Positions 1 through 64,000 of a stretch of DNA of 64,000 bases are shown in pieces; position 1 is the stretch's first letter; every line of letters begins with the position of its first letter. This DNA comes from Nymphaea colorata (Eukaryota > Streptophyta > Magnoliopsida > Nymphaeales > Nymphaeaceae): NCBI RefSeq assembly GCF_008831285.2, contig NC_045139.1:27498808-27562807 (forward strand). The letters are read 5' to 3'. Under the pieces are notes generated by a model. It saw only the letters and a program-made list of their open reading frames with translations. It was not told the DNA's origin and did not search any database. A program made the position numbers and the translations under genes.

Positions 1-228
1 TTCATTTTTCTCAATTATTTTGTGAACATAATGACACTTCACTAATATATGCTTACTCTTTGAGCTAACAACTTCATTTTTCATAAGTGATATTGCTGCT
101 TGATTATCATACTATAGCTGAACTGGTTCACTCAAGATCTAATTTCAAGTCTTTCAAGAACCGATTTATCCAAACAACAAAGATAGTTGCAATATTACAT
201 GCTACATATTCAGCTTCTTGTGTGTGTG

Positions 229-447
229 TTAAGCAACACATCCATGTTTCTTACAAGACCAGATAATCGCACCCCCTCTAAAGAGAAAAAAATATCCAAA
301 TGTGGATTTATTGTCATCCTTACATCTTGCAAAATCTGCATCATAGTAGCCAACTAGAGTTAGTTCATCAGTTTGACAAGACAATTTTAATCCTTTCATT
401 CCTTTAATATACCGAAAAATTCTTTTAACTACTTGCAGTGAGGCCAA
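229..447 (-). pseudogene. copia RNase H fragment (element A)
   Basis: A 72-residue open stretch matching the copia RNase H region. It begins with a VKRIFRYIKG block, followed by a YYDADFARCKDDNKST block (the family usually reads YSDADWAGD.DDRKST) and IIWSCKKHG near the end. In the family this domain degrades the RNA of the RNA-DNA hybrid during reverse transcription. It is a fragment of the decayed polyprotein and continues toward lower coordinates beyond a stop. Confidence 0.85.
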
Positions 448-627
448 CCAAGATTAGTTTGATAACGACTCACCAGATCGATAGGAAAGCTTATGTCTGG
501 TCTAGTACAAAGCATTAGATACATTAAACTGTCAACAATTTGTCTATATAAAACATTTAATTTTTGTTGTCCTTTACCAGGACAATCACTTATGCTTAGA
601 TTTGCTCTTTCCTTTAGTTAGAGGAGT

Positions 628-1290
628 TCAAATAGCTTTGTAGTCATGTATTTGAAATTTCTTTAAGATATAATCAATATATCGTTCTTGGCTCAGGCTC
701 ATAATTCTAGAGTTCCTATCTCGAGTAATCTTTATCCCTAGTATATAGGATGTTTTACCCATGTCCTTTATTTCAAAGTTCTCATTCAACCAAGTATTTG
801 TTTTGGATATCATATCATTATCATTTGTGGTCAATAGAATGTTATCGACATATAATAATAGGATATAAAAAATACTCTCACTTTTCTAGACATATACATG
901 TCAAATTGTTTGCTACGTATCCAAGTTTTGTGATTGCTTTATGAAAAGTAAAATACTACTATTCATGTGACTGCTTCAAGCTGTATAGCGATTTATTCAG
1001 CTTGTATGCTTTTCATTCATTTCCTTTAATAATGTATCCTTGTGGTTGAGTCATATATATGTTTTCTTTTAACTCACCATTTAGAAAAACAGTTTTCACA
1101 TCTATTTGACAATCATCTAAGTTATACAATGCTATCATAGCCAGAATTATTATGATTACTGCAAACTTAGCAACTGGTGAATAGGATTCTAAGTAATCAA
1201 TTCATTCCTTTTGAAAAAAGCCTTTCGCCACCAGTCTAGCTTTAAATTTCTTGACTGATCCATCAACTTTATACTTATTCTTTTAATACT
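628..1290 (-). pseudogene. copia reverse transcriptase fragment (element A)
   Basis: Several minus-strand frames together give a copia reverse transcriptase. Around 1000-1110 there is VKTVFLNGELKENIYMTQPQ-like sequence (the family motif is AFLNG.L.EEVYM.QP). Around 810-850 the catalytic box reads LYVDNILL, and 628-834 continues with IKDMGKTSYILGI. The usual YVDD box is YVDN here, so one catalytic aspartate is lost. Stops and frameshifts separate the blocks. Confidence 0.85.
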
Positions 1291-1337
1291 TATTTACACT
1301 CAATGGGTTTTCTGTCGTTAGGAAGATCTATTAGTTC

Positions 1338-1910
1338 TCAGACTTTATTCTTTTTTATGGATTCAATTTCTTCATCCATCGCATTTACCCAATATGACGA
1401 TTCATACAAGTTTATGACTTCATTATATGTTAGATTGCCAGACATTTCATCAACATCTGTTAAATAGCATAGTTCCACTGCAAGATATACATAATAATCA
1501 CTTAAGAATAATGGAGGAACTTTAGGTCTTTTATGACCTAACAAAGTCTGAGATGGTGAGGTACCGAGACCAGTTGGTTCATTACCTAATTGTTCATCAG
1601 TTAGTTCATTACTAGACTGTTGCTCAGACAATTTATGCTCAGTTGGTTTGTTACCAAACTGTTCTTCAGCCAGTTCATTACCAGACTGTTCTTCTGAATA
1701 AATCAGATCATGCAGTAGATTAATTTGATCTTCAACCGGATCATTATTTTTATTATTGAGTTCTTCTAGGATTTCTACATCTCTACTTTCTATAAGTCTC
1801 ATAGTTGAGTGATATGAACTGCAACCTTTGGATTCTTTTAGATATCCAATAAACACACATCTTACTAATCTGTTATCTAATTTATCCATTTTTGGATCTA
1901 GAATTTTCAC
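1338..1910 (-). pseudogene. copia integrase C-terminus and integrase-RT linker (element A)
   Basis: A 190-residue open frame. Its N-terminal part (LDNRLVRCVFIGYLKESKGC) is the copia integrase C-terminal motif that normally reads K.CVFLGY....KGY. The central part is a low-complexity linker of imperfect repeats rich in GNEL, EEQ and NEPT. The last third (YNEVINLYESSYWVNAMDEEIESI) is the segment that leads into reverse transcriptase. A related linker repeat occurs near 26376-26440, linking this copy to copia element C. Confidence 0.85.
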
Positions 1911-2930
1911 ATATACTACAGATCCCTATCTCCTGAGATGTCTCAGATTCAGTTTCACACTAGCCCATCTCTCATAAGGAGTGGTTGGGACTGCTCATGA
2001 TCTCGAGTTGTTGTTGCTACCACAACAAGCAAGAAGATCTATTCTGCGAGGGAGACAGATGGAGCTACACCCGGCGGGCAGCAGAGAACTTTTGAAACTT
2101 CCTCGCAATTGGTTGGGTGTATGGTCATTGCGTGGAGACTATTTGAAAGTGAGAACGGTGAGCTCCATGCAAGGAAGAGCTCGGCTGAGCACCTCTGAGC
2201 TAGGTCTCGGGTCATCCTTGGAGACAAAACAACCAGAGTTGGGTCTGTTAGAAAAGAATAGTGATGGAATCTCTTGCTTCGTGAGAAACGACGAGATCTC
2301 CTCTAGCCGTTCTCAGAGGTTAGGGTTTCTGTCACTCATAACTATCAACCCTCTCTGCTACTAATGGGTCGTCGCTGGGAAAAAGTGACACTCAAAAGGG
2401 TTTAGACAAAGTGCTATAGGGAGTCTACCAGAAAAGAAGCATCGGCACACTTTTTGGCTGCATCAGTGGGTCCGGCAAACAACGTATCTTTCTCCCTTAT
2501 TATTTGTTATATGTCAAGCAGAGCAAGCTCTAGTTCTGTCACCGGAGGTGCTAGTCTGCTTTTGTATACTTTGGCAGTACTGTGCTTTGTGGACAAACCC
2601 TCTATGAGGGTTTTGATTTCTTGTTCATGTCACTGCATTTTATTTTTTGACATCTTCTTCCATAACACTCAATAAAGATGCATGCTTTCTATTTCTCTCA
2701 AACTCAGGGATACATAAAGCAGAGTACAACACAATATATCACATCTGTAGAGCTAAAAGATAATCCAAACTATGATGCTTCATGCTTTAGATTAGTATAG
2801 TATAGCATGCTTTCGCATTCAAGAAACATGATTCAAAATACAACATGTTACATGCACAAACTGCATTCATCATAAACATTATAGGCACCACTTATATCCT
2901 AAGGAACTCATTGGAATTCAGAGAACGTCG
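1911..2930. other. unassigned stretch inside copia element A
   Basis: This interval should hold gag, protease and integrase core but none was recognised. 1981-2364 is open on the plus strand for 127 codons with no recognised similarity, probably by chance. About 2450-2700 reads as protein-like sequence on the minus strand (for example VTELELALLDI and REKDTLFAGPTDAAKKCADA) with stops between blocks. I cannot assign a family. It may be an eroded gag or an unrelated insertion. Confidence 0.4.
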
Positions 2931-2931
2931 G

Positions 2932-2943
2932 GCTCTGATACCA
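2932..2943 (-). promoter_or_regulatory. primer-binding site, copia element A
   Basis: On the minus strand this reads TGGTATCAGAGC, the complement of the initiator tRNA-Met 3' end used by most plant copia elements. It lies next to the LTR, as expected for a minus-strand element. Confidence 0.85.
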
Positions 2944-2944
2944 A

Positions 2945-3412
2945 TATAGGAATTTGTGGCAGCAGCGGAACAATGACCTGTATCACCTCTTCGTCTGCGC
3001 AGCAGGTTCACCAGCAGCTTCAGTTTGTACGATAAGAAGCAGTGACAACCCCAACTATAGAAAGGAGCACAAGAAAAAAAGAAGAAGAAGAAAAGGAGGA
3101 AAAGAGAACCGTAGTAGAGATAGTTAGTTCACGGGTTTCCTTCTGTGAGACTCGCTTAGGATAATCACAGATGAATTTGCCCTAATTAGAGTATTGCTGG
3201 GCTTAAATAGGCAGCCTCATAGGATTTCCCTTTGCCCAACTTGCAGTTGAGCGAGTGAGGGATTTGCGGAGAGATAAACAGTGTAAAGAATATCTTTTAC
3301 TTTATCAAAAATGATATTTATAGAAAACCGTTTTGAAGATGATCTCGTAACTATAAGTGGGCCCCTCACAGTTACAAGATACTATGATAGGGTTCAAGGT
3401 CACTATCCAACA
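2945..3412 (-). mobile_element. 5' LTR of copia element A
   Basis: About 468 bp. On the minus strand it begins TGTTGGATAGTG at 3412 and ends next to the primer-binding site. It is clearly related to the LTR at 24857-25221: both share the start, the GTTACAAGAT-like block, a phrase around CTGGGCTT and an end rich in CAGCAG. A purine-rich run lies at about 3070-3105. Its inner end reads TATAGGA where the other copy has TGTTGGA, so that terminus is mutated. Confidence 0.75.
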
Positions 3413-3448
3413 CTGTGAATAGACCCAAAGTCCATCCTTTGAGTGTCC

Positions 3449-3536
3449 TCTTGGTAGAGATTTTGGCAGATAGGATTCAGCTCTTGACTTCTTCTTGGTA
3501 GAGATTTTGGCAGAGAGGATTCAGCTCTTGACTTCT
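3449..3536. repeat. 44-bp tandem duplication
   Basis: Two adjacent 44-bp units (3449-3492 and 3493-3536) that start TCTTGGTAGAGATTTTGGCA and differ at about one base. The open frame across it is a by-product of the duplication, and 44 is not a multiple of three. Confidence 0.9.
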
Positions 3537-4526
3537 TCCCCAAAAACCTAATCTTAGGAAGAGAGCATAATAGAAGCCTACCACCCACCACTTCGATTTG
3601 TTTGTCACGTTTATGTTTGATGTTTTAGACATGGTGCTCAGGAATGGGTTCTTGTGGGACCTGTTTGCCTTCTTTCTCTACTCTGGGTGGCAATCTCGGT
3701 AGGGCTTTTGTGGGGGTGGATGTGGAAGACCAAATGGGAAGAACAAATGGCGGTAGTTGGTAGGGCTGGGTGGGTGAGGAGAGTCGATCAGGTTGTTCAG
3801 TAGTAGTTTGGGGTTTGATTCGAGCTCAGTGGTGAGTTTGGGTTCTTCAATTCATGGGTTTCAGAGGGAAGTTTGTCGTCAATTATGGGTTCTAGTTATT
3901 CTCTTGCTTCCATTATGATTAATTTCTAATATTTTTTGGTTGCTTCATTCTAGCGATTCCTCATACTGTTCCTTTCCATAGTTGGGATTTTGGTATTTTT
4001 GAGGAACTCGGGTAGTTTTACTTCTGATTTTTTTTTTAGTTTTTTTCCAATTTTTCAAGCTCTAGCACAGGCTTGTATTCTGTTAGCCTCTGCTCGCTTC
4101 CTTTTGGACACAGAGATTCAAGCTGTTGAGCCTTCTTGATGTGTATAACTTCAGAACTTGTTCTTTCAGAGATCTCTTGGGCTTTGAATCAAAGTTTCTT
4201 TTTTCTTTATTGAGGACGTCATCTGTCATATAGATGTTTTCCTATTGACTGAAGTTGACCTTTGAAGATTTCTGCATGCATTAAAAAATGCAAACTCATT
4301 CTGCCACCAGAGGAAAATCTTTGATGATATGTTGATTTTGTGAATAATTTTCTTGAAGCAACAAATGGTGAAGTAATTGTTGAAAAGCAAAAAAGGAAAA
4401 AAAAAAAAAAACTAATGACACGAGCTTAAACGAGTCGAGCTCAAGCTCGGCTCCTAAAGCTTGTCTAGCTCAGGCCAAGCTCGAGCTGGCCGAGCTTGAG
4501 CCCGACTCACTTCTTGTACATCCCTA
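3455..4526. mobile_element. candidate small non-autonomous hAT element
   Basis: The right end (about 4410-4526) is a GAGCTCGAGCT-type block ending TGTACATCCCTA, closely resembling the right end of the hAT at 16367-20379. The 8 bp after it, CCTCTTGG at 4527-4534, recur exactly at 3447-3454, immediately before a TAGAGAT start. An 8-bp target duplication and a TAG start fit hAT. The left terminus matches the right one at only about half of 29 positions and lies in a 44-bp tandem repeat, so this assignment is weak. No gene was seen inside. Confidence 0.4.
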
Positions 4527-4534
4527 CCTCTTGG

Positions 4535-5139
4535 ATTTGAGGTGCGTGGATTTCATATTTTAGGATCTGAAAGCCCGAAAACGAAAGTAAACTAAATCTT
4601 TCAGCACTTGATAATGTTGAGTATGTTAGACTAAGGCCTCCAACTATGCTATACATTTAGTATTGAAAGGTTTCTCTCATGGTGGCTCTATTCGTTGCTA
4701 GTAAATATGAACACATTGTGTCCTTACTAATAATTTCCCTTTCTGTATTCATTCAATTAAAATTAGACGGATTCCCAAATATTTTACGTCCAAGCAAATT
4801 TCTGATGGCATGAGGCATCATTCTAAAGCAACACTACTAATTTACAATCTCAAAATATAGTACGGAACATGGCAAACTCCGCAATCCAATTCGGAATCGC
4901 CCGAATAAACTCAGATTGGTTAAAAATCTGGCCACAATTCAGTGTTCGATTTGTATACACCCAATTAAAAAGGACTCGGGTTTCGATCACCTAGATTGTT
5001 CGGAATTGCCAAGTCGGGTCAGAATCAATGAGTTGGTTTTGAGAGAAAGAATGTGTGCGTGTGAGAAAAATGAGTTTCAGAAAAAAAATGGCCCGGGTGA
5101 GCTTCAGAAACAAAAAACATTTATATTAAAAAAATCGGT
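4535..5139. other. non-coding, nothing recognised
   Basis: AT-rich sequence with no coding similarity or RNA gene that I can see. The 93-codon plus-strand frame beginning at 4916 has no recognised motif. Confidence 0.5.
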
Positions 5140-5580
5140 TTTCTTTACTCTGGCCCAACCCACGGATGGTCTTGGCCCGACCCGCGGATGGTCTTGACCC
5201 GACTCGCTCGGTCCCTCCCGTCTTTCGCCCCTTCCTCTCTCGCTCACTCCCTCCCTCCCTCCCGTTTTTCGCCCCTTTCTCTCTCGCTCACTTCCTCTCT
5301 GCTCATTTCCCGCTTGCTCAGATGGTCCCCTCCTCTCTGGCCCACAACCGTAGCAGATAGCAGAGCAGGGCCCTCTCTCTCACGCGGCCACGCCCTCTCT
5401 CTTGCTGGCTCCTATTTCCCTGCCCTGGCTCACAATCACACATCACGCTGGCTCCTCCTTCCCTGCCCAGTGCCCTGGCCCACACCACATTCACAGCTCT
5501 CGCTGCCCGCTGGCTCCCTCTCTCCTTGGCACCTTGCCCTGGCCCACAAGGCCACAATCACAGCACAGAGACTTGGCGGA
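5140..5580. repeat. pyrimidine-rich, GC-rich block with short tandem repeats
   Basis: The plus strand is strongly C/T-rich. It starts with about 2.5 copies of a 22-bp unit around GACCCGCGGATGGTCTTG. It then has repeats built on CCCTCTCTCTCGCTCAC (two copies) and on CCCTGGCCCACA or GCTGGCTCC phrases. Overlapping open frames on both strands arise from this composition and show no protein family. It could be a former 5' UTR or promoter, but nothing downstream supports a gene. Confidence 0.6.
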
Positions 5581-7026
5581 GATAATTTGGGAATTGGGAG
5601 CATTCTGTACCGCAACCTTTTGATTTTTGAAGAGAATAGATGCACGGCATAGACTTCACATTTTACATCATTACATGCCATTTTTATACTTGTTTAATTG
5701 TTTTCTGTTATAATTTGCAGCTTTACCAATTATGAGGAGGCTGGAGAAGGAATTCAAGGAAGGGAAGCTATTGTAATATCTGAAGAATTTCTGTCTTAAT
5801 TCTATCCAGGTAGATATTGGTCGACCTAATTCTGTGAAGCCCTAGTCCTAATTGTCCTTAGCTTATAATAGTTTATACTTGTATGTATTTGGGATTTTCG
5901 TCTGGTAATGTTAGCTTTGCGTGTTGCAATTATTTGTTTCTTCAGTTCCTGGTCAGCTCGTTCTCAGCTGATGATCTTCTGGAATTCTAAATATGCTGCA
6001 CATAAGAGGGAAGTCGGAATAAGAGAATTTTACTTTTTTTTTTTTTTCTTTTGCTGATGTTGAAGAATCTGGATTGGTTTAGTGTATCATCTGTAACCTA
6101 TGGAACCACGAGAGCTGTTCTGTGGATCATCATTATCAAGCCCATAGTTAAGCTTTCTTTGGGAGTACCTGCTTGTCTAATGATTTCAAATCCACAATTT
6201 CAGGCCTAGAGAATTATCTAACCACAATAATAAGCAGATTAGGCTAGCTTTTGGAATTTCATCAGAATGGAAATAAATGCTTCCCATAAAGTTAATTAGG
6301 CTATCTATAGTCAAATTTCTTTCTAGATTGGAAATGCTAAATATGTTAGTAAATATGAATGTGCATGGTTCGTGCTTTGTGTTACCTAAGGGTGTTGGTC
6401 CCTTGTGAATATGGAAGAAAAACAGATTACGCTAGCTTTATTTCTGTTTGACATTGCTGGTGATTGTGAAGGAATCTCACTTTTGGAGACCATTTAACAA
6501 ATTGTCTAGTACTGTGCCTCCACTTGTCGGGCATGTTTCATTGGTTTTTACTTTGTACATTGTCCAGATCCAAGAATCTCATCTGTCTAGACTTTAGTAT
6601 TTTCCCTGGATCCTCATTGCCATTAGAAACTGTTCTATTTTGACAACCAAGCTCCCTTGTTTAACTTTTCTTGTATCCAACTCTGTTTAGGCAAAGCGTA
6701 TATACACATAGACAAGAAGAGAGGAGGTTGGTTCTGTTTCCTTTGATGCTATAAGAGGAAAAGGAATCAGTTATCCCTAGGCAAAGCACATCCATGCTGA
6801 TGATTATTTCTATTTGTTTCTTCATAAGAAAGGGAGACTATTCTTTCTTGGAAGAAACCTGCATGGTTTATTCATCAAAAGAAAGAACAAGAACTTAAAG
6901 GAAGTCTATTCTATGCAATCAAACTCAAGTTCAGATTTTGGATTAATTTGGCACTAGTTTTTTAAATTGTATTTCTATTTTACTTAACATCCGATATTTG
7001 TATATAATTAGGATGGATGCCATACA

Positions 7027-7092
7027 TAAATTCGTAATGTTTGCATCTTAAATTCGTAATGCTTACATCATAAATTCGTAATGCTTGCATCT
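7027..7092. repeat. 22-bp tandem repeat, three copies
   Basis: Three 22-bp units beginning TAAATTCGTAATG, differing by a few bases. Confidence 0.9.
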
Positions 7093-7275
7093 TAAATGTT
7101 GTCAATAAAGCCGGAACCCCTTTGAGATCCTTGGACTTGAGGCATTTTGAGGATCTTAAATCCATACTTTTGAAATCTATACATGTTTGGTTCCCTTGGA
7201 TCCTTATTGAAGATGGAGGCTTCTCAAATATGAAATACCATGTTTGAGAAGCCCCTGCTAGACTGATCCTCAAAT

Positions 7276-7310
<35 letters not shown>
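7276..7310. repeat. (CT)n(CA)n microsatellite
   Basis: A run of CT dinucleotides passes directly into a run of CA dinucleotides. The overlapping open frame is an artefact of it. Confidence 0.9.
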
Positions 7311-7311
<1 letters not shown>

Positions 7312-7511
7312 TAGTCAAGTGAGTAATGTTACTGCTGGAATAAGATCTTCATATGTTGTTTGCATTGTGCTATGTTTATTGGGTTTGTATATATCTAAAA
7401 TGTTTAAATCTTATTGTCTATTTTAAATTTCAGGTTTTTCATGTTAGTTTATTGAGAAGAAGATGAAAAATATTCAAGATTATTTTTTTAAAAAAACAAG
7501 TTATTGATCAA

Positions 7512-7586
7512 GAGGGAGAAAACCAAGAGGAAAGAAACCAAAGGGGAGAAAACCAAGGGGGAGAAAACAAAGAGGGAGAAAACCAA
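7512..7586. repeat. 15-bp minisatellite, five copies
   Basis: Five exact-length 15-bp units of the type GAGGGAGAAAACCAA. The length keeps a frame open and would encode REKTK-like pentapeptides from a start at 7504, but the frame has no recognised domain and is not claimed as a gene. Confidence 0.9.
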
Positions 7587-8019
7587 AATGCTGGTTGTTC
7601 TAGTTCGAAAGCTCTTGAACTTGTTCTTTGTGACTCAGATTCTCGCCCCCGAAAAAAATCCTTCCTCCGCCCTTGTGACTCAGAACTCCTTCTACTTATC
7701 CTGTGTATTGTCCTTTTTCCATGCTGTAAATCTGTGGTATGTCTCACATATGACAGGAAAATTGACTCGTAATCATGAGCTTATATGACTATTAAAAAAT
7801 AGATTTTATTGCCAAACAGATCATGAGAGTCAACTTCTCACAAAGAGCTGAATTGTTTTTTTGAAAATATCCCTCGTAGTCCAACTGCTGAAAGTAATCA
7901 GTTCATATGAGCGTACAGTCTTCACATGGTAGCAAAATTTTATGCAAACAGTTGACTTGCAAAGAAAAAAAACAATTCATAATTCATTAACACATATTTT
8001 TCTGGAATTCATTATGTGG

Positions 8020-8500
8020 GTACTTGCATCTAGTGTCAATATGTTTATTTCTACTATGAATTTCAATGTTTTTTTTACATATGTAATGGCATTATGGTTG
8101 TCACAGTAGACACTACTCAGGCATTTGCCAAGCTATGGGACCAACCTTAGATGCTTAAAGAACCTCCATAACCACACCTTCTGGTTGTCACGGACTTAGA
8201 TGCAAGTCTGACTATCGTTGACAGGGCTCTACACACCTCTGTTTCTTACTACACTAGAATACAATACCATGGTTCACTAAAACAAACGCATAGATGTTAA
8301 CTTGCATTCGTTTGAATTTCTTCCTTCATCTTCATCCATGTAATCCTTAAAACACACGTCACTACCATGGTAACATAAACCAAACTTTTAGTGCGTTCTA
8401 GGTATTTCATGATCCTCTTAATAGCATTCAAATTGTCCAACATTTAACTGTTATCAGTAGGCTTATACCGACCACAATGCACCTTATTATAAACATTAGA
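8020..8500 (-). pseudogene. copia RNase H fragment
   Basis: An isolated minus-strand scrap of copia RNase H across shifted frames. LNAIKRIMKYLERTKSLVYV lies near 8390-8450, FFKHLRLVP near 8160, and YCDNHNAIT near 8100 (family YCDN.GAI). No LTR or primer-binding site was found around it. It lies just downstream of the 3' end of the thaumatin-like gene. Confidence 0.65.
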
Positions 8501-8942
8501 TAACCGACCGCAATTGAAAACGTTATATTTGACATTCACTTCTCTTCTTGTGTTTTTGGCCACACCTTGACCGACATACTGTTTCCCTTACCTATAGAAA
8601 CACATGTAGGCTTATATCAGTGATGAAGCTGACTTTTTTTTTTTTGGAGGGGCACTCATTCACTGACTTTTATATCCAAAGAGGCACTCATATATGACAG
8701 AACAAATATTTGAAGATGTTAATGTGAAAATAAAGAAACATTTGAGGGGCTGGTGGGGGCATCCACCATTGGCATTATATATAACACAGCCATCTAAAAT
8801 ACTAAATACAGGAACATATTGTCTCCAAATTTGCTCTTAGAAATTAAAATGGAAACATGCCAACACTTTTCAGAAGTTAAAACTCCAAAATCCAAAGAAG
8901 GTCATGATCTCAAATGATGAACAGTAATATATATCCAAAAGT
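8501..8942. other. 3' flank of the thaumatin-like gene
   Basis: No gene recognised. 8636-8650 is a T-run followed by GGAGGGGCACTCATTCA. A similar GGAGGGGCACTCG phrase recurs near 58210, and a complementary GAGTGCCCCTTCACC phrase near 11490, suggesting a dispersed repeat. Confidence 0.4.
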
Positions 8943-10328
8943 CTAAGGGCAGAAGGTGATGGCATAGTTAGCGTCAGTGCAAGTAAAGGTGCTGCTCTTA
9001 TCATCATAAGCATGGCTGTATGCTTGTGGGCACTGGTGCTTGAAGAATTTAGAGTATTGAGTTGGTGGGCAAGTCTCCGGCGTAGAATGGGCTCCGGTGC
9101 AGCAGTACTCAGGTGTGTTGAATGCCAAGCATGCACTCCTGCAAGCCACTGTTGCGCCATGCGGCCCCACAACCTTCAATTCCGGCGGGCACGACGAATT
9201 TATGTCGACCGGGCATACGGCCGCGCTGCACCTGCTTGTGCCACTGCTCGGCGCGACGGAGACGGGCAGGTTGAACCCATCCACGCAGCTAACGTCATAG
9301 AAGTCCTGTGCACCACCTGAACCAAATGTGAACTCCACTAGCGTGGCAGGAGCCACCGCGCCCGCGCCACTGCATGCAACGCTGCCCGTGACACAGTCGC
9401 CGGTCACGCACTTGAATTTTCCAGACGAGTCAGCGGTGCACTGAGTGCGGGCCCAGAATCGGCCCGACCATGAGGGTGGTGCGTCTAGTGTCATAGTCGC
9501 CCCTTCAGCCAGCTTGAACCCAGTGGCGGATAGGGCTGGGGAGCCGCCACCTGCTAGTGTGCCCGGCCAGACCGTGAAAGGGCAATTGTTCTTGAAAGTC
9601 AATGTGGCCGAGTGGATACCTGTACAAAGTCAAAGTCAAAGAAGGGCCAACGTCATGGCGAATTCACTTGGGAAGAAGGTGCATTCTTTTTCTACCCATC
9701 AACTCACGGCTCTCCTCCATGCTTGAGATCCCTTCACATCTTTAATAAAGATATTGCTTAAAATAAATTGTGTACAATTTTGCGTGATATAAGTTCTTCT
9801 GAAGTTTTTTAAATCTACAGTTAGACAGAACTTCGCATTTAATGTGAACTCCAAGTCGGAGCATACCCGTAAACACCTCATAATTTTTTTATGTAAAATA
9901 AACTGAGCGAAAGAAATTTTGGTTTTAGATCATCAAGGTCATGTACGTAGAGATATCTTTTAGAAAATTGTGTAGCTTAAACTTACATAAAGTTCTTTTT
10001 ACGGCAAACCACTGACTTAGTTTTTGGGGTCACAACATCCCCTCTCTTATAGACATATTATCACATGTAGGCATGCTACTAAAACACAACTCTCTTTGTT
10101 TCATTTCTCATGAAATTAACGTTATCTTTAACATTCAATAAATTAACAAAAGCATGCTGTTAGTACATGCATAAAGCAGGTTATATATATACATATACAG
10201 GATCTTTAGATTTCTCTCATTCATGTTGGGACAGAAAAATCCTTCGGCCTTTCACAATACACAGCACTTCAACCGGCTAATGTAATGTTCCAGATTGGAC
10301 AGAGCTTTGGATAAATGGACAAGTTCAT

Positions 10329-10416
<88 letters not shown>

Positions 10417-10461
10417 TGCAATGAAGAGCACTGTGAAAGCAGCAACCAGCAATGGAGCCAT
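8943..10461 (-). CDS. thaumatin-like protein (PR-5 family), two exons
   Basis: Secreted thaumatin-like/PR-5 protein, a plant defence family acting in the apoplast. Exon 1 is 10416-10461 (MAPLLVAAFTVLFIAG, a signal peptide) and exon 2 is 9619 down to 8943. The intron 9620-10415 starts GT and ends TTTGTACAG. Joined length is 723 nt, in frame, 240 residues. The start was chosen because the exon 2 frame has no Met and begins inside the mature region (HSATLTFKNNCPF). The thaumatin signature GKFKCVTGDCVTGSVAC is present, followed by the acidic-cleft residues of VEFTF, DFYDVS and YDD, then YCCTGA and a YAITFCP end. There is no C-terminal vacuolar or GPI extension. It has 17 cysteines rather than 16; the extra one is in DVSCVDGFN, where the family usually has Leu. 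This is the only apparently intact gene here. Confidence 0.93.
10331..10412. repeat. (TA)n(GA)n microsatellite at the start of the thaumatin-like intron
   Basis: About 56 bp of TA dinucleotides followed by about 26 bp of GA. It ends three bases from the 5' splice site of the thaumatin-like gene. On the minus strand it is the first part of the intron, a (TC)n then (TA)n run. The poly-Tyr/Ile and poly-Ser-Leu open frames across it are artefacts. Confidence 0.95.
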
Positions 10462-10520
10462 TGGGATGATTTTTGGACTGTGGATCATGTGATAGATGGG
10501 CTATGGTCGTTGGTGTTGTC

Positions 10521-10528
10521 CTTTTATA
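10521..10528 (-). promoter_or_regulatory. TATA box of the thaumatin-like gene
   Basis: The minus strand reads CTATAAAAGG here, 60-67 bases upstream of the ATG at 10461, leaving room for a 5' UTR of about 30 nt. The same position in the third gene copy (59234-59241) keeps TATAAAAG. The second copy has TATACAAA (near 13503). Confidence 0.7.
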
Positions 10529-12799
10529 GCTGCCATGAAGGGCCACTTGGATTGTTACAACTATACGTGTCGATTGATTCTAACTGTTTATGTGACACTA
10601 ATCACCCGATTGCTTTACCAAATTGGAGCTGAAGATAGTGTACGTAATGACAAGAGATTTGTTCATAAAGGTTCATCCTATCGTATATGTGTCCTAAAAA
10701 GAATGTTAGGACACAAAGATCGTTCCCCTCATCCAACAATGCTAAGCAAGCCTAAGGTAAGAGGTGGATATGAGTTGCTAATTAAGTAAATTAAAGGATG
10801 AATCCGATTAGATGTCATTTATTAAATCCAAACCAAATTTGATTTTTTAATCAAATATTAAAATTTTTCTATATCCGAATTTTCAAAATAGTTCCATCGG
10901 ATATTGGATGCAAATCAGACATATAAACGTCCCTACCCAAACAGCTTTATGAAAACATTGTTTTTTGATTGTCATCTACATGCCTTTTAAAATTGTTTAT
11001 AAAGTGTTTGTTGTTGAGTCTGATGACTTGACCCTTTGAAAAATGAAAGCAGTACTCATAGTCATGGCTAAGTTACGTTCTATTTTTCCATATCGATCAT
11101 ATGTATTTATTTTGTGTCCAAATTCGAGGTTGAATAAACGGGTCGACACAGGTGAAAGAACACACACACATATATATAACCATTCATGAATCCCTGGAAT
11201 GGGTTTCTCATGGGTAGGGATTGGTAGGGCCTCAGAGAAAGCAGTAGGCATGCAAGCCCTTCAGATTTGAGTTGGATGCAGCCTTTACCTGGTTCAACTA
11301 ATTGGATTTGGATTCAAACTCACCTTTGGACTGACCTTTTGAGAAGCAAACCTAAATCCAACCAGGGGTCTGGAGTCACATGTGGGCATGTGCGGGCAAT
11401 TGCCTGCATGGTCCCATAAAATTTTTTTATTTACATATTGGTTGTCCCTAAAATTTTGCATATTTATATATAACATGCCTCTCAAGCATATGGCGAGTGC
11501 CCCTTCACCAAATATGTCTGGCTCTGCCACTAGATCCAACTAACATCAGAACCGACATTCATATATAATGTGCTTAAATCTTTATCCAGTCCCAGTCAGG
11601 TTTCATTCTCATGCGATGGAACTATATATCGAATTCAAACCTGATTAATTACCAGATTGAAACTATTTTTACCGGATCCAGGTAAACAAATTTGAAATTA
11701 GGTCTGTAATCAGTTATACCTGACCCGTTTACATCTTACAAAGGAGCGTTGGTGTGAAATCGAATGAGCAGTAGCCAATAGGTTTTTCTACCACTACCCC
11801 CTATAGGAGGACTATGCTTTCCTTGCACAAGAGAGAGAGAGAGAGAGTATGCAAAGATTCACTTGTTGTATTATTAGAATTAGGAAGTTTAACTAGTCAA
11901 TTTTACACCATGAAACACTAACTAATTTCCTTTAAATTTCAGATAAGATAGGAGCCTCCATTGCATCAGGAACATTCTACTATCCACTAACTAGTGCTGG
12001 CCGGTATGGGGTTGTTTAGCAGCAAGAACACATTCTGTGAGTATTCTATGAATTTCTAGATTCACGAAACACAACCCCAAGGTATCCTTGGCGCAGAATT
12101 ATTCAGGAGGCCCCTCACATATTCTACAAAATCATTACTTTAAATGAATGTGTATTTTTTGTCGATCAAGCTTTAAGATATAATTTGCATACCTTTTCCA
12201 AAAAAGAAAAAAGAAGAAAATGCAGTTTGCTTGTATTTTCATGTAATTATGACGGCATAATTTTAAAATACCAAAAAAATATTTTGCAATTTTACCAATT
12301 TTTAGCACCTGAAAAATCATGCATGCTTTCCTGTTCATGATAACCCACTGTTATTAACGATTGAATTAATCACGACGAATGAATAGAGTAAAATGTTTTG
12401 TTACAGCAAAGCGGGTTACATGTATATTTATGAAAGATCACGGTTTAGGGGAATTCGTCATCAAATTTACAAGAGAGCAAATAACAAGATTTACATAAAA
12501 GATCTGCCCCCACTAGGTCATAAGCCATGTTCGATCCTCCTAATAAAGGCAATGGTTAGAGGAACTTATTTTCAACATTTACAACAAAATGGATCCATTT
12601 TCCAGAAGATATAAAAACGTTGGAAAATAATGCTTAAACATTAGTCTTCGTTCAATAAATGTTTTTGAAGCTTTTCTGGCCCGCATCCATATCCCATTGA
12701 AGGTGTTTGATTACTTCAAATAAAATCAGAAGTTAGCTAGGTGATCTGAGATCTTAGGCTCTTAGATCTCACAATGTCAAATCCTGAACTTTTAGTAAA
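10529..12799. other. upstream region of the thaumatin-like gene, no gene found
   Basis: 10670-10790 (TCCTATCG to GAGTTGCTAATTAAG) is repeated in diverged form upstream of the second exon-1 copy at about 13640-13800, so it is ancestral promoter sequence. 11380-11540 contains a phrase ending TCTGGCTCTGCCACTA, resembling a common dispersed plant repeat. A (GA)n run lies at 11829-11848. The short open frames have no recognised similarity. Confidence 0.5.
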
Positions 12800-13386
12800 T
12801 ATCTTAAATCCTTTGTTTGATAATTAAACGCATGGACTACAATATGAATTTGTCGTATTTGCATCGTTAAGTCAATTCGTGGATCTTAAGTGAAACTTCT
12901 TCTTCTCTCACTAGAAATCCAAAGAATGATAAAGATCTTAAACTTGTAAAACTCTATTTACAGTTTACTAGAACTATGAATTTAATGTGAACTCAATGGT
13001 AGGCCACACCCTTAAAAATAAGATCCACTGTAGCCAAACACCACAGAATACGTACAGCTTTAAGTAAAAGTAACTGATATTGACAGAATTTTGATTTTTA
13101 CTCATGATGAAGGTCGTGTTACATACGTAATAGAGTTATTTTTGACAAATATAGCTCAAACTTAAAATTTCTCTTTTAAGATTAAATCACTCACATATAT
13201 TTTGGAGCCACAACGGCCCTCTCTCTCATGCTGACATGTTGACAGACATGGGCTTGCGTTTTCTTGAAAAACAACTCTCTATCTTGTTAAATGTTTGATC
13301 TTCAGCACTTCAATGAGGAGATTTATTCAAAAAGTTGTCATTATGTACATATATAGTTATCAGTTATCAAGGATCTCTAAGCCAAA

Positions 13387-13445
<59 letters not shown>

Positions 13446-13560
13446 CTGCAATGAAGAGCAAAGCGAAAGAAGCAACCAGCAATCCAGCCATTGATGCGCC
13501 TTTGTATAGACACCACGGAGGGTCACTTGGATTCTTTAACACCAAATCTATTGCTTCCTA
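12800..13560 (-). pseudogene. thaumatin-like copy 2: promoter, exon 1 and intron only
   Basis: Minus-strand paralogue of the first exon and intron of the gene at 8943-10461. Exon 1 (13446-13491) reads MAGLLVASFALLFIA, similar to MAPLLVAAFTVLFIA. The intron matches through blocks such as TTTAATGTGAACTC (about 12975), AAACTTAAAATTTCTC (13155) and AACTCTCTATCTTGTTAAATG (13272). It has lost one G at the donor (GCAGTCTC instead of GCAGGTTTC), which shifts the splice phase, and no exon 2 lies at lower coordinates. It cannot make a thaumatin-like protein. Confidence 0.8.
13387..13445. repeat. (CA)n(TA)n(GA)n microsatellite
   Basis: About 20 bp CA, 21 bp TA and 18 bp GA, adjoining exon 1 of thaumatin-like copy 2 at the same place as the microsatellite of the intact gene. 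Confidence 0.95.
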
Positions 13561-14053
13561 ATACACTAGGTTCATATACCAAATTATTGGATTTGAAGAT
13601 AGTGTGGACAATGATTTAAGAATTTTTTTCCTAGAGATGCTGACCTTATTAGCTATATATTTTTGTATTCAACCATCCCATCTTAAGTTTTTCAAATTCA
13701 ACGTTTTCCTTTTAAATGTTTGGAGACATCCAGCCGATCTCATCCCAAAATGTCAACATTGCTCAAGATAGGAGGTCGATATGTATTTGCTAATTGAGAA
13801 AAAGAACGCGAACTTCACTCTTATTTATACCACATATATATATATATACGTAGATGAGTTTTTCTTTTTGAACCTTTAACTTTTTAAGAGAGCTAGCCTA
13901 TGGAAGAACTGACCACTCAGATGAAAAGCCTAGTATGTCCAATAACTTAGAAAACGATAAACATTATTTTTTTAGAAGTGCAACTAGAATTTTATAAGAC
14001 CAACGGATAGGTAATCGATCTTAAAACTGCTTATTAAGTTTTTCATTGTTCAA
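13561..14053. other. duplicated promoter flank
   Basis: 13640-13800 resembles 10670-10790 upstream of the intact gene. The rest is AT-rich with a short (TA)n run at 13836-13850. No gene seen. Confidence 0.5.
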
Positions 14054-14341
14054 TTTCAAAAGTCGATGGGAACTGAACAAAAGAATCTCAACTGCGATAA
14101 AACACCAAACAGTGAGTGAATTGAACTTAATCGATTCTCATTAATTCAATTACAGATTTTATTGTATAGGGTGTTACAAGATCAAGATAAGATTCCACAT
14201 AGATTGAGACATACAAATTTTGAAATTGAGTCTTGTCTTTCCTCAAGCTACTCCTGAATGATCTTTGATAGATCTTGAAATAGCGAGCTGCGATAATGAT
14301 CATCTTCCTTAACACGGCCTGCCAATCTCAGCGGGCAATGG

Positions 14342-14797
14342 TGTAACACCCCAGAAATTTAGTCCCGTATCGAAGACTATGAGAGAACTTCAAGGGCTTA
14401 TAAACGGGAATCATTAATGAGATGATTGCCCTGGTTTTTAGCCTTTTTGATGCTGGAACTGAAACTACTAGGGGGCGCGTTGGGATCCGCCAAACCAGGG
14501 GCCCGAGCCCAAGAGTGGGTCATGTTGTTACAGTGGTATCAGAGCAGTTTCAACACTCGAACCTAAGGTCCCTCACACGCGGATGCGTGTGCCTCAAGAG
14601 GGGTGGATTGTAACACCCCAAAAATTATCTCGTATCGAAGATTATGAGAGATCTTCAAGGACTTATAAAAGGGGATCATTAATGAGATGATTGTCCTGGT
14701 TTTTAGCGTTTTTGAGGCTGGAGCCAAAACTGCTAGGGGGTGATTTGGGATCCGCCAAACTAAGGGTCCGAGCCCAATAGTGAGTCAGGTTGTTACC
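14342..14797 (+). mobile_element. complete TRIM (terminal-repeat retrotransposon in miniature)
   Basis: A 456-bp non-coding LTR element. The left LTR is 14342-14532 (191 bp, TGTAACACCCC to TGTTACA) and the right LTR is 14609-14797 (189 bp, ending TGTTACC). The 76-bp interior starts with a primer-binding site TGGTATCAGAGC (14534-14545) and ends with a purine-rich tract AAGAGGGGTGGAT (14596-14608). The element is flanked by a perfect 5-bp target duplication AATGG (14337-14341 and 14798-14802). The LTRs differ at roughly a dozen or more positions, so the insertion is not very recent. It needs enzymes from other elements to move. Confidence 0.95.
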
Positions 14798-14802
14798 AAT
14801 GG

Positions 14803-15660
14803 AGAATGCCCAGATCGTGTCTAAACTCCTAAAATGCACTAGTAGTCAAGGGCTTTGTTAATCTATTAGTGATTTTCTCTTTTGAGCCAGCAAACTGAAT
14901 TTCAATATGACCTTTCTTCACATGGTCTCTCACAAAGTGAAAGAGATTGACTTCCACATGTTTAGTTCAAGCATTAAAAAATGGGCTTGTTGCTAGATCA
15001 AGAGCTCCTATTGGTGTTTTGTTAGGTGAGAACCCCAGCTCGTTTAAAACTGTTTGGACCCAAAGAGGTTAGCAGGACATGCATATTGTAGAGCACCTAC
15101 AACGCTCCTATAGAAGCTTGCATCTCTATAGAAATCCCTTCTCTTTATGATTTCATGCTGGAACTCATGGGAATGGTGGTAGCCTTAGCCAATTCCATCT
15201 TGGCTCGTTTCAGAAGATTGACCAATTAATTTTTCTGCCCAAAAAATATTTTGTCTTCCTTATACATCCGTGCCTAAGAAATAGGTCAATCGGCCCAAAT
15301 CATTGATTGAAAATGAACTTCTAGCTGGTTTATAATTTTGCAACTGCCAAGTCCTCTTATCACTAGAATATCATTTACATACACAAGAATGTAAGTATTT
15401 GATGTACTACAGACAAATAAAGATGGATCTGACTGAAAAACATTAAACCCTTGACTTTGAGAAATTCACTGAGTCAAGTGTACCACACACGAGGGGTTTG
15501 TTTAAGTCTGTATATGGCCTTCACCAGCTTACATACATGGTTTGAATATTTAGTATCTTCACATCCATACGGTTGAGTCATACACACTTCCTGGGTTAGC
15601 ATCCCATTGAGTATGACAACACCAAAATCTAGTTGCCTTATGTTCCGAAGTGGGCGGCAA
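14803..15660 (-). pseudogene. copia reverse transcriptase and RNase H (element B)
   Basis: Decayed minus-strand copia domains. Near 14880-15080 are RNase H pieces with KHVEV, HFVRDHVKKGHIEIQF and GFSPNKT-like blocks. Near 15365-15395 is the reverse transcriptase box YILVYVNDILV (family YVDD, here YVND). Near 15490-15620 are YRLKQ and ATLNGMLTQEVCMTQP-like blocks. Many frameshifts and stops. It ends at the N-terminal side of reverse transcriptase. Confidence 0.8.
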
Positions 15661-16134
15661 TGGACATTAGGATTTGCATGGTGGTCGGTTTTCTAATTGA
15701 ACTGAAACTTAATAAAATGACCCTTAATGTAGCAATCACACATGCCTACATTTGCACATCAACATACACTCACAAACCAATTTTTTATGCATTTGATGAT
15801 ATTGTTATTGAATATGAACTTGCAATTACCAGTTACCACCATTGGCAATTCAGTGAATTAAGATCAAAGACTTCCATCAATTAGCTAGTCTTTGTTATAA
15901 CAACTTTTTTTTTTTATTTGATGATATTGTTATTGAATATGATCTTTCAATCACCACCAACAAAGATGCACATTCTAAAGATGGCTCAGGAGTCTGGTAA
16001 GGAGGGATCAGCCGATTAGGGTTGGTGACACATATGGAAGAAAACTTAGCATACATTCCCTATAGAAGATCTGCTGTTACCATCACAAAACGGTAGTTCA
16101 AAATATTCTACTGTCACCATCATAAAATCATACT
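15661..16134. other. unassigned; contains a 27-bp direct repeat
   Basis: An exact 27-bp repeat starting ATTTGATGATATTGTTATTG occurs at 15791-15817 and 15916-15942. No coding similarity was recognised. It may be intron of the PP2C fragment that follows on the minus strand. Confidence 0.5.
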
Positions 16135-16639
16135 TCCGAATAATGCAATATGCGGCAATATTGGCCAATATCTTTTCCATCACGGCATATAATAGCACAA
16201 GAGTCACCAACATTTGGAACAAGCAAACGATCTCCAACAAGAACAGCAGTTGATGCTGTCGAGCCCCCATCTCTGTGCTGACTATTCTCTAACTTCAGAA
16301 AATCAGGATATGTCTGGTTGTATCTGCAGGAGCCAAATAAAGTATAACTATACGAGCAACCAAATATAGGGCTGCACAACGAGTCGAGCCAACTCGGGCT
16401 CGACTCGAACTCACTCGAGAAAGCTCGGCTCGAGCTCGACTCATTTATAAATGAGTTGAGTTCGAGCTCACACTTAAACTCGAAACTATAAATGAGTCGA
16501 GTTTCTAATTGCAAGAACTCGAATCATTTAAACTCGACTCGACTCGTTATTTAACTAAATCATATAAACCTGTTCCTCAAACCGGTTCAGTGGTTTAGGA
16601 TTAAAACTGTTTACTGAGTTCCAACATATATGTACGTCT

Positions 16640-16975
16640 TTATCTTCTGTCTTTCAAACTAATCTCTCTCTTCCGTCTGCTCTTTCTTTTCTCGACTTCT
16701 CATCTACCCTCTTTCGTCGACCACAACGACCAGACGAGAGACGCAATGCTTTGCCTTTGGTCTTTCGTGTTCCGTCTCTAGTCTCTTCCGTCTACCATCT
16801 TCCTTCCCGTCTGGCGTCTTCCCTCTTCCATCAACCACATGACTACCTTTTTAGGCTCTTCACCTGCTCACTGCCACATGGCCTGCACAAGCAAGGCAGC
16901 ATCACCATCCGGCATCCTGCATCCAGCCATAGGCCACCGGCCCACCGGCATTCTGGAGGTAAGATCGAGTGCTTT
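16640..16975 (+). other. possible captured 5' exon inside the hAT
   Basis: A pyrimidine-rich stretch (TCTTCCGTCT repeats, 16650-16850) followed by more balanced sequence that ends in CTGGAG|GTAAGATC at about 16959-16966, a good plant donor site. It looks like a 5' UTR or first exon that could splice to the HIRA exon at 17220. The frame from the ATG at 16878 would not continue into the HIRA frame. This is inference only. Confidence 0.3.
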
Positions 16976-17219
16976 GGTTTCTGTTTTTGCTGTTTTATGA
17001 GCTGCATTTGGGAGGAGGAAGTGTTTATAAGCGCCGAATATTGTCTTTTATGTTCCTGCTATATTCCTGTATCCTGCTATTTAGTTGATGTCATTGATTA
17101 ATGGCTTTGTCTCTATGGTGATCTTGTTAGCAATGTGTGTACAATATAGATAGTCTAGAGACTCCCTACTTAACAACATCAGATTCTGATATCTATATGA
17201 TATGAAATGATTGTTACAG

Positions 17220-19838
17220 GACTTTGACCGATGATGGTGTGCAGACCAGGGCACATCTGGAAGCACAACTTGCATCTTCCTTAGCTTTGAAATCACCTAA
17301 TGAGTATCGCCAATGCCTCCTCTTCTATATCCGATTTCTTGCCAGGTTATTACATTGTTATATTTTTATATTTTGAATGTTTCTTTTCATGTAAAGGTAA
17401 ACCTTTTTTCCTGCATTAGATCATCTGGTGGTTGTTTTTATTATCCTTTCCTAGTCACTCTTACCAAATTGGTACTCTCAAATTTCTGTGTAACTACCCA
17501 AGGATGTTATTGATACTTCTAACTATCTTTGCTGATATCTTACTGCAGGATTAAAATGAATTTCGTCCTGACAAAGCTACTTGTGCCATGGTCCCCTTCA
17601 CATGTCCATGATTCTTTTTTTTTTTAAAAAAAGAAAAATAGATTGCTGGAGGACAAGTGGTTGGATGATTGTTTTTCTCAAGGGATGTGCTTATATTTTC
17701 TAAGATCAGAGCATAATTATTTGTTGATCAGAAGATGGTAACGAAAGAATATCGTGTAGCTTGGTTTAACTTTATATTTTCTTAATGCTTTTGTTATGGC
17801 CTCATTCATTATTTTGTTTTTGTTCTAGGTTCTCTCATCATTAAAATCAGGTGACACTTTTTTCACTTTTCATCACAATAAGCTGTCATTTCATGAAGTT
17901 CCAGTTTTCCACTAGTAATTATCCTTCAATTTCATGACATAGTCTGCCCTTTGGAAAAAGGAGGCTGGGGGTGGGACGTTTAGTTGATAATAGATGATGA
18001 AATTGTTAAAAATTGTTTTTTTCACTAATCAAGTGTTACTTTTGTTGACTATGATATCTTCTGTGTTAGAAAATGAAATAAAAGTGTGAGCTATTTATTA
18101 GTGATATACAGGAATGCAATGTCCATGCACTTATCTAGACAAAGTGATGATTCATGATCACTTAAAAGGGCTGCTGAAAAAGCCATCATCGAAGCAGTAT
18201 TTATCAACCAAATCCTGCCAATCTGGAAACTGTCAAGTTCATTTGATAGAATTGTCACTGAATTGGCAATTCAACTGAGAAGGCTATAAACTGATGAATC
18301 TCTTTAGTTTGATGGAAGTCCTCACTGAATTCAGGAATAAATGAGGGGATAATCTTACCCATGAATTTTATATAGGTATATGTGGAAGTGACTGCATTAT
18401 TAAATTGACTACACATATTACGTCATTTACTGGTCAAGTGACAATCCTTCATCTCATTTCACTGATTAGCAGCTCATGCTTACTGTTCGCCCTAAAAATA
18501 ACTAGAATGCAGGGCTTGGCTTGTCTGGTTCTTCAATGATTTTCTTTTTGTTTGCATGATAGGGTCCTATAAATTAGTTCTCTCCTTATAACAGTGGTGG
18601 ATATCATATTCTTCTACTTTGGCTCAACGCACTCCAGAATTGGGGCTTGAATATCTTTATGTTAGTCATTCTCCAACATTTTGCTATCCGGCAAGCTGAA
18701 TTTGCTTAGCTTCTTCAATAAAAGTAGTGAAAAACAGACTCCAACTCTCTGTCTCATTTGTTATGGGTTTTTGATATCACAATGGCTCGATAAAAATATT
18801 AACAGGAAAGGTAACAAAACAACTCTACCTTATGAGACTGGTTCATCCGGTACATGTTAAAATCTGCTTGACGAGGTGCTGATGGTCGATCTGACTCTGA
18901 TAATTTCTTGTTTCTGTCATTTTATTGTTCAGAGAAGAATTTGGCTTTGTAGGTACCAAATTTTAAAGCCGGTCTGGCATCCACGAAAGTAATTTATCCA
19001 GATGTATCAAAGATGGTCATTTATGATCCAAGACTAAAACCTGGTATGGACATATTGTCAATTTGATGTCATTTATGTGAATCAATGCAGCATAGTGAGT
19101 ATTTGTGCAACCTTGCTCATTCTTGTTTGTGGTCAACAAAATTTTAAGCTATTTGCTGAAAAGTTATATTCTGCTGCATAATCCATAACATTAATGTGAA
19201 ATTATCTCTTTCACTGTTTCACAATGTTAATACATTGTGCTATTCTTGATTTTGTTACAAGAGAATTGCTTTTCTAACAGAAAGAGAAAAAGTTTGGGGA
19301 ACGTTTTGCAGTTCTTTTGTTTATGTTATTTTTTTTTTGTTTTCAAACAGGGAAGCAGATGAGTCATGCTTGAGAGAAATTTCTTGGTCCTCCCACTAGC
19401 ATGGTTGATTCTGCTTCTATACTGCAAAACCCTGCATGGGATCCTGTTGTGCTTGTAAAACATCATTCACCAATATTTCTGTTTGTGTGTCTCCTATCAA
19501 ACATGTTCATGCATGTGCACACGTGGCAAGGCACTCACAGACACATATAGGCACACATGAATAGGTGTAGACATGCACATGTATTCAACAGGATGCAAGT
19601 TTTCTAGAACCAGAGCCTACCACTTGTTTTGATGCTTTTGCTGTTGTGAATGAAGGGAATGAAAAAGCCCAAACTCCTTAGAGAAGACATCCTTCCAGCA
19701 ATGGCATCAAGCAAAAAAGTGCAGCGACTTCTCAATGAGTTGATGGATCTGCTGTCCGAGTATTACAACAATGCCAAGGAGACAAACACTGAGCAGGGAG
19801 ATTCAGTGCTTTCTAAGCATGAATCTGCAAATTTTTGA
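17220..19838 (+). pseudogene. HIRA: HIRA histone chaperone, last three exons, captured
   Basis: C-terminal end of plant HIRA, the WD-repeat chaperone that deposits histone H3.3. Exon a is 17220-17345 ([20 protein letters not shown], then [10 protein letters not shown]). Exon b is 19351-19454 (EADESCLRE, then FLGPPTSMVDSAS and NPAWDPVVL). Exon c is 19656-19838 ([20 protein letters not shown], then [15 protein letters not shown], ending at TGA). Splice sites are consensus (ACAG/GTTATT, AACAG/GTAAAA, GAAG), and phases join correctly across both introns. A short deletion in exon b, after CLRE, shifts the frame. Retained introns show capture at DNA level, not retroposition. The WD repeats and Hira core are absent. 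Confidence 0.85.
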
Positions 19839-19938
19839 GTATGCTGCATTTGTGCTCTCTAAATCCATTTCCAAACTAACATATTTACCCTTGCTTCCCA
19901 TTGTAATATGGCTGAAGAAACTACAAATTGAGCATCAG

Positions 19939-20102
19939 GTAATTTGCAATGTGAGCCAAAAAAGCAAGCTAAACGAGTTATAATTTGCAATGTGAGCCAT
20001 AAAAGCAAGCTAAACGAGTTATAATTTGCAATGTGAACCAAAAAACAAGCTAAACGAGCTATAATTTGCAATTTGAACCAAAAAACAAGCTAAACGAGTT
20101 AA
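19939..20102. repeat. about 41-bp subterminal tandem repeat, four copies
   Basis: Four units of the type TAATTTGCAATGTGARCCA followed by AAAAAGCAAGCTAAACGAGT. They sit inside the right arm of the hAT element and pass into shorter CGAGTTAAA repeats. Subterminal repeats of this kind are transposase-binding sites in studied hAT elements; here that is inference. Confidence 0.85.
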
Positions 20103-20777
20103 ATGCCTAAATGAGTTAAAACGAGCAAGTTAAACGAGTTAAATGCCCAAACGAGTTAAAACGAGCGAAACGAGTTAATTAGTTAAATGAGTTGATGACT
20201 AATGAGTTAATTGAGCTAAACGAGTCGAGCTCGAGCTCGACTTTGTGTAGTCGAGTTGAGCTCCAGGTTGTTATAAGAAGCTCGGCTCGAGTTCGAGCCG
20301 AGCTCGAGCTCAAGTATTTTTAGCTGAGTCGAGCTCGAGCTGGCCAAGCTCGGGCTTGGCTCGGCTCGTGTGCAGCCTAACCAAATACAGCTTTTAGACA
20401 ATAGTAAATTTGCAATTAAAATCAAAAGCATGAGCACCTCTGGCTGCTTTAGTATTGCTGATGAACTCCGATGTTTGATCAAGGTTCTAGATTCTACTTT
20501 ATGTACTCAGCTGCTTGTGCACCACTATGCCCTGAAATATGCACATATATAAATTAATGCAGAATCCTTTGGGGATGTTGGATAGAAAATTTCCGATGAC
20601 TTAATTTGAAAATCAGCAAAATCGAGAGTCACTAGCATATAAAACCTGTACAAGAAAAATGAAAAGGTTCAGCTGAATAAAGATGAATAGACTAAACACA
20701 AATAGGCTAACTCTGTTTGCTATAATTTTTCATAATCGAAGTAAAAACTTTAAAAGAGAAAGCAGTTGCAAACTCAC

Positions 20778-20962
20778 TTTGTGGTTAGGCTTCAGATACT
20801 TTACTATACATTTTGCTTCAAATAAAAATGCATCACTGTCAGGCTGTCAGCAATTATGCAAGCATCAACATGACCATCAGTACTGTTCAACTGCGCACAA
20901 AGAACTTCTGCTTCAGATATTGCCTTGATAATAGGTATTCCCAATAGCAGTTCAAGCACTTC
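20778..20962 (-). pseudogene. XPG/GEN1-like structure-specific nuclease, one exon
   Basis: One minus-strand exon of an XPG-family nuclease, most like plant GEN1 (Holliday-junction/flap nuclease). It begins after ACCATAG at 20962 and ends CACAAA|GTGAGT at 20778. It reads VLELLLGIPIIKAISEAEVL, CAQLNSTDGHVDACIIADS, then, in a shifted frame, SDAFLFEAKCIVKYLKPNHK. The acidic EAE and DSD residues of the XPG-I active site are visible. An 8-bp duplication at 20836-20851 breaks the frame exactly at ADS/DA. Neighbouring exons were not found. It lies on the same strand as, and upstream of, the PP2C fragment. Confidence 0.78.
20836..20851. other. 8-bp duplication resembling a hAT excision footprint
   Basis: The plus strand reads CTGTCAGG followed by CTGTCAGC. 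The undisrupted XPG motif needs only one copy. The last base of the first copy is the complement of the expected C. A duplicated 8-mer with a junction base changed to its complement is the classic footprint left when a hAT element excises. Confidence 0.6.
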
Positions 20963-21639
20963 CTATGGTCATAATTACCACAAACAGAAAACATGTCATC
21001 AAATGAACCCATTTGGATATCTCTAGCTTGTGGAGTATCTATCACAACAGAAATAACAGTAAAATGTTAAAAGTCCAATAACTACAAGTTTCCAAATTAC
21101 AGATCTCTTCCACAGAAATCATGTTGCAATAAGTATGATTTATTAGTTATAATTTACAGCAGCTATGCTTTGGATAAAAAAAAACATTATCCACAATCAA
21201 ACTGCTATCCAAGCCACCAAAAAAGTATTGAATGTATAACAAATCAGCATGTTAAATTACACTAATCTGAAAATTTTAAGTATCTAAAATGTTGCCAAAA
21301 TAAATATTAACACATAAAGTCTTAATTTCAAGTTCCAACAAATAGCAAATCCTTCCAATGACATCTTGATGTTCATTGCTCTTTCACGCTATGCCTTCAT
21401 GAGACCTACAAAACAATGTAACAAATCATAATTACAAGAACTAATAAATTATACCATATATTATTTCAAAAATTTTAAAAACATAATAAACATACCAAAG
21501 ATGAATAAGAAGTTCAACTTGAATCATTCTAAAGATATATATCCACTTGATTAATCTTCAGTGTTGACCTGAAAGAAATATATATAGTCAATTAACAAAC
21601 AACTAATAAAATATTTCATGAAGACAATTTCTTCAAGAC
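20963..21639. other. unassigned, between GEN1-like exon and hAT transposase
   Basis: AT-rich. May hold intron of the GEN1-like fragment and the non-coding 3' arm of the hAT transposase. No motif recognised. Confidence 0.4.
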
Positions 21640-23760
21640 ACTTATTTTTGTTGACACTTCATGCATTCTATCACCATCATTCTTTACCCAATCATCCAAA
21701 CGAACCAAATCTTTCACCATTTTTGGTATAAATGATCTATGGCTATTATAAGAATCTGACCTCCTATACTAAAGCTTTTTCTGAGACAATAGAAGTGACT
21801 GAAATTAATAGATCACACACCATTTGTGAAAGAATTCAATACTTGGATTTGTTATCCTTCTATCATTGCAAAATATTAAAAGAATCGTTGCCATCATCAT
21901 TATCATCATCATCATGATTATTCTTAATCAATCTATCCTCTAAATATGTGTCTAGCTCAGACTTGGTAACCTGAAACATAACATTCTGAGCTTCTAATAG
22001 CTTAAAACACAACTTTCTTCCACCACGTAGTGCACTTCGACCTTAATTATTGGAAGAATTATTTGATATGGTACAAGTATTGACATACACTTCATTTCTT
22101 CTGACATAAGTTTTATAAACCTCTTGCAATGTTTGTTTTATTATTTCCAGTTGTTTTGTCTTTTCTTCTATTGATTGAATTTTTTTTCAGAAGATAAATT
22201 CTGATAATGAGAGTTTTATGTTTGGATATAATATAGATGCAATGATTATTAACAAGTTATAGGATTTCAAATATTTATCGAAAATTTCTTTCATTTTCAG
22301 TGTCATTGCCTTCATAAATCCATCTTCATTTTCAACCTTTTTCCTATAATATTCTTTGAACTCTTCAGATTTCAAGCAAAAATAAGTTTGTTTTTGCATA
22401 TGAAGAGTCAAAGAATAAGATGAAGACATCATGAAAAACCTAAAGAAAATCACATATCAATGCTATTGTTTCCCAATTCTCAAGTCCAAGCAACCATATA
22501 AATTCTGGGTCTTTCATGGTATATCTTTCAAAAGCATTTTTATAAAAAAAATATGTAGAATTCTATTGAGTGGACACATCTAACACCAGTTTCTTTGTAG
22601 TTGAAATTTTCAATTCTCTTGCTCTAGTCGCAACACCATGTAGTGTTGATGGTAAAACTTTGATATACTTCACTGCATCTAACGCTAATGATTTTATCTT
22701 TAATGACACCTAACCCATCTTGCACCATCAGATTCAAAATATGTGCACAACATCGTACATGAAAAAATTTACCTTCATAGTACAAGTTGATGTCATTTTT
22801 TTTTTGTGTTCTCCTTTAATTTTCTAACAAGAACATCATTCAATGAAGCATCGTCAACTGTAATAGATAATAATTTCTTTTTAGTATCTCAATTCACAAG
22901 ATGCTTAGCAATTACATTTGCTAAGGTCAACCTAGTATGAGGTTGTTCAACTTCAGTAAAGTTGATGGCATGTTGTTACATATTTCACCCTTTATCAATG
23001 AAATAGACTGTTAATGACATATATCCCAGCTGTTGATTGGATGTCCATATATCGGTAGTAAAAAACAATCTTATCAACACCCTTCAAAACTTCTTTCAAT
23101 TAATTTTTTGTCTTCATACAAATTTATTACATCTCAACAATAGTCATTCTTGAACCTGGCACCCACTTAGAGAAACCAAGCTTAAAAAGGAACCTAAACC
23201 AACACTTATCCACTATGGAAAAAACATGCTCTTTAGTTTCCATTAATTTTGTGATTATCTCTCTTATTGATTGAGTGTTGATGTCGGGACCCATTTCAAT
23301 CAGCATCTTTGTGACATCTAAAGATGAGGTCTCTCCTAATTTAAAACTTAGAACCTTTTTTATTTTTGCTAGCAAAACATGTTAAACATTTGTGTCTTCT
23401 CATTGATGATGTAGATCCACTTGTACTTATCATAAATAATGTACTATAGTACTTGCATTTCTTCTTTTTTTTCACACAATGTATATAATTACCTCTTCAA
23501 AATCATTCCATACTATAGAAGTCTATGCCCTAGATCTCTTTGCATCGTCTACGAGTACTTCATGAGCATCTATTGAAACTCCTTAATTTTTGTGCTTGCA
23601 AATCTATAGGAGTTTCATTAGAAGAATGTGCTCCAATAGGTAAATCATCTGAACTTTGTCCCAAATCACATACTTGTTTACCCTTTTCAATGATATTTCT
23701 TTCTAAATTCATCATCTTCAAACCAGTAGGTTTTCTTCCTTCCACTCAATCTATCTCCTA
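21640..23760 (-). pseudogene. hAT transposase (BED/RICESLEEPER type), decayed
   Basis: A near full-length hAT transposase in pieces on the minus strand. About 23440-23560 is BED-finger-like (NDFEE.I..CVKKKEEMQ region). 23127-23375 includes FSIVDKCWFRFLFKLGFSKW. About 22980-23070 has DIWTSNQQLGYMSLTV-like sequence across frames. 22560-22780 has AVKYIKVLPSTL and RARELKISTTKKLVLDVSTQ. 22450-22530 has KDPEFIWL and WETIALICDFL. 22187-22453 has the KNEDGFMKAMTLKMKEIF block. 21780-21880 has the hATC dimerisation block YWKDNKSKYWILSQMVCDLL. Many stops and frameshifts; a dead source element. Its own termini were not identified. Confidence 0.88.
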
Positions 23761-24773
23761 TTTGAACATAAATTTTTGTTAAACTAAGCAAAAGAATTGG
23801 ACATGAGTTAAGTTGCCATTAATCTACATGCAAAACTTGTATTATATCCTAACAATATATGAAAAATACTTATGTTGAGAAGCATGACTTAAGATACCAT
23901 TAATCTATGGTTTCAAATCAAACCAGCTTTGAGCCCGAAGTAGAATGCTATCATGTAACATGACTCACCAAAACTACACATAGAACAAGAGTGATTTATC
24001 TAGAAGTTATGTAGATAAGAGAATGCAAAAGAAATAGGCATGTGGAAGTAGACTGGAGATTAAAGAATGAAAGTTGTCATTTATGTACATGCAAAAGTTG
24101 CATTTAATTATATTAAGAGAACCCTACAATGTCGAACGTCAGGTCACCAATCAGCAAGCTAGGAACTCGGGAGAACCTAGGATGCACAAGTAAAACTTCT
24201 AGGGCCAGTTGCCCAAAATGAGATCACAAGTAATATGAACATCAAGCTTTTAATTATTTGAAGGATTCTATAATTTGGTTTTAGTATAGGCAATTAGTGC
24301 ACATGCAATTTAGCTAACATCACAACAAGCTTCTATCATCTAAATCATGTCTCAGCAACTGGACCTATTATATTAACTAAAGGAATAAGCTAAAAGTAGA
24401 AAATGCATCCAAAAACATATCAACCACTGTGTTTGGTCCTAGTATGATAAAACTACAAGCAAAACTTGCATAAGCACAACAATGTAAACACATGAATAAG
24501 CTTTGATTTTGGCATTGATCTATTAAATCCACAAGGAGGCACTTCCGAAGCCATCCGCCATTGGGGATCCAAAACTTTCGAAGTTCAATGGGAACTTGTG
24601 TAGTGTATGTTGTTTGTTGAAGACATAGAAAAGGGACCTCGGCTACTGAGGCCGAGGTAGGGAGAGGATGCTCACCAACATCAACTATTTGGCTACAAGA
24701 TACAGCCTACCACTACCTAGTGGTAGTACTCATAGGCCACAGGCCCACATCAGAGAGAAAATCAAGAAAGAGG

Positions 24774-24817
<44 letters not shown>

Positions 24818-24856
24818 AGAGCTAGGAAGAGGTATGACCATGGTCTGCACACTGAT
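23761..24856. other. no gene; (GA)n tract
   Basis: AT-rich non-coding DNA. A (GA)n run lies at about 24780-24813, just outside the LTR that follows. Short open frames across the run are artefacts. Confidence 0.5.
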
Positions 24857-25221
24857 TGTTGGATATACAAGGAGCAGAAATGCACCTTCGATTAGCTCAT
24901 CTTCAACGCAGCACGATCCCCGGCAACGACTACCAGGTGACAGACTTCACCAACAACAATAACAGAGAAAGAAGAAGAAAATAGAGATAGATTAGATTTA
25001 CGAGTTTGCTTCTGAGAGGCGCAGCTAGGTCAATCGATGATCAACCTTGAGTATAAGATAAGCTGGGCTTTTATAGACCACCTCCTAGGGTTTCCCAATG
25101 TCTGGCAACCGTTACGGTCAGAGGAATTTGTGGGCATTTTTCTTATTTAATCTTGTAACTGCAAGTGGGTCCGCTTGCAGTTACAAGATGTAAAGATAGG
25201 GCTTAGGGCCACTATCCAACA
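24857..25221 (-). mobile_element. 3' LTR of copia element C
   Basis: About 365 bp. On the plus strand it begins TGTTGGATATAC and ends CACTATCCAACA, so it has inverted TGTTGGAT/ATCCAACA ends. It is followed on the plus strand by TCTCCCACTTGGCC, whose complement is a purine-rich tract next to the 3' LTR. It is the same family as the LTR at 2945-3412. Confidence 0.75.
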
Positions 25222-28200
25222 TCTCCCACTTGGCCATGAGACCGTCAGATTGCTTCCACTATTTGTAGGTTTTCTTAATTCTTAGTTATGTGGTTTTTCA
25301 TAATTGGTTTGTCCATCGTAACTTGAATTTTATTCAAGGTTTGTAGCGAGGTTTTTCTTTTAGGGGTTTTCCATCGCAACCTTTCAAGTATTCAATATGT
25401 TTCACCTTAGTTACGAGGTTTTCTTCATGTACAAGTATTTTCATCGTAACATGTTAAAACTTAGTCCCATGTGAACCACAAACATTACATAAAAATCATC
25501 AAGAATTCTCTTGATAATAATGCTAGCAATCAAGTAAGCATTTGAAATATACATATATATTCTCTTCTTATTCAATAATGAAATCAACCTGGATACTTTT
25601 CAACCACCTCACAAAGAGGCAAACCAAGATGTTCTTAGCCCCATACGGGCTACATACTTAGTAAATAAATCATTAGGGATTCCTTTTGTTAAAATGCTAG
25701 CAATTAATTATATGAATATATCTTTTATTTCATTCATATATCTGAAAACATTTAACTGCCTTAAAACAAGGCCAACCTGGACTTTCTTAATGTATACTGA
25801 CAAGTCAAATTAAAAAACTTGTATCAAGTCCAGCACACAAACTAATATATATAGAAAGCAAAGGGTATATTTTCCTTTTATTGTTTTCCACAATTACTTA
25901 ACTCCTTTAACAACAGAGGTTCCAAAACATTCATTATAAATTGATGCAATACATAATCATATGACAAAACACATATTTGTTTTCCAACAAAGCAAAAGGT
26001 ATATTTAAGTGTGCTCCCACTTTACAAATGTTTACATAGTCATCAATTTGATTAGCAATACGCCTAATCTTTGTTATGACTATTTAAAAGAATGAGCAAT
26101 TAATTCATAGTCTATCATACAAGTACTTTTCATCTTCTACAGTCTTTATTAATGTACCCTTTCATAGAAAGAATTTCATTTAACTCATCATTCATATAAT
26201 AATTTTCATAACCAAATATTTAAATCATAACAAGCAAATAAATCACTTACTGTCATATCAGATTTGTCAAGCATTTCATAAAGCTCAACACATAGTTCCA
26301 CTACCAAATGCATAGAGCAACAATTCAAGTATCGTCATTCAAGTATTCCACAAGATGATCATTGAGATCACTAATAAGCTTCAGGCCGTTCATTACCAAA
26401 TTGATTATTAGTTGGTTCATTACCTAACTGCTTATTAACATATCCAATCGATCAAATTTGATAATCAAATGAATCATTATATTTGTACTATTGGAATAAT
26501 TCCATCTCATGCAACAAAGAAAAACATCATATACCGTACTTTTATTTTGGTATCCAATATATATGTATTTGCAAACATATCGTTGCATTTTTAAATATGC
26601 ATTTAACATGCATTATAGATCTCCAAAGATCTCAATATGGATTTAATTACTAAGGATCTCATTATATTTATGAGTATTATTTTACACCTCATGGAAAATA
26701 TTAAAATCAAATTCATTCTCAAACAAGAACTTGCTTATTAGCATGCTAGCATAGTTTGATCCACAAATGAACAAATAACATAATATACTTGGATTTAATA
26801 TAAACAAGATATGAAAGTTTAACCATATATCCAAATATATATATTCAAATTTGAATCAAAGCTATATGTAAGGTGGATCTCAAACAATAAATAGATATAA
26901 TTCCAAAAGCTACATGAATATAAAAATTCAGATTATATTAGCATAGGTCCAAACTAGTAATATCCACAATATCATTAATATGAATTTAAAACACATGGTC
27001 CTCATTGAAATATTATACAACACGATTCAACAACCATATTTGGATCAATGCTAACCCATCTCTCTTTTGAGAAAATCAAGTTATCATGTACTAGCACTTT
27101 AGTGCCATAAAACTTTAAATAATGCATTCTTGCCAATATGAATTTTAGTTCAAGAGTATTATATTACATCTCTTGAGCATTCATTAAAAACAAATTCTTT
27201 TTCCTAAGAAAGAGAAGCAAATAAATCTTTATTCAATAGTTGTCTAGAATGATCTTTGGATCTAGCACGACAACAAATATTACAATATGATCAGATTCAA
27301 AAGCAAACATGATAACATATATTGGAAACAAAGCAAACAAGATGTGATTTTTTTTTCACATATCCAAACAGGTCAATTTAAATATGAATTCATATCTGCT
27401 AGCCATATCTAATAAGAGCAAATAAAATTTCGTACTAGAACTTATAGTACAATAGATCCAAAAAAATATTTCATTAAAATGTCTTTCATCATGTTTAAAA
27501 GTTTTACCTTACAACTGCAGGCAAAAGGCAAACATGATGATATATTGGATTCAATGTAAGTGCGGGTATTTGGAGCCAATGATCCAAGCAAGTTAACTTA
27601 GATACAAATCTATCATGAACCGAGTACAATGCTATATGGATCGCACCATGTCTAAGAGTGTTGATTTACACCTCTTAGCATACCAACATACTAATATAAT
27701 CATTCCTTTTAACTATGATAAACATACAATAATGTAATCTTTGTCTTAGAATATTCTTTCATAAGGAGCAAAAAAAATTTGTCTTTTAGCACTCTAGAAC
27801 TACTCACTCAGAAATTATTGAACTCGTAAAATTATTAGATCTAAAAATCAATGCATATCATAATTTGTTTAGATCTAATATAAACAAGATCTTGATCTTC
27901 AAAAAAAAGTGCAAACGAGTCAAATCAGGTCATGCTAAAAGAAGTGCAACGTTTATCGTGAGAATCAAATGCAAAGCCAAATAGATATATAAAACAAAAT
28001 TCTGGTCATAACTAATATCAGCATGGAGCCAAATGACCACAAATATCCATAAAACATGCATAATAGCATATATTTGAACCAATATAACTAGGATATCGAT
28101 TTTTAACAATGTCAAAACAAATTCAGATCTTCAAGAGTATAAGGTTCGACATACATGGATCTAATCTCACCAACATCCAACCATACAATATATATGGGTG

Positions 28201-28660
28201 TGCAACATGTAGAGATTCAAAATATAAAGTGGATAATAATCAGATCCAAAACCAAAAAAGTTCATGGCATCCACATCATAACAATCACAGATCTAGATAT
28301 AATAATACCCACAATATAACGAATATTGATTTGAACAAGAAAAACCATATTTCACTTCAAATAGTATAGACCTTGATTCAACAAAAACATTCAAATCATA
28401 ACTAGAATTCTAGTTAGTAAAAAGAGATTGACATTCCTTATCAATTTTATTTCATTGTGTTCATTTTTCTTTATATCAACACATCCAGATCCAACACCAT
28501 TTCAATTCTCTTCAAGTCAAGGCCATAGGACATACTATGATGTCTGTTTCGCAAGATGCAGTGACACATTTACTCATCACATTTTAAATTCACTAAGTTT
28601 ATCAAAAATGTATCACATAAAAGTGAAGATTGACCTTCTTTTGGAAAGCATTTAAAAGAA
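25222..28660 (-). mobile_element. copia element C, heavily eroded internal region
   Basis: Minus-strand copia remnant next to its 3' LTR. Only faint family landmarks remain: AGGCCAACCTGGA (about 25775), parallel to AGGCCAACCAAGA at 440 in element A, and the repeated GGTTCATTACCTAA linker at about 26376-26440, parallel to 1573-1695. No open domain survives. Beyond about 26640 the sequence is AT-rich and repetitive. Confidence 0.5.
26640..28660. repeat. AT-rich stretch with degenerate long-period repeats
   Basis: Recurring phrases such as GGATTTAATATAAACAAGAT, GAGTRTTRATTTACACCTC, TTTGGATCAATG and GCAAACATGATRA return roughly every 300-400 bp in imperfect order. No coding similarity. By eye this is a decayed tandem array or repeated transposon leader; the unit could not be defined. 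Confidence 0.4.
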
Positions 28661-29875
28661 TAAAAATATTATTGATTTTACATGCACAAATCTATGCCGA
28701 TAGGAGCACCATTATTTGTTGCACTAATTTTCATACTCCTTCATTTTATGTGCAAGTACACGTAAAATAACAAAATTGCATAAGCATATATATATTTGTT
28801 GCTAACCATTTTTTGGTCTTGGGCAGTTTTGAGGCTCCCACTTTTGAAGTCATTTCTAAATTAATTTCATTGCAAGTAAACAACAATAATACATGGAAAG
28901 CAACAAGGAAAACTCAATATTGAATTTTAGACCGTGAGTTTCCCTTCTCATTTTCAAAGTTATTGTTGGAACTTCTGCAATTTTAATAAGCTTGAGTGGT
29001 ACCTATATGCAATTGCACATAAAATCTCTTTTTTCCGCCAAAATTACAAAATAATTTTCTGAAACCCTCTTTCAGCAATTTTTAATAACTTTGAGGGTAT
29101 CACTACGTAATTTCATATAAAATTCTAGGTTTTCACCGAAATTCACTTTCGCAAGCCTCTTTCTGATAAAGTTCTTACCAAAAACGTTGCGGCATTAATA
29201 TTTGCAAAATATGATAGCGTTCTTGAAAATTATGCGAAATTGGTGGCTAAATCTATAATTTTCAAACTTTTGGTATAAATTCGATTTGTAATCGAGTTTT
29301 TCATCTTTTTTCGTCTATTTTTTCTCTCTCTCATGAGAGCTCCTCTCTCCTCTCGCGAACACCTTTCTTCTTGGGTTTCTTCCCTCGCGCCCTTTCCACC
29401 GTTGTTGTGCGAACCACCACTGCCGCAACTATGAGGAAGGCGTCCTCCTTTGCTCCCACCGCAAGGAAGATGCCCATAGCTGCAGCAAACGAGCAGCAGA
29501 TTTGCGTCCTTGGTCTTTGTTGGAAAAGAAGCAGTGGGGAATCTCCGGTTGTGACAGAAGAAAAAAATGGAGAAGGCTCCTCCTCTGATTTTTAGTTTTG
29601 TTCATCTCTGTTCGTCGCTTAATCTCTCCTTTCTTTTTAACATTTCTCCTCTTTCTCTACTAGTGCTGCAGTGGTCGTTCTCGGTAACCGGCAACCACTA
29701 TGCATTGACAAATCAGCAGACAAAATTCTGATGCCTAAGTTCCAAGAAGCAGCAAGCTATTGGAATGAAGAGAGGTGGATGGCGAACCTCCCATTCTCTG
29801 GTTTGCCATTGAGGGTTTAAATTCACATTGAGGAAACAAGGAGGTTCCTGGGGCTTGCAATGTCTATATGTGCCA
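28661..29875. other. unassigned; AT-rich then GC-rich leader-like block
   Basis: 28661-29290 is AT-rich. 29290-29680 is richer in GC with a 74-codon plus-strand frame at 29371 (arginine/alanine-rich, no recognised domain). AATTCTGATGCCTA near 29726-29739 weakly resembles a reversed copia primer-binding site (CTCTGATACCA) and could mark the 5' end of element C. Confidence 0.35.
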
Positions 29876-30349
29876 TGTTGGGATTTCTCCCCATAACGCA
29901 TATACAAAACCAAACGTATATACCCTAAACAGGATCATGCTCATGCTAAATCATTGAAATAAACGAAACCTTAAATTGAACCGGAAGCGTACCTGAATCC
30001 ATCTGAACTGGTGCACGGGAAGATCGCAGCAGAGTCTTCCAGGGTACGTGCGGCGCGCTTGAGGTCTCTCTCAGATAGGGAAGAGGAAAACCCTAGAAAC
30101 CAATGTTTCTGGCAACCCTTGCACGACCCCAGGGACCACTACCATTATATAATGAGGACAATTATGGATTCAACCCATCAAAGATTCCGTAATTCCGTAC
30201 TGGTATCTATACATTTTAAAATTACCTCATACCATCTAAAATGACGTAATATCCCAAAACGCAATCACTTAAGTGGATATTTACGTTAAGACAGCCATAA
30301 TGTCTGAAATTTCTCATAGACATATGCCGGCCCACCAAATGATCTTACA
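29876..30349 (-). mobile_element. 3' LTR of copia element D
   Basis: 474 bp, TGTTGGGATTTC to GATCTTACA on the plus strand. Its first about 155 bp match 35413-35567 with only a few differences. The 5 bp outside it are TGCCA; the matching outer flank at the other end is lost. Confidence 0.85.
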
Positions 30350-30811
30350 ATCTCCCACTTGGGCCAAATATGTCTTAATACATTCAGACATTACATAAAA
30401 CCTTAGGAGCTCATAATTGCTATCTTATAAACGTCATTTTCACCAATCTCGTCCATGACCATATCAACACAGAACCAAAGCGGCTTTCGCTATAATAAAA
30501 ATTAGCTAAACCTTCAATGATCACAAATGTTAACATAATCAATGACATAGATCTGATATGGATGTATAGCATGAGAATTACATGTAATGTGATTACAACA
30601 TGTCTATTCTCAACTGGTCCAACTTTAAAACCTTATGGAGATCAAAACCTAAACACAGAATGGAACCAAAGAACTTTAAACTTTATTCTGCAGAAAACTG
30701 AATATGTGTCCATACATAAGAGCAAACAAAATACAAACTCCCACTAAATCAGCACATCATCCAAGGATAACACCCCGATACAAATAACATGTTCGTGAAA
30801 GACCTTATGTG

Positions 30812-32110
30812 TTAAACCCTTGGTAAGCGGATCCGCAAATCATAGAGTTTGTCCCAATATGCTCTAAAGACACCTGACCATTCTGTATCCCCTCTTTTAC
30901 AGCCCAAAAACTTAATGTCGATGTGCTTCGACTTTGACAAACTGTGGCTGTTATAAGAGTACATGACTGCTGAATTATTGTCACACAACAACCTTAGTGG
31001 TCTTTCTATACCACACATAATGCGCAGCCTCGTGACAAAATTCTGCAATCACAAAACCTGATTGAATGCCATTATCTTGGCACCTAGCAAAGTCAGAATC
31101 TGAATACCTAATGATCTCCCACTGGTCTGACTTCCTGTATGTGAGCATAAAATCTTATGTTCTTTTTAAGTACCTCAAAACTCTTTTGGCTGCTTTCCAA
31201 TGACCCATACCAGGATCACTTAAGTATCTGCCTAACATTCCAATGATAAATGCAATATCCAAACGAGTACAAACCAGAACATACATAAGGCTTCCCACAA
31301 CAGACAAATAGGGAATCATTTCCATTTCTTTAGATTCGATTTTACTTTTAGGGCACTGTTTGAGACTAAACTTGTCTTCTTTAGCAACTGGAGTCTTTCA
31401 TGGTTTACAATCCTTCATGTCATATCGCTGAAGCACCTTATCAATGTAGGCCTTTTGTGATGATCCAAGAATACCCCGAGAACGATCTCGAAATATTTAG
31501 ATCCCCAATACAAAAGATGCACAACCAAGATCCTTCATGTCAAACGTTGTTGACAAAAATTTCTTAGTTTCATGCAATATGACCACATCATTACTTGCCA
31601 ACAATATATCATCGACATATAAAACCAGAAAGATAAATTTGCCCTCACTGAACTTTTGGTATACACATTCATCAACCATATTAATTTCGAAACCAAATGA
31701 AACTATAACTTGATGAAGTTTGTAATACCATTGACTGGAAAACTTGCTTTAGCCCATAGATGGATTTCTTGAGTTTGCAGACCATTTTCTTTGCATCACC
31801 TAAAGCAAAGCTTTCTGGTTGCACCATATATATCATTTCATCAATGTTTCCATTTAGAAACGCTGTTTTAACATCCATCTAATGCAGCTCTAAGTCAAAA
31901 TGAGTTACAAGTGCCATTATAGTCCTGAAAGAGTCTTTCAACGAAACTAGAGAGAAAGTCTCTGTATAATCAATGCATTCCTTTTGAGTAAAGCCCTTAG
32001 CGACAAGATGTATTTTATACCTTTCAATGTTACCTAATGAATCCCTCTTGGTTTTAAATATCCATTTACAACCAATGAGTTTCACACCTTCAGGCAAAGG
32101 AACAACTTCT
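30812..32110 (-). pseudogene. copia RNase H and reverse transcriptase (element D)
   Basis: 31879-32097 reads VKLIGCKWIFKTKRDSLGNI and YKIHLVAKGFTQKECIDY. 31681-31878 reads MDVKTAFLNGNIDEMIYMVQ and CKLKKSIYGLKQ. 31497-31679 reads LVLYVDDILLASND, with the catalytic YVDD box intact. 30812-31048 holds RNase H with LRLLCDNNSAVMYS and KSKHIDIKFLGCK. Stops and frameshifts separate the blocks. This is the best-preserved copia RT in the window. Confidence 0.92.
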
Positions 32111-33081
32111 CATACGTCATTGTCCATCATGGACTTGATTTCCTCATTCATGGCATCTATCCACTTAAGAGATTTAGAACTCTTTATTGCTTGCTGGAGG
32201 TTGACATGATTATCCTCCATTAAGCCCATATCAACATCATGTTCTTGGAGATAGACAAAATCATTTGAAATTGTATTTCTCCTCTTTTTAGTGGATCTTC
32301 TCAGTGGCACCTCTGCTTGATTTTCTTGAGGTTGTTGAGTTTGTTCTCCAGTAGGAAGATCGACATCATTACCTTCTTCTGAATAGAGTGGACTCAGGTC
32401 CCTCTTTAAAGGCAATGTGTTTAATCTAATCACCTCCCCAAACTCAATATCCTCAAAGAAATGACATTTTTCTTTCCAAAGAAAGACTTACTGAATAGAT
32501 TAAATAAAACTTATAACCCCTTAATGTTTGTTCATTTTCCCTTTATACATTCAGTGCAGACATTAAAGTTTGCAAAATCAAGGGACTCAAGAATTCCTTT
32601 TGACATAAGCCTTTATATTCTCTTTTCAGAGATATGTCCTAAGCGCCAATGCCACAACATAATAGAATTCTAATTTGCTAATTTTACTTTTAGTACCACT
32701 AGATGTAACATGCAAGATTTCATTATATGAAGCAACCATATCAAGCAAATAAAGGTTATCGCTACTAGACAAAGAACCAGTGAAATTCAAATTTGAATGC
32801 AGAAACTACTTAAATTTATTTCCTCCAAATGAACAATAATAACCAAACTTGTTCAATGAGGAAATAGGAACCAAATTCCATCTAAAAAACGGTACCACAT
32901 AAGTTTCTGTCAAATTCAAATAGCAACCAGTCTTTAACAATAACCAAAAATCTGCTATGGCTTCAACCTTCGCCTTCTTGTCATCGCCCACATAGATGAA
33001 TCTTTCAGCATCATTTGGCGTTCGACAATTTAGGCAGCCTTGCATAGACATTATGTGACTAGTAACAGCGAATCTACCCAC
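32110..33081 (-). pseudogene. copia protease, pre-integrase and linker (element D)
   Basis: 32806-33081 holds the protease and following region (TSHIMSMQGCLNCRTPNDAE, then VVPFFRWNLVPISSLNKFGY). About 32460-32690 reads MLWHWRLGHISEKRI with a C..CIKGK pair, the zinc-binding pre-integrase domain. 32110-32433 is the acidic linker that leads into reverse transcriptase (ending WIDAMNEEIKSMMDNDV). The DDE integrase core of about 250 residues that should lie between them is deleted. Confidence 0.85.
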
Positions 33082-33155
33082 GAAGTGTTTCTGGGTACTA
33101 AAGTTAAATTAACCTCAAAACAAACCAAAGTGAGAAGTGTACCCACCATTTCACG

Positions 33156-33350
33156 TCATGCGTGATACTCAGTACAATCCTCCTTCATATGACTTTCACC
33201 CTTGCAAAAGAAGCAGCTTGATTTGCCTTCCTTATGCTTCTTATGTTTCTTAATGAATGCGTGATCAACTGCAATTTCCTTAACAGTCTTTCTTTTCTTA
33301 CTCGAAAAAATCGAATCATTTAACTCAGGAATAATACTCAAAATTTGCAA
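33156..33350 (-). pseudogene. copia gag zinc knuckle (element D)
   Basis: A basic segment (KKRKTVKEIAVDHAFIKKHK) followed by CFFCKGESHMKEDC, a CX2CX4HX4C nucleic-acid-binding knuckle of gag. The upstream capsid part of gag is not recognisable. Confidence 0.85.
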
Positions 33351-34145
33351 ATATCATATAAGCAGAACTCACTGTACAAGGAACAACAAAAATACCAAAC
33401 ATGCTCACAAGCAATACATGTACAAAGATGAAACAACAAATATAAATGAATTTAAATACAATGACTTAAATCCCATCACAAGGTACCGGTGCAACGCTAA
33501 TATCCAATCTTTGGATTGAAATATTAACTGCAAGTGGCATTCTTGGTCAACAATGAATATAGATAATTAACCCTGTCAAACAACGAGCCTATCTTTGGAT
33601 TGACTCGCTATTCACATGGAAACCTGAAAAATTATCACATATTCATTGCCCTGTATACTTGAACCTGACCAAACAACAATCCTCCTTTGGGCTGATCATT
33701 ATCCGCATGGATCAAGTATACTATCATCTAATGTTTAAAACAAGCAAATTCGTACAATAGAGGTCACTTTGGCGATATAAAGTACAAACGTACTCATTTC
33801 CAACAACAGACATGGCCAAAGATCAAAATTCATAATCCAAACATTCATCTAAAGTACACCCATAATTTTAATAACATGCAAAACATGATACATGAATTAA
33901 AATTTACATACAAAATTTGTCATTCATTGAATCCAAAACCTGATGCATAAACCAAATTACCATACACGTATGCCCTACATTAAATCCAAAACCAAAATAA
34001 TTCAATGAAATGAGCCCAAAAGAGTCCAAAATTTATAAACTGGTACCATAATCGTGTTTAAGAGGGTCAAGAACTACTGAATCGGCCTTAAAATAGCCCG
34101 TATCGTTCTTAAACCACAACAACAGCACCCGCATGTCCTTACATA
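33351..34145. other. unassigned, in the gag position of element D
   Basis: AT-rich. It contains two similar segments of about 120 bp around 33500-33600 and 33640-33720, each with a CAACAA..CC..CTTTGG phrase followed by a GATTCRTTAT-like phrase. No gag similarity was found. Confidence 0.35.
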
Positions 34146-34545
34146 GGGTTGAACCAGTCTAAAAATTGGACGTACCGGTCAAAATTAGACCGTATCGGTT
34201 CCAAAACCCAATGAACCGGTCTGAAAAGCCCTGAATCGGTCTAAATATCAAGTGAACCGGTCTGAAAGTGCCCGAATCGGTTCGAAAACTGAATGAACCG
34301 GTCCCAAAATGGTCCGAATCAGGTTTAAAAAGTTCGAACCGGTTGTAAAACTGAATGAACCGCTCCACCAAATGTCCGAATCGGTCCCCAAAGGTGTGAA
34401 CCGGTTCCAAAAGGGTACGAACCGGTCTGAAAACCAGCTGAACCGGTCTAAAAAGGGCACGAATCGGTTCAGAAAGGTGCGAACCGGTTCTAAATCAAAC
34501 GGAATCGGATCTAAACTTAATGAACCGGTTCTGTTTCAAAACAAA
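34146..34545. repeat. about 21-bp GAACCGGT minisatellite
   Basis: Some 18 degenerate units of about 20-22 bp built on GAACCGGTCTGAAAA, with GAATCGGT variants alternating. The array lies in the leader of copia element D. Overlapping frames on both strands stay open only because of the repetition (for example SDRF/TDSD peptides). Confidence 0.9.
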
Positions 34546-34620
34546 CCGTATGGGTACGGGTCCGGTAGGACCCGATCCGGTCTGAAAAACTTAAAGCGAG
34601 CTGGCGGGCGGGCGAACGAA

Positions 34621-34651
<31 letters not shown>

Positions 34652-35398
34652 TGATGGATCCGGATCGGGTCTGCAAGACCCGACCCGGTCCGACCCGCTG
34701 CCTACCGCGCGTGGTTCGCACGCCGCTGCTCCACCGTTGGCCTGCCGAACGGCAGGCGAACGGTGGAACTCCACCGTCAGGCCTCCGGAGAGCTTGGGTC
34801 GGCGCCGTCCGGCGACGACTAAGTCGCCGGCAGGTCTATGACCGGCCGTCGCCCTCTGGCAGTGCCCTAATTTCTCAGTTTTTGCCCCTTTTCTGATTTC
34901 CGCCCCTATCGACTGGAATGGGCGGCTGAAACGGCAGCGGGCAAGCCGCGGGTGGGCACCGGTGGGTCGCACGGCTCCGTCCGGCGACGGCGAACCCGCC
35001 GGTGGCCTCCCTCCCCAGTCGTCGCCCATCAATGGAAGGCCAACGCCTTCCATCGTCTCCCTGCCTTCGCCTTTCCCTTCCTCTTGTTTTCTTCTTTCAT
35101 GGCTGCGAAGGAGACGCCGACGGCACCGACAGGCCACCCACGGCGTGGGTGGCCGCAGGCAGCGACGCGCCCCAACGGCCGGAGGCCCGCCATCGCCCAA
35201 CGGCGACAGACGCCCCCGATCCTGTCGTCCCCTTCTACGCTGCAACGGAAGCCCGACGGCTTCCGTCGCACGCCCTCAACACAATTTTTTTTTTTTTTTT
35301 TTTTGAAAAACTTGCAGCCGAAGAACCAAACGAGGAGCATCCGAACGAGAAACGACCCACAAAATCATCATCAATCAACGATTTAACGAAGAACATAG
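34546..35398. other. GC-rich leader between two T-runs, element D
   Basis: Much richer in GC than its surroundings, bracketed by T-runs at about 34620-34646 and 35284-35304. It includes a strong hairpin at 34726-34762 (CCACCGTTGGCCTGCCG against CGGCAGGCGAACGGTGG). Long frames on both strands are compositional; poly-Lys tracts in them are the T-runs read in reverse. It sits where 5' UTR and gag should be, so it is either an unusual leader or captured foreign sequence. Confidence 0.55.
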
Positions 35399-35410
35399 TC
35401 TCTGATACCA
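35399..35410 (-). promoter_or_regulatory. primer-binding site, copia element D
   Basis: The minus strand reads TGGTATCAGAGA, matching the initiator tRNA-Met 3' end at 11 of 12 bases, two bases from the LTR. Confidence 0.85.
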
Positions 35411-35412
35411 AA

Positions 35413-35567
35413 TGTTGGGATTTCTCCCCATAACGCATATACAAAACCAAACGTATATACCCTAAACAGGATCATGCTCATGCTAAATCATTGAAATAAA
35501 TGAAACCTTAAACTGAAGCGGAAGCGTACCTGAATCCATCTGAACTGGTGCACGGGAAGATCGCAAC
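35413..35567 (-). mobile_element. truncated 5' LTR of copia element D
   Basis: 155 bp nearly identical to the start of 29876-30349, breaking off after AAGATCGCA. What follows is a GAGCTCGA-type hAT-end block. Confidence 0.85.
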
Positions 35568-36285
35568 GAGCTTTAACAGTTCGAGTTCAATGAACTCGAA
35601 CTCGACTCGGATATTTAAATGACTCATGAACTTGAGCTCGACTCATTAAGGAAAAGACTTAGCTCAAACTCGAGCTCAAGCCGAGATTCAACTAGTTGAA
35701 CTCAAGTTGGTCAACTTGTTGTTTAGGCCTACAACAAACCCATGCTTTGTTTTGTTTATATGGAATTCTTTATCCATAGTGTGCACCCTTCCTTGGTTAG
35801 AAAGGTCTTAGTATAATTTGAAGGTTCATGAAGTGTAGATGAGATTGGTTTGGCCATGAATGCTTTGCGTTTGAGGAACTGGTCAAAGGCCTGGTGGCCA
35901 TAAGATGAACATGAGTTGCTGGTGGTGGGTTTAGTAGGTGATTGGAGCTAGAGGTTAGTTGGTCATTGGATCCATGTCTTATGGGGCCTGCTGTAAAAAT
36001 TGTGGATTCTAGAATGGATCTATTTGATTTAGTTTTAATATATGATTCTAACAGGTTTTCATTTTCAATACATGAAGAAAAAGAATAAGTTGGTAGTAGG
36101 TTCAGCTAGGGACGTAGGGATAGGGTGAGATTCAATAGGTGTCATTGAAGTAGAAGAAAGGTCATTTGGTAGTAGGTTCAGCTTGGGACGTAGGGATAGG
36201 TTTAGATTCAATAGGTGTCACTGAAGTAGAAGAAAGGTCATTAGGCAAATGGTTTTTTGCAATGGGGCACAACATAGAGAGAGTG
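35568..36285. other. hAT-end-like block and a 76-bp tandem duplication
   Basis: 35568-35740 is built from CGAACTCGAACTCGACTCG and AGCTCAAGCCGAG phrases and ends TTTAGGCCTACAAC, like the ends of the hAT at 16367-20379. 36091-36166 and 36167-36242 are two 76-bp direct repeats starting TGGTAGTAGGTTCAGCT. No gene seen. Confidence 0.65.
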
Positions 36286-37946
36286 TGTTAACACCCCAAA
36301 TTTTTCTACATCAGATTGAAGCAATGTCAAAATTTTATGAAAGAATTTCACAAAAAGATTGTGAAAAATTACATTTTAATGCCAATTTCGAATCTAAGCA
36401 CAACTTAGATCCAAATCAGGAATTTGATTCATGGCACAAATCCCAAAGCATGATTACGAGTCTAGATCCTAATTTGGTACTCAAAACTGGATCCAGGTTA
36501 GGATTTGAAATCCAAATCCAAGTACATATGTCATTTCAAATCCATATCCAATTGTAAAATTCAAATTTTGATTTAAATACGAAAATTAGATTTAATTCAG
36601 AACCTAAAAGACTACGTGTGACCCATGTGTGGGCCCCACCTGGCTCATGTGGTCAGGAGCCTACCCAAGAGGTCGCACACTTCTCCTTTTAAAAAATATG
36701 TCATCTCAATTACTTCCAAAATCATTTTCGAGGAAGAATGAATAAGGTCATAACTAGAAACGTAGGAAAAGAGGGACATTTATCTCTCTCTCTCTCCACA
36801 TTAATCCTCTTATTAAGGAGGTGTCAAATTCCAAAGAAGCAATAAAATCTAACGTAACCTACTTAATTCAAGTAGGTTCGCCCTTGGTGCACCTAAGTGT
36901 GGCGCCAAATTCAGCTAAGGCCAGTCAACACGAGCTTAGCCCAGTCAAAAGGGTTGATCTATCCCACGACCCCACAAACGGATAGAAATAGACCTTAACT
37001 AGATCAAATCTTATTTGATTAAACTCAGTTAAAGTACACTTTACCTCAATCAAGAGCTTTCTTAACTCAAATTCCTCAAATTATCTCAATCAAATCAATA
37101 TCAGCTTGCAAATGAGCTTTGACTTTGGTCAATTGGTCAAATTTGACCCAATCTGAATAATTTTGCCCTTTCATGATCAAATTAATATTACAGAACCCAA
37201 ATTGGGATTCTATGAAAGGCAAATATACATTCGAATTTGTCAAATGCACAAATGAAATATTAAATTAAAAATCAATATTTCAAATCAAAAGTTGATCCAA
37301 ATAAAAACCCATTTTTAGACAAATTATAGATGAAAATACCATTTTCAAACCAAATTTGATAGAATTTTCAAAATTTATTCAAATTTCAATTGAATTGTCA
37401 TAATTCAATAACATTTAGAGCTTAGTGACTAGGTTTGAACCTAACAAGCTCAATTTCGAACCAAAAACAAATAAAATAAAATAAAGCAAAATCCTACACA
37501 AGAGCATTTGTATCCAAAATCTTGGTCAAAGTTGAGCAGCTGGGTCTGAACCAAAGCTGACCACTCCTAACCAAGGCCACGACCCTTTCAAAATCAACCA
37601 GTCTAAACCCATTTTGAACTCCCTACCATGAATGAATCCCACGGTGAGAGAGAGGTTTGTTACAATATATATAATATAAATGCCTATTAGGGATAGACAC
37701 ATTCTTATGAATGTGATCCACTCTTGCATGACAAAATTAAAGATGAACAAGCTTGAGTGTTTTCATATTTTTTTTCATTTAAAGTCATTTTGATTTATGC
37801 ATTTTTTTTATTCAATTGATCAAGGGTGATAGAGGGAATTACAAACAAGTTTTTAATCTCCCTACGTAAAAGACCCAGTTATGAATCATCATGATTCATA
37901 GGCTATGTGGTCCTTTGTCAAAATTTTTATTTTGAGGTGTAGTGTG

Positions 37947-38000
<54 letters not shown>

Positions 38001-39919
38001 GCATGTGTGATTTCTTGTTAAAGGTCATGTTTCTCTTCTAAAATCATGTTCGAACATGTTTCCAAGTTGATTTAAGAAAGGAGATCAATTTTGTTGATTT
38101 TCATAATACAAAGCTATGAAATCACTTTCATTTCATCTTAAAATTTGCTTGATTCCAGCAACTCATAGATAAAGTGTACGCAAGTTGCTGAAATCAGACC
38201 ATATTTCACAAGAATTAGTTTAGAAATTTCAAAGTTTATATGCTTGGAATGCTAATGTTCAGTGACAAAGTGGCTATGCTTTAAGGAACAATAGAAAATT
38301 CTAATCTTATCCAATCAGCTCCCTAAAAGCATTTTAGGAATTGTTGATTTCATTTGTCAATTTTCAAACTTACATGTGATTGATTAAGTCTTAAAAACAG
38401 TATGAAATCATACTTAAGATCCCAATTTTAATATCCTTCGAAGAACAAGATCAAAAGTGCTGAAATCGTCCAAGAAATGGACAGATCTTTTGGCACAAGG
38501 ATCTAAAATTTAATTTGGTTTTGGAGAAAGAAAAGTCTCTAAAACTTGATGATATGGACAAAGTATGTTCTCAAGAGGAACATGCCCCTTTGGCCGATTT
38601 GAATACTTAATTTATATGAAACCAATTTGAATCTCATCGTTCTCTAAGAATTGAATATTCTTAGAACCAATATTTCTAATTTTAAACCATTTAAATTAGA
38701 ATAAAATTTGATTTTATGGTAATTTTCAATGGGAAGGTGGGCAATATCGACGTTTCCCCTATGTTTCGAAGATTAATTTCTCTTTCATTTGGATAATTTT
38801 TAATTGTTTTGAGATTCTTATCCACGACTCAAGCTTATGGATTGCATCTCTAATATTTGTTCTTAAGAATATGATAAACACATTTAGAGAAAGTCCTTCA
38901 TTCAAATCGTATTATGTGTAATTTCATATGAATGAACTTTGAGAGATTATGAAAGAGGGAAGCATGAATGTTCCAAATGAATGAACTTTGGGAGATATAC
39001 GAGAGAGTAAAGAATGCATGTCTCATATAGTTTCCCTTCCTATTTCACACATTGACAAGCACTCGAAGTCAATAGCATCACAATCACCTTCTCAAGAAAT
39101 TAAGTGATCTAAATTTGAGTTGCAAAAAGTGACCAAGTTGTATTGCAACAAAAATTTGGAAACTTCACTTAATTTACAAAGAAAACACAAGTATCACATC
39201 CATAATCTTGGCCAAAACATGTTTTGAAAACAACACGTTTTTTAACATTTCGGAACTTATGTTTCATCAAAAGAATGAACTCTACTTAATCAAATCCAAA
39301 GTTCTTAGTCCAAATCACACAATTTGGCAAAACAGAATTCAAAATCAATTTAGCTTGCTAAAGTGACTTGGCCATTTTCCAAAAGATGATCATAAGACGA
39401 TCACAATCTCAACCCAAAAATCATCTTGAGTTCACAATAATGAACTCAATTTTAACCTTCAAAATCCCTAATTTTCCCTACAAGTTATAATCTAAAATGT
39501 CAAAGTGACTTTCAAAAAGATGGATAAAAGCCATGGCCATTGTTCATCCCATAACAATTCAAATGACATATTCAAAATGATGGTATTCAAATCAATTTGA
39601 AAGCTCTCCAAAGAATTTTCACACAACTTGTCATTTGTCTCAATTTTAATCCAAAAACAAGTTCAAAATCACTTGCTCAAAATAAACTTTGGTTTCTCAA
39701 ATCTAAAACTACAAGCATATAGGATTTGCATCAATAGCTTATACATGATCGAAATGATCCTTAGCCTTTGGTTCAATTACCCCTATTAAAGGTGGTAGGA
39801 ACGGTTAGACCTTGTACTGAGGGCAGATCCCTTTCTCTTGAAAATTTTTCTCAAAACCCAACTAAAAAATTGTGCTGATTTGCATTTGACGCCCCCGAGG
39901 ACAGGGTGGGGTGCGAACA
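36286..39919 (+). mobile_element. 5' LTR (LTR1) of gypsy element E
   Basis: 3,634 bp. Aligns with LTR3 over its length except that about 800-850 bp present in LTR3 (roughly 51656-52430), including the likely promoter, are missing at about 37560. It contains (CT)n at about 36783 and (GT)n(TA)n at 37942-37997. Divergence from LTR3 is obvious by eye (roughly one base in ten), so the element is old. Confidence 0.88.
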
Positions 39920-42079
39920 GATGGCACACCCGGTCAATTGCATAAAATTTTCATAAACATGCATGCCGGCATCATATTAGTGTGCATTAAGGAGATTCCA
40001 TAAACCTCTTTACTTCTTTAAATTATCCTACCCCTCCTCAACTTAGGAGATGTATGGAACCCATGTATGCTCTCAAATTTTCAAATCTATCCCTTAGGAT
40101 GTATGCAATAGAGCCATTTATTTCACATTTTCTCATAAGTTTTAAAGAATAATCTTTACCTATATCATATCTCAGTCATCATATTGCTGGGCTATTTCTA
40201 GGACGTTAGTCCAAAGTATAGCCTTACAAGTGGACCTTTCAATTAGACTAAAAATCCCCCAATTAGTATTGAAATAGACAATAGTCTCAGTATCTAGATG
40301 GGTGAACAAGGAGAATTGGAGAGCTCAAATCTAGAAAACCCTTGAAGGAGTCTATGCCAGTACCATAAATTTGGTATATAGGCATACTTTGAGTTTTGGA
40401 CAAATCAAGAACAATTCACTCGTTTATCCTCCATAGGTTCCAAGACCAATTTTCAAAAACAATGCATATAGGCAAAAGTCCAAGCGATGCATTATCATTT
40501 TTTCATCAATTGCTTGCTTGGATGCCTCACATGTAATGTTTTACCTTGTCTCCATGCCCATGTCTAAACCCAATACCAAAAATCTTCTTGAGTCTCTATT
40601 GGGTCAATTTATGTCAACATCTAATATTTTCTTTTACTCAAATGGACTCAAAAAGCATTTTTTCATATGATTACATCCTATTCGGGTCGTGTCAAGGTCG
40701 ATCTAGACTTTGCATCAATCCCAAGTAGAGTCTACCTACTTTGATGGTATCTTTCATGGTACCAAACTTTTCGGTATATGTTCTCGGACCACTTAGAAGA
40801 TTGTGGTCTCGAAGAAGCAGTCAGTCTTGCCATGCACAACCCATCAACAACAGTATAATCCATGCAGTTGCTGAAAGATGGACATCAATACCTAATATGT
40901 GAAAAAGAGTTGGCCCTTTCTAGAAAAAGATAGACATCAATACCTCTAACTACAAGGACTTGGTGAAACATATTCCTAATATGTCAACCCTACTTCACTA
41001 TCTAGAAGTGTCGCAGACAAGTACAAAAGCTCCATAGTGACTTGTAGCATAGGTCCCATCTTCTTCAATATAATGGATTTTTGCATAGCTCGCCTCTTCA
41101 GAAAATGAGGGCATGTCAAAGTCCACCGCATATTCATAGCAATGGTAGCCTTGGCATTCCTTTACCAAGGATTGACCAAATTTTCAATTGGGGATGCAAA
41201 TTCGATAGAAGGATGTGTCTTTGCATTACAAGCATGGTTCTACAAACACATGGGACCACAATCATGCCACTTTCAAAACACCGACGACCAGTTATCCAAT
41301 ATGGAACACTATTGTAGGAAGATGGAGGAAGTGGATGACTCTACCATCATTTGAGACTTCTTTGATCCAGAAGTCATCAAGTCAAGTTACACCTGTAACC
41401 TTGTTAGAGGGAGCCTTTCGTTGGGACCATCTTTTATAGTTGAATACTATCTAGAGCATTGCATCAGACAATTCTCATATCAGAAGGAGCCATCGTGGAG
41501 TGTGAACTGTATACTGAAAAGTGGTCCGAAACATACACCTATGCCCAATAATGTTGGGAATCATTTGCTCACTTGTATCTTATTCTTGGTCCAGGAATGA
41601 GTCCTGAATATGTAAAATGATAGAATGAAACCCGCCCATCTATCCTTTTGTCCTAGGTCATCATGTCTATTTCATTGTGATTAATCAAACCGAACTTTGT
41701 CAAGTTATGTTAAACTTTGTCAAGTCTTTTCAATCTCATTTCCCTTTCAATATACAATCAAAATTTGTCATTTTGTTATCTGTATAAATTATCTCTCATC
41801 AATTCAAATCTTGCAATTTTCATTTTTCCTTTCCACAAGGATGGTACCTGATGATCAAACGTCAAAAGCCTTCAATGAGGTAAATCCAGAACTCACTAAG
41901 GCAGAATGTCTAGAGTTCATCCAAATAAGAAAACAAGATCAACTGTCACCTTTGATTAGTGACTCAGTTGCGAAAATTACCATTGGCACAAAAGTGAATC
42001 CAAAAACTTTTGCAAATCGAAACAAGTTACTCAGCAGAAGAAAGAGAAAAGTTAGTAGACATCCTCAAAAATAATCAAG
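39920..42079 (+). pseudogene. gypsy 5' internal region: putative ORF1/gag and protease remnants
   Basis: Immediately after LTR1 comes GATGGCACACCCGGTC, a possible primer-binding site that I cannot assign to a tRNA. About 41081-41460 reads protein-like over two frames (VALAFLYQGLTKFSIGDANS, CVFALQAWFYKHMG), perhaps the gag/ORF1 of TAT elements. 41850-42074 reads like the protease-RT connector (CLEFIQIRK..., IGTKVNPKTF). Frames are broken. Confidence 0.55.
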
Positions 42080-43380
42080 AAGCATTTGCATGGTCTTATG
42101 AAGACATGTCTAGACTTGATACAAAATTAGTTGAGCATCTTGAAACCTGAGCGCAAGCCTATCAAACAAAAGTTGAGGAAACTAGACCCCCATCTAGAGG
42201 GGCAGGTTAAGGAAGGCCAGAAGACCTACTAAAGGCAGGGTTCATCTAAACAATTGGCTATCCTGAATGGTTAGCAAACATCATGGTAGTTCCAAAAAAA
42301 AATAGCAAAATTCGACTCTCCATTGATTTCAGAGATTTGAATAAAGCAACATCAAAGGATGACTATCTACTTCCAAACAATGACTTGTTGGTAAATAGTA
42401 TCGTAGGTCACGCTATGTTCTTCTTCATGGATGGATATTCTGGCTATAACCAAATTAAATTGGCCACTCAAGACCAAGCCAAAACATCATTTACAGCTCC
42501 ATGGGGCACTTTCTGCTATACCATAATGCCATTTGGTCTGAAGAATGGTGGGGCAACATATCAAAGGGCTATGACAACTATTTTATATTATTAAATGCAT
42601 CAAATCATGATTTGATAATTAAGTAAAAAACCATGGAAAATCACGTCAGCATTCTTTCCTAAATTGTTTGATAGACTCTTGCAATATAAGCTTAGATTAA
42701 ATCCACAAAAGTGTGTATTTAGCACGGAATCTGGTAAGCTTTTAGGATTTATGGTCAGCATAAAGGGGATCGAGATGGATCCCTCCAAAGCAAAGGCGAT
42801 CATTGAGATGTCACTACCAACAAATCTAAGGAAATTACACAGCCTGCATGGCAGAATTCAATCAATTAGAAGGTTTATATCTAATCTTGCCATGAGATGT
42901 GAACCCTTCAACCATTTACTATGAAAAAGAGTCAAGTTTGAATGAGGACATGAATGTCAGGTCTCATTCAAAAAGATCAAGAAATATCTCTTTTACCCAC
43001 TGATTTTCCCCAAACTTTTAGGGAAACCTCTACTTCTTTACATCACAATTAATAATTCAGCCTGTGATGGTTTTTTGGCACAATATAAAGAAGGATGTAG
43101 AATAGAACATGCCATTTATTAGGTCAATAAGACATTTGTGCAGTATAACAAGAATTATTCACACATGAAAAAACTTGCTTAGCCATGCTATAGATGTGTC
43201 AAAAATTGAGCCACTACCTATTGTCAAGCGAGATTAAAATTTTATCCAAACTCAATCCAGTCAAATATATCATCGAGCAATCGTTTCTGAATAGGAGGAT
43301 ACCAAAGTGGCAAGGTTTGTTGATGTAATATGATTTGGAATATGTGTCACACAAATCAATCAAGGGTCAAGCCATTGCAG
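42080..43380 (+). pseudogene. gypsy reverse transcriptase and RNase H
   Basis: Reverse transcriptase in pieces. About 42080-42280 has AFAWSYEDM and GYPEWLAN. 42283-42594 has VVPKKNSKIRLSIDFRDLNK, then FFFMDGYSGYNQI and MPFGLKNGGATYQRAM. 42664-42924 has the thumb/connection (KLRLNPQKCVF, LLGFMVSIKGIEMDP). 43020-43380 is the RT-linked RNase H (LLLYITINNSACDGFLAQY, NYSHMKKLA, LEYVSHKSIKGQAIADQL). The DD catalytic box region between 42594 and 42664 is disrupted. Frameshifts and stops throughout. Confidence 0.9.
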
Positions 43381-43429
43381 ATCAATTGGAAGATTTCCCT
43401 CTATCTCAGGAAATGAAAACAAATGATTT

Positions 43430-43900
43430 GGATAAGCAAATCCTAACGATTGAACCAAAGTCGATGTAGGAGATGCATTTCAATTGATCTAAAAGCACAG
43501 TTGGGGCAGGCATTGGGATACTTTTCATAACACCAGAGAAGGAAATGATTTCTTACTCCCTCGAATTGAATTTCTTTTACATACACAACATGATAGAATA
43601 TAAGGCCTTAATACAAGGACTCAAAATGTTTCTCAAATTTAAAGTGCAAAGGATTCACATTTTCAAAGATTCTTTCTTAGTTGTTAGCCAAGTCAATGGA
43701 GATTAGCAAATCAAAATTCAGAAATTGATTCCAAATCAAGAATTAGCAACTTCCTTCATAAAACAATTTGAGGAGTATCAACTCTTACATGTCAAAAAAG
43801 AATTTAACCCGATTGCAGATGGTTTGGCCAGTATAGGCTCTATCATCACCTTCAAACTTGGAGAATCTATTAGATCTTTTGAAGTTGAATGACTCGAACA
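43430..43900 (+). pseudogene. gypsy second (archaeal-type) RNase H, copy 1
   Basis: After the RT-linked RNase H comes a second one: GIGILFITPEKEMISYSLEL, then MIEYKALIQGLKMFLKFKVQ, FKDSFLVVSQVNGD, LATSFIKQFEEYQLLHVKKE and FNPIADGLASIGS. The family has MAEYEAL..GL and EADALA. This extra domain is the hallmark of TAT-lineage gypsy elements. A stop follows VNGD, where the family has Trp. Confidence 0.85.
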
Positions 43901-44039
43901 ACTATTTTATGTCATACCATAATAGGTGCTACGAGCAGAAAGTGGAGAAACACACCATGGTATCAAAACATCAAAGATTTTCTCCAAACCAGAACACTTC
44001 CACCTGAGATGCCTTGAAAAGAACAAAGAGCTCTGAGAC

Positions 44040-44880
44040 ACATGTCATCAAGCCGACATCCTATACGGAAGAGGATTCAATACAGAATATGATAGATGTC
44101 TCTATGCAAATGTGTCACTAGAAGTCATTCAAGAAGCCCATGAAGGAATTTGCGGAGGACATGTTGGGTATCAAACCCTTGTCAAACAGATAGTCAGAGT
44201 AGGGTACTACTGACCCACAATGCTGAAAGATTGTCACCACTTTATCAAGAAGTGCATCAAATGTCAACTACACACACCATCAATTCATGCTCCAGCAACT
44301 TACCTTCATTTGGTTAGTTCACCCTGGCCATTTTTTAATGTGGGCCTTCGACGTGGTCAGTCCAATCCATCCACCTACTTCAAATGGACACACATATTTT
44401 CTTGCAACTACATATTACTTCACCAAATGGGTGAAAGCAATCACCTTAAAAACAGTCAAAGGATGACATGTGGTGTCATTCATTCACAAAAACCTTTTGT
44501 GTAGGTTTGGCATCTCGCATGGTATTGTTTTCGACAACGGTACTTATTTTAAAAATGAGAAAGTACGCAATCTCTGTCACAAATACAAAATACAACATCA
44601 TTTTTTTACTCCATATTACCCTCAAGATAATGGTTAGGCAAAAAGAACTAACAAGATTTTAATTCGTATTTTAGAAAGAACCATTGAAATAGGCCGAGAT
44701 TGACACGAGAAAATGCACAATACACTTTGAGCGTATCGAACCACGATTTGAACACCCACCAATGTTACATCAGTAGAATTAGTATATGGAATGAAAATTG
44801 TTCTTCCATTACATGCCCAAAAAGTAGCAATGAAATTTGCTGCACTCATTGAATTCTCAATTAGCAAGTGAAAAAAAAGG
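44040..44880 (+). pseudogene. gypsy integrase, copy 1
   Basis: The HHCC zinc domain is visible (HEGICGGHVGYQTLVKQIV, then CHHFIKKCIKCQ). The core has FLATTYYFTKWVKAITLKTV, GIVFDNGTYFKNEKV and FFTPYYPQ. The end has SVELVYGMKIVLPLH. Premature stops at 44211-44213, 44635-44637, 44701-44703 and 44728-44730 each stand where the family has Trp or Gln. Frameshifts near 44340 and 44500. Catalytic residues are partly visible but the protein cannot be made. Confidence 0.9.
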
Positions 44881-46218
44881 ATACTTGCTCAATTAGACCT
44901 CTTAGACAAGAAAAGGCTACGAGCAGCAGAGCATGCTGAACTTTATCACAAGCCCCACATTGTGCCAAAACAATCATCGAAAGAAAATTCTAGATAAATG
45001 ACCTTGTACTAAGACCTGTGGTTCCACTAAAGAGTAGACCCAAAAGAAAAGGGAAGATCCATATGTCATTAAAGAGGTTTTACCTCACAATTCTTATTGG
45101 CTAATTGATGTCAATGGGGTTGAAATCCCTGATCTAATTAATGCTTTACATCTTGAGAAATTTTATACTTGAATTTGCAGCTCAAAAATTTCAAAACAAT
45201 TGTGTTTTGATAAGCACATTCTTGGCAATTTTCAAATCAACTAAGGGGCATGGTATCCCTTAGAGAAAATTTCAAAACATGCACCAAAATATTCAAAATG
45301 TTTAAACTCAGCCCATGTCTTCAGAACAACCGCAAGGGCATTGGCTTGGACTATGCAAGGAATCTCAATGAAATTGAGGGATTAATATACAAAAATTAAT
45401 GTTGGTCCTGACAATTGAGCACTTATAAAAGTCTAGAATAAGACGCCATAAGAGAAAGCCATTGTGACCTAAAAGACCTTGGCAAGATGCAAGAAAAATT
45501 GATCAAAAAAATGAGTTGAGCGATGAGCTCGGGGTGAGTGTAGCTGTTCCTCTAGTTCAAAGCTCTATTATTGCGGTTAGGCATACAACCTATGCTTATG
45601 CCATAAAGCTAAAAGCAATCCATGAACATTTTGCTTATGTTAACTCTCCTAAAGTCTTCTGAATTCGAGTAAGTAAGTCTGATGAGTGTTTTACACTTGG
45701 CACCTTAAGGCCAACTAGTCTAAGAGTTACCGGCCCAAAACTTGCAATAAGGGTTCAGAAGAAAACCCGATAGACTTGATATTGCACAAAACAAACTACA
45801 CAAAACCACCAAAACGGTGGAACTCCATAGTAGCTTTTGGGGTGGTGAGAAATTTCCCCCAAGGTGAAGGGTAGCTCAAAAAGAAAATCAAACTTGAAAA
45901 GTCAAAGCCAAAAGCAGAAAAAAAGCATTTGCCAATGGTCAAAAAGGTGTCAAGGGCTAAGTTCTACAAGCATCAAATGCAAAGACTTTCACAATTGTAA
46001 AATTTTCCAACCAACACTAATTCCTCCATAAAGTCTCATGTGAAATAGAGGAAAATCTTCTTATTTCAGGTCCATGCTAGGCATTTCCCCCCGAGCGAGG
46101 ACAACTCACCATTATTTGAAAAATAGAATTTTCAAACAATTTGCAAAAAAAAAATTGGTGGGCAAATCATTGCCATTAAGCAAAGTTTTCAACTTACTTA
46201 ACAACAAAGAGGGGCATC
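44881..46218 (+). other. gypsy 3' internal region up to LTR2
   Basis: The integrase C-terminus fades out by about 45180. The rest is non-coding and ends in the purine-rich tract AAAGAGGGGCATC (46206-46218) directly before LTR2, as expected of a plus-strand LTR element. Confidence 0.7.
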
Positions 46219-46721
46219 TGTTAACACCCCAATTTTTTTCACATCAGTTGATTGAAGCAATGTCAAAATTTTACGAAAGAATTTCACAAAAAAGATTGTG
46301 AAAAATTATAATTTTAAAGCCAATTTTGAATCTAAGCAAAATTTAGATTGAAATCATGAATTTCGACTCATGACACAAATCCCAAAGCAGTATTATGAAT
46401 CTAGACCCTAATTCGGTACTCAAAACTGGATCCAAGTTAGGATTTGAAATCCAAATCCAATTACAAATGTCATTTGAAATCCATATCCAATTGCAAAATT
46501 CAAATTTTGATTTAAATACAAACATTAGATTTATTTCAAAACCTAAAAGGCTACGTGGGACCCCATGTGGGCCCCACCTGCCTCGTGTGGTCAAGAACCC
46601 ACCCAAGAGGTCACACACCTCTCCTTTTCAAAGATATCTCATTTCAATTACTTCCAAAAATCATTTTGGAGGAGGAATAAATAAGGTCGTAATTAGAAAC
46701 ATAGGAAAACAGAGACATTTA

Positions 46722-46756
<35 letters not shown>

Positions 46757-47526
46757 ATTAATCCTCTAATTAAGAAGGAGTCAAATTCCAAATAAGCAAT
46801 AAAGTATAACCTAACTGCTTAATTCAATTAGTTTGACCTTGGTACACCCAAGTGTGACACCAGCTTCAGCTAAGCCCAGTCAACACGAGCTTAGCCGAGT
46901 CAAAATGGTAGATCTATCCCACGACCCAATGGAAAGATAGAAATAAACCTTGACTAGATCAAATCTGCTTTGATTAAACTCAGTCGGAGTATAATTTAGC
47001 TCAATCAAGAGCTTTCTTAGTTTAAATTCATCAAATTATCTAAATCAAATCAATATCAGATCACAAATGAGCATTGACTTTGGTCGATTGGTCAAATTTG
47101 ACCCAATCTGGATAATTTTGCCCTTCCATGATCAACTTAAAATTACATAACCTAAATTGAGATTCTATGAAAGGCAAATATATACATTTGAATTTCTCAA
47201 ATGCACAAATCAAATATTCAATTAAAAATCAATATTCCAAATCAACATTTGATCCAATTAAAACCCATTTTTAAATAAATTATGGACGAAAATACCTTTT
47301 TCGAACCAAATTTGATAAAATTTTCAAAATTTATTCAAATTTTAATTAAATTGTTATAATTAAATAACATTTAAAGCATAGTGACTAGGTTTGAACCAAA
47401 CAAACTCAATTTCAAACAAAGCAAAAAATAAATAAAATAAAATAAAGCAAAATCCTACTTGAGGGCATTTTCATCCAAAATTTTGGTCAAAGTTGGATAG
47501 CTAGGTCTGAACAAAAGTTTGACCAC
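46219..47526 (+). mobile_element. truncated LTR2 of gypsy element E
   Basis: The first about 1.3 kb of the LTR, breaking off after TTTGACCAC and joined to polyprotein sequence that otherwise starts at 43392. It is almost identical to 50355-51655 (small indels and scattered base changes). Confidence 0.9.
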
Positions 47527-47565
47527 TGATTTCCCTCTATCTCAGGAAATGAAAACAAATGATTT

Positions 47566-48030
47566 GGATAAGCAAATCCTAACGACTGAACCAAAGTCGA
47601 TGTAGGAGATGCATTTCAATTGATCTGAAAGCACAGTTGGGGCAGGCATTGGGATACTTTTCATAACACCAGAGAAGGAAATGATTTCTTACTCCCTCGA
47701 ATTGAATTTCTTTTACATACACAACATGATAGAATATAAGGCCTTAATACAAGGACTCAAAATGTTTCTCAAATTTAAAGTGCAAAGGATTCACATTTTC
47801 AAAGATTCTTTCTTAGTTGTTAGCCAAGTCAATGGAGATTAGCAAATCAAAATTCAGAAATTGATTCCAAATCAAGAATTAGCAACTTCCTTCATAAAAC
47901 AATTTGAGGAGTATCAACTCTTACATGTCAAAAAAGAATTTAACCCGATTGCAGATGGTTTGGCAAGTATAGGCTCTATCATCACCTTCAAACTTGGAGA
48001 ATCTATTAGATCTTTTGAAGTTGAATGACT
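47566..48030 (+). pseudogene. gypsy second RNase H, copy 2
   Basis: Duplicate of 43430-43900 with the same domain blocks and the same stop after VNGD. Differences are single bases. Confidence 0.85.
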
Positions 48031-48175
48031 CGAACAACTATCTTATGTCATACCATAATAGGTGCTACGAGCAGAAAGTGGAGAAACACATCATGGTATC
48101 AAAACATCAAAGATTTTCTCCAAACCAGAACACTTCCACCTGAGATGCCTTGAAAAGAACAAAGAGCTTTGAGAC

Positions 48176-49016
48176 ACATGTCATCAAGCCGACATCCTAT
48201 ATGGAAGAGGATTCAATACAGAATATGATAGATGTCTCTATGCAAATGTGTCACTAGAAGTCATTCAAGAAGCCCATGAAGGAATTTGCGGAGGACATGT
48301 TGGGTATCAAACCCTTGTCAAACAGATAGTCAGAGTAGGGTACTACTGACCCACAATGCTGAAAGATTGTCACCACTTTATCAAGAAGTGCATCAAATGT
48401 CAACTACACACACCATCAATTCATGCTCCAGCAACTTACCTTCATTTGGTTAGTTCACCCTGGCCATTTTTTAATGTGGGCCTTCGACATGGTCAGTCCA
48501 ATCCATCCACCTACTTCAAATGGACACACATATTTTCTTGCAGCTACATATTACTTCACCAAATGGGTGAAAGCAATCACCTTAAAAACAGTCAAAGGAT
48601 GACATGTGGTGTCATTCATTCACAAAAACCTTTTGTGTAGTTTGGCATCTCGCATGGTATTGTTTTCGACAACGGTACTTATTTTAAAAATGAGAAAGTA
48701 CGCAATCTCTGTCACAAATACAAAATACAACATCATTTTTTTACTCCATATTACCCTCAAGAAAATGGTTAGGCAAAAAGAACTAACAAGATTTTAATTC
48801 GTATTTTAGAAAGAACCATTGAAATAGGCCGAGATTGACACGAGAAAATGCACAATACACTTTGAGCGTATCGAACCACGATTTGAACACCCACCAATGC
48901 TACATCAGTAGAATTAGTATATGGAATGAAAATTGTTCTTCCATTACATGCCCAAAAAGTAGCAATAAAATTTGCTGCACTCATTGAATTCTCAATTAGC
49001 AAGTGAAAAAAAAGGA
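48176..49016 (+). pseudogene. gypsy integrase, copy 2
   Basis: Duplicate of 44040-44880. The same stops recur at 48347-48349, 48770-48772, 48836-48838 and 48863-48865. A one-base deletion near 48640 relative to copy 1 changes the local frame (LLCSLASR instead of VGLASR). Confidence 0.9.
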
Positions 49017-50354
49017 TACTTGCTCAATTAGACCTCTTAGACAAGAAAAGGCTACGAGCAGCAGAGCATGCTGAACTTTATCACAAGCCCCACATTGTGC
49101 CAAAACAATCATCGAAAGAAAATTCTAGATAAATGACCTTGTACTAAGACCTGTGGTTCCACTAAAGAGTAGACCCAAAAGAAAAGGGAAGATCCATATG
49201 TCATTAAAGAGGTTTTACCTCACAATTCTTATTGGCTAATTGATGTCAATGGGGTTGAAATCCCTGATCTAATTAATGCTTTACATCTTGAGAAATTTTA
49301 TACTTGAATTTGCAGCTCAAAAATTTCAAAACAATTGTGTTTTGATAAGCACATTCTTGGAAATTTTCAAATCAACTAAGGGGCATGGTATCCCTTAGAG
49401 AAAATTTCAAAACATGCACCAAAATATTCAAAATGTTTAAACTCAGCCCATGTCTTCAGAACAACCGCAAGGGCATTGGCTTGGACTATGCAAGGAATCT
49501 CAATGAAATTGAGGGATTAATATACAAAAATTAATGTTGGTCCTGACAATTGAGCACTTATAAAAGTCTAGAATAAGACGCCATAAGAGAAAGCCATTGT
49601 GACCTAAAAGACCTTGGCAAGATGCAAGAAAAATTGATCAAAAAAATGAGTTGAGCGATGAGCTCGGGGTGAGTGTAGCTGTTCCTCTAGTTCAAAGCTC
49701 TATTATTGCGGTTAGGCATACAACCTATGCTTATGCCATAAAGCTAAAAGCAATCCATGAACATTTTGCTTATGTTAACTCTCCTAAAGTCTTCTGAATT
49801 CGAGTAAGTAAGTCTGATGAGTGTTTTACACTTGGCACCTTAAGGCCAACTAGTCTAAGAGTTACCGGCCCAAAACTTGCAATAAGGGTTCAGAAGAAAA
49901 CCCGATAGACTTGATATTGCACAAAACAAACTACACAAAACCACCAAAATGGTGGAACTCCATAGTAGCTTTTGGGGTGGTGAAAAATTTCCCCCAAGGT
50001 GAAGGGTAGCTCAAAAAGAAAATCAAACTTGAAAAGTCAAAGCCAAAAGCAGAAAAAAAGCATTTGCCAATGGTCAAAAAGGTGTCAAGGGCTAAGTTCT
50101 ACAAGCATCAAATGCAAAGACTTTCACAATTGTAAAATTTTCCAACCAACACTAATTCCTCCATAAAGTCTCATGTGAAATAGAGGAAAATCTTCTTATT
50201 TCAGGTCCATGCTAGGCATTTCCCCCCGAGCGAGGACAACTCACCATTATTTGAAAAATAGAATTTTCAAACAATTTGCAAAAAAAAAAATTGGTGGGCA
50301 AATCATTGCCATTAAGCAAAGTTTTCAACTTACTTAACAACAAAGAGGGGCATC

Positions 50355-50851
50355 TGTTAACACCCCAATTTTTTTCACATCAGTTGATTGAAGCAATGTC
50401 AAAATTTTACGAAAGAATTTCACAAAAAAGATTGTGAAAAATTATAATTTTAAAGCCAATTTTGAATCTAAGCAAAATTTAGATTGAAATCATGAATTTC
50501 GACTCATGACACAAATCCCAAAGCAGTATTATGAATCTAGACCCTAATTCGGTACTCAAAACTGGATCCAAGTTAGGATTTGAAATCCAAATCCAATTAC
50601 AAATGTCATTTGAAATCCATATCCAATTGCAAAATTCAAATTTAAATACAAACATTAGATTTATTTCAAAACCTAAAAGGCTACGTGGGACCCCATGTGG
50701 GCCCCACCTGCCTCGTGTGGTCAAGAACCCACCCAAGAGGTCACACACCTCTCCTTTTCAAAGATATCTCATTTCAATTACTTCCAAAAATCATTTTTGA
50801 GGAGGAATAAATAAGGTTGTAATTAGAAACATAGGAAAAGAGAGACATTTA

Positions 50852-50885
<34 letters not shown>

Positions 50886-52783
50886 CATTAATCCTCTAAT
50901 TAAGAAGGAGTCAAATTCCAAATAAGCAATAAAGTATAACCTAACTGCTTAATTCAATTAGTTTGACCTTGGTGCACCCAAGTGTGACACCAGCTTCAGC
51001 TAAGCCCAGTCAACACGAGCTTAGCCGAGTCAAAATGGTAGATCTATCCCACGACCCAATGGACAGATAGAAATAAACCTTGACTAGATCAAATCTGCTT
51101 TGATTAAACTCAGTCGGAGTATAATTTAGCTCAATCAAGAGCTTTCTTAGTTTAAATTCATCAAATTATCTAAATCAAATCAATATCAGATCGCAAATGA
51201 GCTTTGACTTTGGTCGATTGGTCAAATTTGACCCAATCTGGATAATTTTGCCCTTCTATGATCAACTTAAAATTACATAACCTAAATTGAGATTCTATGA
51301 AGGCAAATATATACATTTGAATTTCTCAAATGCACAAATCAAATATTCAATTAAAAATCAATATTCCAAATCAACATTTGATCCAATTAAAACCCATTTT
51401 TAAATAAATTATGGACGAAAATACCTTTTTCGAACCAAATTTGATAAAATTTTCAAAATTTATTCAAATTTTAATTAAATTTTTATAATTCAATAACATT
51501 TAAAGCATAGTGACTAGGTTTGAACCTAACAAACTCAATTTCAAACAAAGCAAAAAATAAATAAAATAAAATAAAGCAAAATCCTACTTGAGGGCATTTT
51601 CATCCAAAATTTTGGTCAAAGTTGGATAGCTAGGTCTGAACAAAAGTTTGACCACGCCTAGTCCAGCCTGCCTAGCTCATGTAAATGAGCTATGTGTGAT
51701 TAATTAGAGCCATTAAAAACACATTTAATCCACTTTACAACTTCCTACGCATTGAATAAATTTCCAAGGCAATTTAAAAAGGTGATTGAACCCATTTCCT
51801 CCCCTGTATACACCCCCCTTGGCAGCCAGGGGGGACGATTTTTCTATTTTAGAAGGGTCTTCATAAGCTCGTAGCAGCCAAGGGAAGAAGAAAAGGAAGT
51901 CGAGGAGAAGAAGAAAGAAATTCGTCCAAGCCCTCTTCCCTCTCTCTCATTCCCTTCTTCATTTTCCCAAATTCTCTCTATCGATTTTGCTAAGCTAGGG
52001 TGCTTAAGTGAACCCTTGCTTAAGATTTTTGTGATGAGAAGCTCTCACTTCCCCACTACTTATTTCTAGCAAGCAAGCTATTCTTATTCAGGCTTTGCTA
52101 AGCTCAAATCTAAGCTTAGGTTCTTGCTTAGGATATCCTGATTTAGAAAATAAGCAAAGAAGAAGATCAAGCGTCAACCGACCACAAGGTAGGAGATTCT
52201 AATCCATTTTCCATCTATTTCAGCTTCTTGCTATTTATTTTTAATTTCAGCAATTCGTGGAAAGGGTTCTATTTTCATTTTCATTCATGGCTAGGAATGA
52301 TGTCCAACCAGGGGAAAAACCACAATCAAATGTACATGATAATTAATGCATGATGCATGCATGAGTCGATTTTTTCAAAAATAAACCTATGGATCAATTT
52401 TTGAAAAGGGCCCCAAGTCCACAACCCTTTTAAAATCAACCAGCCTAAACCCATTTTGAACTCCCTATCATGAGTGAATCCGACGGTGAGAGATAAGTTC
52501 GCAGCAATATGTATAATATAAATGTCTATTAGGGACAGACACATTCTTATGAATGTGATCCACCCTTGCATGGCAAAATTAAGGATGAACCAGCTTGAGT
52601 GTTCTCATATTTCTTTTCATTTAAAGTCATTTTGATTTATGCCTTTTTTTATTTAATTGATCAAGGGTGGTAGAGGGGATTAGAAACCAGTTTTCATCTC
52701 CCTACGTAAAAGAACCCAGCCATGAATCATCATGATTCATAGGCTATGGGGTCCTTCCTCAAAATTTTCATTTTGAGGGGTAA

Positions 52784-52852
<69 letters not shown>

Positions 52853-54740
52853 CATGTGTGATTTCTTGTTAAAGGTCATGTTTCTCTTCTAAAATCAGAT
52901 TGGAACATGTTTTCCAATTGATTTCAAGAAAGGGGATCATTTTGTTGATTTTCATAGTACAAAGCTATCAAATCACTTTCATTTCATCTTAAAATTTGCT
53001 TGATTCCTGCAAATCATAGGTAAAGTGTATGCAAGTTACTGAAATCAGACCATATTTCACAAGAATTAGTTTAGGAATTTCAAAGTTTATTTGCTTGAAA
53101 TGCTACTGTTCAGCCACAAAGTGGCTATGCTTCATGGAACAATAAAAAATTCCAATCCTATCCAATCGGCTCTCTAAAAGCATTTCAGGAATTGCTGATT
53201 TCATTCTTCTATTTCCAGACTCACATGTGATTGATTAAATCTTAAGAACAATGCAAAATCATACTTAAGATCCCAATTTTAATATCCTCCAAAGAACAAT
53301 ACCAAAAGTGCTGAAATCGTCCAAGAAATGGACGGATCTTTTGGCACAAGGATCTAAAATTTAATTTGGTTTTGGAGATAGAAAAGTCTCTAAAACTTGA
53401 TGATATGAACAAAGTATGTTCTCAAGAGGAACATGCCCCTTTGGCTGATTTGAATACTTGATTTATTTGAAGCCAATTTGAATTTTATCATTCTCTAAAA
53501 ATGGAATATTTTTAGAACCAATATTTCTAATTTTAAACCATTTAAATCATAATAAAATCTGGTTTTATGGTAATTTTTGAAAGGGAAGTGATCAATATCC
53601 ACATTTCCCCTGTGTTTTGAAGATTAATTAAACCTTCATTTGCATAATTTTTAATTATTTTGAGATTCTTGTCCATGTCTCAAGCTTATGGACTGCATCT
53701 CTAATACTTGTGCTTAAGAATATGATAAGTACATTTAAAGAAAGTCCTACATTTAAATTAAAATCAATCTTTATGTATAAATCGTGTGATATGTAATTTC
53801 ATATGAATGGACTTTGAGAGATTATGAGAGAGAGAAGTAAGAATGTTCCAAATAAATGAACTTTGAGAGATTATGAGAGAGTGAATATTGCATGTCTCAT
53901 ATAGTTTTCCTTTCTATTTCACACATTCGCACTTACTCAAAGTCAATAGCATCACAAGCGCCTTCTCAAGAAATTAAGTGATCCAAATTTGAGTTGCAAA
54001 AAGTGACCAAGTCATATTGCAACAAGAATTTGAAAACTTCACTTAATTTTCAAAGAAAACAGAAATATCGCATCTATAATTTTGGCTAGAACAAGTTTTG
54101 AAAACAACACATTTTTTAACATTTTGGAACTCACATTTCATCAAAAGAATAAACTCTACTTAATCAAATCCAAATTTCTTAGTCCAAATCACATGATTTA
54201 GCAAAAGATAATTCAAAATCAATTTAGCTTGCTAAAGTGACTTGGCTATTTTCCAAAAGATGATCATAAGACGATCACAATCTCAACCCAAAAATCATCT
54301 TGAGTTCACAATAATGAACTCGATTTTAATCTTCAAAATCCCTAATTTTCCCTACAAGTTATGATCTAAAATGTTAAATTTGACTTTCAAAATGATGGAT
54401 AACTTGTCATTTGAAAACTCTCCAAATAATTCTCAAATAACTTGTCATTTGTCTCAATTTTACTCCAAAAATAAGTTCAAAATCACTTCTTCAAGATAAA
54501 CTTTGGATTCTCAAATCCAAAACCTCAATGCACAAGCATATAGGATTTGTATCAATAACTTATACATGACCCAAATAATCCTTAGTCCTTGGTCCAATTA
54601 CCCTGTTAAAGGCGACAGGAACGGTTGGACCTCATACCGACGAGCGGATCCCTTTCTCTTGAGAATTTTTCTCAAAACCCAACTCAAAAATTTTGCTGAT
54701 TCGCATTCGATGCCCCCGAGGACAGGGTAGGGTGCGAACA
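50355..54740 (+). mobile_element. 3' LTR (LTR3) of gypsy element E
   Basis: 4,386 bp, the most complete LTR of the three. It is preceded by the purine tract AAAGAGGGGCATC. It contains (CT)n at about 50853-50884 and (GT)n(TA)n at about 52787-52848. It ends GGGTGCGAACA and abuts the integrase end of copia element F. Confidence 0.9.
51656..52430 (+). promoter_or_regulatory. LTR3-specific block with likely promoter
   Basis: Present in LTR3 and absent from LTR1. It includes CCTGTATACACCCCCCTTGG near 51805, then a GGCAGCCAGGGGGG palindrome-like phrase, a purine-rich GAAGAAGAAA stretch and a CT-rich stretch. This looks like a TATA region followed by a transcribed leader. The position of transcription start is inference. 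Confidence 0.5.
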
Positions 54741-54767
54741 AAGAGACATTCCAATTCTTCAAGTCCT

Positions 54768-55780
54768 TCATCTAAAGATCTTCAGAATATGAAAAACCAA
54801 ATTGATTTCAACAAAATAAACATGGCAACTAATGAATGTTGTTTTTGTTTTCTGATCAGAGCACATGCAACCTTTGCGCTTTGCACCATATCCAACAAAT
54901 ATGCATGGCTTGAATTTTGGTTCCAGTTTATAAGAGTTATAGGCTGTCATGGTGGGGTAACATACATAACAAAAAACTTTTAGATAATTTAATCTAGTTT
55001 AGGTCTGAATATAATCTCATAAGGGAATCTCTATCCAGCATGTTTGCTCAACACTCGATTAATAATGTAAGTTGTAGTTCAGGATGTCTAACCAAAATTC
55101 ATATTTCATTTTTGCTGTAGCAAGTATGGAATGTCCCATCTCTATGACATGACTGTATTTCCTCTCTACTTTGTTCAGTGAGTGAGAACAAGAGAATTGG
55201 TGAAATATACCATGTTCAAGTAGAAATTGCTCAAAATAATTTCTGATAAACTCACATCCATTATATGATTGAACAATTTTAATTTTCTAATTTAATGTAC
55301 TTTTGGTCATTCTCTTGAATGCAGCAAAACGTTCAAACACATCCGACTTTTTTCTAAGAGGAAAATGCCAAAGAAAGTGCAAGAAATCATCAATGAGAAG
55401 TAAGTAATAGATGAACCCTTCTCTAGAATTATAAGAAGATGGTTACCACATGTCTCCATCCATGATTTCTAAGGGTCTAAAGGTATTGTGCTCAACCAGC
55501 TTAAACGGTAATTTATCCGCTTTTCCAACAAAATATTCTTCACATAAATCACCACTCTTATTGCTAATATTAATGAGTTTTTCTGCGGAGAGGTGAGTGA
55601 CCTAACTGTCAATGTCAAACCTTGAAGGAAGTAGTTCGATCAGATTTATCTGCCTAAAGAGCTGATGTCAGATCTTTTGTTTGACTCCCTTGTACTCCTT
55701 CATCTCATAGATTAAGTTGACACATGTTGGCCCTTGTTCTCATTCCCCAAAGAACCATCCTGCCTGTCTATAAATTCTTG
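54768..55780 (-). pseudogene. copia integrase (element F)
   Basis: 54768-54950 is the integrase C-terminus (SYKLEPKFKPCIFVGYGAKR, family K.KPCVFLGY). About 55030-55330 holds the core end in broken frames (SYNGCEFI.NYF, LLEHGIFHQFS). About 55480-55580 holds the pre-integrase end (GDLCEEYFVGKADKLPFKLV). Numerous stops. Confidence 0.75.
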
Positions 55781-55854
55781 GTAGGAAATCCAAAAGGTGT
55801 AAACCCAAAGGAGCAGTTGTGGTCCATTGTATACTGTCCTACCAAGCATGAAAA

Positions 55855-55975
55855 ATGAAATTTATTGCTAGATAAAGAGCTCCTAGGTTGTCGCACTGCA
55901 GTATTAGTGTTTTGTTAGGTGAGAACCCCAGCTCTTTTAAAAGTGTTTGGACCCAAAGAAATTTGGGCAACCTCC
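55855..55975 (-). pseudogene. misplaced copia RNase H piece inside element F
   Basis: Matches the RNase H stretch of element B at 14985-15075 (shared AGAACCCCAGCTC and TGTTTGGACCCAAAGA). On the minus strand it reads LLKELGFSPNKT and LQCDNLGALYLA, the CDN motif. RNase H belongs at the other end of the element, so this is an internal rearrangement or nested fragment. Confidence 0.65.
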
Positions 55976-56029
55976 AACATTAATAGATAATGTGTCAATT
56001 TGAGAGATAGAGATTGTTTTAGCATTTCA

Positions 56030-56130
56030 AAAGATTATACCATCTCTTCCTTGATACAGTTGCTTGTCATCTAATTGAGATCCATCCATAATGATGTGAT
56101 TTGTTGCCCCAATGTCTGGGTAGCATTGTC
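56030..56130 (-). pseudogene. copia protease fragment (element F)
   Basis: Reads YPDIGATNHI followed by MDGSQLDDKQLYQGRDGI. The catalytic DTG of the aspartic protease is DIG here. Confidence 0.7.
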
Positions 56131-56136
56131 TTTGCT

Positions 56137-56830
56137 TCATCCATAGTTATGGCTGAAAAGGCCTGAGAAATGTCTCAACAGGATCTTACAGTATACCCTT
56201 TTCATCCACAATATTGGAGAGTAACCATGGACTTTTAGTTCCCTATGTTTGCTGCTTCTTTCTTGGTCAAAACAGTGAGGTCCTGCTTGGACAATTTTGG
56301 TTTTAAAATCAATTACCTCCATGGCCTCCATGGTATCCATCTCTTCCACATCACCACAAGGTGACAATTGTGATTTAAGATTTTCTTTTGTTTCCAATCA
56401 TTTAGGCTTCATCATCTCAACTCTCTTATCTTGATTCTGATGGAGGTCATATAGATTTAGAAGGTAAGTCTCTTGATTGTTGAGATAGTGGTTGTGAATG
56501 TGTTCAGACTCATATTTATTTGTGAGTTTATTGAGAGCAACCTGAAACAAATCCGAGATTGAAACTGGCTGACCGACTGCAACAAGAGTGTTAGAGAGAG
56601 ATTTTATGCTCTCAAGATATCCCACCATATTCATTGCCTCTTTCTTAAAGAAATTGAACTTCTTTCTTAGCAACATAACTCTTAATGGTGATTGCAAATC
56701 ATAAGAACAATTGAGATCTATCCATGCCTCTCTTGCAATCTGCATATGGAGTATTGGTCCAAGCACTTGGTCACAGCTGCCACGATCCGAATGAGAGCCA
56801 GTTGGTCCGATCAAACCCAAGTTTGACAGT
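56137..56830 (-). pseudogene. copia gag (element F)
   Basis: 56398-56820 is a UBN2-type gag: HMQIAREAWIDLNCSYDL, LLRKKFNFFKKEAMNMVGYL, SIKSLSNTLVAVGQPVS and VALNKLTNKYES match the copia gag pattern (A.E.W..L, L...L..L, Y...I..L...L...G). 56137-56397 continues downstream in another frame. The N-terminus is missing. Confidence 0.8.
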
Positions 56831-57083
56831 TGACACTCATTGTTTCAACTTGGCAGTGCAAGAATATCTACATATGTCATCAGTTCATGTGAGTGCATGA
56901 CATTAGATCTGCCCGTTCTAGATAAGAAAGTTGTGTTTGTCCAACTTGATTTATACCAAGCTGACTGCAGCATTCCACTGAGCAGTATGAGATGCCATGA
57001 CAACTCAAGGCAACCATAGACAATGATAGAAAAAAGAGATGACAATGGTGGACAAACACACTCCAAGAGCCTATGGCTCCGAG

Positions 57084-57340
57084 GCCATGACAAATCGATG
57101 AGAACAAAATGAAAAGAATCTCAGCTGCATTAACACACCACATAGTGAGTGAATTGAATTTAACCGAATCTCATTATTTAGTTACAAATTTCATTATATA
57201 GTCTATTACAAGATCAGGATATTCGTACAAAGCAAGTCATACAAATTTTGAAATTCAATTTTGAGTTTCCTTAAGTTACTCTTGAGCTATCATTGGCAGC
57301 TCTTGAAGTAGGTGGCATGAGATAAAGATTACCATCCTCA
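57084..57340 (-). mobile_element. 5' LTR of copia element F
   Basis: About 257 bp, TGAGAACAAAATG to ACCATCCTCA on the plus strand, aligned with 14054-14330. The 5 bp outside it (ACATA) do not match those outside element B's LTR (GTCGA). Confidence 0.65.
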
Positions 57341-57529
57341 ACATAGTTGGTTCTTTGAAATAATAACCGTCATATATTCTATTCCTATATCAATCGTGGA
57401 AAGCTTGCACTGTGTTCCAGTTGCCAAACAACCCAATAAGTTTTCTCTAAATTAAAGAAAAAATCAAGGGGCCAACCTGCATATTATGGTTTAACACACC
57501 CCTCTCTCCTTCTGACATGCAGTTGTAGG

Positions 57530-57978
57530 ACCCTAACTAGTGAGTCCCCCTGGGCTGTGTGTCCCCTATTAAACCATATCAAATAAACTGCTCTGAAAAC
57601 TAAAGGGCAGATTTGAAAAATATCAAAATATTAGCTAGTCATATATATGGCCATGTAAATTAATTAATTACTTGAATGGCCTACGAACTTAGGGCTTTTT
57701 CACTTTATTCTGAAGTATATTGTCCCCTAACCTGGCCTATTAGACAAATATTTGGGCCAAGCGAAGCTTGGGTCCTAATGGGAAGGTTGGTGGATTGGTG
57801 GACCCAAGCCCAGTTCAATGGTCAATCTGCAACATATATATACATATGTTCTTTCTTTGATCCCTTTCTCATCTACTTTTTTTTCCCTCTTTCTCTTCCT
57901 TTGTTTTCAATTTTTTTCAGCATCATTTCTACCCTAAAATGGTGTATCCAAGAAATTAAGAAAAAAAAAATTGAAAAC
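57530..57978. other. unassigned insertion in thaumatin-like copy 3
   Basis: Sequence absent from copies 1 and 2. The open frame at 57676 has no recognised similarity. It could be another transposon; no termini seen. Confidence 0.4.
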
Positions 57979-58022
57979 CTACTCTCTCTTTCTCTCTCTC
58001 TCTCTATATATATATATAAATA

Positions 58023-58085
<63 letters not shown>
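57979..58085. repeat. (CT)n(TA)n(AAAT)n(TA)n microsatellite
   Basis: Compound microsatellite: CT-rich, then TA, about ten AAAT units, then TA. Confidence 0.95.
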
Positions 58086-58089
<4 letters not shown>

Positions 58090-58235
58090 ATCTGCCTAAT
58101 GTTGGACAATTGGAAACAACTCTCTATCTTATTAAATGCTTCGTTCGTTGAAGAGATAAATAAAATAAAATTGTCGTTATGTTAGTAGTGGAACAGAAAA
58201 ATTGGCTGGAGGGGCACTCGTTTAAAAATAGGATT

Positions 58236-58238
58236 GGA

Positions 58239-58291
<53 letters not shown>
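58236..58291. repeat. (TA)n microsatellite
   Basis: About 56 bp of TA. Together with the TA run at 59098-59125 it appears to be the intron microsatellite into which the foldback element inserted. Confidence 0.9.
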
Positions 58292-58292
<1 letters not shown>

Positions 58293-58304
58293 CCTGGACC
58301 ATGA

Positions 58305-59070
58305 CTCTGTTTATTTTTTTGTCAAATGGACAGCCAATCATAGCCGTCCGATCTCAAGATAGGCCGACTTTAGTGCTGTCCTTTTTTTCATTTTTTCCTC
58401 CTTTCTCTCTCACCGATCCCTCCCTCCCCTCACCAACTCTCCTTCCCTCCCTTCCTTCCTCACCTCCCTTCCGCAACCCCTTCAATTTCCTCCAACACAG
58501 CGATCCTCATTGCCCTTCTATGATGCCGGCAAGCTCGTCAGTGCCCTTCCCCAATAGCAGCAGGCCCATTGGTGTCAAGGTTGGGCACCAGCCACCTTCC
58601 TTTCTTCCCCAACTCCACCCTCGTTTAACAACAGATGGGTGGAAAAGTCCACCCATATTTGCCACTGCCACCCAGCACCTCACTGGCGGGCTCACAGGAC
58701 TCGGTGGAGCCCCGATAGGCCCACTGGTGAGGTGCTGGGTAGCAGCGGCAAAGATGAGTGGAGTATTCCATCCATTCCTCCCTTCATCCTTCCCTCTCAC
58801 CAGTTCTACCATCAACTGGGTGGCCTTCTGCAGTATCTTCCAATGCCTGCAGCTCCCCGGGCCTCTGCGTCCCAGTAAAGGCTCACTGGCATTGTTCCGC
58901 CATCAGCTGCTGCTGGTGATGGTTGATTTGGTGAGAAGGAGGGAGAGGAAGGGAGAGAGTTGTGCAAGGGAGGGAGGGGTCAACGAGAGAGATGGAAAAA
59001 AATGGACAGCTTGAGAGCCATCTGATCTTTACATCGGGCAGCTCTGATTAGGTATCCATTAAACAAAAAT
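58305..59070. mobile_element. foldback element with near full-length inverted arms
   Basis: About 765 bp that folds on itself around position 58700. The left outer arm (AATGGACAGCCAATCATAGC, then CGTCCGATC) matches the reverse complement of the right outer arm (AATGGATACCTAATCAGAGC, then TGCCCGATG). Inner arms match too: CACCCAGCACCTCACTGG against CACTGGTGAGGTGCTGGGT. Both strands of the middle therefore encode similar peptides (ATQHLTGG and RCWVA on each strand). It has no transposase. The 237-codon frame on the plus strand is a by-product. MULE/foldback-type MITE is the likeliest class. Confidence 0.85.
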
Positions 59071-59245
59071 GGACAAAAGTCAATGATTTAGAGTGAGTAT
59101 ATATATATATGTATATATATAAACACATTTTATCTAAAATAAAGAGCAATGTCAGAGAAAGCAACTAGCAATGTTGTCATTTAGGTGTCTTTGCAGACTG
59201 GCTTTTGTGATATCAAAGATGGATTCGCACATCCTTTTATAGATG

Positions 59246-60447
59246 CCATAGAAATTCATGGTTCATGACATTGATAGTGACCACCAAAGAAACTAAGGCA
59301 AAAGAACACATAATTTTACACGTGTCGAAGATCAAATTCATGATAAATTTCCCTTCTTTGAATGACTTGCACTCGTGGAAATATGATTGTGAGGGAGCTT
59401 CACTTTAGCATGCTTCTCATGGAAACTTTTCAACTGGATTTTGAGGGAGAAAGCCCAATGGAATGACAATAGGTGATAGTTTATATATATTTTATATTCA
59501 ATACTAAGGCTAAAAGATTATTCCTCTATAGTTTTCCCCTAAGTAATTATGAGGTTGCATTTGATAACCTTGGATCTGAGATCCTGAGGCCAGATCTCCT
59601 CATCAGGTCCTTAGTTTAACAAAGAATGAATCTCAAATTTGTGGATTTCTAATAATGAAAAAGGCTGAAAACTACGGATTTGAGATTGGACATGGGTGGG
59701 AGGTTTTGGGGTTTTGGAACGTGTTCTCCGATCTCTAGGGTGGATCTCTCATCTATGTGAAAGCACTAGCAGGAGATCTCCTACAGTCTGCCTTTGGATG
59801 GTGGGTGGGAGAGAGAGAGAGAGTTGGCTGAAAGAAACCTTCAGTCGATGCAGGAGAGAAGGAGAATATTTTATTCCACATTTCAAAGCCAATTGAAGGT
59901 TGGAAAAAAGCACATTCTAGCACTAGACAGCAATCCCAAAACGTCTATAGTATGGTACAAGGCAATGCAAAACTTAGTACCTACCGAACCCAATCACAAA
60001 ACTCAAAAATGTTATGCCTTATTAAGACCTAAGCAAAAAACATCTGCAAACCCATTGGTACCCAAACATACAACTTATAGGGTTAATCAACTAAATCACG
60101 ACCACCATCACCCAATCGTTGTGGCGGCACCAATCGTTAGAGATAACAAATAAGCAAGTTGAGGGTTTCGACTAGCAACACCCTCATTCAACAAAGGCAG
60201 GGGGAAGAGAGAGTGTGTATTTGTGTGTGAGAGAGAGGAAAAGGTTGGCTCAACAGAAAAACCCTCATTTGTGAAGCATGTAAAAGAGAGAGTCAAGCAC
60301 AATACATGATATGAGTGGAGGGAGTGTCAAGGAAATCTCAAATCCAGATGAGGCGCATCATGATCCAGACCATAACAAAAGCCATAATTGTGGAGATTCT
60401 ATGAATTGTATCTAGCAGCAATCAAAAGACATAGACAAGAATAATAC
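59246..60447. other. no gene recognised
   Basis: Non-coding. 59555-59650 (GATCTGAGATCCTGAGG phrases) resembles 12740-12840 upstream of copy 2, so part is shared flank. (GA)n runs at about 59811-59822 and near 60220. Short open frames lack motifs. Confidence 0.5.
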
Positions 60448-60730
60448 TGACGTTGGAATATCAAGAATTCAAAATAACTCATAAGGAAGGTAGACAACAG
60501 AATCAGTGAGAGAGTCATGGACATAATAATGGAAACAGTTTTGAAATTTTTAACTGTTGTAATCAAATGTCCATCGTTTGTGTAATCAAGATCTATATAT
60601 AAAATTACATTCTCTCTTCCATTTGTAAGAGAGAGAGAGAGAGAGAGAAATCTTTAGAGGGCATAGATGATTAAATAACCAAACCTCTTACATCATGTGC
60701 TTTTGTTGCCTTTTATTTCTTCCATTAACA
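60448..60730 (+). mobile_element. 5' LTR of copia element G
   Basis: About 283 bp, starting TGACGTTGGAATATC and ending CCATTAACA next to the primer-binding site. A TATA box (CTATATATAAAAT, about 60591-60603) and a (GA)n run (about 60628-60648) lie inside, consistent with the U3/R layout of RE1-type LTRs. The start is approximate. Confidence 0.7.
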
Positions 60731-60743
60731 TGGTATTAGAGCC
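60731..60743 (+). promoter_or_regulatory. primer-binding site, copia element G
   Basis: TGGTATTAGAGCC, one mismatch from the initiator tRNA-Met complement, directly after the LTR. Confidence 0.85.
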
Positions 60744-60864
60744 ATTTTCCTCAAGGAGAATTTTTCTGATTTTGTGTTTGTTGCACCTCTACTGCTATTT
60801 CATTTTGGCCTTTCATCATTGTTAGGCGCTTCTATTTGAGGTATATTCCCTTGCTTCAAGCTAT

Positions 60865-61752
60865 ATGGCGTCTTCATCAAGCCCATCATCCCTTGCTAAT
60901 GGTAACAGTCAAACCACATAGATAAGTTTTCTGTTCCCCTTACTGCCAGCTCCAACTAGCTTACAATATTTTCTTAATGTTAAGCTCACCTCTAAGAACT
61001 ATCTCTTGTGGAGAGCTAGCTATACCGTTGCTCGTCTCATATGATTTTTATGGTCTTCTTGATGGAACTAAGCCTTGTCCTCCCAAATGTATTGGAGAAA
61101 ACAACACTTGGTCCATTCATCCTGAATTTTTCAATTGGGTTCTAAATCAGCTATTGCTTAGTTGGCTTATTTCATCTCTGGCAAAACCTGTTCATACTCA
61201 AATAGTTGGGTTGAAATTTTACATGAAGTATGGTGTGCTTTGAAAAGCATTTATTCTGCCCACTCTCGGGAAAAAGTTCTTCAGTTAAAAGAACAATTGT
61301 CTACTCTCAATAAAGGCCCACAAACAATCGATAAACTTTTTCAAAGTGTTATGACAATAAATCACCAATTGTTTATGGCATCAAAGATGGTTAGCAAAGA
61401 AGATCTTGTCCTTCACATTCTTAAAGCATTGCTGCAATAATATGCAGTTTTTAAGACCTCTGTTACCACTAGAGCAGATCCTATTTCTTTGATAGCATTG
61501 CATGCTTTAGTTCTTACACAAGAATGTCAATTAGTTGATATGAAAAAAGAGGAATCTCTTACCGATCCTATCTTGAACTATGCTAATAAGAATGGTGCAG
61601 AAAATTTCAATTCTTCTAAAGGCACAAATTTCTATAAGGGCAAAGGTGGGAAGCAAAACCTGGGGCGTCAAGGTAAAATTATATGCCAATATTGTGATAA
61701 AACAGGTAATTCAACAAAAACTTGTTTCAAGATCGCACCTCCGACCAAGTAG
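60865..61752 (+). pseudogene. copia gag with zinc knuckle (element G)
   Basis: Begins MASSSSPSSLANGN (60865), continues in shifted frames with KLTSKNYLLWRA and a UBN2 body (VWCALKSIYSAHSREKVLQL, KEQLSTLNKGPQTIDKLFQS, KEDLVLHILKAL), and ends in GRQGKIICQYCDKTGNSTKT with a CX2CX8C pattern, where the CCHC His is lost (N in HX4C position). Several stops, including one right after the start region. Confidence 0.85.
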
Positions 61753-61799
61753 GTTGGGCATCAATCTTCTTCAACTTCTTCAAACTCTTCGCCTCCTCG

Positions 61800-62560
61800 T
61801 GCTTACCATGAGACAAGTTCCTCTGTGGTTGATGTCAACTAGTACCTAGACTCTGACGCATCACACCACATAGTAAATGACCTTAGCTCCTCAAGCATTC
61901 ACAGTCTCTATGATGGCAATGAATTTGTCTACATAGGTGATGGCTTGGATAATGTTGGCTCTTCATATTTTCATATTCGTGACGCTATGTTTTTTATTAA
62001 GGATATTCTTCATGTGCCAACTATGACTAAGAATCTCATTTCTGTCCAAAAATTTATTATTGATAATGATGCTATTATTGAGTTCGACTCGAATACAAGT
62101 TGTATTATGAAGGATCAGGCAACCAAGAAAGAACTCATGCAAGGGCACGTTCGTGATGCACTCTACGTTCTCAAGTTTGATGAAGGTAGAATTTTAAGAT
62201 AAATTGCACAAAAGCAATAAGGCGGCATACATTGGACAGGTCTCCTTAGACCAATGGTATCAATGACTTGGCCGTCCTGCCTTCTAAGTAGGCAATAGGT
62301 AGTTTAGCAGTTTAATTTACCACATTATGGGCCACTTGAGAACAATGTTTGTGTTGATTGTCTAAGAGGAAAAGCACATGCACTTCCATATCACGATTCC
62401 ATTCATTCTGTTTTTGCTCCTCTTGAGCTAATGTTCTCTAACATGTGGGGGCTTTTGCCTATATTGAGCCCAAATAAGCATAAACATTGTGTTCATTTCA
62501 TTGATGCCTTCTCAAAGTAGTCAAGGATTTATTTCATATCATGGAAATCAGTGGTCCTTC
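61800..62560 (+). pseudogene. copia protease and pre-integrase (element G)
   Basis: Protease reads YLDSDASHHIVNDLS (family DSGASHH; Gly replaced by Asp). 61945-62202 continues with FFIKDILHVPTMTKNLISVQ and FIIDNDAIIEF. About 62250-62390 is the pre-integrase zone (LGRPAF, CVDCLRGKAH across frames). Confidence 0.82.
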
Positions 62561-63367
62561 ATGTGTTCAAAAAAAAAAAAAAAGTTGAAAATTTATCTGA
62601 AAAGGAAATCAAATATTTGTAAACTGATGGTGGTGGATAGTATATTGTACTCAAAACATATTTAGATGCTCATGGCATTACTCACAGCATACCGTGTTGT
62701 CACACACGAGTAAAATGGTATTGCAGAAAGAAAGCATCATCATATTGTTGAGACAACACTTAGTCTTATGAGTCACTCTTCTATGCCTAAGCATTCTTGG
62801 TCTTATCCCTTTGCCAAGGCCACTTTTTTGATAGATTGGCTTCCTACACTAGTCACAAGCAACAAGAGTCCATTTCAAATATTATTTGGAGAGAAGCTAG
62901 ATTATAATGATTTCAAGTTTTTTGGGTGTACTTGCTACCCACATTTGAAGGGCTATCATGACAACAAGTTGGACTTCAAATCTAATGTCCATGCATTCTT
63001 AGGATATATTGGAGCCCACAGTTTTTATTGCTTAAATGTGAAAACCAAGAAAATAATCATTTTAAGGCATGTTGTTTTTGACAAATGGACATTCCCCTTC
63101 CAAACTAGACATGAACTAAGGTCATCTTTTCCTCATCAAAATCCTCCTCCAATTTCTATAATGTTGAATCCAGCTCCATCACATCGTCATTGTCTACTAA
63201 TATTCCACCTACTCAACTTAATCACATTGAAAAGTCTCAACAATTTCATGCCTCATCACCACATCCAATGTGACATCCTAACCACCAACTACAATGCCTA
63301 TTATCTCTCAACCAACCAAATCTCCTGTTCCATCTCCTCCTATTCAACTTGTAAACACATTCTATGA
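62560..63367 (+). pseudogene. copia integrase core end and C-terminus (element G)
   Basis: An A-run at about 62570-62583 interrupts the core. 62768-63367 is open for 199 codons: SWSYPFAKATFLIDWLPTLV, SPFQILFGEKLDYNDFKFFG, CTCYPHLKGYHDNKLDF, HAFLGYIGAHSFYCLN and HVVFDKWTFPFQ, all standard copia integrase C-terminal motifs. Confidence 0.88.
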
Positions 63368-64000
63368 CTACACGATCCATGCACAAATGAGATTTGTGTA
63401 TCTAAAATCTACATGTCAACAGTTCATCGTCTACCATGTGCTTTTATAACACACAACATGGCCCTAAATGAACCGTCCTGCTACAAGAGTGCTTGTCAAT
63501 ATAGTCAATGGAATGATGCTATGACTCAAAAATATAATGCCTTGATTTGAAATAACACACGGTCATAAGCAACAAGAGTCAATTTCAAATATTATTTGGA
63601 GAGAAGCTAGATTATAATGATTTCAAGTTTTTTGGGTGCACTTGCTACCCATATTTGAATGGCTATCCTGCCAACAAGTTGGACATCAAATCTGATGTTC
63701 ATGAATTCTTATGATATATTGGAGTCCACAAAGGTTTCATTTCAAGGCATGTTGTTTTTGACAAATGGACATTCCCCTTCCAAACTAGACATGAACTAAG
63801 GCCATCTTTTTCTCTTCAAAATCCTCCTCCAATTAATGTTGAATCCAGCTCCCTCACATCAATGTTGTCTACTAATACTCCATCTACTCAACTTAGTCAC
63901 ATTGAAGTCTCTCAATGATTATATGCCTCTTCACCACATTCAATATCACCTCCTAACCCACCACCAACTACAATGGCTATTATCTCTCAAGCAACCGAAT
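62852..64000 (+). repeat. direct partial duplication of the integrase end (element G)
   Basis: 62852 to about 63320 recurs at 63562-64000 (for example GGAGAGAAGCTAGATTATAA at 62890 and 63600). The second copy has extra stops, a deletion after GGAGTCCACA and roughly one base change in fifteen, and is separated from the first by about 240 bp. Confidence 0.88.

Follow-up and report, generated by a model that had tools for sequence, protein, structure and literature searches.

The stretch of DNA analysed here (hereafter the window) is 64,000 bp long, repeat-rich, apparently of plant origin and 36.5% G+C. At positions 16367–20379 it holds a complete hAT-type element of 4,013 bp that carries part of a HIRA gene, and we describe this element and its contents on the plus strand, following the orientation of the HIRA fragment. 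The 5′ terminal inverted repeat (TIR), TAGGGCTGCACA, occupies 16367–16378, and the 3′ TIR, the reverse complement of which is TAGGCTGCACA, occupies 20369–20379. The two differ by one nucleotide, in the form of one gap. hAT elements have short TIRs of the YARGG..TG type, and both ends fit this type. Immediately outside them, at 16359–16366 and 20380–20387, are two identical copies of the 8-bp target site duplication (TSD) ACCAAATA, a perfect duplication of the kind that accompanies hAT insertion.

The DNA next to both ends is rich in short repeats. The 5′ subterminal region (16367–16556) contains inverted repeats, and the 3′ subterminal region includes 40-bp tandem repeats (19940–20166). Counted together, CGAG and CTCG number 18 within the 190 bp at the 5′ end of the element and 28 within the 453 bp at its 3′ end, compared with six in its 3,370-bp interior and 147 in the 59,987 bp outside it. 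The last 453 bp also hold ten copies of AACGAG. Enriched subterminal motifs of this sort are a feature of hAT elements, and the CGAG/CTCG and AACGAG repeats near the two ends are probably binding sites for the transposase.

Similar sequence occurs elsewhere in the window. A second hAT-like end, at 4420–4526 (reverse complement TAGGGATGTACA), has CGAG/CTCG-rich subterminal DNA, and its alignment with the 3′ end of the element scores 48, whereas 200 simple letter shuffles reached at most 25. The 8 bp after this end, CCTCTTGG, recur at 3447 before TAGAG, and a similar stretch lies 44 bp on. As the two ends of a single element, the 4420–4526 end and the 3447 repeat are not convincing. A further CGAG/CTCG-rich patch, at 35560–35700, also looks like hAT subterminal DNA but has no obvious end.

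How much weight the ends and the duplication can bear was gauged against shuffled sequence. A scan of all 64 kb for one pattern of hAT-type ends (candidates: 67 five-prime and 91 three-prime, spaced 200–12,000 bp apart, with at most one mismatch in the TSD) returned a single pair, the element at 16367–20379, and thus no further hAT-type pair or copy with the same ends under that pattern in the window. Six of 100 dinucleotide shuffles contained a hAT-type pair whose TSD was exact, at a mean of 0.2 per shuffle, and pairs with up to one TSD mismatch averaged 1.02 per shuffle. A second test admitted inverted ends of any sequence, provided that the first 4 nt were equal, that there was at most one edit in 11/12 nt and that the TSD was exact, with low-complexity cases dropped. 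It found one pair in the window and at least one pair in 13 of 200 shuffles. The unfiltered version gave 3 in 40 shuffles, and AT microsatellites dominated its list for the window itself. Ungapped searches behave differently: because the two ends of the element differ by a gap, an ungapped TIR search misses it and lists 14 other pairs (11-nt ends, up to two mismatches, exact TSD). Of the 14 and 34 pairs listed in all by the ungapped searches for TIRs of any sequence, two and three, respectively, fall inside the element's own subterminal repeats. Since shuffled sequences also yield such pairs, ends and TSD alone amount to moderate evidence, suggestive of a hAT element and not decisive. The case is nevertheless strong, because the subterminal repeats add to them.

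Between the termini lie three exons assigned to HIRA. Exon A (17220–17345, 126 nt) has an open frame of 41 protein letters followed by (R). A GT–AG intron of 2,005 nt (17346–19350) separates it from exon B (19351–19454, 104 nt), and a second GT–AG intron of 201 nt (19455–19655) leads to exon C (19656–19838, 183 nt), which is open and includes a stop codon. Searched by itself against PDB, exon A hits Protein HIRA in entry 5yje (E 0.0012), its sole match at E up to 10. Together with the beginning of exon B it fits the Pfam family Hira (PF07569, E 2.3e-12) at profile positions 171–216 of 220. We identify exon A as HIRA on these two results. When the three exons are joined as a conceptual protein, residues 9–110 of the query align with 5yje at E 2.1e-10, and the three other matches have E values of at least 1.2. 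The late part of exon B together with exon C again ranks 5yje first, albeit at E 0.23, and exon C alone has no HIRA match in Pfam or PDB. The assignment of exons B and C to HIRA therefore rests on their order, splice phase and joined alignment. Because exon C has a stop codon and the match is C-terminal, exons A to C are taken to be the last three exons of the gene.

An initial annotation had proposed that these exons retain consensus splice sites and correct phases. The GT–AG introns and the splice phases do agree across all three, but the reading frame changes inside exon B and translation meets a stop shortly past the A–B junction, so that the joined frame is not open. Because exon B is frame-broken, the HIRA fragment is a pseudogene piece, and it is most likely now passenger sequence.

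At an E-value ceiling of 0.5, a six-frame Pfam scan of the whole element, with stops read as X, returned one family, Hira (E 1.1e-07). No transposase family appeared in that scan, and the element is therefore classed as non-autonomous. Host coding DNA between the termini, here the HIRA sequence, is a mark of Pack-TYPE elements, in this case of a Pack-hAT. The remaining internal sequence is less readily named. Up to about 16960, the stretch before exon A (16568–17219) is CT-rich and also relatively rich in GC; from there to the splice acceptor it resembles intron DNA. A 177-aa open frame within this stretch (16568–17098) has no Pfam match. In the first HIRA intron, an exon-like stretch of 91 nt (18953–19043) keeps an open frame between AG and GT. 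It may resemble plant CstF77. It matched nothing in PDB at E up to 10 and nothing in Pfam, and a literature search with one 7-letter piece found no paper. A search of positions 16000–20800 against Rfam at gathering thresholds was likewise without a match.

Continuation of the HIRA exons past the termini, which the initial annotation had named as grounds for overturning its reading, was not seen. Outside the element, tblastn across the window for a donor HIRA gene or a second copy gave matches of only 8 and 12 residues (E 2.0 and 4.4). On both sides there is instead sequence resembling a PP2C phosphatase gene on the minus strand. The exon adjoining the insertion (16173–16323) matches PF00481 (E 7.5e-08) and the Ser/Thr phosphatase of PDB entry 2i0o (E 8.6e-04). 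Across the element, at approximately 20438–20538, lies a frame-broken piece with stops that appears to come just before it in the PP2C domain. Taken alone the match of this second piece is weak, with a tblastn E value of 0.075 and no Pfam match for a 20-residue part of it. The reading is supported because joining the flanks with one copy of ACCAAATA restores an interval of 93 nt, with GT and AG ends, that separates the two PP2C-like pieces as an intron would. The element is thus inserted in an intron of a decayed, minus-strand PP2C-like gene. The restored intron is the pattern expected when a hAT element inserts into an intron, and serves here as a stand-in for comparison with an empty site.

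Other decayed sequences share the minus strand with the PP2C-like pieces. Beside them, at about 20780–20960, lies a frame-broken XPG_I/GEN1-like exon. Two of its pieces joined by XXX match PF00867 (E 7.6e-09) and GEN1 in PDB entry 5t9j (E 3.4e-06), and the first piece alone gives E 1.5e-05. Farther on, at about 21782–22363, is a decayed hAT transposase, with PF14372 at about 22106–22363 and PF05699 at about 21782–21958. We did not find termini belonging to this transposase. A search for inverted repeats between 12001–16366 and 20380–30000 did not delimit an outer element around the GEN1-like and PP2C-like mosaic. The search listed 15 matches; its nine highest-ranking were direct matches of 18–19 nt that resemble simple repeats (about 13427–13445 against about 24781–24814), and the other six were 13–17 nt long with E values of at least 0.13.

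The locus may be a mosaic built by successive elements. One form of this idea is nested capture, in which the hAT element with its HIRA and presumed CstF77-like pieces would sit inside a second element that carries the GEN1-like and PP2C-like pieces beside a hAT transposase. We hold this to be doubtful, albeit a serious possibility. If true, one transposon after another would have shuffled gene pieces into the mosaic seen at this locus.

The window contains several other features. RVT_2 (Copia-type) reverse transcriptase pieces lie on the minus strand at about 15447–15647 and 31383–31739, and a GAG-pre-integrase piece lies on the same strand at about 32535–32675. An open frame at 8946–9629, also on the minus strand, encodes a full-length thaumatin domain (PF00314, E 3.8e-81). 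Two pairs of very similar open frames, 44214–44501 with 48350–48637 and 46374–46766 with 50510–50797, have starts 4,136 bp apart, which suggests a direct duplication of roughly 4.1 kb.

Taken together, the Hira family match, the alignment with 5yje, the TIRs with their TSD, the subterminal repeats and the PP2C-like flanks uphold the central proposal of the initial annotation, namely that a hAT element took up a 3′ part of HIRA, with its introns, from genomic DNA. The termini, the perfect duplication, the subterminal repeats and the three proposed exons were all recovered where it had placed them. We are highly confident that the locus is a Pack-hAT of this kind, later inserted into the intron of a PP2C-like gene. 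Under this scenario, a non-autonomous hAT element would have copied the 3′ genomic piece of HIRA, introns included, between its ends. Because the introns are kept, capture probably took place at the level of DNA. The donor DNA might have been copied during repair of an excision gap, or neighbouring elements might have formed a hybrid. Excerpts of a maize Ds paper state that the mechanism of capture is not known, and mention a suggestion that replication goes wrong while excision breaks are being repaired (PMC3260210). For Pack-CACTA elements, part of a 2026 review describes the formation of hybrids between neighbours, and allows that other mechanisms may exist (PMC13317346). Once the element had formed, a hAT transposase encoded elsewhere could have mobilised it in trans by binding the subterminal repeats. 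Its landing in the intron of a PP2C-like gene or pseudogene would then have generated the 8-bp duplication.

Two rivals to the Pack-hAT reading deserve mention. The first holds that the locus is a chimeric expressed gene, in which a captured leader, the CstF77-like stretch and the HIRA exons are spliced into a new transcript that might also act antisense to the PP2C-like locus. Preserved GT–AG splice sites, open frames in exons A and C and the exon-like stretch in the first intron would all accord with such a gene, and a Pack-hAT is reported, in the portion of the maize Pack-TYPE study on which we draw, to have lengthened an exon of a maize gene (PMC8903248). However, the broken frame of exon B, with its stop soon after the A–B junction, and the decay of the host PP2C-like gene itself make this very unlikely. 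The second, in which the HIRA piece was at the locus first, brought by another element or a segmental duplication, and the hAT ends around it are coincidental or belong to a later composite of two hAT elements, could appeal to the 13 shuffles in 200 with comparable ends and to the related end near 4420–4526, which shows that the region has ends of this kind elsewhere too, but it has the slimmest chance of being correct, given CGAG/CTCG-rich DNA at both ends of the element, a TSD without a mismatch, and the GT–AG intron that appears between two PP2C-like pieces once the element is removed.

The Pack-hAT reading places the locus in a kind of which cases have been published. Capture of multi-exon fragments by hAT elements had been put forward in the initial annotation as much less often documented in plants than capture by MULEs and Helitrons. 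The available text of the maize Ds paper does call gene capture rare in hATs (PMC3260210), but published examples make the contrast weaker than was stated: Ds2-22 (PMC3260210), Hatvine-6 (PMC2528002) and the maize Pack-hATs (PMC8903248), as the excerpts of these papers present them. In the literature searched, no paper brought together HIRA, a hAT transposon and gene capture, which is not proof that none exists. What the present locus offers is a clean, single-locus case of an intron-retaining hAT capture, in which a single sequence shows both ends, the duplication and the likely splice structure before insertion. It is one more instance of a process of unsettled mechanism, and leaves existing knowledge unchanged.

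The closest parallels, going by the parts of these sources on which we rely, come from maize and grapevine. In maize Ds2-22, the cargo is exons 5 and 6 of an ILR1-like gene together with their intervening intron (PMC3260210). Like Ds2-22 and Ds-l4-354 of the Ac/Ds group, the present element has hAT ends, an 8-bp TSD and a captured gene fragment with intron sequence (PMC3260210). Unlike it, they have the 11-bp TIRs of Ac/Ds and captured ILR1-like3 and ZmMybst1 rather than HIRA, and in that study, though not here, the donor was located, a gene on another chromosome (PMC3260210). The Hatvine-6 elements of grapevine share a transposase coding sequence, whereas the present element yielded no transposase family, yet the variable region of Hatvine-6 frequently matches introns and exons of host genes, as does the interior described here (PMC2528002). 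The maize Pack-hATs form clusters of related elements from a genome-wide survey, in contrast to the one copy examined here; they too are non-autonomous hATs with coding DNA, and one of those reported is inserted in a gene, although introns are not mentioned for them in these excerpts (PMC8903248). The authors of that survey argue that all the main TIR superfamilies, hAT included, can form Pack-TYPE elements (PMC8903248). On the strength of these excerpts, maize and grapevine already provide documented cases of hAT elements with captured, intron-containing gene pieces, and the element described here is a further case.
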